From Spiribacter sp. 2438 (GTDB lineage Bacteria > Pseudomonadota > Gammaproteobacteria > Nitrococcales > Nitrococcaceae), in the NCBI RefSeq assembly GCF_009676705.1, contig NZ_CP046046.1, positions 1,364,001-1,428,000 on the forward strand: a stretch of DNA of 64,000 bases, in the 5' to 3' direction. Shown one piece after another: positions 1-64,000 of the stretch; positions within the stretch are counted from its first letter, which is position 1, and every line of letters starts with the position of its first letter. The notes beneath the pieces are model-generated. The model did not search any database. It worked only from the letters and a program-made list of their open reading frames with translations, and was not told where the DNA came from. The position numbers were made by a program, and so were the translations under genes.

Positions 1-164
1 GTCAGGAACCGCCATTCGTTCCAGGCTAGCAGGCCCTGACGGACGTACAGGCCAAGCAGGGCAACGGCCAGCGCGTAAACCATCGCCGCCATCAGGAATC
101 GCCGCACCCGCAGTGATTGACGCGGATCGGCCTGCGGCAGTATCGGACCCAGCGGGACGTTCAC
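1..164 (-). CDS. Membrane-anchored signalling protein, N-terminal fragment (probable GGDEF diguanylate cyclase)
   Basis: The gene is cut by the window edge; only its first 54 codons are visible. It starts with GTG at 164-162, overlapping the TGA stop of the upstream DUF2721 gene as GTGA, with a GGAG about 8 nt before the start. The peptide has a basic stretch (LRVRRFLMAAMVYALAV) leading into a transmembrane helix. This resembles the N-terminal membrane segment of many gammaproteobacterial GGDEF proteins (RRFLMA...Y motif). The catalytic domain lies outside the window, so the diguanylate cyclase assignment is a guess from a short similarity and the topology. Confidence 0.45.
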   Translation of the reverse strand, partial: MNVPLGPILPQADPRQSLRVRRFLMAAMVYALAVALLGLYVRQGLLAWNEWRFL

Positions 165-589
165 GGCGGGGACTCCATTTCGGACAACTGAATGTTGAGC
201 GCCGTCACCGAAATCCAGATCTCGCGAACGGACAACAGCAGCGAAACCATCATCAGTCCCAGACTGACCCCGAACAGGCCGCGGGCTGCCACCGTGGCAC
301 CCGCAAAAAGCAGAAATATGCTGCTGGTCGCGAACAGAAGACTGCCGACGCCGGCGGCCTGCATGTATTGAATCAGGCGAACACGCCGACGGAGGTTGTC
401 GATTTGCGCCAGAAGGCTCTGCCGCTGGGTGTTGGCGTACTGGGACTGCAGATCCCGAATCAGCGAGGCCAACGCCAGAAAGCGGTTGGTGTACGCCAGC
501 AGCAGCAGAGAGACGGCGGGGAACAGCAACGACGGCGTCGCCAGGGTCAACTCCGCCGCCTGGCCGCTGATGGTGTCGACGTTAACCAC
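161..589 (-). CDS. DUF2721 family membrane protein
   Basis: A protein of about 142 aa with the DUF2721 pattern: a TPSLLFPAVSLLLLAYTNRF helix, a NRFLALASLIRDL motif, a basic cytoplasmic loop and two more hydrophobic helices. The family has no known function. I prefer the GTG start at 589, which overlaps the TAA stop of the preceding gene by 8 nt and has AGAGGG upstream. The ATG at 637 would add 16 residues lying wholly inside the preceding gene. It is the middle gene of a tightly coupled three-gene unit (coiled-coil secreted protein, DUF2721, GGDEF-like protein). Confidence 0.75.
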   Translation of the reverse strand: MVNVDTISGQAAELTLATPSLLFPAVSLLLLAYTNRFLALASLIRDLQSQYANTQRQSLLAQIDNLRRRVRLIQYMQAAGVGSLLFATSSIFLLFAGATVAARGLFGVSLGLMMVSLLLSVREIWISVTALNIQLSEMESPP

Positions 590-1139
590 CCGATTGAGAT
601 CCCTCTCGAATGCCCGAGAGCTCTTCACGCAGCTCATCGAATCGCTCGATCATCGCCGGCGCCTCCGGGTCAATCTCGCCCATGACCTCGATCAACTGAT
701 CCCGCAGACGGGCTTCGGCCTGCTGGACTTCGCGGTCCTGCATGGCCTCCTCCCGCGCTTGCATCACCTGACGTCGAGACTCCTGATAGGCCTCCAGCAG
801 ATCGGCCCGCTCCGGACTGTCAGCCTCCATGCCCCGCAACTCCCCGGCCATTGACCGCAGCTCGCGAAGGGCACCACGGGGCGACGCCAGACCCGCCTCC
901 TGCATCTTCACCGTCACCAGATCTTCCAGTTCTTCCTGTAGGGTCGCCAGACCCGGGTTCTCGGCCAGCGCCTGTTCGCGGAGCGCGGTGAGGTCTTCGA
1001 GGAGCTCATTGGCCTCGGCCACCATGGCCTCCTGCTCACCCGGCAGCGCCTCGCCCGTGGCCGGACCCGGCAACGCCAGGATGCCCATTAAAGCCATCGC
1101 CGCCATAAACGCCGAGGCTGATATTCGGAATGCCGCCAT
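582..1139 (-). CDS. Secreted coiled-coil protein of unknown function
   Basis: I do not recognise a family. From the ATG at 1139 (GGAG 6 nt upstream) the protein is 185 aa. It begins with a classical signal peptide of about 28 residues ending near PGPATG. The rest is almost entirely charged, Glu/Arg/Leu-rich helix with heptad character, so it is probably a periplasmic coiled coil. It has no cysteines and no lipobox. It overlaps the DUF2721 gene, which suggests translational coupling. An ATG 27 nt further upstream is possible but has a poor ribosome site and would spoil the signal peptide. Confidence 0.6.
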   Translation of the reverse strand: MAAFRISASAFMAAMALMGILALPGPATGEALPGEQEAMVAEANELLEDLTALREQALAENPGLATLQEELEDLVTVKMQEAGLASPRGALRELRSMAGELRGMEADSPERADLLEAYQESRRQVMQAREEAMQDREVQQAEARLRDQLIEVMGEIDPEAPAMIERFDELREELSGIREGSQSGG

Positions 1140-1302
1140 CACAGACTCCGGTGCCAGTACTTGCATTAATCCGAACGCACGGTATCAGCGCGGTACCGCT
1201 GAATGTCAATCAGTCCATGAAACGGCCGATGGCTTATAGTGCCGCCATGACGACCATGACGCCAATCCCGTCTGCCGACGCTTCAGAGACTAAGTGCCAG
1301 GG

Positions 1303-3003
1303 TCACCCGCTGTGGGGTATTTTCATGTCCACCACCAGCGGATCGTGGTCACTGGCGCGCCAGACGTCGTCACCCTCCTCGATCAGATAGACCGGCTCGT
1401 CCGCATTCACCGACCAGATACGCAGCCGCTGGATCTTTTCCGCTGCGGCCGCATTGGCAAAAACATGATTCAGATAGCCGGCGCGGCCGCGGAACACGTA
1501 GTTGTAACGCTGCGCCGGAGGCACATGACGGGCCAGCTGATTCGCCAGGCCGACATCCTCGAGAACGCGGGCGGGTGCCTCCCGGGCATAGGCATTGAGA
1601 TCCCCCGTCACCAGTAGCGGCACCGCCTCCATTGCCTCCGGTGACAACCATTCACCCAGCCATTCCACCAAAGCCTCGGACTGCCCGCGACGACGCTCGG
1701 CCCAGCATCCCTCCCCCCGGTCGATGTCGCCGGCATCCGGGCAACGGGTCCGGGACTTGAAATGGGCACCGGCGACCGCCAGCTGTTGACCGCTTTCGTG
1801 CCGGAACAGGGCCACCACGGGATCACGGGGGTGAATCGCGGCCACCTGACGGCCGGCACGGATCAGCTCCATTCGATCCGGGCGGTAGAGAATCACGGTA
1901 CGGATCACAGCCGGACTCCGCGGGGTGAGCACCGCCTGGTAATGCCGCCGTGGTGGCTCGGACTCGTTCACCAGATCCAGGAAATCCACCACCACGGCGG
2001 GGCGATTCTCCAGCTCGTGCAGCACCAGCACATCGCCATCCAGGGCATCCAGGGTGGCTCGGATGCGTTGTCGCTGCCGCCGGAATCCCGCTTCCGTGGA
2101 CGGCCCTCGCCCCTGCCGGTCAAGGAAGTAGTTTTCCACATTGAAATGCACCACCCGGATGCCGTCGTGAGGGGGCGGCGGATCCGGGCGGGGATTGGTG
2201 GACTGGAAGGTCGGTGGGGTGACCGGATGAATCCGCCAGTCGCCAAAGGCCCGGGTGATGATGCCGGTAATGGCCTCGACCCGGTCGCCGGCACGCCGGA
2301 CACCATCGGGATCCAGGTAAGGCACGGGTCGGGGATCCCGCTGGTGGCTGCCATCATCAAGAATGAGCGGCAGCAGTCGGCCTCCGGGGGTGCCGTTATT
2401 GGGCTGAAAAGCCCGGCCGCCGGCGGACAGGCGGAGACTGCCATAGCGGCCCAGGTTATAGACACCGGTGACCGTCAGCGGACCCGGAATGTGAACCAGT
2501 CGATCCACGAAGTGCCCGGGCGCCTCCAGGTCCGAGGCCGAGAGCACAGGGGGCTCAATGCGGCCGAATCCACACTGGACCGCCGCATCCAGCGCTTCCA
2601 GCTGAATCCGCCCCCGAAACCGTCCGGCTCTGGCACGTAACCGCCAGCGCTCACCCCGCGCCGGGGCACGGTCAGCGGTGAGCTGCGGGGCATAAACGAA
2701 AGCCCCCGCGGGCTCGAGCGTTGACTGGGACTCGATAAAGAAACCGTTGAGGCCCTCACGGCCGGGGAAACTGGCGGTGACCACCGCCTCGATCACCACC
2801 GACTCGCCCTCGGGCAACGGCGGTTGATCCAGGCCCCGTACCTCCGCGAGGGTGGCGGTGGTCGGGCCACCGCAGTCCGCCGGCTGCAACGCCAGCGCTC
2901 CACCGGGTCCCAGAAGCGCCAGCAGAAAACCAAAGGCGATCAAACGGGGGGCAGAGCAGCGCCATCGGCGGGGCTGTTGCCACTCAGCTGCCCCGGTGGA
3001 CAT
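1303..3003 (-). CDS. Secreted ExeM/NucH-like endonuclease/exonuclease/phosphatase
   Basis: 566 aa. The N-terminus carries a signal-anchor-like hydrophobic segment (residues 20-38). Residues 45-270 look like the OB-fold-rich front part of ExeM-type extracellular nucleases, and residues 280-566 are an endonuclease/exonuclease/phosphatase domain. Visible active-site motifs are HFNVENYF (Asn288), LHELENR (Glu330), GDLNAY (Asp468, Asn470) and SDHDPLV (551-557). The likely role is extracellular DNA degradation for phosphate or nucleoside scavenging or biofilm remodelling. At 510-513 the sequence is YLNH where many relatives read LDH. The start overlaps the relA stop by 20 nt, so the two are probably co-transcribed. 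The signal segment and start are less certain than the catalytic domain. Confidence 0.85.
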   Translation of the reverse strand: MSTGAAEWQQPRRWRCSAPRLIAFGFLLALLGPGGALALQPADCGGPTTATLAEVRGLDQPPLPEGESVVIEAVVTASFPGREGLNGFFIESQSTLEPAGAFVYAPQLTADRAPARGERWRLRARAGRFRGRIQLEALDAAVQCGFGRIEPPVLSASDLEAPGHFVDRLVHIPGPLTVTGVYNLGRYGSLRLSAGGRAFQPNNGTPGGRLLPLILDDGSHQRDPRPVPYLDPDGVRRAGDRVEAITGIITRAFGDWRIHPVTPPTFQSTNPRPDPPPPHDGIRVVHFNVENYFLDRQGRGPSTEAGFRRQRQRIRATLDALDGDVLVLHELENRPAVVVDFLDLVNESEPPRRHYQAVLTPRSPAVIRTVILYRPDRMELIRAGRQVAAIHPRDPVVALFRHESGQQLAVAGAHFKSRTRCPDAGDIDRGEGCWAERRRGQSEALVEWLGEWLSPEAMEAVPLLVTGDLNAYAREAPARVLEDVGLANQLARHVPPAQRYNYVFRGRAGYLNHVFANAAAAEKIQRLRIWSVNADEPVYLIEEGDDVWRASDHDPLVVDMKIPHSG

Positions 3004-5191
3004 CGCGTACGTTCCGCAGGCCGGCGATGCGCTCCATCACCCGGCTGAGCTGGTCAACTCCCTCGACTTCCACGGTCAGCACCATGCTGGCCACCTGATC
3101 GTCCGGGTCCGTGCGGGTGTTCACCGCCGTGACATTTATACCCTCGGCGTTGAGCAGCGAGGAAATATCCCGAATCAGGCCGCGGCGGTCATAGGCCTCC
3201 ACGGCAATGTCCACGGGATAACGGCGGCCCTCGCGCTGGCTCCAGTGGACATCAATCAACCGATCCGGCGCGGTCTCTTCAAGCCGGCTGAGATTGCCAC
3301 AGTCCCGCCGATGGATGGTGACGCCGGCCCCCTGGGTGATGAAGCCGACGATGTCGTCCCCCGGCGCCGGCTGGCAGCAGCGTGCCAGGCGGGTCAGCAG
3401 ATTGCCCACACCGTGAATGCGGATGTCGTCTCCACCGCTGTCGCCTTCCCGCCGCTGGCGGCGGCGGGGCAGTTGATCCGGATCATCGGCATCCGGCAAC
3501 AGTCGATCCCGCAACAGGGAGGCGATCTGTCCCCCGGTAATGTCGCCCCGGCCGATGGCCGCCAGGAACTCCGGGAGTTTGGGGAAGCGGGAGCGGGCCG
3601 CCAGCGATTCGAGGTTGACGTCGTCCAGGCCGAGCCGATGCAACTCCTTTTCCAGCATCACCCGACCGGTCTCCGCATTCTTGTCCTGATCCTGCTGACG
3701 AAACCACGCCCGCACCTTGGACCGGGCCCGGGGAGAGGTCAGATAACCCAGCCCGGGATTGAGCCAGTCGCGGCTGGGTGTGCCATTTCGGGCGGTCAGG
3801 ATTTCCACCTGATCCCCGTTGCGCAGCGCCCGGGCCAACGGGACGATCCGACCATTCACCCGTGCGCCGCGGCAGCGATGCCCCACCTCGCTGTGCACCG
3901 TGTAGGCAAAATCCAGTGGCGTGCTGCCGCGGGGCAGATCGATCACGTCGCCGTCCGGCGTCATTACATAGACCCGGTCCTGGAAGACCTCGGCCTTGAA
4001 GCGATCCAGAAAGTCCTCGCTCTCTTCGGCATCCGCCGGGGTCTCCAGCAGCTTGCGCAGCCAGGCCACCCGGGCGTCGAAATCGGGATCCGCTCCACGG
4101 CCTTCCTTGTAGCGCCAGTGCGCGGCGATGCCCAGCTCCGCCTGCTCGTGCATGCCATGGGTACGAATCTGCACTTCCACGGCGCGTCCGGCAGCGCCGG
4201 CCACAGCGGTATGCAGGGACTGGTAATTGTTCTCCTTGGGACTGGCAATGTAGTCATCAAACTCGCCGGGAATGGGTTGCCAGAGTTGATGCACCACCCC
4301 CAGAGCGGCGTAGCACTGAGGCACGGTCTCCACCAGAATCCGGAAGGCCCGCAGGTCGAACAGCTCGTGAAAGCCGAGGCCCTTGCGCCGCATCTTTCGC
4401 CAGATGCTGTAGATATGCTTCGGGCGGCCGGAGACCTCGGCTTCAATGCCCGCCGAAGCCAGCGCGGCCTCCAGGCGGAACTTCATCTCTTCAATAAAGC
4501 GCTCACGATCCACCCGTCGCTCGGCCAGCAACCGGGCGATCCGCTTGTAGGCGGTGGGGTCCAGGCACCGGAACGAGAGGTCCTCCAGCTCCCACTTGAC
4601 CTGCCAGATACCCAGTCGATTGGCCAGGGGGGCATACAGATCAAGGGTCTCCCTTGCCATGCGCTGATGCTCATCGTCGTTTGCCTGGCGAAGCACGCGC
4701 ATGTCATGAAGGCGCTCGGCGAGCACCAGAAAGACCACCCGGATATCCCGGGCCATGGCGAGCAGCATCTTGCGCAGCGCTTCCGAACGCTCGGCACCCG
4801 CCTGCTGACCCGGACCCGCCGGCAGGCGACTGACCTGCCCCATCCGGCGCACCCCCTCCAGAAGCTCGGCAACATCCGGGCCGCAATGCTCCGCCACCTG
4901 CTCCATGGCCATCGCCTGACGGTCCGGCAGATCGTGTAGCAGGCCGGCGATCAGGGAATCCGTGTCGAGACCGAGGCCAGCGAGAATGTCGACCACGCCC
5001 AGGGCGTGTTCCATGTAGCGGTCACCCAGCTCGCGACGGGCATCACCATAGGCATTCCGCGCCAGCGACCAGGCATCGGCAAGCCGATCGCAATCGACCC
5101 GGTCAGCGTCCACCGCCAGCGTTTTGATCCATGCCCGGGGATCCGTCTCGAGCGCCCTGGAATCCCTGGCAACGTCGCTCACTTTCACCAT
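2984..5191 (-). CDS. relA: RelA, GTP pyrophosphokinase, (p)ppGpp synthetase I
   Basis: 735 aa, the usual RelA length. It makes the alarmone (p)ppGpp from ATP and GTP/GDP on starved ribosomes. Domain order is degenerate HD (about 60-160), synthetase (about 235-345, with GRPKHIYSIWRKM, FDLRAFRI and EVQIRT), TGS (about 405-465) and a C-terminal ACT domain. The acidic EFDD motif at 310-313 is the monofunctional RelA signature; bifunctional SpoT/Rel enzymes have RxKD there. The HD region reads LLHDLPD rather than the HD-ED of active hydrolases, so hydrolysis is probably lost. It is divergent from lexA across an 86-bp region. A spoT paralogue is expected elsewhere. Confidence 0.95.
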   Translation of the reverse strand: MVKVSDVARDSRALETDPRAWIKTLAVDADRVDCDRLADAWSLARNAYGDARRELGDRYMEHALGVVDILAGLGLDTDSLIAGLLHDLPDRQAMAMEQVAEHCGPDVAELLEGVRRMGQVSRLPAGPGQQAGAERSEALRKMLLAMARDIRVVFLVLAERLHDMRVLRQANDDEHQRMARETLDLYAPLANRLGIWQVKWELEDLSFRCLDPTAYKRIARLLAERRVDRERFIEEMKFRLEAALASAGIEAEVSGRPKHIYSIWRKMRRKGLGFHELFDLRAFRILVETVPQCYAALGVVHQLWQPIPGEFDDYIASPKENNYQSLHTAVAGAAGRAVEVQIRTHGMHEQAELGIAAHWRYKEGRGADPDFDARVAWLRKLLETPADAEESEDFLDRFKAEVFQDRVYVMTPDGDVIDLPRGSTPLDFAYTVHSEVGHRCRGARVNGRIVPLARALRNGDQVEILTARNGTPSRDWLNPGLGYLTSPRARSKVRAWFRQQDQDKNAETGRVMLEKELHRLGLDDVNLESLAARSRFPKLPEFLAAIGRGDITGGQIASLLRDRLLPDADDPDQLPRRRQRREGDSGGDDIRIHGVGNLLTRLARCCQPAPGDDIVGFITQGAGVTIHRRDCGNLSRLEETAPDRLIDVHWSQREGRRYPVDIAVEAYDRRGLIRDISSLLNAEGINVTAVNTRTDPDDQVASMVLTVEVEGVDQLSRVMERIAGLRNVRDVHRGS

Positions 5192-5216
5192 TGTTTCAGT
5201 TTACCGTCCATGGCTA

Positions 5217-5245
5217 TTGATCATCCATACAGTACTGTATATATT
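5217..5245 (+). promoter_or_regulatory. lexA promoter (-35 / -10)
   Basis: TTGATC at 5217-5222 and TATATT at 5240-5245 are separated by 17 bp, a good sigma-70 arrangement. Transcription would start near 5252, about 26 nt before the lexA ATG. The -10 lies inside the LexA box, as expected for autorepression. Confidence 0.65.
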
Positions 5246-5252
5246 GACACTA
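5233..5252. promoter_or_regulatory. LexA (SOS) box
   Basis: The 20-mer TACTGT-N8-ACACTA matches the gammaproteobacterial LexA palindrome (CTGT-N8-ACAG core), with one mismatch in the second half site. It overlaps the lexA -10 element and would repress the whole lexA-imuA-imuB-dnaE2 unit until DNA damage. It also sits between the divergent relA and lexA genes. Confidence 0.8.
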
Positions 5253-5277
5253 TCATTGATGGCCGCAGGACATTGCC

Positions 5278-5904
5278 ATGCAGACCCTCACCCCCCGGCA
5301 GGAACAGATCCTCCAGATGGTGCAACGGTTCCTTGACCGCACCGGCTATCCCCCGACGCGCAGCGAAATCGCGACGGAACTGGGGTTCCGGTCAGCCAAT
5401 GCGGCCGAACAGCACCTGAGAGCCCTAGCCCGCAAGGGGTACATCACGCTCCAGCCCGGTGCTTCCCGGGGCATCCGACTGTGCGCCACCGGCACCGAGG
5501 CCGAAGCCGAGGCGGTTCCCGAGGGCCTGCCCGTGGTTGGCCGCGTGGCCGCCGGCAGCCCTCTGCTGGCCGAATCTCATATCGACCGCTACTGCCAGGT
5601 CAGCAGCGGCCTGTTCTCCCCGGGGGCCGACTACCTGCTCAAAGTCCGCGGCATGAGCATGCGTGACGCCGGCATCCTTGATGGCGACCTGCTGGCGGTG
5701 CACCGCACCAGCGATGTCCGCGAAGGACAGATTGTAGTGGCCCGCATTGACGACGAAGTGACAGTCAAACGCTTTTACCGATCCGGTCATCGGATCCGAC
5801 TGCACCCGGAAAACCCGGACTTCGAGCCCATTGAGGTCGACCCCCGCCAGAACGAACTCACGATTGAAGGCGTAGGTGTCGGCGTTATCCGTGCCGGGCT
5901 CTGA
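5278..5904 (+). CDS. lexA: LexA, SOS repressor
   Basis: 208 aa. It is the transcriptional repressor of the SOS regulon and is inactivated by RecA-stimulated self-cleavage. The N-terminal winged helix-turn-helix spans about 1-70 ([13 protein letters not shown] recognition region). The Ala92-Gly93 cleavage site lies in RVAAGSP, and the Ser127 (RGMSM) / Lys164 (VTVKRF) dyad forms the S24 peptidase. The AGGA ribosome site precedes the ATG by 7 nt. Only 23 nt separate it from imuA, so it heads the mutagenesis operon and represses it along with itself. Confidence 0.97.
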
Positions 5905-5927
5905 GCCGCTTCAGACAGGAGAATCCC

Positions 5928-6614
5928 ATGCAACAGGCCCTTGATCATCTGCTTGAGCAGCCCGGCATCTGGCGAGCCAACGACCCCCGGATCCAACCGG
6001 ATCAGAGCGCCGGGACCCACATCCCCACCGGCTTTCGGAGGCTGGACGCGGTGCTGCCCGGCGGCGGTCTGCCCAGCCGTGCCCTGACCGAAATCCTTCA
6101 CGGACAGCATGGCATTGGCGAGTTGCAGGTGGTCATGCCGGCGCTGGCGCGTCTGTCCCGGGGCGGGCGCTGGATCGCCCTGATCGCGCCACCGTTCATC
6201 CCCTATGCACCGGCCCTTGCCGCCAGTGGCATGGACCTCTCCAGAGTGCTGGTGGTGCATCCCGGCGGTGGCGAGCAAGCCCTGTGGTCGGTTGAGCAGG
6301 CCCTGCAGCTGGGCACCTGCGCTGCCGTACTCGCCTGGCCCAGCCAGTGCGATGACCGCAGCCTTCGCCGGCTACAACTGGCCGCGGAGGCCGGTGACAG
6401 CCTGGGGCTTCTCTTTCGGGGCTCGGCGGCTGCTTCCCAGCGCTCACCAGCCGCCCTGAGGCTTGCCCTGGAACGCTCCCGGTCCCATCCGCTGGAGGTC
6501 AAGGTGCTCAAATGCCGCGGCATCCCTGCCGGCCGCATTCAGCTGAATGCCGAGCCCACCGGGCCAGCCACCGCGTCCCGGCCCGTTGCGCTTGCCCACC
6601 CGGCCTCGGGCTAA
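5928..6614 (+). CDS. imuA: ImuA, RecA-like translesion synthesis accessory protein
   Basis: 228 aa with a RecA/SulA-like fold (PTGFRRLDAVLPGGGLPSRA near the N-terminus, then ALTEILHG). The canonical Walker A is not conserved. ImuA works with ImuB and DnaE2/ImuC in damage-induced mutagenesis. The gene sits between lexA and imuB in the standard lexA-imuA-imuB-dnaE2 order, with a GACAGGAG ribosome site before its ATG. Older databases may call such proteins SulA-like cell division inhibitors. The context makes the ImuA identity firm. Confidence 0.9.
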   Translation: MQQALDHLLEQPGIWRANDPRIQPDQSAGTHIPTGFRRLDAVLPGGGLPSRALTEILHGQHGIGELQVVMPALARLSRGGRWIALIAPPFIPYAPALAASGMDLSRVLVVHPGGGEQALWSVEQALQLGTCAAVLAWPSQCDDRSLRRLQLAAEAGDSLGLLFRGSAAASQRSPAALRLALERSRSHPLEVKVLKCRGIPAGRIQLNAEPTGPATASRPVALAHPASG

Positions 6615-6628
6615 AACGGTGAGAGCCA

Positions 6629-8065
6629 ATGAACTGGTGTTGTCTGCACTTCATCCGTCTGCCGATGGAGGCCCTCAGCGACGCCGATAATGCCCCGGAG
6701 CCCTGGGTCATCACCCAGGGCAGCCGGGTCATGCAATGCAATCGCCAGGCTACGCAGCTCGGCATACGCGCCGGCATGCAAACGGCGGCGGCCCGTGCCA
6801 TTGCCACAGGTCTTCGGGAACGGGTCCATTGCCCCCGGCGCGAGTCCGTTGCCCTGGAACAGCTCGCCGCCTGGGCCAGCCAGTTCAGCCCACGGATCAG
6901 TCTTCAGCCCCCCCGGGCGCTGCTGCTGGAGATCGGCGGCAGCCTCAAATACTTTGGCGGACTCGAATCGATGCGCCAACGCATCCGTCATGGCCTGGAT
7001 CAAGTGAGCCATCAGGCCTGGATCAGTATCGCCCCCACGCCCACCGCCGCCTGGCTACTGGCTCGGCAGGGTGACTGCACACCCGTGCTTAAACGCCAGG
7101 ACCTCGCCCACCGGCTGAACGCCGTTCCCGTGACGGCTCTCGAACTGGAGCCCGACCGGATCGAGGCCATCCATGGACTGGGCTGCCACCGGATTGGCGA
7201 TCTTCATGCCCTGCCGGCGGACAGTCTTGCCCGACGCCTCGGCCGACCGCTGCTGGCCACCCTGCAAAAGGCTTATGGAGAGCGTCCCGACCCCCGGGTG
7301 GACTGGCAGGCGCCAACGTCTTTTCAGGCCGGCATCGACATACCGACAGAGACCACCCGGCGCGACCTGCTGCGCCCGGGGATCAACCACCTGCTGGGCG
7401 CCCTTTGCGGGCAGCTGCGGCGCATGGAGGCCGGTGTCATGCAGCTGCACTGCGGGCTGCATCACGGGGATGACCCCATCACCTGGCTCACTGTGGGCAC
7501 CAACCGCCCGGGCCGGGATCCCCGGCGACTGGCCAGCCTGCTGGACCAGAAACTCGAGGCCTCGGCGCTGCCCCGGGGGGTGACCCGCCTGTCAATACAG
7601 GTCGATGAAATGCACAGCCTGGCCCCCACCGGCCATGACCTGCTGGGAGACGAAACCGGAGACGGCGAGGCCGAGGCATGGCACACCCTGGTGGAAAACC
7701 TGGGCAATCGGCTTGGGCGGGAGCGGATTCAGGCGTTGATGATCCATGACGAACACCGCCCGGAATTCGCCTGGCGGTATGCTCCGCCGGGAGAGGCCGC
7801 TGACGCGCCGGTACCCGACACCATGGCCCGCCCTGCATGGCTGCTGGCCAAACCGCAACGGCTCACCAGCCAGGGCGGGCAGCCGCACTACCATGGCCCA
7901 CTGGTCATTGAGCAGGGGCCCGAGCGCATCGAAACCGGCTGGTGGGATGGCCAGGACATCAGCCGCGACTACTATCAGGCCGTCACGCCGGCGGGCGAAC
8001 GACTATGGGTGTTCCGCAACCGCCGTGAACCGGGGCACTGGTACCTGCATGGCCTGTTTTCCTGA
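6629..8065 (+). CDS. imuB: ImuB, catalytically inactive Y-family polymerase
   Basis: 478 aa, Y-family polymerase fold. The first catalytic aspartate motif is replaced (CLHFIRLPMEAL where active enzymes have a DxDxFF-type motif), and the usual S-x-DE motif is replaced by LEIGGSLKYFGG. It therefore acts as a non-catalytic adaptor linking the beta clamp, ImuA and DnaE2. This loss is normal for ImuB. Its TGA overlaps the dnaE2 ATG as TGATG, giving translational coupling. Confidence 0.92.
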   Translation: MNWCCLHFIRLPMEALSDADNAPEPWVITQGSRVMQCNRQATQLGIRAGMQTAAARAIATGLRERVHCPRRESVALEQLAAWASQFSPRISLQPPRALLLEIGGSLKYFGGLESMRQRIRHGLDQVSHQAWISIAPTPTAAWLLARQGDCTPVLKRQDLAHRLNAVPVTALELEPDRIEAIHGLGCHRIGDLHALPADSLARRLGRPLLATLQKAYGERPDPRVDWQAPTSFQAGIDIPTETTRRDLLRPGINHLLGALCGQLRRMEAGVMQLHCGLHHGDDPITWLTVGTNRPGRDPRRLASLLDQKLEASALPRGVTRLSIQVDEMHSLAPTGHDLLGDETGDGEAEAWHTLVENLGNRLGRERIQALMIHDEHRPEFAWRYAPPGEAADAPVPDTMARPAWLLAKPQRLTSQGGQPHYHGPLVIEQGPERIETGWWDGQDISRDYYQAVTPAGERLWVFRNRREPGHWYLHGLFS

Positions 8066-11000
8066 TGTCGCCCACGCAACCGCTGCCCCCCTATGCCGAG
8101 CTCCATTGCCTCAGCAATTTCAGTTTCCTGAGAGGGGCGTCCCACCCCGAGGAACTGGTCAACCGGGCGGTGACACTGGGTTACAGAGCCCTGGCCATTA
8201 CCGACGAGTGCTCACTGGCCGGCGTGGTTCGTGCCCACACGGCCGCCAGGCAAACGCCCCTGAAGCTGATTATCGGCAGCGAATTTCATCTGGATGACGA
8301 CCTTCATCTGGTGCTGATTGCGCCGGATCGGACGGCCTATGGCCAACTCTCGGCGCTCATCTCCCTGGCGCGCAGCCAGGCCCCCAAGGGCCACTACCAG
8401 CTCAACCGCAGTGATCTTGAAGCCGGTCTGCCCGACTGTCTGGCCCTTCTGGTTACGGACATCGACACGGAAGACGAGACCGCTGCATGGGCCACCCGAA
8501 CCTTTCCGGGCCGCATGTGGCTGACCACCTCACCCCGGCGGGATGGCCGGGATGACCAGCGGATCGAGCACTGCCGCCGGCTCGCTGCCCGTCACGGCGT
8601 CAGGGCAGCCGCCAGCGGTGGCGTTTGCATGCATGCCCGGGGGCGGCGGGCGTTACAGGACACCCTGACCGCCGTGCGCCTGCAGAAACCGCTGCCCGCG
8701 GTGGGCCGTCAACTGGCGGCCAATGGCGAAGCGCACCTTCAACGTCGCGAGCAGCGGGCCCGCGACTTTCCCCGGAGCATGCTCGCCGAAGCCCTGCGCA
8801 TTGCCCGGCGCTGTCGCTTTTGCCTGGACGAGCTGCGTTACGAGTATCCGGAGGAACTGGTGCCGGCGGACCACACCCCGACCAGCTGGTTGCGCCAGCT
8901 GGTGACGGAGGGCGCCCATGGACACTGGCCCACGGGCATTCCGGCGGCCGTCCGGCGATCCATTGATCACGAATTGGCCCTGATCGAGGAGCTCGGCTAC
9001 GAGCCCTACTTTCTGACGGTTCACGACGTGGTGGATTTTGCCCGCCGCCGGGGCATCCTCTGCCAGGGTCGTGGCTCGGCCGCCAACTCCAGCGTCTGCT
9101 TCTGCCTGGGCATCACCGCCGTGGATCCCACCCGCTCCAGCCTGCTCTTCGAACGATTCATTTCCCGGGAACGCAACGAGCCCCCGGACATTGACGTGGA
9201 TTTCGAGCACCAGCGGCGCGAGGAGGTGATTCAGTACATCTACCGCAAATACGGCCGCCATCGCGCCGCCATCGCCGCCACCGTCATCTGCTATCGCCCC
9301 CGCAGCGCCCTGCGGGATGTTGGCCGCGCCCTCGGTCTGGATAGCGATCAGTTGGAGCGCCTCGCCGGCAGCGTGCAGTGGTGGGACGGCCAGACCATCG
9401 ACCCCGAACGCCTGCGTGAGGTGGGGTTCGATCCGGACAACCCGGTGATCCATCGGCTACTGACCCTGGTGGGTGCCCTGATCGGTTTCCCAAGGCATCT
9501 CTCCCAGCATGTCGGCGGATTTGTCATCAGCCGTGGCCCCCTCAGCGAACTGGTTCCCACCGAAAACGCCGCCATGGCCGGTCGAAGCATCATTCAGTGG
9601 GACAAGGACGACCTGGAGGCCCTGGGCCTGCTCAAGGTGGACTGCCTGGCGCTGGGAATGCTGAGCGCCATCCATCGAAGTTTCTCACTGATCGACACCC
9701 ACCATGACCGGTGTCTGAGCCTGACCCGCATCCCGGCGGAAGACCCTCGGGTTTACGACATGCTCTGCCGGGCGGACACCGTGGGCGTCTTCCAGGTGGA
9801 GTCCCGGGCCCAGATGGCGATGCTGCCACGCCTGCGACCTCGGTGTTTTTATGACCTGGTGGTGGAAATCTCCATCGTCAGGCCGGGGCCGATCCAGGGC
9901 GACATGGTTCACCCGTACCTGCGACGTCGGTCCGGTGAAGAGCCGGTGGACTACCCCAGTGACGAGGTGCGGGGGGTGCTGGAGCGCACCCTGGGTGTGC
10001 CCATTTTTCAGGAACAGGTCATGCAGCTGGCGGTGGTCGCCGCCGGCTTCAGCCCGGGGGAGGCCGATCAGCTGCGGCGGGCCATGGCGGCCTGGAAAAA
10101 GCGTGGGGGACTGGGCCATTTCCGGCAACGCCTGCTGGAAGGCATGGCAGAACGTGGGTACGAGCCCGCCTTCGCCGAGCGGGTTTTTGACCAGATCCGC
10201 GGCTTTGGCGAGTACGGGTTTCCGGAGTCGCATGCCGCGAGTTTTGCCCATTTGGTGTATGTCTCGGCCTGGCTTAAATGCCATTACCCGGCGGCTTTCA
10301 CCTGTGCGCTCCTCAACAGCCAGCCCATGGGCTTTTATTCGCCCTCTCAGCTGGTTCAGGATGCCCATGCCCACGGCGTGACCGTCCACGGCGTAGACGT
10401 GCGCCACAGTGACTGGGACTGCACTCTGGAAGCCCTGCCGGATGGCGACCATGCCCTGCGCCTGGGGCTGCGCATGATTCGTGGACTGGGCGAATCCGCC
10501 GGCCGACAGGTAGTCGCTGCCCGTGAGCGGGACGGCGCCTTCGCGGACACCGCAGACCTGGCCCGCCGGACCGACCTGGACCGGGGCGGGTTGCGAGCGC
10601 TGGCCGAGGCCGGGGCACTGGCAGGGCTGAGCGGGCATCGACATCAGGCCTGGTGGGCAGTGCTTGGGCTCGAGTCGCCCACCCCGCTGCTGAGCCACAC
10701 CGCCGTGCAGGAGCCGACGGTGGAGCTGCCCGCCCCCACCGAGGCGGATGATCTGATCAGCGATTACCGCCGCCTGGGGCTGACCCTGGGACGCCACCCG
10801 CTGGCATTGCTCAGGCCACGACTTGAAAAGCTGGGATACCGACCCGCCAGCGAACTCGCCCGCCATGGCCACCGTCGCATTGCCCGCGCCGCCGGGCTGG
10901 TGACCAATCGGCAACGCCCCGGTGCCGCCGGTGGTGTGGTTTTCCTGACCCTGGAAGACGAAACCGGCAGCGTCAATGTGGTGGTCTGGAAAGACCTGGC

Positions 11001-11157
11001 CAAGCGGCAGCGCCATCTGGTGATCGGTGCCCGCCTGCTCGGGGTGATCGGCATCTGGGAGCGGCGGGGCAATGTCCATCACCTGATCGCGGGACGATTC
11101 GAGGATCAGAGCCATCTGCTGGGTGAGTTGCCGACCCGTTCCCGGGACTTCCACTGA
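8065..11157 (+). CDS. dnaE2: DnaE2 (ImuC), error-prone DNA polymerase III alpha-like subunit
   Basis: 1030 aa, the typical DnaE2 size (shorter than replicative DnaE). The N-terminal PHP domain begins AELHCLSNFSFLRGASHPEE. The palm carries PDIDVDFEHQRREEVI with catalytic aspartates, followed by helix-hairpin-helix and OB-fold regions near the C-terminus. It performs the actual translesion synthesis in the ImuAB-DnaE2 mutasome and lies under LexA control through the promoter at 5217-5252. It is the last gene of the operon; 90 bp separate it from recQ. Confidence 0.95.
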   Translation: MSPTQPLPPYAELHCLSNFSFLRGASHPEELVNRAVTLGYRALAITDECSLAGVVRAHTAARQTPLKLIIGSEFHLDDDLHLVLIAPDRTAYGQLSALISLARSQAPKGHYQLNRSDLEAGLPDCLALLVTDIDTEDETAAWATRTFPGRMWLTTSPRRDGRDDQRIEHCRRLAARHGVRAAASGGVCMHARGRRALQDTLTAVRLQKPLPAVGRQLAANGEAHLQRREQRARDFPRSMLAEALRIARRCRFCLDELRYEYPEELVPADHTPTSWLRQLVTEGAHGHWPTGIPAAVRRSIDHELALIEELGYEPYFLTVHDVVDFARRRGILCQGRGSAANSSVCFCLGITAVDPTRSSLLFERFISRERNEPPDIDVDFEHQRREEVIQYIYRKYGRHRAAIAATVICYRPRSALRDVGRALGLDSDQLERLAGSVQWWDGQTIDPERLREVGFDPDNPVIHRLLTLVGALIGFPRHLSQHVGGFVISRGPLSELVPTENAAMAGRSIIQWDKDDLEALGLLKVDCLALGMLSAIHRSFSLIDTHHDRCLSLTRIPAEDPRVYDMLCRADTVGVFQVESRAQMAMLPRLRPRCFYDLVVEISIVRPGPIQGDMVHPYLRRRSGEEPVDYPSDEVRGVLERTLGVPIFQEQVMQLAVVAAGFSPGEADQLRRAMAAWKKRGGLGHFRQRLLEGMAERGYEPAFAERVFDQIRGFGEYGFPESHAASFAHLVYVSAWLKCHYPAAFTCALLNSQPMGFYSPSQLVQDAHAHGVTVHGVDVRHSDWDCTLEALPDGDHALRLGLRMIRGLGESAGRQVVAARERDGAFADTADLARRTDLDRGGLRALAEAGALAGLSGHRHQAWWAVLGLESPTPLLSHTAVQEPTVELPAPTEADDLISDYRRLGLTLGRHPLALLRPRLEKLGYRPASELARHGHRRIARAAGLVTNRQRPGAAGGVVFLTLEDETGSVNVVVWKDLAKRQRHLVIGARLLGVIGIWERRGNVHHLIAGRFEDQSHLLGELPTRSRDFH

Positions 11158-11247
11158 TTCGCGCACCCAGTCGCGGACAAGCACCCCCCTTATCGCCTAT
11201 CATGCAGCCCGCCGTTCACCCCAACTGGAGAACCCGGACTGCGCAAC

Positions 11248-13062
11248 ATGTCTGCCCGGACCCAGGCCGTCCTCGAACAGGTCTTCGGTTATCGCCGCTT
11301 CCGCGACCGCCAGGGCGAGATCATCGACTGGATCGCCGAGGGCGGCGACGCGCTGGTGCTCATGCCCACCGGCGGTGGCAAATCGCTCTGCTATCAGATT
11401 CCGGCGCTGGTGCGCCCGGGTACTGCCGTGGTGATCTCGCCGCTGATTGCCCTCATGGAGGATCAGGTGAGTGCGCTGCGCCAGCAGGGGGTCGAGGCCG
11501 CCGCTCTGCACTCGGGGCTGGACCCCGACCAGCGGCGGGCGGTGGACCAGGCCCTCCGCGCCGGCAGCCTGGACCTGCTGTATGTCGCGCCGGAGCGGCT
11601 GCTCAACAGCGACCTGCTGGAGCGCCTGTCCCGTCACCCCATCGCCCTTTTTGCCATTGACGAAGCGCACTGCGTTTCCCAGTGGGGCCACGACTTTCGT
11701 CCCGAGTATCTGCAACTGCACGTCCTCGGCGAGCGATTTCCGAATGTGCCAAAGGTGGCGCTCACCGCCACCGCCGACGCCCGCACTCGCACCGAAATCG
11801 CTGGTCGGCTGCTCCCGGACACTGCAAAAACCTTCATCTCCAGCTTCGACCGCCCCAACCTGCGCTATTACGTCGGCCTCAAGCAGCGCCCCCGGGAGCA
11901 GTTGCTGCGCTTTATCCAGGCGCGGCATGCCCAGGCTTCGGGCATCGTCTACTGCATGTCCCGGCGGGCCACCGAGCAGATCGCCGACTGGCTCAACACC
12001 CGGGGCGTTCCCGCCCTGGCCTATCACGCGGGTCTGGAGGCGAGCGTCCGCCAGCACCATCAGGAGCGCTTCCTGCGGGAGGACGGGCTGGTGATGGTGG
12101 CGACCATCGCCTTCGGCATGGGCATTGACAAGCCGGATGTCCGCTTCGTCGCCCACCTGGATCTGCCCAAGAGCCTGGAGTCGTATTACCAGGAGACCGG
12201 CCGTGCCGGCCGGGACGGACTGCCCGCGGACGCCTGGATGGTTTATGGGCTGCAGGATATCTACCGGGTTCGTCAGATGAGCGCCGCCGCCAATACCACC
12301 GATGAGCGCAAGCGGGACGAGCACCGCCGGCTGGAGGCGCTGTTGGGTTTTTGCGAGGCCAGCGGGTGTCGCCGTCCGCCCCTGCTGGCTCATTTTGATG
12401 AAGACCACGCCGGCGGCTGCGGCAACTGCGACAATTGCCTGGAACCGCCCTCCACCCGGGACGCCACCGACGCGGCCCGCCGGGTGTTGTCCTGCGTCTA
12501 TCGCACCGGCCAGCGCTTCGGCGCCGGCCATGTTGTCGATGTCTTGCTGGGTCATGGCACCGAGCGGGTGCGCCAACTGGGCCATGATCGCCTGAGCACC
12601 TGGAGCATCGGCACCGATCTGAACCGCTCCCACTGGCAGTCCATCATTCGCCAGCTTCTTGCCCATGGCATGTTGGCGCCCGACCCGGACGGCCATGGTG
12701 GGCTGCGCCTGACCGAAAGCTGTCGCCCCCTGCTGCGGGGAGAGGCCACCATCCAGCTCAGGGAAGATCGGGTCCGGCCGGCTTTAAGCCCCCGCCGAAC
12801 CATCACCGGTGGATCACCCTGGCAGGGTGATCCCGACAGCTGGGCGGCTTTAAGGGCGGAGCGTCGGCGCCTGGCGGAGGAAGCCGGCGTGCCGCCCTAT
12901 GTCATATTTCACGATGCGACGCTGGCTGCCATGCTCGAGGCCCGCCCGGCCACCCTGGCCGAGATGGCCAGCGTGCCGGGGGTGGGTGCCACCAAGCTGG
13001 AGCGCTATGGCGAAGCCTTCCTGGCCGCACTGGCCGCATTGCCCAGCACCGCCGGCGACTGA
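11248..13062 (+). CDS. recQ: RecQ, ATP-dependent DNA helicase
   Basis: 604 aa. It is a 3'-5' SF2 helicase of recombinational repair and the RecF pathway. Visible motifs are Walker A ([16 protein letters not shown], about 41-56), DEAH ([20 protein letters not shown]), the arginine-finger motif VI ([10 protein letters not shown]), the RQC zinc site (GCGNCDNC) with a winged helix, and a C-terminal HRDC domain (about 525-595). Its last 58 nt overlap the end of leuA on the other strand. That overlap would couple the two convergent genes by antisense transcription or transcriptional collision. Confidence 0.96.
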
Positions 13063-14705
13063 GACGCCAATCGGTTGATGCCGCTCAGCACGGCGCGAAT
13101 GGAGGCAGTGACGATATTGGCGTCCATCCCGACGCCGAACACTTCGGTGTCGGCATCCGCCGCCGTCAACTCCATGAAACAGATGGCACCGGCGTCGGAA
13201 CCGTGACTGAGGGAATGCTCTTCATAGTGCTGCACGCGCACGGGACTGTTCAGGGCGTTCAACAGCGCATCGATGGGCCCATTGCCGAAGCCGGTGAGTA
13301 GCTGTTGCTCGCCCTCGCTGCCCAGCCGAAGCTTGAGGCCCTGGCGCTCGCCGGCATCAAACAGCGAGTGCCCCTGATAATCCAGAGGCGTCTTCAGACT
13401 CAGATACTCCCGCTGGAAAATCCCCCAGAGCTGGTCCGCGCTGACCTCGCCGCCAGCCTGGTCGGTATGGGACTGAACCACCTGGGAGAATTCCACCTGC
13501 AGGCGGCGAGGCAGGGTGACCCCGTAATCCCGCTCCATAAGGTAGGCAATCCCGCCTTTACCGGACTGACTGTTGACCCGAATCACTGACTCGTAACTGC
13601 GACCGATGTCCCGCGGGTCGATGGTCAGATAAGGCACCTGCCAGACGGCGTCCTCGGACTGGGCGGCGAAGCCTTTGCGGATCGCGTCCTGATGGGAGCC
13701 GGAAAACGCGGTAAAGACCAGGTCGCCGACATAGGGGTGTCGCGGGTGGACGGCCATGCCGGTGCAGTGCTCAACCGTTCGCAGCACTTCGTTAATTCGG
13801 GACAGATCCAGCCCGGGGTGAACCCCCTGGGTGTAGAGATTGAGGGCCAGCGTCACCAGATCGACATTGCCGGTGCGCTCGCCATTGCCGAACAGGCAGC
13901 CCTCCACCCGATCGGCCCCCGCCATGAGCGCCAGCTCCGCTGCGGCAATGCCCGTGCCCCGATCGTTATGGGGGTGAACGCTCAGAACGATGCCGTCCCG
14001 GCGCTGAAGATGGCGGTGCATCCATTCAATCTGATCGGCGTAGACGTTGGGCGTGGACATTTCCACGGTGGCCGGCAGGTTAATGATCACCGGCGCCTGC
14101 GGCGACGCGTCCCAGGCCTCGGTCACGGCATCCACCACCTCCCGGGCGAAATCCGGCTCCGTGGCGCTGAAAGTCTCCGGGCTGTACTGGAAACGCCAGG
14201 CGGTCTCGGGCCGGGCAGCGGCCAGCTCACGAATCTGCTCCGCCGCCGATACCGCCATCTGCCGAACGCCGCTGGCCTCCTGACGGAACACCGTCTCCCG
14301 GAATACCGGCGAGGTCGCGTTGTAGACATGGACAATGACCCGGGGAGCGCCGGCCACCGCCTCGAACGTCCGCTGGATGAGTTCCGGGCGCGCCTGGGTC
14401 AGCACCTCGATCCAGACCCCTGGCGGAATGGCGTCATCCTCAATGAGGTGGCGGACGAAGTCGAAATCCGCCTGGGACGCCGAGGGAAAGCCCACCTCGA
14501 TCTCCTCGAACCCCACTTCCACCAGGCAGTCGTACAGTGCCCGTTTGCGTGGCACGTCCATGGGCTCGAACAGGGCCTGGTTGCCATCCCGCAGATCGGT
14601 GCTCATCCAGACCGGCGGGTGGGTTAGCGTCCGGTCCGGCCACTGCCGATCGGTCAGACGCACCGGCCGGTAGGGTTGATATTTGGCGGAAGGATCGTTG
14701 CGCAT
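13005..14705 (-). CDS. leuA: LeuA, 2-isopropylmalate synthase (long LeuA2-type)
   Basis: 566 aa. It condenses acetyl-CoA with 2-oxoisovalerate in the first committed step of leucine synthesis. The catalytic TIM barrel opens with [13 protein letters not shown], and the metal/substrate motif is [13 protein letters not shown]-terminal LeuA dimer domain provides leucine feedback. The length and the N-terminal [14 protein letters not shown] belong to the longer LeuA2 class common in actinobacteria and some proteobacteria. I chose the ATG at 14705 because GAGAGG stands 5 nt before it. The ATG at 14729 has no ribosome site. A leader peptide gene precedes it. Confidence 0.93.
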
Positions 14706-14737
14706 GGCGGCCTCTCGTTCATTAGCCATGGAAGTCT

Positions 14738-14754
14738 CGCCGCTTTCGGCGGCG
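14738..14754 (-). promoter_or_regulatory. GC hairpin between leader peptide and leuA
   Basis: A perfect 6-bp stem CGCCGC/GCGGCG with the 5-nt loop CGAAA lies 32 nt before the chosen leuA start. No U-tract follows, so it is not a classical intrinsic terminator. It may instead shape the leuA ribosome-binding region. Confidence 0.4.
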
Positions 14755-14789
14755 GGGTGATGATTCAGCGACTGGATGTGGAGAGTGAT

Positions 14790-14873
14790 TTAACTGCGCG
14801 CAAGGCGCAGCAGCAGCCGGAGAGGCAGGCTGCCGAGGAGGGACCGGGAATCGTTGATATTTACCCTGATCAT
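14790..14873 (-). CDS. leuL: Leucine-rich leader peptide upstream of leuA
   Basis: A 27-codon open frame sits between the putative promoter and leuA. The peptide reads MIRVNINDSRSLLGS followed by LPLRLLLRLARS. Eight of the 27 codons are Leu, with three consecutive CTG codons. This is the form expected of a leucine-sensing attenuation leader. It has no clear Shine-Dalgarno, but the promoter geometry puts the transcription start at or next to its ATG, so it may be translated as a leaderless message. The gene symbol is by functional analogy with enteric leuL; the sequences are not homologous as far as I can see. Confidence 0.72.
   Translation of the reverse strand: MIRVNINDSRSLLGSLPLRLLLRLARS
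14820..14826 (-). promoter_or_regulatory. Possible anti-Shine-Dalgarno inside the leuA leader ORF
   Basis: Within the leader peptide, in the Leu-Pro-Leu codons, the transcript reads GCCUCUC. This is exactly complementary to GAGAGGC at 14716-14710, the leuA ribosome-binding site. Pairing would block leuA translation unless a ribosome stalled on the Leu codons covers this segment. Confidence 0.4.
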
Positions 14874-14879
14874 GGGGTT

Positions 14880-14909
14880 AGTAAACCGATATCGCCCCCC
14901 GCAAGTCAA
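14880..14909 (-). promoter_or_regulatory. leuA leader promoter
   Basis: On the minus strand TTGACT (14909-14904) is followed after 18 bp by TTTACT (14885-14880). The -10 is weak (4 of 6 matches). The predicted start falls at about 14873, the first base of the leader peptide ATG. Confidence 0.45.
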
Positions 14910-14930
14910 GCCATCCGGTAAACTGCGGGA

Positions 14931-16775
14931 ATGACCGCGCCGGCCGCCCCCAACACGCACTCCTCAACGCCACCACCGGGACCCTGGCAACAGTACCTCG
15001 GCGTGTTTCGCTACAGCCGGCGCGCCATCGAGCTGGTGTGGCAGACCAGCCGGCTGCTGACGGTGGTGCTGGCGCTCGCCACCCTGGTGGCGGGCCTGCT
15101 GCCGGCCGCCGCTGCCTGGGTGGGCAAACTGATTGTCGACGGCGTGGTGGCCGCCATCGAGGCGGGCGATGGCGTGCCCCCCGAACTGATCGGCCTGGTG
15201 GTGCTGGAAGGCTTCATCATGGCGGGAATCGCCGGCGGTCAGCGGGCCATTCAAACCACGCAGTCACTGCTGCGGGCCCGGCTGGGTCAGCGGGTCAACA
15301 TGATGATTCTGGAGAAGGCCCAGGATCTGCAGCTCGCGGACTTCGAGGACTCCGAGTTCTACGACAAGCTCACGCGAGCCCGTCGTGAAGCGTCCAGCCG
15401 CCCGCTCAGTCTGGTCAACCGAACCTTCGGACTCATTCAGAACGGCATCTCCCTGGCGAGTTTCGCCGGCCTGCTGCTGGGGTTTTCGCCCTGGGCGGTG
15501 GCCATTCTGATTCTCGCCGGCCTGCCGCAGTTTTTCTCCGAAGCCAAGTTCTCCGGGGATGCGTTCCGGCTGTTTCGCTGGCGCAGTCCCGACACCCGGC
15601 GACAGATGTATCTGGAAACGGTTCTGGCCCGGGAGGACAGTGCCAAGGAGGTCAAGCTCTTCCAGCTCGGGCCACTGTTGATGCAGCGCTACCGCGACAT
15701 CTTTCGGCGGCTCTACCGGGAGGACCGTCGACTGACCCTGCGCCGGGATATCTGGGGCTTTGCACTGGGGTTGATTGCCACCCTCGCCTTCTACGCCACC
15801 TATGCATGGATTGTGATGACCACCGTGGCCGGCGCCATTACCCTCGGGCAGATGACCATGTATCTCACGGTTTTCCGCCAGGGGCAGAGCGCCGTGAGTG
15901 CCAGCCTGACCGCCATCAGCGGCATGTACGAAGACAATCTCTATCTCTCCAATTTGTACGAATACCTGGAGCAGCCGGTGTCCGTGGGCACCGGCACCCG
16001 CACCGAGGGCGATCACCCGGGAGACGGGCTGCGCTTCGAAGCGGTCGACTTCCGCTACCCCGGCAATGACGCCGACGCGCTGAAGGCCATCAACCTGCAC
16101 CTGCAGCCAGGGCAGAGCCTTGCCCTGGTTGGGGCCAACGGTTCCGGCAAAACCACGTTAATCAAGCTCCTGGCCGGGCTCTACGCCCCGAGCCGAGGAC
16201 GCATCCTGCTGGACGGCACCGATTTACAGGACTGGGACAGCGATGCACTGCGGCGTCGCATTGGCATCATTTTCCAGGACTTCATGCGCTATCAGCTGCC
16301 GGTGGGCGAAAACATCGGCGCCGGGGACGTGCGCCACTTTGAAGACGAAGACCGCTGGAAGGACGCGGCCCGGAAAGGCCTGGCGGATGCTTTCATTGAT
16401 GACATCCCGGGGGGTTATCACGCCCAGCTGGGGCGCTGGTTCAAGGACGGCCGGGAGCTCTCCGGCGGACAATGGCAGAAGATCGCCGTGGCCCGCGCCT
16501 TCATGCGGGACGAAGCCGATCTGCTGGTGCTGGATGAACCCACGGCGGCCATGGACGCCGAAGCCGAGGCGGAAATCTTCGGGCATTTTCAGTCCCTGAC
16601 CCGGGATCGCATGGCCATTCTGATTTCCCATCGCTTCTCCACGGTGCGCATGGCCGATGAAATCGTGGTGCTGGATGGGGGACAGATTCAGGAGCGCGGC
16701 ACTCATGAGGCGCTGCTGGCCCGGAATGGCCGTTATGCCCGACTTTTCCGGATGCAGGCGGCGGGGTATCAGTGA
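14931..16775 (+). CDS. ABC transporter, fused permease-ATPase half-transporter
   Basis: 614 aa. An N-terminal membrane domain (helices from about residue 40 to 340) is fused to a nucleotide-binding domain (about 365-610). The ATPase shows Walker A GANGSGKTTLIKLL, a signature LSGGQWQKIAVARAF (Q-W variant of LSGGQ) and Walker B LLVLDEPTAAMD. It is a type IV exporter that would function as a dimer. The substrate cannot be inferred; similar proteins occur beside peptide, lipid or drug export genes. Its last codon overlaps the GTG start of tmcA (GTGA), so it shares an operon with tmcA and the large UvrA. Confidence 0.85.
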   Translation: MTAPAAPNTHSSTPPPGPWQQYLGVFRYSRRAIELVWQTSRLLTVVLALATLVAGLLPAAAAWVGKLIVDGVVAAIEAGDGVPPELIGLVVLEGFIMAGIAGGQRAIQTTQSLLRARLGQRVNMMILEKAQDLQLADFEDSEFYDKLTRARREASSRPLSLVNRTFGLIQNGISLASFAGLLLGFSPWAVAILILAGLPQFFSEAKFSGDAFRLFRWRSPDTRRQMYLETVLAREDSAKEVKLFQLGPLLMQRYRDIFRRLYREDRRLTLRRDIWGFALGLIATLAFYATYAWIVMTTVAGAITLGQMTMYLTVFRQGQSAVSASLTAISGMYEDNLYLSNLYEYLEQPVSVGTGTRTEGDHPGDGLRFEAVDFRYPGNDADALKAINLHLQPGQSLALVGANGSGKTTLIKLLAGLYAPSRGRILLDGTDLQDWDSDALRRRIGIIFQDFMRYQLPVGENIGAGDVRHFEDEDRWKDAARKGLADAFIDDIPGGYHAQLGRWFKDGRELSGGQWQKIAVARAFMRDEADLLVLDEPTAAMDAEAEAEIFGHFQSLTRDRMAILISHRFSTVRMADEIVVLDGGQIQERGTHEALLARNGRYARLFRMQAAGYQ

Positions 16776-18790
16776 GCGGGCTGCCACCGCGCCGCATCCT
16801 CTGGATTTACGGCGAGGCCACCCGCACCCGCCGATGGGCGACCACCCTGCTGGCGACGGTGCCCCCCAAAACGGTGGCCTGGGTGGGAACCCACCCGCCC
16901 GAAACCGCCTACCGGTTGGTGCCCGTGGGCGGCGCGCGACAACTGCTCGGCCGCACCCTGGGCGCCGGTGTGCTGGACGCCCATGCGGGATTCGATCCGG
17001 ACGACTTCGGAGCCCTGTCGGGAACCATTGCCGGGGGCGGCGCGTTGCTGCTTCTGAGCCCGCCGCCGCGTCGGTGGATCGGGCAGCCCGACCCCGCGCT
17101 CCAGCCGCTGGTCAGTCACGGGCTGTCGCTGCGCGACTTTCGAGGGCATTTCATTGATCGCCTGATCCGGCATCTGGAGGCCTTTGCTCCAGTGGAAGCA
17201 CTGGACGCCGATTCCCCGTCGCCGGAGGGTCCTGACCCAGTGTCTGATCGGCCGGGGCGCATCCGAGCGACAGAAGCCACCGCCACCACGGATCAGCGGC
17301 GGATCGTTGACGCCATCGCGCGCCTCGCGCGGGGGGAGGACCCGGCGCGGCTGTTCATCACCGCAGACCGTGGCCGTGGCAAATCGGCCGCTCTGGGCAT
17401 GGCCGTGGCTGCTCTGGCCGATCAGAGAGTGCGACTGACGGCCCCCTCGCGGGCCGCCGCATCCACCGTCCTGGCCCATGCCGGGCCCACACCGCCCGAA
17501 TTCATCGCGCCGGAGTCGGTGACACCGGAAGACACCCTGCTGCTCATCGACGAGGCCGCGGCATTGCCCCTGCCCCTGGTGGCGCGGCTCGCGGAGGAGA
17601 ACCCGCGATGTGTACTCACCGGTACCGTCCACGGCTACGAGGGCAGCGGTCGAGGCTTGATATTGCAACTCGCCGGCACACTCGCCGAGGCCGCCGATGG
17701 CCTGCATCGCCACATCCTGAAGGAGCCGGTTCGCTGGTCCGCCGATGATCCGCTGGAAGCCCTGACCCATCGGCTGCTGCTGTTGGCCGCGGAACCCGCT
17801 ACGGGAATCGGTAGAGATCCGCAGTCCTGGACGATCCAGTGCGAAGACCCGGCGACGCTGATCACCGGCGAAGCGGACCTGGAAGCCATTTTCGGGCTAC
17901 TGGTGGCGGGGCACTATCAGACCCGACCCCGGGACCTCCGGCAGTTGCTGGATGACCCCGAGATGCAGCTCTGGACCCTCCGGGAGGGTGGCATGGTGGT
18001 GGGCGTGCTAGCCGCCCGCCGGGAGGGGGGCATGGACCCGGCCATGGTCGACGCCATCCACCGGGGTAAGCGGCGACCGGCCGGGCATCTGATCGCCCAG
18101 TCCCTGACCTTTCACGCCGGCATCGCCAACGCCGCGGGCTATCAGGGCCTGCGGATCCAGCGCATCGCCGTCCACCCGCAGCGACGCCGCCGGGGCCTCG
18201 GTCGTCACCTGGTCGCCGCCGCCCGCGAGGCCGCCCGCGAACAGGCGCTGGACTGGCTGGGGGCCAGCTTTGCCGGCACCGGGCCGTTGCTGGACTTCTG
18301 GCACGCCTGCGGGATGGACGTGGTACGGGTGGGCAACCGGCGCGACCCGCGCAGCGGCGAACACGCCGTCATCGTCCTGACCGGCCTCAGTGAAGGCGGT
18401 CGGATGCTGCTGACTCGGGCCCGAGCCCGACTGGCGGTGCATCTCCCGGACCAGTGCCGCCATGCCCTGCAGGAAATGCCCCGGGCCCGGCAGAGGCGGC
18501 TGAGCCGTGGCCTCCCGTCGGCGGATACCGCAACGGTGGACTCGGTGGACCTGCAGGTCTTCGCCCATGGGCAGCGCTCCCTGCTTGATACCCACGGCGC
18601 GCTGGAACGGTGGGGCCGGCAAATAGTCGGTAAACTGTCGCCCGCCGAGCAGTCCCTGCTCGCCGCCGCCATCCGCGACCCGCTGAATACCACCGCCATG
18701 GCCCGGTCCATCGGTGCTTCCGGCCGACGGGAGGCCCTGACCACCCTGCGGCAACTGGTCCGAGACAAACTGGAGAGCGACCATGAATGA
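16772..18790 (+). CDS. tmcA: TmcA, tRNA(Met) cytidine acetyltransferase
   Basis: 672 aa, the E. coli TmcA size. It uses ATP and acetyl-CoA to make N4-acetylcytidine at the wobble base of elongator tRNA-Met. An N-terminal DUF1726-like domain is followed by a RecA-like helicase module with Walker A (ADRGRGKSAALGMA, about 190-205) and a DEAA motif (LLIDEAAALPLPLV). A GNAT acetyltransferase domain follows (IQRIAVHPQRRRRGLGRHLV, about 465-485). It starts with GTG at 16772, inside the ABC transporter stop. Its end overlaps the uvrA-like ATG by 8 nt. Confidence 0.93.
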   Translation: MSGLPPRRILWIYGEATRTRRWATTLLATVPPKTVAWVGTHPPETAYRLVPVGGARQLLGRTLGAGVLDAHAGFDPDDFGALSGTIAGGGALLLLSPPPRRWIGQPDPALQPLVSHGLSLRDFRGHFIDRLIRHLEAFAPVEALDADSPSPEGPDPVSDRPGRIRATEATATTDQRRIVDAIARLARGEDPARLFITADRGRGKSAALGMAVAALADQRVRLTAPSRAAASTVLAHAGPTPPEFIAPESVTPEDTLLLIDEAAALPLPLVARLAEENPRCVLTGTVHGYEGSGRGLILQLAGTLAEAADGLHRHILKEPVRWSADDPLEALTHRLLLLAAEPATGIGRDPQSWTIQCEDPATLITGEADLEAIFGLLVAGHYQTRPRDLRQLLDDPEMQLWTLREGGMVVGVLAARREGGMDPAMVDAIHRGKRRPAGHLIAQSLTFHAGIANAAGYQGLRIQRIAVHPQRRRRGLGRHLVAAAREAAREQALDWLGASFAGTGPLLDFWHACGMDVVRVGNRRDPRSGEHAVIVLTGLSEGGRMLLTRARARLAVHLPDQCRHALQEMPRARQRRLSRGLPSADTATVDSVDLQVFAHGQRSLLDTHGALERWGRQIVGKLSPAEQSLLAAAIRDPLNTTAMARSIGASGRREALTTLRQLVRDKLESDHE

Positions 18791-21700
18791 CGAGTCGATC
18801 CGCATCCGCGGCGCTCGCCAGAACAATTTGCGCAACCTGGACCTGGACCTGCCCACCGGCGAGCTGATCGTCATTACCGGGGTGTCGGGCTCCGGCAAAT
18901 CGTCCCTGGCCTTCGACACGCTGTATGCCGAGGGACAGCGGCGCTATGTCGAGACTTTTTCACCCTATGCCCGGCAGTTTCTGGACCGCATGGATCGCCC
19001 GGCCACCGACCGGGTGGAGGGCATTCCACCGGCCATTGCCATCGACCAGACCAACCCGGTCCGCACCTCCCGCTCCACGGTGGGCACCATGACCGAGCTC
19101 AACGACCACCTGAAGCTGTTGTTTGCCCGGGCGGCGACGCTGTTCTGTGGCGGCTGTGGCCGCGAAGTGGCCCGGGATACTGCGGATGGCGTCTATCACC
19201 GGCTCATGACCCGCTGCCCGGAGTCCCGGGTGCTAATCGGCTTCGATGTGGATATCCCGGAAAACTACGACGAGGCGGAAATCCGCAGTCTGCTGGATCG
19301 TCAGGGATACACCCGGGTGGAGTCGCTGGACCCCCATCGTCTGCGGGTGATCCAGGACCGGCTGCGGGTGACCCCGGATCGCCGCGACCGGATCGTTGAA
19401 GCCCTGGAGGCCAGCTTTGAGCGCGGCCGGGGCGGGCTGGTGGTGGTGGAGCTGAACGACCAGCGCGAGCCAGTGGCCACCCATCGCTTCTCCACCGACC
19501 TGCACTGCGCCGACTGCGATCGCCATTATCGTGAGCCGACGCCGAGCCTGTTCTCGTTCAACTCACCCATGGGCGCCTGTGAAACCTGCCGCGGTTTCGG
19601 CCGTGTCATGGGCATTGATTATGGCCTGGTGATTCCGGACCCGAAGCGCAGCCTGGCGGAGGGCGCCATCCGCCCGTGGCAGTCCGGCAAGTCCGCCGAG
19701 TGTCAGCAGGACCTGCTGCGGCACGCGCGACGCGCCGGGGTCGCCGTGGACATTCCCTGGCAGGACCTGCCGGAAGCCGATCGTCAGTGGGTGCTGGAGG
19801 GCGAGGGCCGGGGTCGTCAGCGGTGGTATGGCGTGCAGGGATTCTTCGACTGGCTCGAGTCCAAGAGCTACAAGATGCATGTCCGGGTGCTGCTGTCCAA
19901 ATACCGCAGTTACGACCTTTGCCCGGACTGCGAAGGCGCCCGCCTCAAACCCGAGGCATTGCAGTGGCGTCTCGGCGGGCATGCCGAATCCGCCAGGGCG
20001 CGGCCGCCGGCGGACCGCCATCGGCCGCGGGGGGTCACCATGCCGGCGGAGGCCTTCCACGGGCTGCCCGGGCTGTGTCTGCATGACCTCATGACCCTCC
20101 CCCTGCATACCCTCCATCAATTCTTCGAGGAGCTGGCGCTGCCATCGCCGCTGGACGAAGCCGTCCCGGTGCTGCTCCAATCGATTCAGGCCCGGCTGGG
20201 TTTTCTGGATTCCGTCGGCGTGAGTTACCTCACCCTGGATCGTCAGTCACGGACGCTCTCCGGGGGTGAAGTTCAGCGCATCAACCTCACCACCGCCCTG
20301 GGCACATCGCTGGTGAACACCCTGTTCGTGCTGGACGAGCCCAGTATCGGTCTGCATCCGCGGGACATCGGCCGGATCACGGGGGTCATGCAACGATTGC
20401 GCGACGCCGGCAACACGCTGGTGGTGGTGGAACACGACCCGGACATCATGCGAGCGGCGAACCGGATCCTCGACATCGGTCCGGGACCCGGTCGCGATGG
20501 CGGGGCGGTGATCTTTAACGGCGGACCCGCCGAACTGTTGGCGGATGCCAATTCCCTGACCGGCGCCTACCTGCGGGGCGAGAGGCGGGTCGCGGCCCTG
20601 GACCGGGAGGAACGGCCGGCGCCTTCAGAATGGCTGGTCATTCGCGGGGCCCGGGAGCACAACCTGAAAAATATCGACGTGCGGTTGCCGCTGCACCGAC
20701 TGGTCTGCCTGAGCGGCGTCTCCGGCTCGGGTAAATCCACGTTGCTGGAAACCGTGCTCTACCGCGCCCTGCGCAAGCGCCATGGCGAGGCGGTGGATCC
20801 GCCCGGCGATCATGATGGCGTCGACGGCGCTGACACCATCGACGAAGTGGTGCTGGTGGACCAGGCGGCCATCGGCCGAACCACCCGTTCCAACCCCGCC
20901 AGCTACGTCGGGGCTTTTGACGCCATCCGCAAGGCCTTTGCCCGGGAGCCGCTGGCCCGCGAACGGGGCTACACCGCCGGGACGTTCAGCTTCAATGCCG
21001 GGGCCGGACGCTGTCCTGCCTGCGGCGGCAACGGCTTTGAACACGTCGAAATGCAGTTTCTCTCGGATGTCTACCTGCGCTGCCCCAGCTGCGATGGCAA
21101 GCGGTACCGCGACAGCGTCCTCGAGGTCCGCCTGCCCCCGGCGTCCGGTGCCAGCCGTCCTCCGGCCTCCATCGCCGACTGCCTGGCCATGACCGTGGAC
21201 GAGGCCCGCGAATTCATGGCCGATCAACCGGAAGTCCTGCGGGGACTGGAGCCACTGGCGGCGGTGGGCCTGGGCTACCTGCAGTTGGGCCAGCCGGTGC
21301 CCACCCTCTCCGGCGGCGAGGCCCAGCGCCTGAAGCTCGCCGGGCACCTGGCCAAGGCAAGCCGGCGTCGCGGTGGACACAAGCTGTTTCTTTTCGACGA
21401 GCCCACCACCGGTCTTCACTTCGCCGACATCAGCGTCCTGCTGACCGCCTTCGAGCGTCTGCTAGCGGCGGGGCATTCGGTGCTGCTCATTGAGCACAAT
21501 CTGGATGTGATGCTGGCATCGGACTGGCTGGTGGACCTGGGCCCGGAAGGCGGCGACGGTGGCGGCCACCGGGTGGCCGAGGGGCCACCCGGGACGCTGA
21601 TGGAAGTCAGTGGCAGCCATACCGGGGCCGCCCTGAAGCGCTATCGCGCCGAACTGGACGGGCAAGCATCACCCGGGGTGGCCGAACCGGCCCCTCCGGA

Positions 21701-24290
21701 CGCGGCGGTGCGCCGGCCTGACGGCATCGAAATCCATCATGCCCGGGAGCACAACCTGAGGGACATCAACCTGTGCATACCCCGTCAGGGCATGACGGTG
21801 ATTACCGGGCTGTCCGGCTCCGGCAAGAGCACGGTGGCCTTCGATATTCTGTTCAACGAGGGCCAGCGCCGCTATTTGGAGTCCCTGAACGCCTACGCCC
21901 GGCAATTCGTGCAGCCGGCGGCACGCCCCGACATCGATGCCGTGTTCGGCATACCGCCGACGGTGGCCATCGAGCAGCGCACCAGCCGGGGCGGCCGCAA
22001 GAGCACGGTGGCCACCCTCACCGAACTGCATCACTTTCTGCGCCTGCTGTTCGTGAAGCTGGGCACCCAGGTTTGCCCGGACTGTCAGGTGCCCATCAGC
22101 CATCAGGATCAGGACGCGATTGCTGCGCATCTGCTGGAGAACCGCCGGGGCCAACCCATCGAGCTGTTGGCGCCACTGGTGGTGGCCCGCAAGGGGTACT
22201 ACACCGACCTCGCCCAGTGGGCCGCCGGCAAGGGCTTCTCTCACCTTCGAGTGGATGGCGAAGACCAGCCCACGGACAACTGGCCGAGGCTGGATCGATA
22301 CCAGGAACATGATATCGACCTGCCCGTGGCCACCCTGACCCCGGACCCGTCGGCGGAGTCGACGCTCACCGAGGCGCTGGCGCAGGCGTTGGCCTACGGA
22401 CGCGGCCAGATCCGTGTGCAGACCGGCGACGGCGAGACCGCCCTGTTTTCCACCGAGCGGTCCTGCCCCAGCTGCCGCCGCAGCTTCGCGGAACTCGATC
22501 CCCGGCTTTTTTCCTACAACACCCGGCATGGCTGGTGTCCGTCATGCTTTGGCACGGGCACCCGCCTGCCGGGCTTTGATGCCGAGCAGACCGGCGAGGA
22601 AAACCAGTGGCGGGCCGATGACAGCGACGAGCCGCAGACCTGCTCTGCCTGCAATGGCCATCGCCTGCGACCGGAGGCATTGGCCGTACGCTTTGACGGG
22701 CGGGGGATCGCGGATTTTGGCGCCCTGTCCATCGACGAGGCCCGGGCCTTTTTCGAAGCACCCGGGCTGGAAGGCCGGAATGCCGAGATCGCCCGAGATA
22801 TCCTGGCAGAGCTGCGCAGTCGGCTGCAGTTTCTGTCCGCGGTGGGGCTCGGCTATCTGACCCTGGACCGCGCCGCCCCGACCCTGTCCGGCGGCGAAGC
22901 CCAGCGTATCCGGCTGGCAGCCCAACTGGGCTCCAATCTTCAGGGGGTCTGCTACATCCTTGATGAACCCACCATCGGCCTGCACGCCCGGGACAACCGG
23001 CTGTTGCTGGAGACACTCCGGGCACTGGAGCGCAAGGGCAATACCCTGGTGGTGGTGGAGCACGATGAAGAAACCATCCGCCAGGCGGATCACGTCATCG
23101 ACCTGGGGCCCGGCGCCGGTGTCCGCGGCGGACGGGTGGTGGCCGAGGGGCCGCTGCCAAGGCTGCTGGAAGATCCGGACTCCGTGACCGGTCGGGCCCT
23201 GTCCAATCCACTCAAGCACCCGATGCGGGCCGCCCGGCGGGACCCTCATCAGGGTCCGGCGCTGCTGATCAAGGGCGCTCATGCCAACAACCTCCGGCAG
23301 GTTGAGGCGCATATTCCGCTGGGATGCCTGACCGTGGTCAGCGGGGTGTCGGGGTCCGGCAAGAGCACCCTGATCCGGGATGTCCTGCACACCAACCTGC
23401 GGCGCTGGCTAAGTCGTGACGGCGAGCGGCAGCGGGCGGACGGCTGCCGGGGGATCAAGGGATGGGAGTCACTGCAGCGGGTCCTGGAGGTGGACCAGAC
23501 CCCCATCGGCAAAACGCCCCGCTCCTGCCCCGCCACCTATGTCGGCATTTATGACGACATTCGGCGACTGTTCGCGCAGACCGAAGAAGCCCGCATCCGC
23601 GGCTATGGCCCGGGGCGGTTTTCTTTCAACACCCGGGAGGGCCGTTGCCCGGAGTGCGACGGCCAGGGCATGCGGCGCATCGAGATGAACTTCCTGCCGG
23701 ATGTCACCGTGCCCTGCGAGTCCTGTCACGGACAGCGCTTCACGCCGGAAACCCTGGCGGTGCGCTGGCGCGGCCGCTCCATTGGCGAGGTTCTGCAAAT
23801 GGACATCGAATCCGCCGTGGACTTCTTTGCTGCCCATTCGAAAATCCATCACGCTCTCGAGCTGCTACGGGACACCGGACTGGGCTATCTGACACTGGGA
23901 CAGCCCAGTCCGACCCTCTCCGGCGGTGAGGCCCAGCGGATCAAGCTGGTCACCGAGCTCACCAAGGCCAGGCCGTCAGTGGGACGCGTCCCTCAGGGCC
24001 AGACCCTGTACATTCTGGACGAACCCACGGTCGGGCTGCACATGGCGGATGTGGAGCGATTGATCGGCGTGCTCCACCGACTGGTGGACATGGGGCACAG
24101 CGTCGTGGTTATCGAACACGATCTGGATATTCTTGCCGAGGCCGACTGGCTCATCGACCTGGGGCCCGAGGGCGGACAGGCCGGGGGCGCCATCGTCGCC
24201 CAGGGCACCCCGGAACAGGTGGCCCGCAACCGGGACTCCCGCACCGGCGAAATACTCGCTGAATTTCTGAGTGCGCGACAATGCCTTTGA
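18783..24290 (+). CDS. Double-length UvrA-family ATPase (two UvrA units fused in tandem)
   Basis: 1835 aa, about twice normal UvrA. It contains four ABC ATPase modules: P-loops near residues 32 (GVSGSGKSS), 644 (GVSGSGKST), 1008 (GLSGSGKST) and 1520 (GVSGSGKST), each matched by an LSGGE(V/A)QR signature and a DEP(S/T) Walker B. Twelve CxxC pairs, six per half, follow the zinc-site spacing of UvrA. The two halves (about 1-960 and 980-1835) each resemble a complete UvrA, so this is a tandem fusion, not a frameshift. UvrA recognises DNA damage for nucleotide excision repair. Fused paralogues of this kind are known in other bacteria but their role is unclear. A normal uvrA probably exists elsewhere. 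Start ATG at 18783 overlaps tmcA by 8 nt. Confidence 0.92.
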
Positions 24291-24363
24291 GCGGCGCGCC
24301 CGAGTGTGATTAGCTCTGCCGCCGATTCGATCAACCCAGCCAATCATCAATGGAGACTCCACC

Positions 24364-24828
24364 ATGCCGAAAAGCGACGTGTTCCCCCTCAGTTGCCCTC
24401 TTCCCCTGGACAGCGCCCGGGCCATCATCCAGGCCGCCCGCGAAAAAGGCCGGGAACAGGGCTTCATGCCCCTGACGGTGGTGGTGCTGGACGCCGGTGG
24501 GCACCGCATTGCCATGGAGCGGGAGGATGGTTGCGGCATCGTCCGCGAGGAAGTGGCCACCGGCAAAGCCTGGGGTGCCCTTGGCATCGGCATTGGCAGC
24601 CGCACCATTGCCGGGCGCAATCAGGGCCGTGAGGCATTTCTGGCCGGCGTGGCCGTGGCCTCGGACGGGCGCTTCGTCCCGGTGCCCGGCGGAGTGCTGG
24701 TCATCGAAAACGGCCAGGCCATTGGTGCCGTCGGGATCAGCGGTGATACCTCGGATGCCGACGAGATGTGCGCGGTGGCCGGCATCGAAGCCGCCGGTTA
24801 TCAGGCGGGAATCGATACCCCGGACTAG
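24364..24828 (+). CDS. GlcG/HbpS family (DUF336) protein
   Basis: 154 aa, matching the GlcG/HbpS/PduO-C family throughout: MPLTVVVLDAGGHRIAMERE, then GKAWGALGIG, then VPGGVLVIENGQAIGAVGIS. Members bind haem or small cofactors or act as accessory proteins of glycolate oxidation. No glycolate genes are adjacent, so the role is open. A GGAG-type site precedes the ATG. Its TAG stop and the TAG stop of hslR share the same CTAG at 24825-24828. Confidence 0.85.
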   Translation: MPKSDVFPLSCPLPLDSARAIIQAAREKGREQGFMPLTVVVLDAGGHRIAMEREDGCGIVREEVATGKAWGALGIGIGSRTIAGRNQGREAFLAGVAVASDGRFVPVPGGVLVIENGQAIGAVGISGDTSDADEMCAVAGIEAAGYQAGIDTPD

Positions 24829-25220
24829 TCCCGGCTGCCCCGCTTGAAAGCGGCCAGTTGCCGCCGGTCGCGTCGCTCCGGGCGATGCTCCGGTCGCGGC
24901 TGGGCCGCGGCGGCAAGGCGGGCCGCCTCGCGCTGGCCGGCCCGCCGCTGCTGACTGTCTTCGGTCTCCCGATAGAGTTGCTCGGCCTCACGGGCCGGTC
25001 CCCGCTGATCCGACACCTGCAGCACTTCGACTTCGAAAGTCTGGGCGGCCTTTCGAACGATCACCTGCTGCCCCGGTTTGACGGCCCGGGCGGGCTTGGC
25101 CCTCACGCCTTCTACCTGCACATGGCCACCCCGGATGGCATCGATGGCCAGGCGGCGGGTTTTGAAGAACCGGGCCGCCCATAGCCAGCGGTCGAGACGG
25201 ACTGAATCAGCTTCCCACAT
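24825..25220 (-). CDS. hslR: HslR/Hsp15, S4-domain ribosome-associated heat shock protein
   Basis: 131 aa. An N-terminal S4 RNA-binding domain (VRLDRWLWAARFFKTRRLA, then GHVQVEGVRAKPARAVKPGQ) is followed by a basic, Gln/Arg-rich tail, as in Hsp15. The protein binds 50S subunits that carry peptidyl-tRNA and helps recycle stalled ribosomes. The start overlaps the end of the CBS-domain gene by 14 nt. The GGGAG upstream is only 2 nt from the ATG, closer than usual. Convergent with the GlcG-like gene by a 4-nt shared stop. Confidence 0.9.
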   Translation of the reverse strand: MWEADSVRLDRWLWAARFFKTRRLAIDAIRGGHVQVEGVRAKPARAVKPGQQVIVRKAAQTFEVEVLQVSDQRGPAREAEQLYRETEDSQQRRAGQREAARLAAAAQPRPEHRPERRDRRQLAAFKRGSRD

Positions 25221-25665
25221 GACTCCCGTAACTGCCGTGCATGTAACTGGTCAATTCGGCGAGCTCCACGTCCCGGCTCTCCACCACCGCGGCGGTGAGG
25301 TCCCGCACGGAGATCACGCCATGAACCCGCCCCTGATCCATGATCGGCAGGTGCCGCACATTGCGCTCCGACACCAGCGCCATGGCCTCGTCCACGGTGC
25401 TGTCCGGCGCCACCCAAAACAACTCCCGGGTCATCACGGACTCCAGACGGGTGTCATCAGGATCTAGTCGGGATTCGAGTACGCGGCGGAGCACATCCCG
25501 TTCGGTAAAAATACCCAGCAACTCCTCGTCGGTGTTCATGACGAGAACCGCGCCGATGTTGCGCCGGTTCATCAGTCCAACGGCTTCGCCAACGGTGTTA
25601 TCCGGACCGAGGGCATGCAGCCCGCCGACCCGCTCGTTAATCAGACTCTTGATACTTCGCCGCAT
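25207..25665 (-). CDS. Two-CBS-domain protein
   Basis: 152 aa from the ATG at 25665, which has GGAGGAG at ideal distance. A longer frame reaching 25734 lacks a ribosome site and would overlap rraA. Two CBS motifs form one Bateman pair: the first around GDNTVGEAVGLMN...GIFTERDVLRR, the second around DSTVDEAMALVSERNVRHLP...GVISVRDL. Such stand-alone CBS proteins sense adenine nucleotides or similar ligands. The partner is unknown. The gene lies between rraA and hslR on the same strand. Confidence 0.85.
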   Translation of the reverse strand: MRRSIKSLINERVGGLHALGPDNTVGEAVGLMNRRNIGAVLVMNTDEELLGIFTERDVLRRVLESRLDPDDTRLESVMTRELFWVAPDSTVDEAMALVSERNVRHLPIMDQGRVHGVISVRDLTAAVVESRDVELAELTSYMHGSYGSHVGS

Positions 25666-25705
25666 GGCGGTCTCCTCCAGATCATTTTTTTGACTTATCG
25701 GTGGC

Positions 25706-26185
25706 TCATGCGAGGGGTTCGCTGGCCACCACAATGCCGTCGCGATCGGCGCACAGCCATTCGCCCGGCGTCAGGGTAACGCCGGCCATGGTCACGGGAA
25801 CACCGACTTCGCCGCCATCCGCTTTCTGACTCCGGCTCGGATGGGTATTGAGCGCTTTAATGCCGATATCCAGGTCCGCCAGGTCGCCGGCGTCGCGAAC
25901 GCAGCCATAGACCACCAGCCCGCTCCAGCCGTTGTCACGGGCCTTGGCCGCCAGCATGTCGCCCACCAGGGCGCATCGCAGAGAGCCAGCGCCATCCACC
26001 ACCAGGACGCGCCCCTCTCCCGGGGTTTCCAGCATTTCCCGGACCCGGCTGTTGTCTTCGAATGTACGCACCGTCTCTACGCTGCCGGAAAAACCGTAGC
26101 GACCGCCGTAGTTTTCGAAGATTGGCGCCATGATACGGAGCGCCTCGGGATGTTCATCGCACAGGTCGGTGGTTTTGATTGCCAT
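25706..26185 (-). CDS. rraA: RraA family protein (RNase E regulator / HMG-type aldolase fold)
   Basis: 159 aa, co-linear with E. coli RraA: TTDLCDEHPE start, FGG-type turn (NYGGRYGFSG), GRVLVVDGAGSLRCALVGD and VVYGCVRDAGDLADLDIGIKA. RraA inhibits RNase E. This homologue keeps Arg-Asp in GCVRD, whereas E. coli RraA has Arg-Gln there. Arg-Asp is also found in the metal-dependent HMG/CHA aldolases, so a catalytic role (for example oxaloacetate decarboxylation) is possible. It is divergent from the phosphoribulokinase-like gene across about 140 bp. Confidence 0.85.
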   Translation of the reverse strand: MAIKTTDLCDEHPEALRIMAPIFENYGGRYGFSGSVETVRTFEDNSRVREMLETPGEGRVLVVDGAGSLRCALVGDMLAAKARDNGWSGLVVYGCVRDAGDLADLDIGIKALNTHPSRSQKADGGEVGVPVTMAGVTLTPGEWLCADRDGIVVASEPLA

Positions 26186-26326
26186 TGATTACTCCAGAAA
26201 GCCCACGGATCAAGTTATCGGCAGGCGCCGTCGCAGGCAACCATGTCGTCATGCGGGTTTGACACCTACCCGGAAGGGGGGAGAATGCGAGGGCTATGCC
26301 ATGACACCAGGCCCACAAGGACATTC

Positions 26327-27343
26327 ATGTCAGCTTCCCCCGCCAGCAGTGCGCAACCCCTGCCCGGTGCCGGTCACCTTCGGCAACGGCTCATGGATCG
26401 CGTGCGCCCGATCGTTATCGGTGTTGCCGGGGACAGCGGCAGCGGCAAGACCACTTACACCGGCGGCATTGAATGGCTGCTGGGTGAATCCCTGGTCAGC
26501 CAGATCAGTCTGGATGGCTATCACCGGGAGGATCGCGCGACCCGGCGGCGCACTGGCAGTTCACCGCTTGACCCGGATCAGAATCGTCTGGATGAGGCCG
26601 CCAGCCATCTCCGGCAACTGATCAACGGAGATCCGGCCCTGGTGCCGGTCTACGACCATGCCACCGGGTGTTTTGCCGAACCGCGGTGGCACCAGCCAAC
26701 CCCGGTGATTCTGGTGGAAGGGCTGCACACCCTGTATCCGCTGATGCGGGATTTACTGGACTTCGCCATCTACGTGGACACCGACGCCACCATTCGGCGT
26801 GACTGGAAAACCACCCGGGACACCCGGGGGCGCGGCTATCGAAGCGAGGACGTCGAAGCGGAGATCCAGCGGCGGGCCACTCAGTACGATGAATGGATCG
26901 CCGGGCAGCAGGACACCGCGGATGTGATTCTGAGAATTCATCCGAGCCGGCTGGAGTCGCTGGCTCTGGGTGAAATGAATCCGGATGAGGGCGGTAGCTG
27001 TCATCACCTCGAGGTCATCGTTCACCCCCAGGCGGACAATCAGCCGGCCCTGTATTTTCCGGTGGATTTGAACAACATGAATCGCGAATCCGCCGTGCCG
27101 TTCATGCTGGCCACCGTCCCCAGCCGGTTTCGGGGCCGGGCGGTCAATGTGCTGCATGTCGACGGCCAGATGCCATCGGCGGCGCTGGCCACCCTGGAGC
27201 AGGAAATCTGCGCCTTTGCCGGCGTGGAAGCGCCCAGCGGTGACGCCTGCGCGTCAGCCGATCCTCAACCCACCATCCGTTTCGCCCAAATGCTGGTGGC
27301 CTGGCCCATTCTCGCTCAGGTGGCGGCGCTGGAATCCGCCTAG
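26327..27343 (+). CDS. Phosphoribulokinase/uridine kinase family protein, class II PRK-like
   Basis: 338 aa from the ATG at 26327, which has AGGA 5 nt upstream; a longer frame from 26243 lacks such a site. P-loop: GVAGDSGSGKTT. It then follows the plant/cyanobacterial/archaeal PRK pattern: LDGYHREDRATRR, SSPLDPDQNRLDEA, PVYDHATGCF and VILVEGLHTLYPLMRDLLDF. The sequence therefore predicts phosphorylation of ribulose 5-phosphate or a related sugar phosphate. No RuBisCO gene is present in this window. Its TAG stop shares CTAG at 27340-27343 with the patatin gene. Substrate assignment is uncertain. Confidence 0.75.
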   Translation: MSASPASSAQPLPGAGHLRQRLMDRVRPIVIGVAGDSGSGKTTYTGGIEWLLGESLVSQISLDGYHREDRATRRRTGSSPLDPDQNRLDEAASHLRQLINGDPALVPVYDHATGCFAEPRWHQPTPVILVEGLHTLYPLMRDLLDFAIYVDTDATIRRDWKTTRDTRGRGYRSEDVEAEIQRRATQYDEWIAGQQDTADVILRIHPSRLESLALGEMNPDEGGSCHHLEVIVHPQADNQPALYFPVDLNNMNRESAVPFMLATVPSRFRGRAVNVLHVDGQMPSAALATLEQEICAFAGVEAPSGDACASADPQPTIRFAQMLVAWPILAQVAALESA

Positions 27344-28311
27344 GCTTTCGGCGAAGCCACGTCTTCGAGAAAACTCTCCAGGGCGGGGCCGAGGCGCTTC
27401 ACCGCCCGCCGGCCCTCATCAATGGCCTCCTCACCCCGATGAAGCTCCATCAGCCCGATGTGCGCCAGACGCGGCGCAATCATGAGATCCGGCGGGTCCC
27501 CCGCCATGCGACTGCGGGTAATGCGGTCCTGCATGACATTCACCGACGTGGCGATGACATCGAAAACCCCCGGCACGGTTTCCGCGGACCCCCGACGGAA
27601 CTGGGCCTGCAACAGATCACTGCCGTTTCGGACGCCATGGGTCAGCCAGCTCAGCCAGCCGGCTGAAGTGACCGGAGCATCCTCTGCGGGCTCCTGAACC
27701 GACTCGGTGTGGTCCGCCGTCGGCACCGGCGGATGGATTCGTCGACCCACCAGTCCACCGCTCAGATTGACCGCGATCACCCGATCCGCGCCCATGGCGT
27801 GACATAGGGAAATTGGCACCGGATTCACCAGTCCACCGTCCACCAGCCACTCCCCGTGGACCTGGATGGGCGTAAAGACCCCGGGCAGCGCCATGGAAGC
27901 GCGCACTGCCGTGGCGACGTCCCCCTGCTGCAGCCATCGCTCCTGACCGCTGTACAGGTCGGTGGCCACCACCCCCAACGGCGTGGCCAGGGCCTCGAAG
28001 CGCAGGTCGCCAAAGGTATTGTGGAAATGCGTGAGCAGCCGACGGCCCTGGATGAAGCCGCCGTCTCCGAGGGCGAAATCCATGTAGCCGACCACGTCCC
28101 GTCGGGTCAGCTCCACCACCCAGCGCTCGAAGGCATCCAGTCGATCACTGCAGAGCATGGCCCCGGCGATGGCCCCCACCGAGGTCCCGGCCACGACATC
28201 GGGCTGAATGCCGGCCTCACGCAGCGCTCGAATAACGCCGATATGGGCCCAGCCTCGGGCCGCGCCACCCCCCAGGGCCAGGCCGATGCGCGGTCCGTTG
28301 GCGCCGGGCAT
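27340..28311 (-). CDS. Patatin-like phospholipase (RssA-type)
   Basis: 323 aa. The patatin domain occupies about 8-205: oxyanion loop GGGAARGWAHIGV, nucleophile GTSVG and the catalytic Asp in DGGLVNPVP. It is closest in form to RssA-like bacterial patatins, serine acyl hydrolases acting on phospholipids. A C-terminal extension of about 110 residues is predicted to be cytoplasmic. No signal peptide is visible. It follows yceI with 2 nt between stop and start, in a unit with the CDP-alcohol phosphatidyltransferase, so a lipid-related role is consistent with the neighbours. Confidence 0.88.
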   Translation of the reverse strand: MPGANGPRIGLALGGGAARGWAHIGVIRALREAGIQPDVVAGTSVGAIAGAMLCSDRLDAFERWVVELTRRDVVGYMDFALGDGGFIQGRRLLTHFHNTFGDLRFEALATPLGVVATDLYSGQERWLQQGDVATAVRASMALPGVFTPIQVHGEWLVDGGLVNPVPISLCHAMGADRVIAVNLSGGLVGRRIHPPVPTADHTESVQEPAEDAPVTSAGWLSWLTHGVRNGSDLLQAQFRRGSAETVPGVFDVIATSVNVMQDRITRSRMAGDPPDLMIAPRLAHIGLMELHRGEEAIDEGRRAVKRLGPALESFLEDVASPKA

Positions 28312-28313
28312 GG

Positions 28314-28922
28314 TCAGCCTTCGTCCAACAGGGCCTCGAACTCGATGATGAGCTCGACCTCGTCCCCCACCAGCTCGTCCTCAAGGGCGTAATCCATGCC
28401 GAAATCACTGCGCATCAAGCTGCCGCTCATGGAGGCACCCAGCGTCTGGGCCCCGCCGATGGGATGAGGGCCAATGCGGTTGATGGTGGCGTCCAGACGA
28501 AGGGGCTGAGTCACGCCCAGAATGGTGATTTCACCGTGCACCACGCCCTGGTCACTGCCGGTGGCCTCGTAGTCGGTGACCTCGAACCGAATCTCCGGGT
28601 GATTGCGAACATCCAGAAAATCACCATCGCGAACATGGCCATCCCGACGATCATGACCGGTAAAGACACTGCCCGCGGTGATGACCGCGGCTCCACTATG
28701 GAGCTCGTTGGCCTCCGCGTCGTAGACGAAACCGCCGCTCACGTCGGTGAACAGACCGACCAGGTTGGCGAACCGGGCGTGGCCGATCTGAAAGGCCACA
28801 CTGACGTGTTCTTCATCAACCACATACCGCTGGGGTTCGGCCAGCACCGGGCTGGCTTTGAGGCCGGCCACCGCGAAAGTGGCGATGACCGCCCCGAGGA
28901 TGAATCGACGCATGACTGTCAT
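28314..28922 (-). CDS. YceI family periplasmic lipid-binding protein
   Basis: 202 aa with a signal peptide (MRRFILGAVIATFAVAGLKA, cleavage near VLAEP). The YceI lipocalin-like domain follows: YVVDEEHVSVAFQIGHARFA, then LDVRNHPEIRFEVT and the C-terminal GMDYAL region. YceI proteins bind polyisoprenoids or other amphiphiles in the periplasm. The ATG at 28922 has AGGAG 7 nt upstream and overlaps the stop of the CDP-alcohol phosphatidyltransferase (ATGA), so the two are co-translated. An isoprenoid-binding protein next to a lipid headgroup transferase supports a lipid-linked product for this region. Confidence 0.9.
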   Translation of the reverse strand: MTVMRRFILGAVIATFAVAGLKASPVLAEPQRYVVDEEHVSVAFQIGHARFANLVGLFTDVSGGFVYDAEANELHSGAAVITAGSVFTGHDRRDGHVRDGDFLDVRNHPEIRFEVTDYEATGSDQGVVHGEITILGVTQPLRLDATINRIGPHPIGGAQTLGASMSGSLMRSDFGMDYALEDELVGDEVELIIEFEALLDEG

Positions 28923-29653
28923 GGGTTTGCTCCTGTCTTTGATAGGGGTCGCGCCAGGGCGAGCAGGTCAACAATGAACGAATAACTCACCAGTGCAACC
29001 AGGGCAGCGGCCAGCGGCTGGGTCGCGGAATGGGGCAGGCCCGGCAGCAGGCAGATCACCAGGCCCACGCCCTGCAGCCCGCAGATCACGCGTCGCCGCT
29101 GGGAAAACGCCAGCGGCCGTTGCAGAGGTGGATGGAACCGACCCGCCATGATGAACAGATACCGCCAGGCACCGATCAAGAGCACCCAGGGGCCGGCGCG
29201 ATCCAGCGAGGCCACCCAGGCCGCCAGTACCAGCAGCGCGAATCCATCCAGTTCCATGTCGAAACGGGCACCGGCTCGGGTTTCGCAACCCAGGCGGCGG
29301 GCCACCAGACCGTCCGCGCCGTCCATGAGCACCGCCACCGCGGCCAGCGAGAAGATCACCGTGGGCTGGGCCAGGAAGAGGGAGGTGTCCGCCAGCAAGC
29401 CCACCAGTATGGCAATGGGGACCGAGCGCGCCAGGGTGACCCGGTCCGCGGCGGTGAGTCGGGTGCCCCGGCCGCGCTGCTGCCATAGCGCCAGACCCAG
29501 CCCGATCTGCGTTACCAGTGCGAGCCCGGGCACCGCCGCGGACAGGGAAAAAAACCCGGTGAGGCCGCCCGCCAGCGCGGCAGTGGCAACGAATGCCGCC
29601 AACCAATCCCTGATCCAGCCAGTGGTTCCCGCGTAGGGCGACTCCGGAACCAA
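28919..29653 (-). CDS. CDP-alcohol phosphatidyltransferase family protein
   Basis: About 244 aa, six or more hydrophobic helices. The family signature is intact: DGADGLVARRLG followed by GARFDMELD, matching D-x2-DG-x2-AR-x8-G-x3-D-x3-D. Such enzymes transfer a phosphoalcohol from CDP to an acceptor (phosphatidylserine, PGP, archaetidyl or inositol-phosphate types); the alcohol here is unknown. I favour a TTG start at 29653 because GGAGG lies 6 nt upstream. An ATG at 29701 is also open but would nearly abut the divergent dehydrogenase gene. Heads a minus-strand unit with yceI and the patatin gene. Confidence 0.85.
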   Translation of the reverse strand: MVPESPYAGTTGWIRDWLAAFVATAALAGGLTGFFSLSAAVPGLALVTQIGLGLALWQQRGRGTRLTAADRVTLARSVPIAILVGLLADTSLFLAQPTVIFSLAAVAVLMDGADGLVARRLGCETRAGARFDMELDGFALLVLAAWVASLDRAGPWVLLIGAWRYLFIMAGRFHPPLQRPLAFSQRRRVICGLQGVGLVICLLPGLPHSATQPLAAALVALVSYSFIVDLLALARPLSKTGANP

Positions 29654-29725
29654 TGCTAACCTCCATGCCTCTGAGCACCAGATCACTGTGAACACGACCA
29701 TGACATGGGAGTTCCCCGGCGGCCA

Positions 29726-30703
29726 ATGAGCACCTCCACCAGCTACGCCTTCTGGATAACCGGTCCCGAACAGGGAGAGATCCGGGAAACGACGCTCCCC
29801 CCGCTGGAATCCGGGACGCTGCAGGTCCGCGCCCTCTACAGCGGGATCAGTCGCGGCACCGAGTCACTGGTCTGGCGCGGCCAGGTGCCAGGCAGCCAGC
29901 ACCTGGCCATGCGGGCACCGTTTCAGGAAGGCGAATTCCCCGCACCGGTGAAGTACGGCTACTGCAATGTGGGCGTGGTGGAAGACGGCCCCGCTGACTG
30001 GATCGGGCAGCGGGTGTTCTGCCTTTACCCGCATCAGACGCGTTACCGGGTACCCATTGAGGCGGTGCATCCGCTGCCGGAGGGTCTTGACCCCGCCAAC
30101 GCGGTCCTGGCGGCCAACACGGAAACGGCCATCAACGCCACCTGGGATGCCGGCCCCATGGTCGGGGAGCGTATCGCGGTCATCGGCGCCGGCGTGGTCG
30201 GTGCCCTGACCGCGGCCCTGTGTACCCGGATCCCCGGTGTGGAGGTACAGCTGGTGGACGTCAATCTGGAGCGCGGCGCGCTGGCGGAAGCGCTTGGAGT
30301 GCCCTTTGCCACGCCGGAAAGCGCACGGGGCGAACTCGACCGGATCATCCACGCCAGTGGCCATGGCGAAGGCCTGCGACTGGCACTTTCACTGGCCGCC
30401 ATGGAAGCCACCGTGGTCGAGCTCAGCTGGTTCGGTAGCCGGGAACCCACGGTCCCCCTTGGCGAGGACTTTCACGCCCGCCGTCTGACGCTGCGCTCCA
30501 GCCAGGTGGGTAGCCTCAATCCGCTCATGCGGCCGCGCTGGGACCACCGCCGTCGTCTGAATCTTGCCCTGCAACTGCTCACCCGCCATCCCGAATGGGC
30601 GGCGCTGGTGGACGCCGAGTCCGACTTCCCGTCGCTGCCCGCCACCATGCCGTCCATTGCTGGCGGGTCCGGTCTTTGCCATCGCATTCGCTATCAGGAG
30701 TGA
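29726..30703 (+). CDS. Zinc-type alcohol dehydrogenase-like oxidoreductase without canonical zinc ligands
   Basis: 325 aa of the MDR superfamily. The N-terminal GroES-like part has [11 protein letters not shown] where zinc enzymes have a Cys-containing metal motif, and the GHE motif is absent. In this respect it resembles BchC-like and other zinc-free MDR proteins. The Rossmann domain starts [16 protein letters not shown]. The C-terminus is short. The ribosome site is poor; the alternative ATG at 29705 is equally weak. It leads a plus-strand operon, ending 2 nt before the PTPS-like gene. The substrate is unknown; the context suggests a pterin-, pyrimidine- or sugar-linked carbonyl. Confidence 0.8.
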
Positions 30704-30705
30704 CC

Positions 30706-31110
30706 ATGTACAGCATTAATGTTCGCGACCATTTCATGATTGCCCACAGCTTTCGCGGCGACACCTTCGGCCCGGCTCAGGCGCTGCACGGAGCCACCTA
30801 CGTCACCGATGCCACTTTTTTCCGGGACAGTCTGGACGCCGACGGGGTCGTCATCGACATCGCAGCGGCCACCGAGACCCTTCGCGCCGTTCTGGCCCGC
30901 TACAACCTGACCAATCTGGATGAACTCACGGAATTCGAAGGGGTGAACACCACCACCGAATACCTGGCGCGACACATCGCCGATGCCCTGGCGGTGGCCA
31001 TCGACAATGGCGACCTGGGTGAGAGCGCACAAACCCTGGATCGGCTGAAAGTCACCCTGCACGAGTCACATGTGGCATCGGCGGCCTATGAGCGGTCGCT
31101 CAAGGGGTGA
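30706..31110 (+). CDS. PTPS/QueD-family protein with altered active site
   Basis: 134 aa, the size of 6-pyruvoyl-/6-carboxy-tetrahydropterin synthases. The T-fold landmarks are present: IAHSF (first zinc His), LHGATY (second), [11 protein letters not shown] (substrate Glu) and [14 protein letters not shown] near the end. The usual CxxxHGH motif reads AQALHGA, so both the catalytic Cys and the third zinc His are absent. It cannot be assumed to do the queuosine or biopterin reaction, and no queC, queE or queF is nearby. CAGGAG precedes the ATG by 5 nt. Its stop overlaps the GTG start of the glycosyltransferase. Confidence 0.85.
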
Positions 31111-32168
31111 GCCCGATCCATTTTCTGGTTCCCGGCTCACTGGGCCGTCCCACCGGCGGTACCCAGTACGACCGGCGGATCATCGAGGGACTCAGGCAAC
31201 GGGGCGAGACGGTTCAGGCTCATGAGCTCGCCGGCGACTACCCCGGGCCCGATTTCGCAGCGGAACAGGCCGCCACCGACTGCCTGTCGGCGCTGCCCGA
31301 TGATGCCTGTGTGGTGGTGGACGGCCTCGCTCTGGGGGGGCTGCCCGACGTGTTCGGCGATCATGCCCGACGCCTCCGGCTGGTCGCCATGGTTCATCAT
31401 CCACTGACGGATGAAACCGGTCTCGACCTGCCCCGGGCCGCGGAGTTGCGGGATCTCGAGCAACGGGCCCTGGCGGTTGTTGGCGGGGTCATTGCCAGCA
31501 GCGCCTTCACCGCCGATCGTCTGGAAAACCTGGGCCTCTACCCAGGCGACATCCATGTCGTGACCCCCGGTTGCACCCCGAGCCGACTGGCCAGTGGGTC
31601 CCCCGACCCGGATACCCCGCCATCGCTGCTGTGCGTGGGATCGCTCATCCCCCGCAAGGGACAGGATGTCCTGATCAGTGCCCTGGGGCGGCTTGCGGAT
31701 CTCCCGTGGCAGTGCACGCTGGCCGGCTCCACCGGCGCCGACGCCGACTGGAACCGACATCTGCAGCAGCTGATCGCCGATGTCGCACTCGCCCATCGCA
31801 TCCACTCACCGGGCGCGCTGTCGCCGTCGGCGCTGGAAGATGCCTATCAGCAGGCGGATCTGTTTATCCTGCCCTCCCGATACGAGGGATATGGCATGGT
31901 CATCACCGAGGCCGTGGCCCGCGGCCTGCCCGTGGTCACCACCGACGGCGGTGCCCTGCCGTCCACCCTGCCACCGGGGGCGGGCCTCACGGTTCCGGTG
32001 GGTGACTCGGCAGCGCTGGCTGCGGCCATTCGCCGGGTGCTGACCGAAGACGAGCTTCGAGCAGCGCTGGAAGCCGGTGCCCGACGGGCCCGCCGGTCAC
32101 TGCAGGATTGGGACGAAGTGGCGCTGGGGTTCCAGCGGGCCTTGAGGAATATCACCCACCATGATTGA
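31107..32168 (+). CDS. Glycosyltransferase family 4 protein
   Basis: 353 aa, GT-B fold. The N-terminal acceptor domain opens [20 protein letters not shown] with the glycine-rich GT4 loop. The donor domain carries [20 protein letters not shown] and the retaining E-x7-E motif in [20 protein letters not shown]. No membrane helix is visible, so it is cytoplasmic or peripheral. Starts with GTG at 31107, overlapping the PTPS-like stop (GTGA), and overlaps the methyltransferase by 8 nt. It probably glycosylates the product or lipid carrier of this cluster; donor and acceptor are unknown. Confidence 0.9.
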
Positions 32169-32973
32169 ACACTTTGCCGCCGACTGGCTGGGGCTGCGAG
32201 AAGCCGCGGATCATGCCAGCCGGGATCCGAATCTCACCGCCCGCCTCGCCGAGTGGTGGGAGGCCGAAGGCGGCTCCCGGGTGGTGGACCTGGGGGCCGG
32301 CGCCGGCAGCAACTGCCGTTATTTGGCGCCACGGCTCGGCGGGACTCAAACCTGGCAACTGGTGGACCACGACCCGGAACTGCTGGCGGTGGCTCGCAGA
32401 CGCACGGCCACCCTCGGCACCGAACAAGGCATCCCGATCTCCACTCGCCGGGCAGACCTGAACACCGAGCTGGCGGACTGCACCGCCGGGGCCCACCTGG
32501 TCACCGCCTCGGCACTGCTGGATCTGGTCAGCGCCCGCTGGCTCGAGACGCTGGCCGGGCAGTGTCAGCGCCAGGGCTGCGCGGTGCTGATCACCATCAG
32601 CTACAACGGTCAGTTCTCTCTCGATCCCCCGCTGGCGGATGATCACTGGATTCGTGAGCAGGTCAATGCCCACCAGCGCGGCGAGAAAACCGTCGGTCGT
32701 GCCCTCGGGCCCGATGCACTGGACTGTGCAGCGCCGCTGTTCGAACAGTTGGGCTTTCAGATCTGGCGCGCTCCCAGCGACTGGCAGCTTTCACCGCGGG
32801 ACGAGCCACTGCAGGCCGCCCTCATAGAGGGTTGGGCGGAAGCCGCCCGGCAGCAGGCGCCGGATGAGGCGGACCGCGTCGATGCCTGGCTGCAACGGCG
32901 GCGACAGGGAGGACCGGCGGAACGACTGCGGGTCGGGCATGAAGATTTTCTGGCCCTGCCGTGTCCCGACTGA
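32161..32973 (+). CDS. Class I SAM-dependent methyltransferase
   Basis: 270 aa. The SAM-binding motif I is VVDLGAGAGSN (about 41-51), the acidic post-I residues lie in LVDHDPE, and a mid-domain SALLDLVS segment follows. Nothing shows the substrate. Overlaps both neighbours (8 nt with the glycosyltransferase, 13 nt with the flippase-like gene), so it is clearly part of the same translationally coupled operon. It is predicted to methylate a small molecule or glycan intermediate in this pathway rather than DNA or protein. Confidence 0.85.
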   Translation: MIEHFAADWLGLREAADHASRDPNLTARLAEWWEAEGGSRVVDLGAGAGSNCRYLAPRLGGTQTWQLVDHDPELLAVARRRTATLGTEQGIPISTRRADLNTELADCTAGAHLVTASALLDLVSARWLETLAGQCQRQGCAVLITISYNGQFSLDPPLADDHWIREQVNAHQRGEKTVGRALGPDALDCAAPLFEQLGFQIWRAPSDWQLSPRDEPLQAALIEGWAEAARQQAPDEADRVDAWLQRRRQGGPAERLRVGHEDFLALPCPD

Positions 32974-33830
32974 TCCGGGTTCTGGTTTCCGCCGTGCTGC
33001 TCGCCCTGGTGGCGAGGCAATTCGGCAGCGATGTACTGGCACAACTGGCCCAGGCGAATCCTGCCTGGTTGGCGCTGGCCATGGGGCTGGGTCTGTTGCA
33101 GGTGGTGGGCTCGGCCTGGCGCTGGCGCTACACGGCAGGCCGGCTCAGCGTACCCCTGCAGATGAGCCGCGCCGTCGGTGAATACTTTCTGGCCACCCTC
33201 ATCAACCAGACCGTACCCGGCGGCGTCATCGGCGATGCTCAGCGTGCCTGGCGTCATGGCCGCGGGCTGCCAAGGCAGGGCCCGGCCTTCCAGGCCGTTG
33301 TGATCGAGCGGCTCTCCGGCCAGATCGCCCTGGGGGGGCTGGCACTCACGGCCTGGTTTGTCAGCTCCGAGGCTCCCGCTGCCCAGCGTCTGCTGGTTGG
33401 TGCTGGCGTGGCCGCCGGACTGCTGCTGATGGTCCGCGGCATTCGCTGGACCCTGAACCACGCCCAGGGTTGGAGGCAGGAGTGGTCGGCGGCGGTGGAG
33501 CGGGGCCTCCTCGCCCGGAGCGTACTCCCCGTCCAGCTGGGCGCCTCCTTTCTGGTGGCGATGAGCTATATCGCCGTCTATATCTGCTGCCTGCTGGCGC
33601 TGGGTGCCGCCGGCTCCCTGCTGACCTGGGGGGCCCTGGTGCCGCTGGTGCTGTTTGCCATGCTGATCCCGTTCAGCGTGGCCGGGTGGGGACTGCGGGA
33701 AGGCGCGGCCGCTCTGCTGTGGCCCCTCGCCGGCCTGCCGGCCCATGAGGGCGTCGCCGCGGCGGTGCTCTACGGGGTGATCGCGCTGCTCAGCGGCGTG
33801 CCGGGGCTCATGGTGCTGGCGAAACGCTGA
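32961..33830 (+). CDS. Flippase-like membrane protein (LPG synthase transmembrane / UPF0104 family)
   Basis: 289 aa, GTG start at 32961. About seven or eight hydrophobic helices, with the family motifs GEYFLATLINQTVPGGVIGD and FSVAGWGLREGAAALLWPLAG. The family is the membrane part of MprF-type lysyl-phosphatidylglycerol synthases, present here without the aminoacyl-transferase domain. Stand-alone members accompany glycolipid or hopanoid pathways and may flip lipids. It ends the plus-strand operon and overlaps the convergent RibD-like gene by 23 nt. Confidence 0.87.
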   Translation: MSRLIRVLVSAVLLALVARQFGSDVLAQLAQANPAWLALAMGLGLLQVVGSAWRWRYTAGRLSVPLQMSRAVGEYFLATLINQTVPGGVIGDAQRAWRHGRGLPRQGPAFQAVVIERLSGQIALGGLALTAWFVSSEAPAAQRLLVGAGVAAGLLLMVRGIRWTLNHAQGWRQEWSAAVERGLLARSVLPVQLGASFLVAMSYIAVYICCLLALGAAGSLLTWGALVPLVLFAMLIPFSVAGWGLREGAAALLWPLAGLPAHEGVAAAVLYGVIALLSGVPGLMVLAKR

Positions 33831-34611
33831 AATCCAGCCGGAACAGTCGGTCCTCGCCAAGATCGAACTGCTGAACCACCGGTCGCCAGGCCTCATCCAT
33901 GTGGTCGATGGCGGGCAACTGGATGCCCGTGGGGCCCGAGCCGATCAGAACCGGTGCCACGGTCACGTAGAGCACATCCACCAGGCGATGCGCGATCCAG
34001 GCGGACACCGTCCGCGCCCCTCCTTCCACCAGAATACGCTGTACGCCGGTTGCGGCCAGGGCATCCCGAACCGTTGACGGGCTAGCCGGATCGGCCACGA
34101 ACTGCCGGTCTGCCGGGAGCGTTTGACGGCGGCCCGCACTGACCAGCCAGGTCGGCGCGGCCCGGTCGGTGAAGATGGACCGGTCCGCTGGCAAGCCGTC
34201 ACGGTCCAGGAGAACCGCGCGGGCCGGGTTACGCCCTGCCACGGCCCTGACCGTCAGCTGCGGGTCGTCTTTAGCGACGGTGCCGGCGCCCACCACCACG
34301 ACATCCACCAGGGCGCGCAGCCGATGCAGATGGGTTCGGTCAGCCGGACCCGTGACGTAATGGGAGTGACCCGTGGGTGTGGCAATACGGCCATCCAGGC
34401 TCTGGCCCAGCTGGGCCACCACCAGCGGCCGTTGCTCCCGCGGCTCCAGCAACGGGCGGTAGCGTTGCCGCAGAACCTGAGCCGCCTCCCGGTGCCCGAG
34501 ACCCGACAGGTCTGGTGGAGTTGCGGTGTCGTCGTCCGGGCTTTTGCCGTGGTGACCTCCGCACTGGCGCAGCAGGTCGATCCAGACTGATTGCAGTGTC
34601 TCCGCCCCCAT
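33808..34611 (-). CDS. RibD C-terminal (pyrimidine reductase / DHFR-like) family protein
   Basis: 267 aa. After an N-terminal extension of about 55 residues, the reductase domain begins LVVAQLGQSLDGRIATPTG and continues with DVVVVGAGTVAKDDPQLTVR and ILVEGGARTVSAWI, typical RibD_C NADPH-binding motifs. The deaminase half of RibD is absent. In riboflavin synthesis this domain reduces the ribosyl side chain made by GTP cyclohydrolase II. That enzyme's gene is divergent from this one, 82 bp away, which supports a shared pathway. AGAGG lies 7 nt before the ATG. The function of the N-terminal extension is unknown. Confidence 0.88.
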   Translation of the reverse strand: MGAETLQSVWIDLLRQCGGHHGKSPDDDTATPPDLSGLGHREAAQVLRQRYRPLLEPREQRPLVVAQLGQSLDGRIATPTGHSHYVTGPADRTHLHRLRALVDVVVVGAGTVAKDDPQLTVRAVAGRNPARAVLLDRDGLPADRSIFTDRAAPTWLVSAGRRQTLPADRQFVADPASPSTVRDALAATGVQRILVEGGARTVSAWIAHRLVDVLYVTVAPVLIGSGPTGIQLPAIDHMDEAWRPVVQQFDLGEDRLFRLDFSVSPAP

Positions 34612-34693
34612 GGGAACGCCTCTGTCGCTTCATCACGGAATTGTTACAGGTTAGTCTGGTCTATTCATGCACGCTTATGCGAAGGGAGTCACT

Positions 34694-35809
34694 ATGCAGC
34701 GCATCCGGCGCGCACTGATTGACCTGAGGCGCGGAGAACCGGTGAGAGTCACCGGCGCCGACAACGATCACCGCCTCATCATCGCCATGGAAAACCTGGA
34801 CCGGGCCCGGCTGGCCGCCATGACGGCATTCACTGATGATATGCCCCGCCTGGTGATGACCCACCACCGGGCCCAGGCCATGGGGTTGGCCTGGCAAAGT
34901 GCGGCTGCACTGTCCATCCCGCTTCGAAAGAACGGCGCGCCACCGAACCTGGAAGCGGTGGTTGGTGTGATGAAGGACCCGGGCAAAGGCAAGCCCCCCG
35001 AACCCGGCACCCCGGCCGAGACCGCCGCCATCGACATGGCCCGCCACGCAGGCCTGCTGCCGGCGCTGCTGGTTGTGGATCCCCTGCCCGATGCCGGGGA
35101 TCTGGAAGCGCGGGTGGCTAACGATGAAATCCTCTCGGTCAGCGTCCGCGAGATCGAGGCATTCACCACCGGGCGAGGCAATGCACCGGAGCGAATCAGC
35201 GAGGCTCAGGTTCCACTGGAGGGCGCGGAGACATCAAGGTTCATCCTCTATCGCGAGCCCGACGGATTGCTCGAGCACATCGCGGTGTTGATCGGCGAGC
35301 CGGAGGACTGGCCCAGCCCGCCGGGACTTCGTCTCCACTCCGCCTGCCTGACCGGCGACCTGTTTGGCTCCCTGCGCTGCGACTGTGGCGAACAGCTGCG
35401 CCAGGCGGCGTCCACGCTGGCCGCCGAAGGCGGTGGGGTGCTGCTCTATCTGGCCCAGGAAGGCCGGGGCATCGGCCTGGCCAACAAGCTGCGGGCCTAT
35501 GGGCTGCAGGACACCGGCATGGACACGGTGGACGCAGACCAGCTGCTCGGATTCGGGGAAGACGAGCGCCGCTACGAGATCGCCGCGGCCATGCTGAAAG
35601 ACCTGGGTGTCGCCAGCGTCCGCCTCATGACCAATAATCCCGCCAAGGTCTCGGCGCTGGAGGCGTCGGGCATCGAGATTGCAGGTCGGGAAGCGATCCA
35701 TGGACAACTCAATAGTCACAACGCCCGCTATCTCACCGCCAAGGCAGAACGCTCCGGGCACTGGTTGCAGGAATTGCTGACCGAAAGTCGGCCGGAAGAT
35801 CAGGCCTGA
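34694..35809 (+). CDS. RibBA-like protein: degenerate RibB domain plus GTP cyclohydrolase II
   Basis: 371 aa from the ATG at 34694 (GGAG 5 nt upstream). Residues 1 to about 195 align loosely with the DHBP synthase fold, but its acidic catalytic loop (usually DDEDRENEGD) reads GADNDHRLIIAM, so that activity is probably lost. The C-terminal half is an intact GTP cyclohydrolase II: zinc site CLTGDLFGSLRCDCG, QEGRGIGLANKLRAYGLQD, DERRYEIAAAML and LMTNNPAK. It should convert GTP to the diaminopyrimidinone phosphate that RibD-type reductases use. No ribE, ribH or ribD deaminase is in the window, so it is probably a pathway-specific paralogue. Confidence 0.88.
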   Translation: MQRIRRALIDLRRGEPVRVTGADNDHRLIIAMENLDRARLAAMTAFTDDMPRLVMTHHRAQAMGLAWQSAAALSIPLRKNGAPPNLEAVVGVMKDPGKGKPPEPGTPAETAAIDMARHAGLLPALLVVDPLPDAGDLEARVANDEILSVSVREIEAFTTGRGNAPERISEAQVPLEGAETSRFILYREPDGLLEHIAVLIGEPEDWPSPPGLRLHSACLTGDLFGSLRCDCGEQLRQAASTLAAEGGGVLLYLAQEGRGIGLANKLRAYGLQDTGMDTVDADQLLGFGEDERRYEIAAAMLKDLGVASVRLMTNNPAKVSALEASGIEIAGREAIHGQLNSHNARYLTAKAERSGHWLQELLTESRPEDQA

Positions 35810-35811
35810 TC
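35798..35811. repeat. 14-bp perfect palindrome across two convergent stop codons
   Basis: GATCAGGCCTGATC holds the TGA of the GTP cyclohydrolase gene (35807-35809) and the TGA of the creatininase gene (35802-35800). No U-tract follows on either strand. Confidence 0.6.
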
Positions 35812-36597
35812 AAAGGTTGATAACGGGAACTTCGCGGTTTCTGCAATGATGCCGGCGAGGGTATCCGCGTAGTGAAGAAGCAGTTTTTCACCGGCCTCCG
35901 GGTTCGCCAGTCGTGCGTCACCGGTAATCCCCCCCGGATGCAGATCCTCGGCCAGCCAGGCAAACCGGGCGGCTCGGGTTTCCGCGCCGAGCCACCGAAA
36001 ATCCGCCAGCGCCTCGAACTCAATGGACGGCCGGTGAGAGAGCTGATGACGGTTGACCCGATCCGGGGCCAGATGAAGCATCAGGGCGGTTTCCAGCGCA
36101 CCGCCATGCAACCCCTCCTGCCACTCGCGCTCCGGAAACATTGCGGGAATGGCCGGAAAATCAAAATGGCAGGTTTTCACCACCAGCATGCCCTCACGGG
36201 CCCGCAGATCCAGCGCCGCGGTGTCCATGGCCGCCAGATTGCCACCATGGCTGGTGTACATCACCAGCCGGCGGGCACCGGCACGACTCACCGACTGACC
36301 GATTTCCCTTAGCACGGCCTCAAAGGTGGCCGACGAAAGACTGAGCGTGCCGGCATGGTTGACATGCTCGGTGCTCTCGCCAATGGCCACCGTGGGCAGG
36401 CGCAGGCAGGTAACCTCGGCGGGCAGCCGGTTCAGGGCGGCTTCGACGACTCCGTCGGCGATGATCTGGTCCGTGGCCAGAGGCAGGTGATCCCCGTGCT
36501 GCTCCACCGCCGCCAACGGCAGGAGCGCCACCGCGTTCTCATCCAGACAATGGCGGAGCCCGTCGCGGGTATGACCGGCCCAGCCCCTCTGTTCCAT
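35800..36597 (-). CDS. Creatininase-family amidohydrolase
   Basis: 265 aa. Family metal ligands are visible: Glu and His in AAVEQHGDHLPL, Asp in ATDQIIAD, His in SHGGN and Glu in HGGALETALM. The family includes creatininase, mycofactocin MftE and archaeal ArfB, which deformylates a pyrimidine made by a GTP cyclohydrolase. ArfB gives a chemical precedent for acting downstream of the adjacent GTP cyclohydrolase II. I chose the ATG at 36597, 7 nt after GGAGG. Its start overlaps the uracil-DNA-glycosylase-like stop as TGATG. A longer frame to 36699 lies inside that gene. Confidence 0.85.
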   Translation of the reverse strand: MEQRGWAGHTRDGLRHCLDENAVALLPLAAVEQHGDHLPLATDQIIADGVVEAALNRLPAEVTCLRLPTVAIGESTEHVNHAGTLSLSSATFEAVLREIGQSVSRAGARRLVMYTSHGGNLAAMDTAALDLRAREGMLVVKTCHFDFPAIPAMFPEREWQEGLHGGALETALMLHLAPDRVNRHQLSHRPSIEFEALADFRWLGAETRAARFAWLAEDLHPGGITGDARLANPEAGEKLLLHYADTLAGIIAETAKFPLSTFDQA

Positions 36598-37277
36598 CAT
36601 TCGGCCTCCAGCGTATCGAGACGGCTTTCCAGGAGCGACGGAAAGCGTTTGAACCAGGTGGCGTTCAGGGGTGAGGGATGGGGCAGCGGATGAATCCACA
36701 GGCGGCGCTTCAGTTCCGGCTCCGGACCAGCGTAATCAATGGCCAGGGATGTCTCGAAGCGGGCGGGCGAGTGCCAGTGATGGCTCAGGGACTGACGCAC
36801 CGAGGCGGACTGCTCGAGTCCGAACCAGAAAAACGCCTCCCGCCCCAGGGTCAGCACCTGCGACCCGCTCCAGCAGCGCAGCAGAACCGTGCTGACCAGC
36901 GGCCAGAAACGGCGTTTAATGGCCATCGGCCAGGCTTTGTTACCCGCGGGCTTGTAGGGGACGGTGTTGGCCCAGAAGTAGCCCTCCCCCGCCGCGAGGG
37001 CCTGCTCGGTGGTCGCCAGCTCTCCACTGAAACGACGCCGGTGCAGGACCCGACGAATCTGTTTGCCACCCGCGCCGATAAAGGGCACCCCGTGTCGGAC
37101 TTCGTCCCGACCCGGGTCGCGTCCGAAAAATGCAACCGGGGACTCCCGGCGACCCAGGCCGAGTACAGGGGACTGTGGATCGCGGTCCGCCTGGAGGTAG
37201 GCCTCGTGATCCACCCCCGGCAAATCCGCGGCGGCCTGCCGGAAGCGTTCCTCAAGCGGCTCCGGCAATTCGGCCAT
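36597..37277 (-). CDS. Uracil-DNA glycosylase superfamily protein
   Basis: 226 aa from the ATG at 37277, one base after the upstream gene's stop. A frame extending to 37511 would lie in that gene. UDG-fold landmarks: VAFFGRDPGRDEVRHGVPFIGAGG (motif 1 region with G-R-D-P replacing the G-E-x-P of family 4) and a C-terminal PLPHPSPLNATWF (HPSPL motif). It lacks the four Cys of FeS-type UDGs. Presumably it removes uracil or another damaged base from DNA, but the substrate is not clear. Confidence 0.75.
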   Translation of the reverse strand: MAELPEPLEERFRQAAADLPGVDHEAYLQADRDPQSPVLGLGRRESPVAFFGRDPGRDEVRHGVPFIGAGGKQIRRVLHRRRFSGELATTEQALAAGEGYFWANTVPYKPAGNKAWPMAIKRRFWPLVSTVLLRCWSGSQVLTLGREAFFWFGLEQSASVRQSLSHHWHSPARFETSLAIDYAGPEPELKRRLWIHPLPHPSPLNATWFKRFPSLLESRLDTLEAE

Positions 37278-37278
37278 G

Positions 37279-37698
37279 TCAGTGCAGGGTTGCCTGGCGC
37301 TCGCGGGTTTCCTTGAGAACCCCCACCACGTCTTCTTCCCAGCTTTTGGCCAGGGCCGACTGGGCCACCAGCGCCGAGAGCTCATCGGCGCTGACCGGCG
37401 AACCGCCTTCGTCGCCGACCGACAGTCGCGAACGGTGCTCGTCTCTGAGTTCATAGGCCCGTTCGCCGGTGTCGCCGTCACCGACTCGCAGGGTAATCTC
37501 GTCGGCATCAATCACCGCCCGCCAGTTGACCTGTGCGGTCCAGCCGCGAGCGTTTGAATACAGGGACACCCCCGCCAGTTCCTGGCCGCTGCTGCGCTGT
37601 CGATCCATTACATGGACACTGCTGGTGAGGTGCTCGAAGGGGGACTCCTCGAGAATCTGCATCAGCTGTTCCTTGGGAATCATGGCATCCGCGTTCAT
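37279..37698 (-). CDS. Hypothetical acidic protein
   Basis: 139 aa that I cannot assign. It is acidic and soluble, with no signal peptide or membrane helix and no Cys. It has a beta-rich middle (GVSLYSNARGWTAQVNW) and a C-terminal helix rich in Ala/Glu. Codon use resembles its neighbours. GAGGCG lies 7 nt before the ATG at 37698. One base separates its stop from the uracil-DNA-glycosylase-like gene, so the two are probably co-translated. Confidence 0.6.
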   Translation of the reverse strand: MNADAMIPKEQLMQILEESPFEHLTSSVHVMDRQRSSGQELAGVSLYSNARGWTAQVNWRAVIDADEITLRVGDGDTGERAYELRDEHRSRLSVGDEGGSPVSADELSALVAQSALAKSWEEDVVGVLKETRERQATLH

Positions 37699-37758
37699 GG
37701 GTTGTCGCCTCGTGACCGCTGGTTCATCCGTTCATCATACAACCCTCGCGCGGGTCTG

Positions 37759-37785
37759 TTGACCCTGCCGGTGTTGGGTTATGCT
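37759..37785 (+). promoter_or_regulatory. Possible proQ promoter
   Basis: TTGACC (37759-37764) and TATGCT (37780-37785) are separated by 15 bp, shorter than optimal. It lies 42 bp before the proQ ATG in the only divergent gap of this area. Confidence 0.25.
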
Positions 37786-37827
37786 CCTCGCTGAATCTGT
37801 CCAGCAAAGAGTGACCGGCAATCGGGC

Positions 37828-38274
37828 ATGGCCAATTCGCCAAACCAGAAACGCAAGCGCGCCGAGCGGGCCCGAGACCTGCTCCGGGAATTGCAGAAAC
37901 GTTTTCCCGACTGTTTTGGACGGCAGCGCAAAAACATCCGGCCAATCGCCATCGGAATTGACCGGGCGCTGCGGGAAACGTTCGACAACGACCCGGACAT
38001 GGCGAAAACGCCGAATTGGCTGATTCGTCAGTGTCTTGCCGTTCACACCCGGTCGCCCGCCTATCTGGACGCCGTGATCGCCGGCGGTGATCGGGTGGAT
38101 CTGAGCGGCAATCCGGTGGAACCGGTCACCGCAGAAGCCATCGAATTGGCCAGAACGCGCCGCGAGGAACAGCGCGCCCGGGCGGCCGAACAGCGTCAGA
38201 AGAAACGCGCCGATGAAGAAGCCGCCCGACGCCAGGCCCGATTGGAGCAACTGGCCAAGCATTTCAACGATTGA
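37828..38274 (+). CDS. proQ: ProQ/FinO-domain RNA chaperone
   Basis: 148 aa. The ProQ/FinO domain covers about 12-115 (LLRELQKRFPDCF, then IGIDRALRE, then WLIRQCLAVHTRSPAYLDAV). The tail is a highly basic and charged helix (RREEQRARAAEQRQKKR). It binds structured small RNAs and mRNA 3' ends. It lacks the C-terminal Tudor domain of E. coli ProQ, which is common outside enterics. The ribosome site is weak. A small charged ORF follows 2 nt after its stop. Confidence 0.9.
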   Translation: MANSPNQKRKRAERARDLLRELQKRFPDCFGRQRKNIRPIAIGIDRALRETFDNDPDMAKTPNWLIRQCLAVHTRSPAYLDAVIAGGDRVDLSGNPVEPVTAEAIELARTRREEQRARAAEQRQKKRADEEAARRQARLEQLAKHFND

Positions 38275-38276
38275 GA

Positions 38277-38465
38277 ATGCCAACGGTGAAAACTCCCCTG
38301 AAACTGTCGGAAATGAGTCGTGAAGCCCTGGACGAACTGCGTCAGCGGGTGGACAGTGAACTCGAAGCCCGCGCATTCGAAGAGCAATTGCGCCGCGAGC
38401 TGCAATCGCACATGAATCGCCGGGAATGGATGGACCGCCACCACGCCGCTCAACGCCGCCGCTGA
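38277..38465 (+). CDS. Small charged protein downstream of proQ
   Basis: 62 aa from the ATG at 38277; a TTG at 38271 would add two residues. The sequence is a predicted amphipathic helix (MSREALDELRQRVDSELEAR) with a basic, Arg-rich end. I do not recognise a family. Its position 2 nt after proQ suggests translational coupling and perhaps a role with ProQ or in RNA binding. Confidence 0.5.
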   Translation: MPTVKTPLKLSEMSREALDELRQRVDSELEARAFEEQLRRELQSHMNRREWMDRHHAAQRRR

Positions 38466-38487
38466 TTCACGGCTGCGGCCTGAACCC

Positions 38488-39444
38488 ATGGACAAGGACG
38501 CCACCCCGCAACGCATCGTCTCCTTACTGCCGGGTGCCACCGACATCGTCGCCGCGCTGGGACTCGAGGATCACCTGGTGGGCCTGTCCGCCGAATGTGA
38601 CGCGCCGGCTTCGGTCATGGACCGGCCCCGGGTCAGCCTGACGGCCCTCGACACCCATGGCTGTGAACCCGGCGCCATCGATTCCATGGTGCGGGACCGA
38701 CTGGCGCGGGGCGAGCCGATTTTCCAGGCGGACGCCGAAGCCCTCGCTGGCCTCCGGCCCGACCTGATCCTATCCCAGTCACTCTGCGACGTCTGCGCCG
38801 CCACGCCCTCGACGCTGACTCGGGCGGCGATTGGCGGGGCAACCGTGCTGTCCCTCGACGGCCGAGATCTGGACGGGTTGATCGGCGACGTGCGAACGGT
38901 AGCGGACGCCGCCGGTATGCCGCAGCGTGGCGAACAGCTGGCGGCCCGGCTCGAACAGCAACGGCGGGCGGCGCGGCGCCATCCGCGCCACCGTCCACGG
39001 GTGCTGGCGGTGGAATGGCCGGATCCGCTTTTTATTGGCGGCCACTGGATACCCCACATGATCGAGGAAGCCGGTGGTGAGACCCTCGGAGCGCCGGGCG
39101 ATCACTCCGTGGTGATCCCCTGGAGCCGGGTTTGTGACTATGCTCCGGAAGTGATTCTCATGCTGCCCTGTGGCATGGGCCTCGAGGAGGGCGGCAACAC
39201 TCTGCCGGCACTGACCCGGCAACCCGGCTGGGCGGAGCTTCCCGCCGTTAAAACCGGAGAGGTCTATCTGCTGGACGGCAACCGGCATTTCAGCCGCCCG
39301 GGGCCCGGGCCTTTTGAGGGTCTGCAAATACTCGCCGAAATCCTCCACGGCTCGGCGCCGGCTCAGCAGCCCGGCCGGTGGCGGCGGGCACGTCAAAGCG
39401 AACTGCAGGCATCCAGCCGGAGGGCCATCGGGCCGTGGGAATGA
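38488..39444 (+). CDS. Cobalamin-binding / BtuF-like periplasmic-binding-fold protein without signal peptide
   Basis: 318 aa, helical-backbone binding protein fold (PF01497 type): RIVSLLPGATDIVAALGLED, LRPDLILSQSLCDVCA, and a C-terminal GEVYLLDGNRHFSRPGP. This is the form often annotated cobalamin-binding protein. There is no signal peptide or lipobox, so it is predicted to be cytoplasmic, unlike transport BtuF. No btuC, btuD or cobalamin riboswitch is nearby. Its stop overlaps the transporter start (ATGA at 39441). Confidence 0.8.
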   Translation: MDKDATPQRIVSLLPGATDIVAALGLEDHLVGLSAECDAPASVMDRPRVSLTALDTHGCEPGAIDSMVRDRLARGEPIFQADAEALAGLRPDLILSQSLCDVCAATPSTLTRAAIGGATVLSLDGRDLDGLIGDVRTVADAAGMPQRGEQLAARLEQQRRAARRHPRHRPRVLAVEWPDPLFIGGHWIPHMIEEAGGETLGAPGDHSVVIPWSRVCDYAPEVILMLPCGMGLEEGGNTLPALTRQPGWAELPAVKTGEVYLLDGNRHFSRPGPGPFEGLQILAEILHGSAPAQQPGRWRRARQSELQASSRRAIGPWE

Positions 39445-41234
39445 CCTGGGAAGGGTGGCTGACCCTCGCCGTCGTGGCGCTGGTCATCGGGGCCATGGGC
39501 TCCGGTCGCGCCTCCCCGGCTGGCGCCCTTTTCCTGGGGCTGGTGGTGCTGATGAGCACGGCTTCGATCACCGGCACTGAGGGTCTGTTGACACCCGCCC
39601 AGGCTGCCAGTGGCTTCGGCAATACCGGGTTGATGACCGTTGGCCTGCTGTTCGTGGTGGCCGCCGGGCTGACCCGAACGGGTGCCGTGGCGTCGCTGGT
39701 GGAACCGCTGCTTGGCCGGTCCCGGGGCCTGCGGTCTGCCCAGTGGCGACTGCTCTCGCCGGTGGCGGCTCTCAGCGCGTTCATGAACAACACGCCCATC
39801 GTCGCGCTTTTCCTGCCCGTGGTGAACGATCTGGCGCGACGACTCGGCCTGCCGGCGTCCCGGCTGTATTTGCCACTGAGCTACGCCGCCATTCTCGGCG
39901 GGACCTGCACGCTCATTGGCACCAGTACCAATCTGATTGTTAACGACCTGCTCCGCCAGACCAGTGAGACGCCGGCGCTGGCGCTGTTCGATCTGGCCTG
40001 GGTGGGCATCCCCGCCGTGGTGGTGGGGCTCGCCTACATTCTCCTGATGACCCCCTGGCTGCTGCCGGACCGCCGTGAGGCGCTGGCTGAGCGCCGGGAC
40101 CCACGGCGCTATACCGTCGAGGTGGAAGTGGCGGCCGGCGGGCCCATGGTGGGCCGAAGCATTGCCCAGGCGGGCCTCCGCCATCTGCCGGATCTGTTCC
40201 TTGCGGAAATCGAGCGCGACGGCCACAGCATCCCGGCGGTGTCCCCGGACGAAGTCCTGCAGGGGGGTGACCGGCTGGTGTTCGTTGGCGTCCTCGAGTC
40301 CGTGGTGGACCTTCATAAAATGCGGGGTCTGAAACCGGCCGCCGGCGCCGCGGAGCGACTGAAAACTCCGATTAACGAGCGCTGCCTCGTGGAGGCCGTG
40401 GTCTCCGATGCCTGCCCCCTGGCGGGCCAAAGCATTCGGGCGGGCCGTTTTCGCGAGCGCTATCAGGCGGCGGTCATCGCCGTTTCCCGGGGCGGCCGCC
40501 AACTCTCCGGCAAACTGGGTGATGTGGTGCTGCGCCCCGGCGATACCCTGCTGCTGGAGACCCATCCGAGTTTCGTCGAGCGTCAGCGCGACGCCCGCGA
40601 TTTTCATCTGGTGAGTGGCGTGAACGACTCAGCGCCCCGGCAGCATCACAAGGCCCGGCTGTCACTGCTCATTCTCGCTGGCATGGTTGGGCTGGCCGCC
40701 AGTCCCTGGATCAGCATGCTCAACGCGGCGCTGGTCGCCGCGGTCCTGCTCACGCTCACCCGCTGCGTGGATCTGGGTGAGGCGGTGCGGAGCGTCAACT
40801 GGAATGTCCTATTGGTGATCGGCGCCGCCATCGGCCTTGGGCAGGCGATGGACAATAGCGGCGCTGCCGCAGTGCTCGGCCACCAGATCATTCACCTGGC
40901 GTCAGACCACCCGCTAATCGCTCTGGCCGGGATTTACCTGCTGACCTCCATCACCACCGAAGCGATTACCAATAACGCCGCCGCGGTGCTCATCTTTCCG
41001 GTGGCAGTGGCGGGCGCAGAGGCGCTGGGTGTTTCCCCGACCCCCTTCGTTGTGGCGATCATGGTGGCGGCCTCCGCGGCTTTCACCACCCCCATCGGAT
41101 ACCAGACCAACCTCATGGTGCTGGGGCCCGGCGGCTACCGATTCATGGACTATGTCCGTTTCGGGCTCCCGCTGAATCTTCTGGTCATGGTCACTGCTCT
41201 GCTGATCATCCCCCGGGTCTGGCCTCTGCACTGA
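39441..41234 (+). CDS. SLC13/DASS-type transporter with two RCK_C domains
   Basis: 597 aa from the ATG at 39441, which overlaps the previous stop; an upstream in-frame ATG lies inside the previous gene. Two membrane halves (helices about 1-190 and 400-597) flank two TrkA-C/RCK_C domains (about 205-375). Repeat motifs are SAFMNNTPIVALFLPVV, ILGGTCTLIGTSTNL, TEAITNNAAAVL and TTPIGYQTNLMV, typical of sodium-coupled anion transporters. Substrate may be sulfate, dicarboxylate or another anion; the sequence does not decide. Confidence 0.88.
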   Translation: MTWEGWLTLAVVALVIGAMGSGRASPAGALFLGLVVLMSTASITGTEGLLTPAQAASGFGNTGLMTVGLLFVVAAGLTRTGAVASLVEPLLGRSRGLRSAQWRLLSPVAALSAFMNNTPIVALFLPVVNDLARRLGLPASRLYLPLSYAAILGGTCTLIGTSTNLIVNDLLRQTSETPALALFDLAWVGIPAVVVGLAYILLMTPWLLPDRREALAERRDPRRYTVEVEVAAGGPMVGRSIAQAGLRHLPDLFLAEIERDGHSIPAVSPDEVLQGGDRLVFVGVLESVVDLHKMRGLKPAAGAAERLKTPINERCLVEAVVSDACPLAGQSIRAGRFRERYQAAVIAVSRGGRQLSGKLGDVVLRPGDTLLLETHPSFVERQRDARDFHLVSGVNDSAPRQHHKARLSLLILAGMVGLAASPWISMLNAALVAAVLLTLTRCVDLGEAVRSVNWNVLLVIGAAIGLGQAMDNSGAAAVLGHQIIHLASDHPLIALAGIYLLTSITTEAITNNAAAVLIFPVAVAGAEALGVSPTPFVVAIMVAASAAFTTPIGYQTNLMVLGPGGYRFMDYVRFGLPLNLLVMVTALLIIPRVWPLH

Positions 41235-41281
41235 TCAGCCGTCAGACTGATCAGCCAAACGGGCTTTTCAACGGAGACGGC

Positions 41282-42715
41282 ATGGCATCCTCGATCGACT
41301 CCCGACGCGCCAGCGATTATGTGGACAGGGCGTGGGAGGAGGACATCCTTCCAGCGCTGGAGTCTTTCATCCGCATCCCGGCCAAGTCGCCGGCCTTCGA
41401 TCCGGACTGGGCGAACACCGGTCATCTGGATGAGGCGGTGGCGCTGGCCGAGGCCTGGTGCCGGCGCATCGCCCCGGCGGGGAGTCAAATTGAAGTCATC
41501 CGGCTGCCAGGACGGACACCGCTGCTGTGGGTGGATGTGCCCGGCACCGGCGCCGGCGAGGCGCTCCTCTATGGCCATCTGGACAAGCAGCCGGAAGCCA
41601 GTGGCTGGGACGACGACAAGGGCCCGTGGACGCCGGTCCGCGAAGGCGACCGCCTGTACGGACGGGGCGCGGCGGACGATGGTTATGCCCTGTTCGCGTC
41701 CCTGCAGGCGGTCCGGATGCTCCATGATATCGGTGCGCCGGCTCCCCGTTGCATGCTACTCATCGAATGCGCCGAGGAAAGCGGTAGCCCGGATCTGCCC
41801 GCCTACCTGGCGCATCTGGGCCCGCGCCTGGGCTCGCCGGGGCTGGTGGTCTGCCTGGACTCCGGCTGTGCCGATTATGACCGGTTATGGGTGACCACCT
41901 CCCTGCGGGGCATGGCGGCGGGTGATCTCACGGTCCGCGTGCTCGATCAGGGGGTTCACTCCGGAGACGCCAGCGGCGTGGTGCCGTCGAGCTTTCGCAT
42001 TGCCAGGACCCTGCTGGATCGGCTGGAAGATCCCGCCACCGGCGAGATCCGGCCCGCCGACCTGGCCGCGGAAATCCCCACGGAACGGCGCCAACAGGCC
42101 GCCAAGGCCGCCGGAGTCATCAGTGATCAGCTGGCGGGCAAATTTCCCTGGGCCGGCGGCACCACCGCCATCAGTGCCGACCCCGCCGAGCTGATCCTCA
42201 ACCGAACCTGGCGGGCCTGGCTGGAAATTATCGGCGTTGATGGCATCGCGCCGCTCAGTGAAGCAGGCAATGTGCTGCGACCTGCCACCACCCTGCGCCT
42301 TTCGCTGCGACTGCCTCCGACGGTACCGGGCTCGACAGCCACCCGGGTCATGGCCGAGACACTGACCGCCGACCCGCCTCACGGAGCCGAGGTGAGCTTC
42401 CAGTCCGGCGGTGGTGCCGACGGCTGGAACGCACCGGCCTTTGAAGGCTGGCTGGGGGACAGCCTGGAAGCGGCGGCGATGAATTGGTTTGATCAGCCGC
42501 CGGTCTTCATGGGCGAAGGCGGCAGCATTCCGTTGATGAACCTGCTGGGTGAGCAGTTCCCGGCGGCACGGTTTCTGGTCACCGGCGTGCTCGGGCCCGG
42601 CTCCAATGCCCACGGCCCCAATGAGTTTCTGCATCTGCCCATGGCCCGTCGGTTGACCGGTGTGGTGGCCGAAGCACTGACCGCCCAGGCGGGCGCCGCG
42701 GAGGGTTCCAACTGA
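41282..42715 (+). CDS. M20 family metallopeptidase (dipeptidase)
   Basis: 477 aa. Metal-site motifs are LLYGHLDKQPE (His), GRGAADDGYA (Asp) and ECAEESGSPD (general base Glu plus metal Glu), with HGPNEF near the end supplying the last His. The long form with the lid insertion resembles M20A/M20F cytosolic nonspecific dipeptidases. GGAGA lies before the ATG at 41282. It ends 9 nt before the convergent SDR gene. Confidence 0.9.
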   Translation: MASSIDSRRASDYVDRAWEEDILPALESFIRIPAKSPAFDPDWANTGHLDEAVALAEAWCRRIAPAGSQIEVIRLPGRTPLLWVDVPGTGAGEALLYGHLDKQPEASGWDDDKGPWTPVREGDRLYGRGAADDGYALFASLQAVRMLHDIGAPAPRCMLLIECAEESGSPDLPAYLAHLGPRLGSPGLVVCLDSGCADYDRLWVTTSLRGMAAGDLTVRVLDQGVHSGDASGVVPSSFRIARTLLDRLEDPATGEIRPADLAAEIPTERRQQAAKAAGVISDQLAGKFPWAGGTTAISADPAELILNRTWRAWLEIIGVDGIAPLSEAGNVLRPATTLRLSLRLPPTVPGSTATRVMAETLTADPPHGAEVSFQSGGGADGWNAPAFEGWLGDSLEAAAMNWFDQPPVFMGEGGSIPLMNLLGEQFPAARFLVTGVLGPGSNAHGPNEFLHLPMARRLTGVVAEALTAQAGAAEGSN

Positions 42716-42716
42716 T

Positions 42717-42733
42717 CCCTGGCACTACCAGGG
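42717..42733. terminator. Short hairpin between convergent genes
   Basis: CCCTGG-CACTA-CCAGGG forms a 6-bp stem just after the M20 stop and into the last codons of the SDR gene. There is no U-tract, so terminator activity is doubtful. Confidence 0.3.
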
Positions 42734-43492
42734 AATGGGCTGACCATCCCAGGCAAAAAAACCGCCGGAGTCCTCGAGTCGGGCCCGATCAATCCGCGTC
42801 AGCAGCTTTTCGGCCACGAAAGCCGGCGTGAACAGTTTGTTCTCCGGCACTCGAGCCTGAAAAGGCCGGGAGAGACCCGAGTCGGTGGTGCCCGGATGCA
42901 GGGCGAGACAGATCACTCGCCGGGCCCGGCGTCCACACTCAATGGCCAGCCCGCGGGTAAACATGTTCTGGGCCGCCTTGCTGGAGCGGTAGGCATACCA
43001 TCCCCCCAGACGGTTGTCGCCAATGCTGCCCACACGCGCCGACAGGGTGGCGAAGACCGCCCGCTCCCGGTGATTCAGCAGCCCCAGGCAGTGCCGGGCG
43101 ATCAGCATCGGCGCCATGGTGTTGATGCGAAAATTGGCTTCCAGTCCTTCGGGACTGATGTCCTCCAGACGCTTTTCCGGCCAGATCCCGGCGCGCTCGT
43201 CGTGGAGGAAACCGAAGGCATTGATCAGCAGATGCAGGGGTTTGGCCTCGGCGGCCAGGTCCTCGCCCATGCGCTGAATGGAGGTGGCCTCGGTGATATC
43301 GACCTCCAGGGTTCGCAAGCGGTCGCCGTACCGCTCAGCGAGCGACATCAGTCGCGCTGAAGCCGGCTGACTGCTGGCCGCCCAGACCCCCTGGATCGGG
43401 GTGTGCGCCAGCAGATGCTCCACCAGCGCGGATCCAATGGCGCCGCTGGCGCCAATCACCAGAGCCCGTGATTGTTCGCTAAGGGTTTCCAT
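42725..43492 (-). CDS. Short-chain dehydrogenase/reductase
   Basis: 255 aa from the ATG at 43492, 7 nt after GGAG. NAD(P)-binding motif VIGASGAIGSALVEH, then a degenerate NAG motif (LINAFGFLHDE) and the catalytic Tyr-Lys in YAYRSSKAAQN with the Ser in TLSARVGS. It resembles C-factor/CsgA-type SDRs found next to photolyase or DNA-repair genes in many gammaproteobacteria. The substrate is unknown. It is divergent from the ligase-associated repair operon. Confidence 0.88.
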   Translation of the reverse strand: METLSEQSRALVIGASGAIGSALVEHLLAHTPIQGVWAASSQPASARLMSLAERYGDRLRTLEVDITEATSIQRMGEDLAAEAKPLHLLINAFGFLHDERAGIWPEKRLEDISPEGLEANFRINTMAPMLIARHCLGLLNHRERAVFATLSARVGSIGDNRLGGWYAYRSSKAAQNMFTRGLAIECGRRARRVICLALHPGTTDSGLSRPFQARVPENKLFTPAFVAEKLLTRIDRARLEDSGGFFAWDGQPIPW

Positions 43493-43527
43493 GCCGTGTC
43501 TCCATGCGGCCAAGTTACAATGACAGG

Positions 43528-44541
43528 ATGAGCCAACCGCTTATCCAACCCACCGAACGCGGCCTGTATTGCGCCGCCGGCGACTTCCATATTGATCCAT
43601 GGCGACCGGTTGAGCGCGCGCTGATCACCCACGCACATGCGGATCATGCCCGGCCCGGTCACGGCCATTACTGGACCGCCCGCGATGGCCTGGCGCTTCT
43701 GCGACGCCGCCTCGGTTCGCGGATTCATGCCACCGGCGTCGACCATCGGCAGACGCTGAGGTTCGGGCCCGCCCGGGTCAGTTTCCATCCGGCCGGCCAT
43801 ATCCTCGGCTCTTCCCAGATTCGTGTCGAGGTGGATGGCGAAGTCTGGGTCGCCTCCGGCGATTACAAACGCGACCCGGACCCAACCTGCGCGCCGTTTG
43901 AACCGGTACCCTGTGACACATTCATCACCGAAGCCACCTTCGCGCTGCCGGTTTATCGCTGGCCGGAGCCGGATCAGGTGGCGGCGGAAATCTTCGACTG
44001 GTGGACACAGAACGCCGCCGCCGGCAACACCGCGGTGCTGTTCTGCTACGCCCTCGGCAAAGCGCAGCGAGTGCTCGCCCAGCTGCCGGCGGACCGGCCG
44101 GGGCCCATTTACCTCCACGGCGCGGTGTCCCCCCTCACCGAAGACTACCGGGAGGCGGGCATTCCCCTGCCCCCCACCCGCATGGTGAGTAAGGCGCCGC
44201 CGGATGAGCAATATCAGACCAGCCTGGTGATTGCTCCCCCGAGTGCCGCCGGGTCCACCTGGATGCGACGCTTCAGCAATCCGAGCCTGGGTTTTGCCTC
44301 GGGATGGATGCGGATCCGGGGCAATCGCCGCCGGCGAGGTTATGACCGCGGCTTCGTCATCTCGGATCACGTCGACTGGCCCGGCCTCCTCAAAACCTTC
44401 ACCGACACCGGCGCGACGCAGATCCTCACCACCCACGGCCGCGCCGATGAGCTGGTTCGCTACCTGCAGGAGCAGGGCAAAACCGCCCGGCCGCTGGCGA
44501 CCCTTTACGGTGAAGACGAAGACGACGGGGGCCCGGTATGA
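43528..44541 (+). CDS. Ligase-associated DNA repair exonuclease (MBL / beta-CASP type)
   Basis: 337 aa, first gene of the four-gene Lhr/ligase repair operon. The metallo-beta-lactamase motif is LITHAHADHARPGH, followed by HPAGHILGSSQI, ASGDYKRDPD and ISDHVDWPGL, as in SNM1/Pso2-related nucleases. I use the ATG at 43528; the ATG at 43504 has no ribosome site. Its stop overlaps the ligase ATG (ATGA). The enzyme is predicted to trim DNA ends for the ligase. Confidence 0.9.
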   Translation: MSQPLIQPTERGLYCAAGDFHIDPWRPVERALITHAHADHARPGHGHYWTARDGLALLRRRLGSRIHATGVDHRQTLRFGPARVSFHPAGHILGSSQIRVEVDGEVWVASGDYKRDPDPTCAPFEPVPCDTFITEATFALPVYRWPEPDQVAAEIFDWWTQNAAAGNTAVLFCYALGKAQRVLAQLPADRPGPIYLHGAVSPLTEDYREAGIPLPPTRMVSKAPPDEQYQTSLVIAPPSAAGSTWMRRFSNPSLGFASGWMRIRGNRRRRGYDRGFVISDHVDWPGLLKTFTDTGATQILTTHGRADELVRYLQEQGKTARPLATLYGEDEDDGGPV

Positions 44542-46127
44542 AACCCTTCGCCGCCCTGTTTCAGCGCCTCGACCAGGCCCGTGGCACCAACGCCAAGGTG
44601 GCGGCCCTGGTGGCCTACTTCAGCCAGGTCGATCCGGCGGATGGGGCCTGGGCGGTGTATTTTCTGAGCGGGCGGCGGATCAAGCGACTGATCGGCCCGG
44701 TGACCCTTCGTCAGTGGCTGGCCGAGGCCAGCGGTCTGCCTGACTGGCTGCTGGAGGAGACCCACCAGCATGTCGGCGATCTGGCGGAGACCATTGCTCT
44801 GGTATTACCTGCGACGGCCACCGAGGGCGGCGACAGCGATCGGAGTCTCGCCCACTGGGTGGAAAACGACGTGCTGAGCCTGCGGGACATGGACGACGAC
44901 GCCCGCCGTCAGCGGGTGCTGGCCGCCTGGGCGGAGCTGGATGAACCCGGACGCTTCCTCTACAGCAAACTCCTGACCGGCGCGCTCCGGGTGGGTGTCT
45001 CCCAGACCCTGGTGGAGCGCGCTCTCGCCGAGGCCACCGGCCATCCACGACCGCTGATCGCCCACCGCCTGATGGGGGCCTGGGCGCCGGACGCGGACTT
45101 TTTTACCGGCCTGTTTGCCGAGCAGACGGCGAGCGAAGACGCCTCCCGTCCCTACCCCTTCTTTCTGGCCCACCCCCTGGAGGGTGACCCCGAGGCAACC
45201 CTGGGGTCCGTCGAAGACTGGCAGATTGAATGGAAGTGGGATGGCATCCGGGCCCAGTTGATTCATCGGGATGGCGGGACGTATCTGTGGTCCCGGGGCG
45301 AGACCCTGATCAGCGAGACGTTTCCCGATCTCATGGACGCCGCCGATCAGCTGCCCCCCAACACCGTCATTGACGGAGAAATTCTCGCCTGGAAGGACAC
45401 CGTCCTGCCGTTTTCGGAACTGCAACGACGCCTGGGTCGAAAACGCGTGACCCGGCGGTTCATGCAGGAGGTGCCCGTGCGGCTTCTGGCCTATGACCTG
45501 CTGGAAGCCGACGGACAGGACTGGCGGCAGGCGCCGCTCGATCAGCGACGGGCCAGACTGGAGGATCTGCTGTCCGGCGTGACGCCGCCGCTGGCGCTGT
45601 CGCCCCGGGTGGAGGCGGCGTCCTGGCAGGCGCTGGCCACACAAAGGGATGAGGCACGCTCCCGGGGTGTCGAGGGGGTCATGATCAAGGGGCGGGAGAC
45701 GCCTTATGGCGTCGGCCGCCGGCGGGGCGCCTGGTGGAAGTGGAAAGTCAGCCCGCTGACGGTGGACGCCATCCTGATTTATGCCCACCCCGGCCATGGG
45801 CGGCGAGCCAATCTTTACACCGACTACAGCTTCGCGGTCCCGGATGGTGATCAACTGGTCCCCATCGCCAAAGCCTACTCGGGACTGACGGACCCGGAGA
45901 TCCGACGGCTCGACCGCTGGATACGCCGCCATACCCGTGAGCGCTTCGGCCCGGTGCGCTCGGTGGAGCCCCGGCAGGTGTTCGAACTGGCTTTCGAGGG
46001 CATCGCCCCATCCAGCCGTCACAAGTCCGGTATTGCCCTGCGCTTTCCGCGGATCGCCCGCTGGCGGGAAGACCTCGGACCCGACGACGCCGACACCCTT
46101 GAGCAGGTTCGGGCGTTGCTGCCATGA
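44538..46127 (+). CDS. ATP-dependent DNA ligase of the Lhr-associated repair operon
   Basis: 529 aa. An N-terminal DNA-binding domain precedes the nucleotidyltransferase core with adenylation motif I EWKWDGIRAQ (Lys nucleophile). Later motifs are IDGEILAW (IV), EGVMIKGRE (V) and GAWWKWK, followed by an OB domain (ELAFEGIAPSSRHKSGIALR). This is the LigB-like ligase that always travels with the exonuclease, Lhr helicase and PdeM. Overlaps both neighbours by ATGA. Confidence 0.93.
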   Translation: MKPFAALFQRLDQARGTNAKVAALVAYFSQVDPADGAWAVYFLSGRRIKRLIGPVTLRQWLAEASGLPDWLLEETHQHVGDLAETIALVLPATATEGGDSDRSLAHWVENDVLSLRDMDDDARRQRVLAAWAELDEPGRFLYSKLLTGALRVGVSQTLVERALAEATGHPRPLIAHRLMGAWAPDADFFTGLFAEQTASEDASRPYPFFLAHPLEGDPEATLGSVEDWQIEWKWDGIRAQLIHRDGGTYLWSRGETLISETFPDLMDAADQLPPNTVIDGEILAWKDTVLPFSELQRRLGRKRVTRRFMQEVPVRLLAYDLLEADGQDWRQAPLDQRRARLEDLLSGVTPPLALSPRVEAASWQALATQRDEARSRGVEGVMIKGRETPYGVGRRRGAWWKWKVSPLTVDAILIYAHPGHGRRANLYTDYSFAVPDGDQLVPIAKAYSGLTDPEIRRLDRWIRRHTRERFGPVRSVEPRQVFELAFEGIAPSSRHKSGIALRFPRIARWREDLGPDDADTLEQVRALLP

Positions 46128-48586
46128 CCGCCATCGACGAGACCCCTCTCAACGCGTGGTTTGCGGCCAAAGGCTGGCAACCCGCGTCCTTTCAGAAAGC
46201 CGCCTGGCAGGCTCACGCCCGGGGTGAGAGCGGTCTGATCCACTCAGCCACCGGATCCGGTAAATCCCTGGCGGCCTGGGGTGGGCCGCTCGCGGAAGGC
46301 CTCGGCGAGGTCAACGGCTCGGAAAAATCCCGACGCCCGGGCGTTCGGGTCCTATGGATCACGCCGCTGCGGGCCCTGGCCGGTGACACCCAGCGCAATC
46401 TCCGCGATGCCGCCGAGGGTGTGGGTCTACCCTGGCGGGTGGAAACGCGGACCGGCGACACCGCTAGCAGCGCCCGTCAGCGGCAGCGCAAAAATCCGCC
46501 GGAGGCACTGATTACCACCCCGGAAAGCCTCTCGCTGCTGCTCTCCTACACGGACGCGGATCGCTACTTTCGACAGCTGACCACCGTGATCGTCGATGAG
46601 TGGCATGAGTTGCTGGGCAGCAAGCGTGGCGTTCAGCTTGAACTCTGTCTGGCCCGGCTGCGACGACTGCAGCCCCGGCTTCGCACCTGGGGCCTGTCCG
46701 CCACCCTGGGGAACCTGGATGAAGCCATGGCCACCCTGCTGGGCCCGGGCGCTGACGAAGGGCGACTGATCGAGGGGGCGGCACCCCGGCCCCTTCGCAT
46801 CGAGGCCCTGTTGCCCGAGGCCAGCGGGCGGTTCCCCTGGGCCGGCCATCTGGGCACGCACCTGATTGACGGCGTGATCGATCATTTGAGCCAACCAGGC
46901 AGCTGCCTGTTGTTCACCAACACCCGCTCCCAGGCGGAGATCTGGTTCGAGTCGCTCCTGCGAGCCCGGAGTGACTGGCTGGAGGGGCTGGGTCTGCACC
47001 ACGGCTCCATCGACCGGGAGCTGCGTCGACGCATCGAAGCCGGCCTCGCCGCGGGAGACTTTCGCTGTGTGGTGGCCACCTCAAGCCTGGATCTGGGAGT
47101 GGACTTCTCGCCGGTGGATCGGGTCATTCAGGTGGGCAGCCCCAAGGGAGTGGCCCGGCTTGCCCAGCGTGCCGGACGCTGCGGACACCAGCCGGACGGA
47201 ATCAGCGGTGTTCTCTGCGTCCCCAGCCACGCGCTTGAGCTAGTGGAAATCGCAGCGGCCCGCCGGGCCTGGGCGGATGGCGACGTGGAGGCCCGACGGC
47301 CACTGCGCCTGTGCCTGGATGTGCTCGCCCAGCATCTGGTCACGCTGGCCACGGGGGGCGGGTTCGAAGCGCCATCGACCCTGGAGGAGATCCGCACCAC
47401 TCACGCGTTTGCGGATCTCTCCAAGGAGGCCTGGGACTGGACACTGACCTTCATCACCCGCGGCGGACCGGTTCTCGAGGCCTATCCGGACTTCCATCGG
47501 GTCGCCCGCGATCACCAGGGCCTGTTCCGTATCGCTGACCGACGCCAGGCCGCCCGGCACCGCATGAGCATAGGCACCATCACCAGTGATGCGGCCATGC
47601 AGGTCCGCTATCAGGGGGGCGGGTACCTGGGCACCATCGAGGAGAGTTTCATTGTCCGACTCCGGCCCGGGGACGTTTTTCTCTTCGCCGGCCGCAGCCT
47701 CGAGTTGCTGAGGGTGCGGGATCTCACGGCTTATGTCCGACGCGCCGGGCGGCGCCGGCAGGCGGTGCCTCGCTGGCAGGGCGGCCGCCTGCCGTTGTCC
47801 GGTATGCTGGCGGACCGGGTGCTGGAGCTGCTCGCCGAGGCGGCTGACGGGCAATACCGGGAGCCGGAGATGCAGGCGCTCCGACCGCTGCTGGAGATCC
47901 AGCGGCAATGGTCGGCGCTGCCGGCACCGGGGCGCCTTCTGGTGGAAAGAACCCGATCCCGGGAGGGCGAGCATCTGTTCATTTATCCCTTCGCCGGCCG
48001 GTTGGCCCATGAGGGCCTGGCCACATTGCTGGCCTGGCGGCTGGCACAACGGACACCGGCCACCTTTAGCATTGCCGCCAACGACTATGGCTTCGAACTG
48101 CTGGGCGCCGAAATGCCCGCGCTCCAGGAAACCGACCTGCGACCTCTGCTGAGCCAGGAAGGGCTGGTGGATGATCTGTTGAGCAGCATGAACGCCAGCG
48201 AACTGGCTCGGCGGCAATTCCGGGACATCGCCCGAATCGCGGGGCTGATTTTTCAAGGCTATCCCGGACAGGGGAAAAGTGCCCGGCAGCTCCAGGCGTC
48301 CAGCGGGCTCATCTTCGACACCATTGCCCGCTATGACCCGGATCACCGGCTGGTGGATCAGGCACGACGGGAGGTCCTTGAGGAAGCACTGGAGATTCAT
48401 CGGCTAAGGCAGACACTAAGCCACATCGAGCAGGCCGACATTCACCTGGCAGAGACTGAGCGGTTCACACCGCTGGCTTTTCCGCTTTGGGCAGAGCGAC
48501 TGCGAAACCGGCTCAGTAGCCAGAGCTGGGAAGACCGGGTGGCCCGCATGATCGGCCAGCTGGAAAAGGCAGCGGACCGACCATGA
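46124..48586 (+). CDS. Lhr-family DEXH-box DNA helicase (ligase-associated)
   Basis: 820 aa, the Lhr-Core size. Walker A is SATGSGKSLAAWG, motif II is VIVDEWHELLGSKRG (DEWH), motif III GLSATLGN, and motif VI AQRAGRCGHQPDG. Winged-helix and Lhr-specific domains follow. It is an ATP-driven 3'-5' helicase acting on single-strand DNA. The start (ATGA overlap with the ligase) and the end (ATGA overlap with PdeM) show strong translational coupling. Confidence 0.93.
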   Translation: MTAIDETPLNAWFAAKGWQPASFQKAAWQAHARGESGLIHSATGSGKSLAAWGGPLAEGLGEVNGSEKSRRPGVRVLWITPLRALAGDTQRNLRDAAEGVGLPWRVETRTGDTASSARQRQRKNPPEALITTPESLSLLLSYTDADRYFRQLTTVIVDEWHELLGSKRGVQLELCLARLRRLQPRLRTWGLSATLGNLDEAMATLLGPGADEGRLIEGAAPRPLRIEALLPEASGRFPWAGHLGTHLIDGVIDHLSQPGSCLLFTNTRSQAEIWFESLLRARSDWLEGLGLHHGSIDRELRRRIEAGLAAGDFRCVVATSSLDLGVDFSPVDRVIQVGSPKGVARLAQRAGRCGHQPDGISGVLCVPSHALELVEIAAARRAWADGDVEARRPLRLCLDVLAQHLVTLATGGGFEAPSTLEEIRTTHAFADLSKEAWDWTLTFITRGGPVLEAYPDFHRVARDHQGLFRIADRRQAARHRMSIGTITSDAAMQVRYQGGGYLGTIEESFIVRLRPGDVFLFAGRSLELLRVRDLTAYVRRAGRRRQAVPRWQGGRLPLSGMLADRVLELLAEAADGQYREPEMQALRPLLEIQRQWSALPAPGRLLVERTRSREGEHLFIYPFAGRLAHEGLATLLAWRLAQRTPATFSIAANDYGFELLGAEMPALQETDLRPLLSQEGLVDDLLSSMNASELARRQFRDIARIAGLIFQGYPGQGKSARQLQASSGLIFDTIARYDPDHRLVDQARREVLEEALEIHRLRQTLSHIEQADIHLAETERFTPLAFPLWAERLRNRLSSQSWEDRVARMIGQLEKAADRP

Positions 48587-49257
48587 GTTCATTGTCCGTA
48601 ACACTGGGCAGGGAGAGCCTGGAACTCCTGCCGGAGGGAGCAATCTGGTGGCCATCCCGGTCCGCCCTGATGGTCGCGGATCTGCACCTGGGAAAGGCCG
48701 GGGTTTTCCGCCGGGCCGGCCTCGCGATTCCCGAGGGGGACACCCGGGCAACCCTGGAACGGCTGACCGCGCTGATCCGCCAGCATCGGCCGAGTCGAGT
48801 CTATCTGCTGGGGGATATCGTGCATGCCAGTCCCGCCCGGGACCCGGCGTTGCGCCAGGCGATCAGCGATTGGCGGGCGGGGCATGCCGCCGTGACCATG
48901 GTGGCGGTCCTCGGCAACCACGATCGACAGATCACCGCCCTCAGACGCTGTTTTGACTGGCAGCCGGAGCCCTTCGAAGCCGGCGGGTTATGGCTTCACC
49001 ACCACCCTCCAGGTGCGGCGTCACCCCAAGGCCCCTGGCTGGCAGGTCACTGGCATCCCGTGGTCAAGCTCAGGGCGGGCGGGGACCAGCTGCGGCTACC
49101 CGCGTTCGTCATGCCGTCCGATCAGGGACTGATTCTGCCGGCTTTTGGCGGCCTGACCGGTGGGCATCCCGTGGCCCCCCGGCCGGGACAGCGGCGCTAT
49201 CCCTGCAGCGGGCAACGGGTGTTTCTGCTGGATGAATCCAGCGGGGCCGCGAGATGA
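48583..49257 (+). CDS. pdeM: PdeM, ligase-associated calcineurin-like phosphoesterase
   Basis: 224 aa. Metallophosphoesterase motifs in order: MVADLHLGK (D-x-H), LLGDIVH (GD-x-VH), VLGNHDRQI (GNHD), and later LHHHPPG and AGHWHPVVKL. It is the fourth member of the Lhr/ligase/MBL repair set. The start overlaps the helicase stop as ATGA. There is no recognisable terminator on the plus strand after it. Confidence 0.92.
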   Translation: MSSLSVTLGRESLELLPEGAIWWPSRSALMVADLHLGKAGVFRRAGLAIPEGDTRATLERLTALIRQHRPSRVYLLGDIVHASPARDPALRQAISDWRAGHAAVTMVAVLGNHDRQITALRRCFDWQPEPFEAGGLWLHHHPPGAASPQGPWLAGHWHPVVKLRAGGDQLRLPAFVMPSDQGLILPAFGGLTGGHPVAPRPGQRRYPCSGQRVFLLDESSGAAR

Positions 49258-49261
49258 AGAC

Positions 49262-49286
49262 AAAAAAAAGCCGACGTAGAGCCGGC
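49262..49286 (-). terminator. Rho-independent terminator of the sodium channel gene
   Basis: On the minus strand GCCGGC-TCTAC-GTCGGC (49286-49270) folds to a 6-bp stem with one G-U pair and is followed by eight T (49269-49262). It lies about 80 nt beyond the channel stop and only 5 nt from the pdeM stop on the other strand. Confidence 0.85.
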
Positions 49287-49366
49287 CAAGAGGAGGAGAG
49301 AGATAAATCTCTATGTTGCGTTGCATGATAGCAGACTGAGTCTTTAACGCAATACCGCTAATCCGC

Positions 49367-50209
49367 TCATCTGTTGTTCCTGTCGCGCACAGATACGGCG
49401 CGCTCCAGACTGGCCAGTCGCTCGTCGTTTCGCCGTAGCAACTCCACAATCTCTTCCCGTTCCCGATGCGCCTTAGCTTCAGACTCGGCCCGGCGGGCCT
49501 CTTCGTCTTCCCAGTGGGCCGATTGCATCGTATTGACAATCAGACCGATGAAAAGGTTCAAAATCGTCAGAGCCGTCACCAGGATGAACGCCACGAAATA
49601 AATCCAGGCCAGTGGATAGGTGTCCATGACCGGCCGGGCAATGCCCATGGACCAGCTCTCCAGCGTCATAACCTGGAACAGCGTGTAGAGCGTCCGCCCC
49701 AGCGTCCCGAACCACTCCGGGAAACGCTCGCCGAAGAGCTCCGTGCCCATGACGCCGAAAATATAGAACACCATCCCCAGCAGAAAGATGATCCAGCCGA
49801 TGCTCGGAATGGCCACGATCAGGGCATCAATCAGCACCCGCAGGCGTTTCACCGTGGAGAGCAGCCGCAACACCCGCAGAATGCGCAGCGCCCTCAGGAT
49901 GCTGAAGGGACCGGTGGCGGGAACCAGCGAAATTGCCACGATCGTGAAATCGAAGACATTCCAGCCGCTTCGGAAAAACCGTGGCCCCTGGGCGAACAGC
50001 CGGATGGCGATTTCGCAGGCGAACAGACCCACGATGATGTTTTCCGCGAGCAGCACCGGCTGACCGGCCACCGCCATGACCGGGTCATAGGTTGCCAGCC
50101 CCAACAGTGCCGCATTGAGCACGATCAGGCCGATAACGGTATTCCGGGGGCCAGGAGACTCGATCCACTCCCCCGCCCGGGTCCGCCACGCGGCGATGGT
50201 GCGCATCAC
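49367..50209 (-). CDS. Voltage-gated sodium channel subunit (NaChBac family)
   Basis: 280 aa, six transmembrane segments. S4 is a regular Arg ladder (ILRALRILRVLRLLSTVKRLR, split here as residues 104-124). The pore loop has the selectivity filter TLESWSM at 182-188, the sodium-selective sequence of NavAb/NavAe-type channels. A C-terminal amphipathic helix (about 235-275) would form the tetrameric coiled coil. Such channels are frequent in halophilic and alkaliphilic bacteria, where they may supply sodium to flagellar motors or pH homeostasis. A clear terminator follows. Confidence 0.93.
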   Translation of the reverse strand: MMRTIAAWRTRAGEWIESPGPRNTVIGLIVLNAALLGLATYDPVMAVAGQPVLLAENIIVGLFACEIAIRLFAQGPRFFRSGWNVFDFTIVAISLVPATGPFSILRALRILRVLRLLSTVKRLRVLIDALIVAIPSIGWIIFLLGMVFYIFGVMGTELFGERFPEWFGTLGRTLYTLFQVMTLESWSMGIARPVMDTYPLAWIYFVAFILVTALTILNLFIGLIVNTMQSAHWEDEEARRAESEAKAHREREEIVELLRRNDERLASLERAVSVRDRNNR

Positions 50210-50224
50210 CGGGTCGCGCCCAGG

Positions 50225-51793
50225 TCAGTGGGCCTCGCCTGCCAGACGGTTCCGTAACGCTGCGGCCTGTTCGCGAATTGCCTGCCGCTCGGCTGGCGTC
50301 TTACGCTGCAGGTTCTTGAATTGAAACTGCAGCCGCCGATTGTCCCCCAGCCTGGATTCATGCCGATCAAGAAAGTCCCAGTATAGCGTTGTGAATGGAC
50401 AGGCGCCCTCGCCCGTCGCCTGGCGGGGATTATAACGGCACTGCCCGCAGGCGTTACTCATGCGATGGATGTACGCGCCACTGGCGCAGTAGGGCTTGGT
50501 GCCCACCACGCCGCCGTCTCCATACTGACTCATGCCCAGTGCGTTGGGCAGGCTGACCCAGTCCACCGCATCCAGGTACATGGCCAGGTGCCATTCATGG
50601 AACCGGTAGGGATTGGTCCCGTACAGCTGGGCAAAGAGCCCGAGCACCATCAGCCGCTGGATGTGATGGGCGTAGCCATGCCGCAAAAGCCCCTGCATGG
50701 CATCGGCGACGCAGACCATGTCGGTATCGCCATCCCAGAAAAATGACGGCAACGCCTCATGATGCGCCAGCGCGTTGCCGTGGGCGTACTCCGGCATGCT
50801 GAACCAGTACACCCCGCGCACGAACTCCCGCCATCCCAGCACTTGCCGCACGAATCCTTCCACCGCGTTGATGGGCGCTCGCTGGTCCTGCCAGGCCTGC
50901 TCGGCGGCCGCAATGCAGTCCCGGGGATTGAGCAGATGAAGATTGAGGGCGGCAGAAAGACGCGCGTGGTACAGCAGCGGCTCGCCGGTCCAGATGGCGT
51001 CCTGATGACTGCCAAAATGGCTGAGACGGTGGGTGATGAAGTCCGACAGAGCGGCGCCAGCCTGCTCGGGGGTCACCGGCTGATCAAACTCCCGGGCGTC
51101 ACCGGGATGATCCGGGAAGAGCGCCCGAACCGTCTCGATGACTTCGCAGGTCAGCGGGTCGGGGCTGAAAACCGGATGCCGCGGCAGGTCACCCGGACCC
51201 TCGGCACCGAATGCCTGGCGGTTATCGCGATCAAAGTTCCACGCGCCTCCGGCGGGTTTGCCCCCTTCCATCAACACGTCGTAGCGCTTGCGCATGTTTC
51301 GATAGAAGTATTCAAGAGTGAGGCTCTTGCGACCCTCGGCCCAGGACGCAAAGTCCCCGCGGCTTGCCAGGAAATGATCATCTTCGAACCAGTCAAGAGG
51401 AACACTGGCGGCTTTAATCGCCGCGAGGCAGTCCTGCTCCACCTGCCAGTGCCCGGTCTCCATCATCGCCACCCGCCTCGGGGTGAGACGCGCCAGATCC
51501 TCTGCGAGCAGTTCGGCCAGCCCCGGGCCGGGTTCCGCGGCCGTACCGGATCCCGGCGATTCGTCAATCCGGCGATAATGAACGGTGACCCCGGCCTCCC
51601 GCAGCTCGTCGCGCAAATGACGCATGGCCGAGAAGAACAGCACCAGGCGCTGCTGGTGGTTCCAGCCCCGCCGGGCCTCACCGGGGGCTTCCGCCATCCA
51701 GACTTCGTCCTGGCGGGCGTCCAGATCCCGCAGCAACGGTCCCCGGCGATCCAGCTGATCCCCGAGCACCACGATCAGGCGCTTTTGACTCAT
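50225..51793 (-). CDS. FeS-type cryptochrome/photolyase (FeS-BCP, (6-4) photolyase-like)
   Basis: 522 aa, the length of bacterial (6-4) photolyases such as PhrB. The N-terminal antenna domain begins RLIVVLGDQLD. The C-terminal FAD domain carries four spaced Cys in PYCASGAYIHRMSNACGQCR and GEGACPFTTLYW, the ligands of the [4Fe-4S] cluster of this subgroup. It should repair (6-4) photoproducts with light. It overlaps the M23 peptidase start region by 4 nt. Confidence 0.92.
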   Translation of the reverse strand: MSQKRLIVVLGDQLDRRGPLLRDLDARQDEVWMAEAPGEARRGWNHQQRLVLFFSAMRHLRDELREAGVTVHYRRIDESPGSGTAAEPGPGLAELLAEDLARLTPRRVAMMETGHWQVEQDCLAAIKAASVPLDWFEDDHFLASRGDFASWAEGRKSLTLEYFYRNMRKRYDVLMEGGKPAGGAWNFDRDNRQAFGAEGPGDLPRHPVFSPDPLTCEVIETVRALFPDHPGDAREFDQPVTPEQAGAALSDFITHRLSHFGSHQDAIWTGEPLLYHARLSAALNLHLLNPRDCIAAAEQAWQDQRAPINAVEGFVRQVLGWREFVRGVYWFSMPEYAHGNALAHHEALPSFFWDGDTDMVCVADAMQGLLRHGYAHHIQRLMVLGLFAQLYGTNPYRFHEWHLAMYLDAVDWVSLPNALGMSQYGDGGVVGTKPYCASGAYIHRMSNACGQCRYNPRQATGEGACPFTTLYWDFLDRHESRLGDNRRLQFQFKNLQRKTPAERQAIREQAAALRNRLAGEAH

Positions 51794-52617
51794 TCGCTGC
51801 TCAATACCTCTTCCATGGGGGGAACCAGGGTCTCCGGGTCGATCCGCTGGTCAAACCAGTTCATCCGCCAGTCGAGATGAGCCCCGGTAACGCGACCGGT
51901 TGCCCCCACGCGGGCGATGTCATCGCCCACCTGCACCTGGTCCCCCACCTCCACCAGAATCTCGGAGAGATGAAGAAAACTGGAGGAGAGACCCTGGCCA
52001 TGGTCGATGATCAGGGTGCCGCCGGAGAAAAACAGATCCCGCTCGGTCAGCGTAACCACGCCGCTGGCCGGCGCCTGAACGAGGGTGCCGGTGGGGGCAA
52101 CGATGTCCACGCCATAGTGGGGTTGCCGCGGCTCCCCATTAAGAATCCGCTGGCTGCCGTAAACGCCGGAAATCGGACCGGTCAAAGGCCAGATCCAGCC
52201 GCTGTCAAAGTGGCTCTCCTCAAGCCTCACGGCGCGGGCCTCCCGGACCCGCGCCGCCTCGTCACGAATACGCCGGATCAACGATTCATCCGGCGTCACC
52301 TGTCGATCCGGCAGTCCGTCGATACGCTGGATGTTGTAACGGCGCTGGGTCACCGTGATGGGATGCCGGGTCACGTCGCCCTCGGGACTCGTGACCGTCA
52401 GGAAAACTTCTGCCGGTGCTTCACGCCCCAGCCCAACCTGAAAATGACCCTGCGGACCCACCGGCACCTCATGGCCCAGCCACTCCACTTGGCTATCGGG
52501 CTCCACCTGCCCCGCCAGCAGACCGCCCTGGGTTGGCTGGCCCTCCAGCACCAGGGCGCTGGCGGCGTGGGTGGTCAGGACCCCGATCAGCAGGATCGTC
52601 ATCAACCACCGGCTCAT
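51790..52617 (-). CDS. M23 family peptidoglycan endopeptidase
   Basis: 275 aa from the ATG at 52617, which overlaps the ubiG stop (ATGA) and gives a clean signal peptide (MSRWLMTILLIGVLTTHAAS). A longer frame to 52740 lies inside ubiG. The LytM/M23 domain shows HYGVDIVAP (first zinc His and Asp), SSSFLHLSEI and GAHLDWRMNW (HxDW in place of the usual HxH). A beta domain and helical linker precede it. Predicted periplasmic DD-endopeptidase or divisome activator. Confidence 0.88.
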   Translation of the reverse strand: MSRWLMTILLIGVLTTHAASALVLEGQPTQGGLLAGQVEPDSQVEWLGHEVPVGPQGHFQVGLGREAPAEVFLTVTSPEGDVTRHPITVTQRRYNIQRIDGLPDRQVTPDESLIRRIRDEAARVREARAVRLEESHFDSGWIWPLTGPISGVYGSQRILNGEPRQPHYGVDIVAPTGTLVQAPASGVVTLTERDLFFSGGTLIIDHGQGLSSSFLHLSEILVEVGDQVQVGDDIARVGATGRVTGAHLDWRMNWFDQRIDPETLVPPMEEVLSSE

Positions 52618-53366
52618 GAGCCGGTGCCCTCGGCGCGGGAGGGGCGCACCGCGGTCATCATGTAATTCACGGCCAGGCTTCGGGTATATCGAAAGCGGCG
52701 GGTCAGCGGACTGACCGCCACACCGGTCCAGTGAACGCATCGCAGGCCAGCCCGCTCCAGTGGCTCACGAACTTCCCCCGGCCGCCGCAGCTTCCGGTAT
52801 TGATGGGTGCCCCGGGGTAGCCAGCGCAGCACGTATTCAGCCCCGAAGATGGCGGTAAAACCGGCGAGGGGCGTGCGATTTATGGTGGCCACGAACATCA
52901 TCCCGCCGGGACGAACCAGGCTGGCACAGTGGGTCAGGAATGCCTCCAGCCCCTCCACGTGCTCCACCACTTCCATGTTGAGCACCACGTCATAGGGCTC
53001 ATTGGCCGGGGCATGGGCCTCGACGGTCTCACAGCGATAACCGATATCAAGGCCGGAGGCGGCCGCGTGATCCTCGGCAATGGCAATATTGCGCTCCACG
53101 GGGTCAATGCCGGTCACCGTGGCGCCGAGACGGGCCATGGACTCACTCAGAATCCCGCCGCCGCAGCCGATATCGAGCATCCGCAACCCCTCCAGGGGCC
53201 TCGAGGATTCCGGCCGCGCGAAATGCTGGCGCAGACGCTCCTGAAGGTAGCCCACCCGGAAGGCATTCAACCCGTGTAACGGCCAGAACGGGCCCTCCGG
53301 GTCCCACCAGGTTTCTGCCAACCGGTGGTAGTGGGCCATTTCCCGGGGATCGACGCTGTCACTCAC
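52614..53366 (-). CDS. ubiG: UbiG, ubiquinone biosynthesis O-methyltransferase
   Basis: 250 aa from a GTG at 53366, overlapping the zur stop by 8 nt, with AGGAG 7 nt upstream. The longer frame to 53480 lies within zur. SAM-binding motif LDIGCGGGILSESMARLGA, followed by GIDPVERNI and VVLNMEVVEHV, all typical of UbiG. It does both O-methylation steps of ubiquinone synthesis. The N-terminal DPREMAHYHRLAETWWDPEG also matches the family. Confidence 0.95.
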   Translation of the reverse strand: MSDSVDPREMAHYHRLAETWWDPEGPFWPLHGLNAFRVGYLQERLRQHFARPESSRPLEGLRMLDIGCGGGILSESMARLGATVTGIDPVERNIAIAEDHAAASGLDIGYRCETVEAHAPANEPYDVVLNMEVVEHVEGLEAFLTHCASLVRPGGMMFVATINRTPLAGFTAIFGAEYVLRWLPRGTHQYRKLRRPGEVREPLERAGLRCVHWTGVAVSPLTRRFRYTRSLAVNYMMTAVRPSRAEGTGS

Positions 53367-53886
53367 CCAGCTGCTCCTGACACCGCGTGCAGACTCCTTC
53401 CAACTCAATCGTCTGACCTTCCAGCGTGAATCCCACCGCGGTCGCCTGCTGCTCCAGGAGATCGTTGAGTGCCGGGTCATCCAGCTCGGCCACCATGTCG
53501 CAGTGCCGGCAGATTAAAAACTGCCCGGAATGGCAGTCCGTGGGCCGAGCACAGCCAACAAAGGCGTTCATGGACGCCAGCCGATGCACCAGATGCTCGG
53601 CCAGCAGAAAATCCAGGGCCCGGTAGACCGTCGGCGGCGCCGCGCTGCCGGATTCCTCCCGCAACCGGGCCAGGAGGTCGTAGGCCTTCACCGGCTGGTG
53701 GCTCTCCCAGACCAACTCCAGTACCCGCCGGCGCAGTGGGGTCAGCCGCCGGCCGCGACTGGCACAGAGCTGTTCGGCTCTCTCCAGAGCCTCACGGGCG
53801 CATTGCTGGTGGTCATGACCCTCCGCCGGAAAGGGGCTGACGATGAAATCCTGATTATCCGCCTCGGAAAAGGCTCTTTTCGCCAT
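53359..53886 (-). CDS. zur: Zur, zinc uptake regulator (Fur family)
   Basis: 175 aa. Zur-like N-terminal HDHQQCAREAL, winged helix with PPTVYRALDFLLAEHLVHRL, then SMNAFVGCARP and two CxxC zinc sites (CRHCD and CTRCQ). The NAFVGC segment is characteristic of Zur rather than Fur. It represses zinc uptake genes when zinc is replete. No znuABC is in the window, so it acts at a distance. It starts an operon zur-ubiG-M23 peptidase-photolyase. Confidence 0.9.
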   Translation of the reverse strand: MAKRAFSEADNQDFIVSPFPAEGHDHQQCAREALERAEQLCASRGRRLTPLRRRVLELVWESHQPVKAYDLLARLREESGSAAPPTVYRALDFLLAEHLVHRLASMNAFVGCARPTDCHSGQFLICRHCDMVAELDDPALNDLLEQQATAVGFTLEGQTIELEGVCTRCQEQLGE

Positions 53887-53956
53887 GATGAGTCCCTCGT
53901 GCCTTGGCTGCCAGACTAAGGGCAGCGGCGGCCGGGTGAAAGTCCGGGCTGATCCG

Positions 53957-54655
53957 CTAAGCCGGACGTCGGGCTACTCGATCGCGCAAATAACGGGGCT
54001 GCAGGGATTTGGCATCCACCACTGCGCCGGCCTCGAAGCGAGCCTGAACCAGTGCCATGGCCGCGGTGATGTCCGGGATGGCGTCCGGCACCCATTGTCC
54101 GCCAAGACGGGCCGGCGCCTGCGGGTAGGCGCCGAGGCCGCTGCCCCCCATCCACCAGTGACGCGGCAGTGCCATGAGTGAATCCGGTGACTGCAGCCTC
54201 TCCTCTCCCACGGCCACCGTGCGATACCGATGGTCCGGCTGAAAGGCGAAACCGGCGGTGTAGACCTCGCCCATGCGAGCATCGAGAACGGCACAGAACC
54301 CTGCCGGTGGAGCACTGTCCGCCGCGGGATCAGCCGCCATGGTTTCGGCCAGAATATGCAGGGTGGAGACGGGAATCGCCGGCCGGTCCAGCCCGAGGGC
54401 GATGCCCTGTGCCACCCCGATGGCCACGCGAACCCCCGTAAACCCGCCGGGACCCCGCCCGACAGCCACGGCGTCGAGGGCACTTCGCGGGACTCCCGAA
54501 TCGGCGAGGACGGCATTCACCATTTCCAGCAACTCGCCGGTGCTGGCCCGGACGGGGCGCCGCTGGTGGGCGAGTAACGATGCGCCGCGCGACACGGCCA
54601 CGCTGCAAACGCCGGTGGCGGCTTCCAGGCCCAGAATCAGGGGACCGTCACTCAC
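53957..54655 (-). CDS. tsaB: TsaB, tRNA threonylcarbamoyladenosine synthesis partner
   Basis: 232 aa, the usual size. N-terminal ILGLEAATGVCSVAV, then VGRGPGGFTGVRVAIGVAQG and the central LDARMGEVYTAGF match TsaB (YeaZ), the non-catalytic partner that activates TsaD in t6A37 synthesis. Overlaps the MFS transporter stop by 4 nt. About 70 bp separate it from zur downstream; nothing recognisable lies there. Confidence 0.94.
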   Translation of the reverse strand: MSDGPLILGLEAATGVCSVAVSRGASLLAHQRRPVRASTGELLEMVNAVLADSGVPRSALDAVAVGRGPGGFTGVRVAIGVAQGIALGLDRPAIPVSTLHILAETMAADPAADSAPPAGFCAVLDARMGEVYTAGFAFQPDHRYRTVAVGEERLQSPDSLMALPRHWWMGGSGLGAYPQAPARLGGQWVPDAIPDITAAMALVQARFEAGAVVDAKSLQPRYLRDRVARRPA

Positions 54656-55941
54656 GGCTCCACCTCCGGCTCTTCGGGTGGTGGCTCCACTTCACCGAAA
54701 TCGAACTCAAGCTGCATCTCCTCATAGCGGGGGTCGAGGCCACCGGCATAAACGCCCTCTCGCGGCACCACACGATAAGTGGAGGGCTCGCCCACCGGAA
54801 TCGGCGGGCCCACCTGCTGGCGCAGCCACGAGAACCCGCCCAGCAGCAGGCCGGCGCCCGCCAGTGTCCAGAAAAGTCCCACCGGGCCGAGCAGCGCCAT
54901 TAGCTGAGAGGCCACCAGCGGGCCGGCGATCATACCAATGCCATGGACAAGGAGGAGCGCTGCGCTGGCCGCCAGCACCTGACTGGCATCCAGAAAATCA
55001 TTGGTCAGCGATACCGCGATGGGATAAATGGTGAAAGCTAGCCCTCCCCAGAGGATGGCCAGCACCACCACGGCGGCGTCACTGCGCGCCACGGCAAACA
55101 CGATGGCCATGCTGGCCGCGCTCATGGCAAAGCTGACTCCCATCAACACGTAACGCCGGTCGTATCGATCGGACAGGCGACCAATGGGCCATTGCAGCAG
55201 GAATCCACCCAGAATGCTGAGGCCCATCAAAAAGGCGATCCCGGTGTCGGTAAACCCGGAGTCCCGGGCAAACACCGGCGCCAGCCCCAGAAAGGCGCCG
55301 TTAACTGCGCCGGCCAGCGCCGAACCCACCAGCCCCAGGGGCGAGGCGGCCAGCAGATCACGCAGACTGATGCGCTCGAACACCGGCAGCGTCGGCGAGG
55401 TGATGCGCATGAGTGTTACCGGGACCACCGCAGCGGCGATCAGGATCGCGGCCAGACTGAACAGCTCGAAGCCGCCGGTGCGCCCGGTGAGCAGCAGGAA
55501 CTGCCCACCACCGAGCGCCACATAGGCGACAATGCTGTAGACCCCCAGCACCTGCCCCCGCCGGTCGCTGGGAGTGCGGTCGTTAAGCCAGCTCTCGGTC
55601 ACCATGAACAGGCCGGCGAGGCTGAACCCGTAAGCCAGCCGCATCCCCGCCCAGAGCCACGGATCGATGAGCAGCGGATAGACCAGGGTGCTCATGGCCG
55701 CCAGGGCGGTAAAGGCGGCAAAACTCCGGATATGTCCAACCCGGGCGATGATCGCCCCGCAGATCCGGGTAGCCACCACAAAGCCGAGGGAGTAGCAGGC
55801 GGTGATCACACCGATGATTTCGGTGGGGAACGCCTCTTCGGACATCCGGACACCCACCAGCGTGGTCAGCAGACCGCCACCGGTCAGCAGTAGGCCAAAC
55901 GACAGAAACAGCGCAATGAATGGCGAGACGGTGTGTTGCAT
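54652..55941 (-). CDS. MFS transporter, YcaD-like
   Basis: 429 aa from the ATG at 55941; a frame to 56001 adds 20 soluble residues without a ribosome site. Twelve predicted helices. Resembles the YcaD branch: LLTGGGLLTTLVGVRMSEE, MRLAYGFSLAGLFMVTESWL and DRTPSDRRGQVLGVYSIV. A Glu/Pro-rich acidic tail follows the last helix. Substrate unknown. Its first codons face the ectoine genes across a 152-bp divergent region. Confidence 0.85.
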   Translation of the reverse strand: MQHTVSPFIALFLSFGLLLTGGGLLTTLVGVRMSEEAFPTEIIGVITACYSLGFVVATRICGAIIARVGHIRSFAAFTALAAMSTLVYPLLIDPWLWAGMRLAYGFSLAGLFMVTESWLNDRTPSDRRGQVLGVYSIVAYVALGGGQFLLLTGRTGGFELFSLAAILIAAAVVPVTLMRITSPTLPVFERISLRDLLAASPLGLVGSALAGAVNGAFLGLAPVFARDSGFTDTGIAFLMGLSILGGFLLQWPIGRLSDRYDRRYVLMGVSFAMSAASMAIVFAVARSDAAVVVLAILWGGLAFTIYPIAVSLTNDFLDASQVLAASAALLLVHGIGMIAGPLVASQLMALLGPVGLFWTLAGAGLLLGGFSWLRQQVGPPIPVGEPSTYRVVPREGVYAGGLDPRYEEMQLEFDFGEVEPPPEEPEVEP

Positions 55942-56025
55942 GGATGTATCCGGACCGGGAGCGGAACCGGCGGTTCCCTCGCGTCGGGCAGAATAAGCCA
56001 AGCCGTGGCGTGCACCAAGGATTGA

Positions 56026-56056
56026 TTGGCAGAAAAACCGATCCCGTTGCTACTAT
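56026..56056 (+). promoter_or_regulatory. Possible ectA promoter with extended -10
   Basis: TTGGCA (56026-56031) and TACTAT (56051-56056) are 19 bp apart, long for sigma-70. A TG one base before the -10 gives an extended -10, which can tolerate this spacing. The region 55942-56093 holds no other gene. Confidence 0.35.
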
Positions 56057-56093
56057 TCGGGCATTCGCCACAGGCCCCGCCCAGGAGTTCGGA

Positions 56094-56627
56094 TTGATTG
56101 AAGAAGAAATCCCCGACCAGGGAATTCGCCTGCGTTCGCCCGACGCCGCCGAAGGCGGTGCCATCTGGTCGGTGGCCCGGGACACCGGCACGCTGGATCT
56201 GAACTCCAGCTATCTCTACATGCTGCTGGCCCGGGACTTTGCCGACACCTGCGTGGTGGCCGAGCAGGACGGTCAACTGGTGGGCTTTGTCACTGGCTAC
56301 CGCCGGCCGCGTCAGCCGGAAGTGCTGTTCCTCTGGCAGATCGGCATCCATCCCGATTTTCAGGGCAAGGGATTAGGCAAGCGATTGGTGGGCGCCTTCC
56401 TCAGACAGCCCGGTGCGGACCGAGCCAGTGTGCTTGAGACCACCGTCAGTCCCGACAATGCGAGCTCTCGGGCCCTTTTCGAGTCCATTGCCAGGGACCT
56501 GGGCACCGGCTGCCACGTCAAGCCCTGCTTCGCCGCCGAGGATTTCCCGGAGGCGGGCCATGAAGCCGAAGATCTCTTCACCATCGGCCCGTTCCGGCCG
56601 GCGGCCCTTAATCGCCTGGTCTCCTGA
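56094..56627 (+). CDS. ectA: EctA, L-2,4-diaminobutyrate N-gamma-acetyltransferase
   Basis: 177 aa, GNAT fold. It acetylates diaminobutyrate in ectoine synthesis. Family signature: [54 protein letters not shown] and [16 protein letters not shown] infer a TTG start at 56094 because AGGAG stands 6 nt before it and the resulting length fits the family. The frame is open further upstream but lacks a ribosome site and would enter the MFS gene. ectC follows after 41 bp, and ectB is missing from its usual place between them. Confidence 0.92.
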
Positions 56628-56668
56628 ATGCCAGGCCCCAGCAAACCACCATCGGGACACTACTACCC

Positions 56669-57058
56669 ATGAAAATCGTCGACCGCGATCAAATCATCGG
56701 CTCGGAGCGCGAAGTGGAGGGACCGGGCTGGACCAGCCGCCGGCTGCTCCTTAAAAAGGATGGCATGGGATTTTCATTTCACGAGACCATTATCCCCGCC
56801 GGCGCCGAGCTCTCTCTGTGGTACAAGCACCACCTGGAGGCCGTCTACTGTGTGGCCGGCAATGGCAGCATCGAGGACCTGGCCACCGGCGAGGTTCACG
56901 ACATTCGTGACGGAATCCTGTACGCGCTGGATCAGCATGACCGCCACGTTTTGCGCGGCGGGACCGAGGACATGCGGCTCATTTGTGCTTTCAATCCCCC
57001 GGTGACCGGCCGTGAGACCCACGACGCCGACGGGTCCTACGAACTGGTCGAGGACTGA
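56669..57058 (+). CDS. ectC: EctC, L-ectoine synthase
   Basis: 129 aa cupin protein. It cyclises N-gamma-acetyldiaminobutyrate to ectoine. Matches the family from the start ([20 protein letters not shown]) through [19 protein letters not shown] and [14 protein letters not shown] to [13 protein letters not shown]. The metal-binding Glu, Tyr and His of the cupin are present in HLEAVYC and HDRH. No strong ribosome site precedes the ATG. Its 3' end overlaps the convergent helicase gene by 22 nt. Confidence 0.95.
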
Positions 57059-58968
57059 GGGGCGAAAAACGCCTCCACGTGATCCATCGTTCGAACCACC
57101 GGCATGGGCGGCAGGCTCTGTAGAAACTGCCGCCCGTAGCCACGCCGGGTGACCCGGGTGTCACCGAGCACCAGAACCCCGCGATCCTCGGCGCCGCGAA
57201 TCAGTCGACCCACCCCCTGACGCAGCCCGATAACCGCCTCGGGGACCTGGTGCCGGGTGAAGGGGTTGATCCCCTGCTCGGTCAGCCATTCGCTGCGCGC
57301 CTGCAGCACCGGATCCGCCGGGGACGCAAACGGCAGCCGGTCAATCATGACGCAGGACAGGGCCGGCCCCCGCACATCAACGCCCTCCCAGAAAGACTGT
57401 GTCCCCAGGAGCACGGCATCGCCAGCGCTTCGAAATCGCTCCAGCAGGCGCTGCTGGGACGCCTCGCCCTGCACCAGCAGATCGCGCCAGCCCGCGGCCC
57501 GGAGCCGTTGGGCCGCCCGCTGCAGGGCGCGATGACTGGTGAATAGCAGGAATGCCCGACCCTGGCTGGCGGCGAGGACCGCCTCGACCTCATCCAGATA
57601 CGCCTCGGCAAATTCGGGGTGTGACGGCAAGGGCAGGTCCGCCGGGAGATAGAGCAACGTGTTGTTCTCAAAATCAAATGGACTGTCCAGTGCCAGGGTG
57701 TCGGCACCATCCAGTCCCAACCGCCCCAGAAAGTGATCGAATCGGCCATTCACGGCCAGCGTGGCAGAGGTCAGGATCCAGCTCTGGCCATGCCGGGACC
57801 GATGGCTGGCGATCTGCTCCGAGACGTCCAGCGGCGTTAACCGGAGCACGAACCCCTGGGCACGGGTTTCCACCCAGCCGATCTGTCCGGTCTCCTGACT
57901 GTCGGCCAGAAATCGCCGCAAGCTCGAATGCAGGTTATCGGCCCGGCGGTGACAGCTTTCCAGCCCCCGGCCCCGGGCAGCCTGGGGGGCCAGATCCGCA
58001 ACCAGTAACGCCAGCGCCTCCGCCAACGCCCCGGCCTGCTGGCGGGCGGCCTCCTCGACGCCAACCCACGCCACCCGAAGCCCGTCGCCCAGCGCCAGAC
58101 GCAGATCACCGGTGGCCCGCTCCAGCGCCATGGCGGACAGTGCAAGATGCTCGGAGTCGCCGGCCTCACGCTGCTGCTCCAGGCGCACATCCCGGGCCAG
58201 GTCCTGCAACTGGCGACTGGACACGGACAACCCCAGAAAACGGGCGGCCGTCTCGGGCAGCTGGTGGGCCTCATCCAGAACGTAGACATCCGCCGGGGGA
58301 AGGACTTCGCCATGCCCCCCCTCGCGAAGGGACCAGTCGGCCATCAGAAGATGGTGGTTGATGACCACCACGTCCGCCTCCTGCGCCTGTCGCCGGGCTT
58401 CCATGAGAAAGCAACTGGCGTAGAGGGGGCACTCCTGACCCAGACAATTGTCCGCCGTGGAAGTGATCCGGGGCAGCAGCGCTGGCATCTGGGCGTCATC
58501 CGGCCCTTCCGCCAGATCGCCACTGGACGTCCGCCCGGACCAGGCGCGAACGCTCTGCAGGGCATGGGCGACCCGGGGACTTTCGAAGCGGCCTTCCTCA
58601 TGGGCCCGCTCCATGCGGTACAGACACAGGTAGTTGCCCCGGCCTTTCAGCAGGGCCGCCTGAACCGGTTGCCCGGTTATCTCCCGGGCGAGGGGCAGAT
58701 CACGATGGAAAAGCTGGTCCTGCAGGGTTCGGGTGCCGGTGGAGACGATCACCCGTTTGCCGGCCATGAGCGCCGGGAGCAGGTAGGCCAGTGTCTTGCC
58801 GGTGCCGGTGCCCGCCTCGACCACCAGAGTCTGCGATTGCTCGATGGCTTCGGCCACGGCGTCGGCCATCTGCCGCTGCTCCCACCGCGGCTCGTAATCC
58901 GGCAGCACCCGCGCCAGCGGCCCGTCGAACTCCAGCAACCGGGCGGTTTGCTCCCGCAGCGTCGTCAT
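57037..58968 (-). CDS. DinG/YoaA family FeS DNA helicase
   Basis: 643 aa, XPD-like SF2 helicase. Walker [18 protein letters not shown] (about 51-67), four FeS Cys ([20 protein letters not shown]), DEAH ([16 protein letters not shown]) and the C-terminal motif [16 protein letters not shown]. The length (643) fits YoaA rather than DinG of E. coli (716), so it may be the YoaA repair helicase that pairs with HolC. Its start overlaps the dsbB stop (ATGA). Convergent with ectC over 22 nt. Confidence 0.92.
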
Positions 58969-59480
58969 GGGTGTCGCGACGGTCGCGCGCGCCAGTTGAA
59001 AATCAGAAAGAACAAGCCCAGCACCAGAAAGCCCAGCAGGGTCCAGGCCGGGATGGTCACGCCGAGCACCCGGTGGACTTCAGCACACTCGCCGGAGCCC
59101 GAGAGCACCATGGCGATGACGTCAGTCAGTGGAAAGACCCCCAGCAGATAATCCAGCCCCGGCCCGCAGGCGGGGATCTGATCCTCCGGCAGCGTCTGCA
59201 GCCACAGATGGCGACCCGCCAGGGACAGACCGCCAACCCCCGCCGCCGCCGTGAGCAGGCCGGCAACCCGTCCGGGCACTACGACACCCACCAGCAGGGT
59301 GGCTGACATGGCCAGAAACGCCACGCGTTGAAAAACACAAAGCGGACAGGGTGGCATGTCGGCGAATACCTCGATGGCCACTGCGACGCCAACCAGACCC
59401 GAGCAAATCACCGCCCCGGCCAGATTAACCCGCCGGGGACGGGCCAGAAGCCCCGCCCAAATCCGTTTTATCGCCTGCAT
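58965..59480 (-). CDS. dsbB: DsbB, disulfide bond formation protein B
   Basis: 171 aa, four transmembrane helices. It reoxidises DsbA and passes electrons to quinone. Both cysteine pairs are present: CPLC at 45-48 in the first periplasmic loop, and Cys105/Cys132 in the second (IPACGPGLDYLL and GSGECAEV). Overlaps the helicase start by 4 nt. It is divergent from selO over about 114 bp with no clear operator. Confidence 0.94.
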   Translation of the reverse strand: MQAIKRIWAGLLARPRRVNLAGAVICSGLVGVAVAIEVFADMPPCPLCVFQRVAFLAMSATLLVGVVVPGRVAGLLTAAAGVGGLSLAGRHLWLQTLPEDQIPACGPGLDYLLGVFPLTDVIAMVLSGSGECAEVHRVLGVTIPAWTLLGFLVLGLFFLIFNWRARPSRHP

Positions 59481-59594
59481 GATCCCCGCAGTCTGCCTGC
59501 CGCGACAGGTCTCCGCCAGTCCGGACAGATCAATGGAAGAAACCCCACATCAGGTGGTCTCGTTCCGGTGGCGTGAGCGGATAACGTGTCGATT

Positions 59595-61100
59595 ATGAAA
59601 AACCGTCTGTTTTACGCCCGTCACCTTGAGGATCTGCCGGAAACCGGGTGGCGTCGTGTCGCTCCGGAGCCGGTTTCCGCCCCCGCCATGCTGCTGTTCA
59701 ACCGGGAGCTGGCCGCCGACTTCGACCTGCCCCGTGATTGGCAGTCCGGACCGTTGGCGGTGGATCGGTGGTCCGGCAATGCCCTCCCCGACACCATTGA
59801 GCCAACCGCTCTGGCCTACGCGGGTCATCAGTTCGGGCAGCCGGTCCCCCAACTCGGCGATGGGCGGGCGCTGTTGCTGGGGCAGCTCAGGCATCGTGAC
59901 GGCCGACTTCGGGACGTGCAGCTGAAGGGCAGCGGCCGGACGCCGTTCTCGCGGATGGGCGATGGCCGAGCGGGCATCGGCCCGGTGCTGCGGGAGTTCC
60001 TGGTGAGCGAGGCCATGGCAGCCCTCGGCATCCCCACTACCCGCGCCCTGGCCGCCCTGGCCACCGGCGACACCATTCAGCGGCAGTTTGGCCCGGAGCC
60101 CGGCGCCATTCTGGTGCGGGTGGCCTCCAGCCATCTGCGCTTTGGTAGCTTCGAGTATTTTGCCCACCGGGGTGACCGGGAGGGCCTGCAGCGGCTGGCG
60201 GATGCAGCGGTGGCCTGGCACTACCCCGACCTGCTGAGCCATGACCCGCGGGAGCGATGCCTGGCGCTGCTCGAGCGGGTGATGGAACAGACCGCCTCCC
60301 TGGTCAGTGAGTGGATGCGGGTCGGGTTCATTCATGGCGTGATGAACACTGACAACATGACGCTCTCCGGGGAAACCCTTGACTATGGGCCCTGTGCCTT
60401 CATGGACGAGTTTCGCGCTGGCCAGGTGCTGAGCTCCGTGGACCGGGGTGGTCGGTATGCGTTTGACCAGCAGCCCTACATGGCCCAGTGGAATCTGACA
60501 CGCCTGGCGGAGTGTCTGCTTCCATTGCTCGATGAGGACACGGACACGGCGGTGGACCGTGCAGAAGGTTTATTGACCCGATTTCCCGACTGTTTCCGGC
60601 AGTTCCATCACCCCATGCTGGCGGCGAAAATCGGCCTGCCACCCACCCCTCGGGTTGAGGAGGACGCGGCGTTGACGGAGCGGCTACTGGGATTGATGGA
60701 GCAGGCCGGCGCCGATTTCACCAACACCTTTCGTGAACTGGGCCGGGCTGCCCCGACCGAAGCGGCCGGGCAACAGCGACTGGTGGCAATACTCGGTGAT
60801 CGACCGGACACCCGGACCTGGTTGAAAGCGTACGCCCGACGATGCGAAGGGGATGACGGGGGGCCGGGGGTGGCCGAATCCGATCGCCGGGCACGGATGG
60901 CAGAAACCAATCCCGTTCACATCCCCCGTAACCATTTGGTGGAAGCAGCACTGGTGGCCGCCGAGGGCGGTGACCTGCGACCCGCCGAGGATCTGCTGAA
61001 AGTGGTGCGATCACCCTACACTGCCAATGGCCTCCCCGCCATCTACCGGCAACCTCCCGAGCCGGAGGAGCGGGTCCATGCCACTTTCTGCGGCACCTGA
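59595..61100 (+). CDS. selO: SelO, protein adenylyltransferase (YdiU family)
   Basis: 501 aa from the ATG at 59595 (a GTG 9 nt upstream is also open). Pseudokinase-fold AMPylase: YAGHQFGQPVPQLGDGRALL, QLKGSGRTPFSRMGDGRAG, FIHGVMNTDNM and DYGPCAFMDEF. Cys near the C-terminus (ATFCGT) stands where eukaryotic SelO has selenocysteine. It AMPylates proteins involved in redox stress. Single-gene unit with a weak ribosome site. Confidence 0.94.
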   Translation: MKNRLFYARHLEDLPETGWRRVAPEPVSAPAMLLFNRELAADFDLPRDWQSGPLAVDRWSGNALPDTIEPTALAYAGHQFGQPVPQLGDGRALLLGQLRHRDGRLRDVQLKGSGRTPFSRMGDGRAGIGPVLREFLVSEAMAALGIPTTRALAALATGDTIQRQFGPEPGAILVRVASSHLRFGSFEYFAHRGDREGLQRLADAAVAWHYPDLLSHDPRERCLALLERVMEQTASLVSEWMRVGFIHGVMNTDNMTLSGETLDYGPCAFMDEFRAGQVLSSVDRGGRYAFDQQPYMAQWNLTRLAECLLPLLDEDTDTAVDRAEGLLTRFPDCFRQFHHPMLAAKIGLPPTPRVEEDAALTERLLGLMEQAGADFTNTFRELGRAAPTEAAGQQRLVAILGDRPDTRTWLKAYARRCEGDDGGPGVAESDRRARMAETNPVHIPRNHLVEAALVAAEGGDLRPAEDLLKVVRSPYTANGLPAIYRQPPEPEERVHATFCGT

Positions 61101-61136
61101 CCCAATACTTGATCCCGGTCAGGAACAGGTTGGCTT

Positions 61137-61183
61137 CTCCTGTTGCCTAAGTAGTTGGCTATTAGCTGAAGGACCAACAGGAG
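61137..61183 (+). promoter_or_regulatory. Inverted repeat that covers the ribosome site of the phasin-like gene
   Basis: CTCCTGTTG (61137-61145) and CAACAGGAG (61175-61183) form a perfect 9-bp inverted repeat with a 29-nt loop. The right arm contains the GGAG of the gene starting at 61191. If transcription begins upstream, the RNA hairpin would mask the Shine-Dalgarno. Confidence 0.55.
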
Positions 61184-61190
61184 GTTAACC

Positions 61191-61559
61191 ATGGCCAAAG
61201 CCAAAACCGACAGCATGATGAATCTCGCCCAGGAATGGATGGACATCCAGCGCAACTACTTGATGTCCAGTATGCAGGCCATGCAGCCCAAGGATGGCAA
61301 GGCAGCCAGCCTGAACGGGGTTATGCATGAGGAGCTGGAAACCACTCGCGAGGCGGTGGAACGCACTCTGGCACTGGAAGAAAAAGCCATCGACGAAATG
61401 CGTCGTGGTACCAGCGAAATGCCGGGGGTCAGCGGGATGGTGGACATGATGTCCGAAGCCTCTCGCAATGCGCTGAAGATGCGCAGCCAGCTCTGGCAGG
61501 CGTGGTTCGATCAGATGGAAAGTGCCCAGAAAGCCGCTCCATCGACCAGCAGCAAGTAA
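61191..61559 (+). CDS. Phasin-like coiled-coil protein
   Basis: 122 aa. Met/Ala/Glu-rich helical protein (AQEWMDIQRNYLMSSMQAM, ALEEKAIDEMRRG, MRSQLWQAWFDQME) with the low-complexity tail STSSK. The composition and helix pattern resemble polyhydroxyalkanoate granule phasins, but no phaC or phaZ lies nearby and family membership is weak. A very strong AGGAGG ribosome site precedes the ATG but is part of an inverted repeat. A strong hairpin follows the stop. Confidence 0.6.
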   Translation: MAKAKTDSMMNLAQEWMDIQRNYLMSSMQAMQPKDGKAASLNGVMHEELETTREAVERTLALEEKAIDEMRRGTSEMPGVSGMVDMMSEASRNALKMRSQLWQAWFDQMESAQKAAPSTSSK

Positions 61560-61566
61560 GGCACCT

Positions 61567-61595
61567 CCGGGGCTGGCGGTGGGCGCCGGCCCCGG
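61567..61595 (+). terminator. Strong GC hairpin after the phasin-like gene
   Basis: A 12-bp stem (CCGGGGCTGGCG against CGCCGGCCCCGG, one G-U pair) with a 5-nt loop begins 8 nt after the stop. Only a short pyrimidine run follows, so it is a probable terminator or 3'-end stabiliser rather than a textbook one. Confidence 0.6.
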
Positions 61596-61634
61596 ATAAC
61601 TCTCACCTTTCCCGTGCGTGGCCCGCGATGTGTG

Positions 61635-61649
61635 TGTGACAAAGTCACA
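61635..61649. promoter_or_regulatory. Operator-like palindrome upstream of the SQR gene
   Basis: TGTGAC-AAA-GTCACA is a perfect palindrome 73 bp before the SQR start. Its arms resemble a CRP/FNR half-site (TGTGA/TCACA) but the spacer is one base short of the CRP consensus. A regulator cannot be named. Confidence 0.4.
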
Positions 61650-61721
61650 GATTGCTCGGCAGTCCGGTGCCATCGTCGCAGTAAGGCGATGAATCGTCTG
61701 AATGAGACACGGGAGGAGACC

Positions 61722-63050
61722 ATGCCCAACGAATCAGCCATCAACACGTCCCGGCGGCGGTTTCTCGCCGGCTCGGCCGCGGTTGCCGGGGCCGCGACAG
61801 TGGGCACCGGCAGCCTGCTGACCAGTGGGCCCGCCCGCGCCGTATCCACGGACGCGCGAATCGTCATCGCGGGAGCCGGTGCCGCGGGGATATCCATTGC
61901 CACCCGTCTCTCTCGTCAGCTGGACGGTGCCACGATCATTGTGATCGACAGCCGCGAAACCCATTTCTACCAGCCCGGCTTAACGCTGGTGGCAACCGGA
62001 CTGTGGACGCCCTCCCGGGTCGAGGACGCCAATACTCGGTTCATGCCCGCTGGCGTGGACTGGATGAAGGACGACGTGGTCGAGATAAACGCCGACAACA
62101 ACCAGGTCATGACCGCCGGTGGCGATACCGTCGACTATGACTACCTGGTGGTCAGTACCGGACTGCAGATCAACTTTGACGAAATCGACGGCATGTCGCC
62201 GGACCTCATCGGCCATAACGGCGTCGGCTGCGTGTACGCGAATCCGGATCATGCCGCCCGCACCTGGCAGGCCGCGGAGCGGTATATTGAAGAAGGCGGT
62301 ATCGGGCTATTCACTCGTCCACGGGGGCCGATCAAATGCGCTGGGGCGCCGCTCAAGGTCACCATGATCATTGAAGATGCGCTGCAGGAGCGCGGCAACC
62401 GCGAACGGGCGGAAATGCATTATCTCCCGCCTGGCAAAGGACTGTTCTCGCAGCCCGACATCGATACCTTCCTGAAAGACTATTTCCCGTCCCAGCGGGA
62501 CATTGCCATTGACTACAACCACCCGCTGTCGGCTATTGACCCTGACCGCCGCGAAGCGACCTTCGCCACGCCGGAGGGGCCACATACCATGGAGTATGAC
62601 TTCATCCACGTGGTGCCTCCGATGTCCGCGCCGGACATGATTCGGCATGGCGAGCTGGGCTGGCAGAACGGCAGCTTCGAGGGCTGGATGGAAGTCGACC
62701 AGTACAGCATGCAGCATCGCCGGTATCCCAACGTGTTTGGCGCCGGGGATGTGGTGGGTACGCCCATCGGCAAGACCGCCGCCAGCGTGAAGGCGCAGGC
62801 GCCGGTGGTGGCGGACAACCTGGTGGCAACCATTGCCGGGCAGGAAATGCCCATGGCCTGGAACGGATACACCTCCTGTCCGCTGATCACGGCCCGGGGC
62901 GAGGCAATGCTGGTGGAGTTCGACTTCAGCCTTGCCATGAAGCCATCATTCAGCTTCATTGACCCAATGAAACAGCAGTGGGCGCCCTGGTTCCTCAAGG
63001 ACCAGATGCTGCATGCGGCCTATAACGCCATGCTACGTGGCCGAATCTAG
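61722..63050 (+). CDS. Sulfide:quinone oxidoreductase, type II (SQOR-like), Tat-exported
   Basis: 442 aa from the ATG at 61722, 5 nt after GGAGG. A twin-arginine signal (SRRRFLAGSAAVAGA) leads a FAD-dependent oxidoreductase. FAD motif IVIAGAGAAGISIA. Redox Cys206 (PIKCAGAPLK) and Cys386 (GYTSCPLI) correspond to the catalytic pair of human SQOR, as do HVVPPMSAPD and MQHRRYPNVFGAGDV. It oxidises sulfide and reduces quinone; the Tat signal places it on the periplasmic side of the membrane. The two small membrane genes downstream are probably co-transcribed. Confidence 0.9.
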   Translation: MPNESAINTSRRRFLAGSAAVAGAATVGTGSLLTSGPARAVSTDARIVIAGAGAAGISIATRLSRQLDGATIIVIDSRETHFYQPGLTLVATGLWTPSRVEDANTRFMPAGVDWMKDDVVEINADNNQVMTAGGDTVDYDYLVVSTGLQINFDEIDGMSPDLIGHNGVGCVYANPDHAARTWQAAERYIEEGGIGLFTRPRGPIKCAGAPLKVTMIIEDALQERGNRERAEMHYLPPGKGLFSQPDIDTFLKDYFPSQRDIAIDYNHPLSAIDPDRREATFATPEGPHTMEYDFIHVVPPMSAPDMIRHGELGWQNGSFEGWMEVDQYSMQHRRYPNVFGAGDVVGTPIGKTAASVKAQAPVVADNLVATIAGQEMPMAWNGYTSCPLITARGEAMLVEFDFSLAMKPSFSFIDPMKQQWAPWFLKDQMLHAAYNAMLRGRI

Positions 63051-63061
63051 GAGCGATTGAC

Positions 63062-63409
63062 ATGGAATTTTCCCCTCTTGGTGTTGTGGCGGTGGTGCTT
63101 GAGTTGCTTCGCCCGGTTCTGCCGCTGCTGGGTGCTCTGTTCGTCGCCTGGGTGGCGTTAATGGGGCTGGTGATTGCGCGCCGCCAGCGGCTGCGCGTGG
63201 CTCCCGCCGTGCGGGGCGCCGCAGTGGTGGGGGTGATTGGTGCAGTAGTGGCTGCGCTGGCCATCCCGCTCTGGAGCGGTGCCAGCCCGCTGCAGCTGCA
63301 AAGTGTCATCGACTTCTTTGCCGTGGTCGGCGGGGGCATCGGCCTCGGGGTCGCCATTGGCGTCCTCAGCTACCCGGTCATTCAATTAATGGTGCAAAAG
63401 CCCGCGTGA
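63062..63409 (+). CDS. Small membrane protein (possibly DUF5368-like)
   Basis: 115 aa with about three transmembrane segments (residues 5-40, 50-70 and 85-108) and a basic loop (ARRQRLRVAP). I do not recognise it firmly; it has the size and layout of DUF5368 proteins found beside SQR and TDT channels. It starts 11 nt after the SQR stop and ends 4 nt before the channel gene, so it belongs to the same unit. Confidence 0.6.
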   Translation: MEFSPLGVVAVVLELLRPVLPLLGALFVAWVALMGLVIARRQRLRVAPAVRGAAVVGVIGAVVAALAIPLWSGASPLQLQSVIDFFAVVGGGIGLGVAIGVLSYPVIQLMVQKPA

Positions 63410-63413
63410 TTCC

Positions 63414-64000
63414 ATGAGCGGCGAGGAGCGTCTTGCCCACTTTCCGGTAGCGTTCTTCGCCGTGGTCATGGGCCTCTCGGGGCTCACCCTGGTCTGGCAG
63501 CACGCCGCCGGCGTGCTGGCCGCGCCGGCGGCGGTCGGAGCCGGCCTCGCGGGTGTTACCGTCGTCACCTTCGTTCTGTTGGCCGGATTTTACGGCGCGA
63601 AGCTTCTGCGTCATCCGGGGGCGGTCCGGGAAGAACTGGAACACCCAGTCCGACTCAGCTTCTTTCCGGCCATCAGCATCAGCCTGATCCTTATCGGCAC
63701 GCTACTGCTGGAACTCGTGCCACCCCTGGCCCACGGCCTCTGGGTTATCGGCACGCTGCTGCATCTCGGCCTGACCCTCTATGTGGTGAGCTGCTGGATG
63801 CACCATGAGCACTATGAAATTGTCCATATCAACCCCGCCTGGTTCATTCCGGCGGTGGGCAACATACTGGTTCCCCTGGCGGGAATACCGCTGGGATACC
63901 CGGCGATCTCCTGGTTTTTCTTCAGTATCGGCCTGCTGTTCTGGATCGTGCTGTTGACCATCGTCTTCTACCGCATGTTTTTCCATGCGCCATTGCCCGC
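63414..64000 (+). CDS. TDT/SLAC1-family channel, N-terminal fragment
   Basis: The gene runs off the window; 195 codons are visible from the ATG at 63414. At least five hydrophobic helices are present. RLAHFPVAFFAVVMGLSGLTLVWQ and HINPAWFIPAVGNILVPLAG match the tellurite-resistance/dicarboxylate transporter (TehA/SLAC1) family of anion channels. Downstream of an SQR it might export sulfite or another sulfur anion, but this is inference from position. Confidence 0.85.
   Translation, partial: MSGEERLAHFPVAFFAVVMGLSGLTLVWQHAAGVLAAPAAVGAGLAGVTVVTFVLLAGFYGAKLLRHPGAVREELEHPVRLSFFPAISISLILIGTLLLELVPPLAHGLWVIGTLLHLGLTLYVVSCWMHHEHYEIVHINPAWFIPAVGNILVPLAGIPLGYPAISWFFFSIGLLFWIVLLTIVFYRMFFHAPLP

Follow-up and report, generated by a model that had tools for sequence, protein, structure and literature searches.

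In this study, we show that nine adjacent genes of Spiribacter sp. 2438, located at 28919-36597 of the window (the whole 64,000-nt stretch of DNA that was analysed), each match the expected family in profile searches, and that the set recurs in four bacterial phyla. It is well supported that these genes form a dedicated pathway, apparently an undescribed one; the open-access literature yielded no description of the gene set, of its SCO locus tags or of pterin lipids. We put at roughly one in two the probability that the pathway draws on GTP, apart from riboflavin synthesis, to make a modified compound of 2-aminopyrimidinone or pterin type, here called X, destined for the cell envelope. We know of no product, substrate or mutant for it, and nine linked genes with a probable tenth, spread over four phyla and lacking a known product, amount to a sizeable gap in bacterial metabolism.

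Gene set and recurrence across bacteria

The nine-gene set with its named families, as given in the original prediction, was confirmed by Pfam and NCBIfam profile matches (Table 1), and the sequence agrees with both of the convergent overlaps claimed (FLP/RED, 23 nt; GCH2/CRE, 10 nt). The operon of five overlapping genes is to be corrected to four, since a 2-nt gap separates MDR from PTPS; the overlaps run from PTPS/GT4 (4 nt) through GT4/MT (8 nt) to MT/FLP (13 nt). The YceI and CDP-alcohol PT genes share 4 nt, and GCH2 has a further in-frame ATG at 34667.

Table 1. Genes of the cluster and its flank, in window coordinates
Gene product	Position	Strand	Profile match
YceI-family protein (PF04264), accessory	28314..28922	-	Pfam 123.9 bits
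CDP-alcohol phosphatidyltransferase (CDP-alcohol PT)	28919..29701	-	PF01066 E 4.5e-10
MDR-fold oxidoreductase (MDR), weakly BchC-like, core gene	29726..30703	+	bchC 43 bits, below cut-off
PTPS/QueD homologue, SCO6650 type (PTPS), core gene	30706..31110	+	PF01242 81.3 bits
GT4 glycosyltransferase (GT4), core gene	31107..32168	+	PF00534 114 bits
Class I SAM-dependent methyltransferase (MT), core gene	32161..32973	+	PF13649 31.6 bits, cut-off 27
Flippase-like LPG_synthase_TM / UPF0104 protein (FLP)	32961..33830	+	PF03706 123.4 bits, cut-off 33.4
RibD-type reductase (RED)	33808..34611	-	PF01872 125.4 bits only, RibD_C
GTP cyclohydrolase II (GCH2)	34694..35809	+	PF00925 187.7 bits, cut-off 23.3, residues 167-332
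Creatininase-family amidohydrolase (CRE), candidate formylaminopyrimidine deformylase	35800..36597	-	PF02633 201.9 bits

Co-localisation in other genomes, on which the original prediction had staked itself, was found in Actinomycetota, Pseudomonadota, Gemmatimonadota and Acidobacteriota among 211 distinct loci (219 less 8 duplicates with identical last 150 residues of GT4). Every locus was chosen through PTPS, so that the PTPS count is given by construction, and 120 of the loci were hand-chosen from further matches. MDR and GT4 were each present in 210 loci, MT in at least 183, CDP-alcohol PT in 173, FLP in 169, RED in 148, GCH2 in 141 and CRE in 105; these ORF-based counts are lower bounds, because loci were read in stretches of 20 kb and some run into contig ends, and for MT the stricter ORF count stands below the tblastn result for the same loci (79 of 80). 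Contig ends are likewise partly responsible for the loci in which CDP-alcohol PT (38), FLP (42) or GCH2 (70) was unseen. CDP-alcohol PT and FLP were present in 57 and 42 of the 76 Pseudomonadota loci and in 109 and 122 of the 127 from Actinomycetota. Among 59 relatives, MDR occurred in all 23 PTPS-positive genomes (PTPS E <= 1.3e-39) and in none of the 36 others, counts that are non-independent in that 13 of the 23 belong to one genus. The link between PTPS and the cluster is slightly weakened by a plasmid of Streptomyces anthocyanicus: in a stretch of 18.4 kb, for which the gene table is incomplete, a PTPS of SCO6650 type stands with no other cluster gene listed. Clustering of the unassigned ORFs, whose output was chiefly antisense frames and genus synteny and which missed the sulfatase gene described below, revealed no ring-closing gene and no further gene conserved beyond the set.

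Relation to riboflavin, queuosine and biopterin synthesis

GCH2 is a GTP cyclohydrolase II by its Pfam score (Table 1) and its Cys zinc motif. Although first described as RibBA-like, it is probably not a working RibBA: a Pfam search of its N-terminal region gave no RibB match, and the region itself is probably a degenerate RibB. Its Tyr269 aligns with Tyr105 of the E. coli enzyme (2bz0), so that it does not carry the non-Tyr residue of FAPy-forming, SCO6655-type enzymes. A second switch in Pseudomonadota GCH II, which might account for a creatininase being retained next to a Tyr-type enzyme, was sought: residues 226 and 256 set these enzymes apart from the majority of 27 used for comparison (best matches, perhaps not all housekeeping), but 6 of the 27 have the window residue at each, so that such a switch is at most a possibility. 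RED shows no deaminase domain in Pfam searches; its best solved relative is a 2,5-diamino-6-ribosylamino-4(3H)-pyrimidinone 5'-phosphate reductase (6p8c, E 1.6e-20).

The solved relatives of CRE are creatininases, and by analogy it may be a formylaminopyrimidine deformylase. The same deformylation is carried out by archaeal ArfB and by BrbF, a creatininase-family protein of Sinorhizobium meliloti that acts on the same intermediate, 2-amino-5-formylamino-6-ribosylaminopyrimidinone 5'-phosphate, in the riboflavin route; two more distant BrbF homologues failed to complement the mutant (PMC9478397). BrbF serves riboflavin; the window's CRE, a PF02633 member, is a putative deformylase. In Actinomycetota a creatininase accompanies non-Tyr GCH II in 54 of 55 cases and Tyr-type GCH II in 0 of 44; 35 of 39 Pseudomonadota GCH IIs combine Tyr with a creatininase. 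On the tree, this association comes down to one supported independent pair (five counting all branches), a comparison of low power. In the window CRE is expected to be redundant, since GCH2 there carries the Tyr associated with enzymes that deformylate their own product.

It had been argued that the cluster would serve riboflavin if the genome held no other ribA. This objection fails because a ribA is present elsewhere, together with ribD, ribE, ribB(A) and ribH (L050, L049), and three genes of the genome carry a GCH II domain. With a complete separate set at hand, a riboflavin duty for GCH2 was rejected. The cluster begins with the same two enzyme families as the riboflavin pathway (RibA, RibD), and the early intermediates are probably common to both, but Pfam and NCBIfam profiles detected no RibB, RibE, RibH or deaminase in the cluster. 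The toxoflavin pathway also has GCH II and RibD-type enzymes in common with the cluster, and is not known to include a PTPS.

The PTPS aligns over residues 1-132 with SCO6650 of Streptomyces coelicolor (3d7j, E 1.9e-46). Compared with QueD-type homologues (L027/L031), its catalytic Cys column is Ala (A24), the second zinc-binding His of HxH is Ala (A30) and the Asp-His pair is replaced in the aligned rows by Asn (N67) and Leu or Tyr, the three numbered residues being invariant in 18 sequences; HGAT occurs in at least 95% of the 211 PTPS sequences, and the ring-anchoring Glu is retained. Thus the predicted family (PF01242) stands, but its sequence makes a functioning QueD or 6-pyruvoyltetrahydropterin synthase unlikely, and a queuosine or biopterin role was rejected on the loss of this active site. 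The earlier view that the genes serve none of the riboflavin, queuosine and biopterin pathways is upheld by both lines of evidence. Thirteen of 18 plasmid records annotate PTPS of this type as 6-carboxytetrahydropterin synthase, a label that would have to be corrected.

Streptomyces loci hold most of the same set, including the creatininase and GCH II. SCO6650 is said to lack zinc, the catalytic triad and PTPS activity, and SCO6655 reportedly releases a formylated pyrimidine because Met replaces the usual Tyr; the window's GCH2 differs from SCO6655 in its Tyr and its additional N-terminal region. To our knowledge, both proteins were studied years ago and assigned no role, nor does the Streptomyces cluster have an established function; the pathway offers a possible role for SCO6650 and SCO6655. 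MDR scores well under the BchC cut-off (TIGR01202, 43 vs 291.25 bits), and a fold search returned the general MDR fold and nothing more specific.

Genes pointing to the envelope

The catalytic motif of CDP-alcohol PT, DG(x2)AR(x8-9)G(x3)D(x3)D, is intact in 173 of 173 sequences (in the window, DGLVARRLGCETRAGARFDMELD). Its AF2 model (pLDDT 86.6) is nearest to PgsA (Z 14.7), followed by phosphatidylinositol-phosphate (PIP) synthases (Z 10-11.5) and PSS (Z 10.3); all VIA-align rows above Z 8.6 belong to the CDP-alcohol PT family, with designed helical proteins next, and a Foldseek search had no hit at E <= 0.001. Fold and catalytic motif are common to this protein, PgsA and the PIP synthases, but by profile its likeness is to choline phosphotransferases and PSS, not to PgsA, and it scores under the pgsA cut-off (TIGR00560, 23.3 vs 109.1 bits). 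PgsA and the PIP synthases are enzymes with phosphorylated acceptors. FLP lies well above the cut-off of its LPG_synthase_TM / UPF0104 family (Table 1).

A sulfatase-superfamily membrane protein, first noticed through an annotated plasmid, is a probable tenth member of the pathway. In the genome of the window its gene is unlinked to the cluster (C1:1042024-1043583; L288:5974-7602), and the protein matches PF00884 (27.5 bits, cut-off 25) and no NCBIfam family. It was found in all 23 cluster-bearing relatives and in 2 of the 36 others. In a wider hand-picked set it occurred in 29 of 40 genomes with the cluster and in 1 of 40 without it, these negatives being the first unmatched rows of the match lists; some of the 11 misses may be false, since at most 18 candidates were scored per genome. 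Of the 77 loci in which the gene is seen, 70 have it no more than 1.5 kb away from a gene of the cluster, and glucan synthase MdoH falls within the stretch in 26 loci. OpgB, LtaS and EptA are envelope phosphotransferases of the same superfamily; PF00884 membership and the MdoH context bring the co-inherited protein close to them, but that of the window's genome differs in being unlinked and outside any NCBIfam family. The intact motif and PgsA-like fold of CDP-alcohol PT and the co-occurrence of the sulfatase-superfamily protein strengthen the case for lipid attachment and flipping. Of the original prediction, the dedicated non-riboflavin pathway stands, while lipid attachment and flipping we continue to infer.

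Proposed route and competing readings

We infer the following chemistry and its order from the gene families. GCH2 would open the guanine ring of GTP, and CRE would take off the formyl group where GCH2 leaves one. RED would reduce the ribosyl side chain to ribityl-phosphate, giving a diaminopyrimidine ribityl-phosphate whose 2-amino group would be kept, since no deaminase is detected in RED. The T-fold PTPS may use its conserved Glu to anchor the ring while this reacts further, and MDR may perform a redox step; MT and GT4 would methylate and glycosylate the compound. CDP-alcohol PT would couple CDP-diacylglycerol to the ribityl-phosphate or to a different hydroxyl, FLP would move lipid-linked X outward, and the sulfatase-superfamily protein would hydrolyse the lipid or transfer phospho-X to an envelope acceptor. 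No cluster gene performs an obvious ring closure. A more specific and tentative version sees a new class of envelope phospholipid, with X carried on diacylglycerol and flipped, from which the sulfatase-superfamily enzyme would donate phospho-X to periplasmic glucans (in the MdoH-linked Pseudomonadota and Gemmatimonadota loci) or to other cell-wall polymers (in Actinomycetota). The pathway could bring to light a membrane lipid, or a decoration of the envelope, that derives from a purine.

It is hardly credible that unrelated genes were grouped by chance: single genes are sometimes absent from loci, but the recurrence in four phyla and the co-occurrence in relatives contradict this. Very improbable, too, is a second supply line for riboflavin or flavin, like the branches proposed for RibBA and BrbF in Sinorhizobium. 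BrbF is a precedent, and GCH2, RED and CRE come from families of the early riboflavin route; however, RibB, RibE, RibH and a deaminase are undetected in the cluster, the genome has its complete set elsewhere, and GT4, MT, CDP-alcohol PT, PTPS and MDR would have no role there.

A soluble glycosylated, methylated pterin or pyrimidine (a cofactor, pigment or secreted metabolite), with CDP-alcohol PT and FLP serving export or unrelated lipid work, is a possible though less favoured product. MDR, GT4 and MT are the most constant genes, the lipid-type genes are unseen in about one fifth of loci, FLP being especially patchy in Pseudomonadota, and glycosylated pterins are known from cyanobacteria and green sulphur bacteria. 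Yet CDP-alcohol PT and FLP recur in both main phyla, the sulfatase-superfamily and YceI genes come in addition, and the pterin glycosides that we know of begin at GTP cyclohydrolase I, not II. An unlikely variant keeps the lipid anchor and makes the pterin- or flavin-like group a membrane redox cofactor that would partner cytochrome b561 and proteins of the YceI type. Single-query searches saw neither gene in any Actinomycetota locus, and the two stand together in 1 locus only; on the other side, the cluster itself holds two redox enzymes, cytochrome b561 occurs in 12 of the 211 loci and YceI in 32 (the YceI loci are all from Pseudomonadota, and the gene is never more than 1.5 kb from one of the cluster), and a cytochrome b gene is also present on the Agrobacterium and Thiodictyon plasmids.

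The nine-gene unit and its recurrence

In this study, we show that the nine genes of the cluster are a real unit. All nine genes named in the original prediction were found in the window, which spans positions 1364001-1428000 of a 1.90 Mb single-contig genome with a G+C content of about 66%. The overlaps described for five genes hold for the PTPS homologue (PTPS), GT4 glycosyltransferase (GT4), SAM methyltransferase and flippase-like protein genes, which overlap successively, whereas the MDR oxidoreductase gene (MDR) stops 2 nt before PTPS. The window sequence shows a further overlap, between a YceI gene and the one for the CDP-alcohol phosphatidyltransferase; the gene for a patatin-like phospholipase was present in all 8 same-genus loci read. 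Elsewhere in the window, translation alone indicates a double-length UvrA-type protein.

Coordinates of individual features (C1, contig of the window's genome; L numbers, DNA stretches read around loci)
Feature	Position	Remark
Patatin-like phospholipase gene	window 27340-28311	comes after YceI
Double-length UvrA-type protein	window 18783-24290	two successive UvrA-like halves in one 1835-aa ORF
Sulfatase-superfamily membrane protein	C1:1042024-1043583 (L288:5974-7602)	unlinked to cluster; PF00884 match
Pseudonocardia bannensis GTP cyclohydrolase II	L101:13791-15512	Ser at the Tyr position
Streptomyces anthocyanicus lone SCO6650-type PTPS	L283:9001-9426	on plasmid, beside MEKHLA and cupin genes

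Among 59 related genomes, 23 gave strong PTPS matches (E <= 1.3e-39), and in 5 further genomes the matches were weak throughout (E 3.4e-8 to 3.9e-6). MDR was present in exactly these 23 and in 0 of the 36 others (Fisher 7e-17), although the counts are not independent, 13 of the 23 belonging to one genus. Five of the 23 MDR matches (G004, G016, G026, G037 and G051) were reported with one internal stop codon, which may be the gene's own end. The order and orientation of all nine genes were kept in 14 of 18 stretches read from relatives, some of the remaining 4 being cut by stretch or contig ends.

The joint recurrence of the set in other genomes, which the original prediction had proposed as support, was found in several phyla. 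A scan of GTDB genome contigs returned at least 577 PTPS relatives, the best 80 of which belong to the Actinomycetota, Alpha-, Beta- and Gammaproteobacteria, Gemmatimonadota and Acidobacteriota; at these best 80 loci, tblastn recovered MDR (80), GT4 (80), methyltransferase (79), CDP-alcohol phosphatidyltransferase (65), the RibD-type reductase RED (61), the flippase-like protein (54), the GTP cyclohydrolase II GCH2 (48) and the creatininase-family amidohydrolase (41). The prevalence of PTPS at E <= 1e-25 was 27/398 in Pseudomonadota, 9/296 in Actinomycetota and 6/101 in Gemmatimonadota, and by family 22/121 for that of Streptomyces, 78/150 for that of Saccharothrix and 63/101 for that of Micromonospora, each draw including its centre genome. 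The 219 PTPS-chosen loci, 211 once duplicates were removed, gave counts that are lower bounds: MDR and GT4 in 210 each, methyltransferase in at least 183, CDP-alcohol phosphatidyltransferase in at least 173, flippase-like protein in at least 169, RED in at least 148, GCH2 in at least 141 and creatininase in at least 105. Part of the Actinomycetota has a different gene order (e.g., L053 and L063), indicating that linkage outlasted rearrangement. An amidohydrolase-like ORF lies about 2 kb from PTPS in 10 Actinomycetota loci (L053, L063, L065, L066, L070, L072, L073, L081, L085 and L104). Methylosinus, Agrobacterium, Streptomyces and Thiodictyon have copies of the cluster or parts of it on large plasmids (L284, L285, L286 and L287), the Thiodictyon copy adjoining a transposase gene; around the lone PTPS of the S. 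anthocyanicus plasmid no other cluster genes were seen in the stretch read.

A probable dedicated use of GTP

The reading with the best support is that the cluster encodes a dedicated pathway which consumes GTP and modifies its product through redox chemistry and through methyl and glycosyl transfer. The family of every part is already known, and the pathway begins with steps that also open riboflavin synthesis. No account of this gene set was found in the open-access literature, though the Streptomyces coelicolor authors may have discussed gene context. PMC2853524 lists the S. coelicolor GTP cyclohydrolase II SCO6655 among genes with expression opposed to modelled flux, most of which rise in stationary phase.

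Riboflavin duty, which the original prediction had tied to the lack of another ribA or ribBA, was rejected because the genome has its riboflavin genes elsewhere: ribD, ribE, ribH and a ribB whose RibA half is weak are grouped, a separate ribA lies apart, and each scores above threshold against one or more NCBIfam models. The cluster GCH2 is a third gene with a GTP cyclohydrolase II domain in this genome. Its N-terminal region, which aligns only partially with RibBA-type models and in which a profile search detected no RibB domain, is probably a degenerate RibB, judging from sequence; the DDEDRENEGDL motif present in the RibB encoded elsewhere in the genome is missing from this region.

Queuosine or biopterin duty of PTPS was likewise rejected. 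Enzymes of the QueD/PTPS type have a catalytic Cys, the His residues of an HxH zinc motif, an Asp-His pair and a ring-anchoring Glu. Compared with two QueD-type homologues from relatives, the window's PTPS retains the first His, one HxH His and the ring-anchoring Glu and has lost the catalytic Cys, the second HxH His and the Asp-His pair, and these changes extend across the whole family. Among solved structures the closest is that of S. coelicolor SCO6650 (E 1.9e-46), a protein reportedly without zinc and without activity. Among plasmid records with a PTPS relative, 13 of 18 annotate 6-carboxytetrahydropterin synthase.

RED consists of a reductase domain only, and its nearest solved relative is the 2,5-diamino-6-ribosylamino-pyrimidinone 5'-phosphate reductase. 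SCO6655 is said to halt at the formylated pyrimidine owing to Met in place of the usual Tyr. The prediction tested was that GTP cyclohydrolases II without this Tyr need a separate deformylase, measured as creatininase presence in the same locus. Tyr is replaced in 55 of 141 GCH2 proteins (27 Met, 26 His, 1 Gln, 1 Ser), and creatininase accompanied 54 of these 55 vs 37 of the 86 with Tyr (Fisher 4.5e-13); in the Actinomycetota alone the figures were 54/55 and 0/44. However, Tyr and creatininase occur together for 35/39 GCH2 proteins of Pseudomonadota, the window's among them, and for 2/3 of Gemmatimonadota, which does not agree with a simple rule. Moreover, the association rests on few events, since the MDR tree holds 1 supported independent pair (5 counting all branches). 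The sole non-Tyr case without creatininase in its locus is the P. bannensis enzyme, which looks degenerate. A precedent for a creatininase-family enzyme in an early step is BrbF of Sinorhizobium (PMC9478397).

Probable membrane steps and a probable tenth component

The product of this GTP-consuming pathway probably reaches the membrane. The motif of CDP-alcohol phosphatidyltransferases is preserved in all 173 proteins, and the AlphaFold2 model (mean pLDDT 86.6) compares best with PGP synthase (Z 14.7, 166 residues, 2.8 A), followed by PIP synthases (Z 10-11.5) and PSS (Z 10.3); Foldseek alone also placed PGP synthase at the top (E 1.4e-3). PGP and PIP synthases use phosphorylated acceptors, and a ribityl-phosphate could be such an acceptor here. 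However, choline phosphotransferase and PSS came out on top in the profile search, so that acceptors of another type are possible as well.

In the Agrobacterium plasmid copy, a gene annotated as sulfatase adjoins the flippase-like gene. Its homologues occur in 77 of the 211 loci, in four phyla, and in 70 of the 77 lie no more than 1.5 kb from a cluster gene, distances being approximate because ORF ends were naive. In the window's genome, this sulfatase-superfamily ORF overlaps a calcium-type P-type ATPase ORF by 4 nt, with Mrp-type antiporter genes nearby. The protein is present in 23/23 cluster-positive vs 2/36 cluster-negative relatives (Fisher 2e-14), one of the two exceptions (G007 and G043) being a 74% complete genome (G007), and 3 of the 25 matches carry one stop codon. 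In a wider, hand-picked set, it was found in 29/40 cluster-positive vs 1/40 cluster-negative genomes (Fisher 2e-11).

This gene company suggests that the product may be a phospholipid head group handed on by the sulfatase-superfamily protein; if true, this would make it a lipid of a new type. A soluble product is a less likely alternative, and a membrane redox carrier an unlikely one. MdoH, the periplasmic-glucan glucosyltransferase, is encoded in 26 of the 211 loci (22 Pseudomonadota, 4 Gemmatimonadota), in 23 of these within 1.5 kb.
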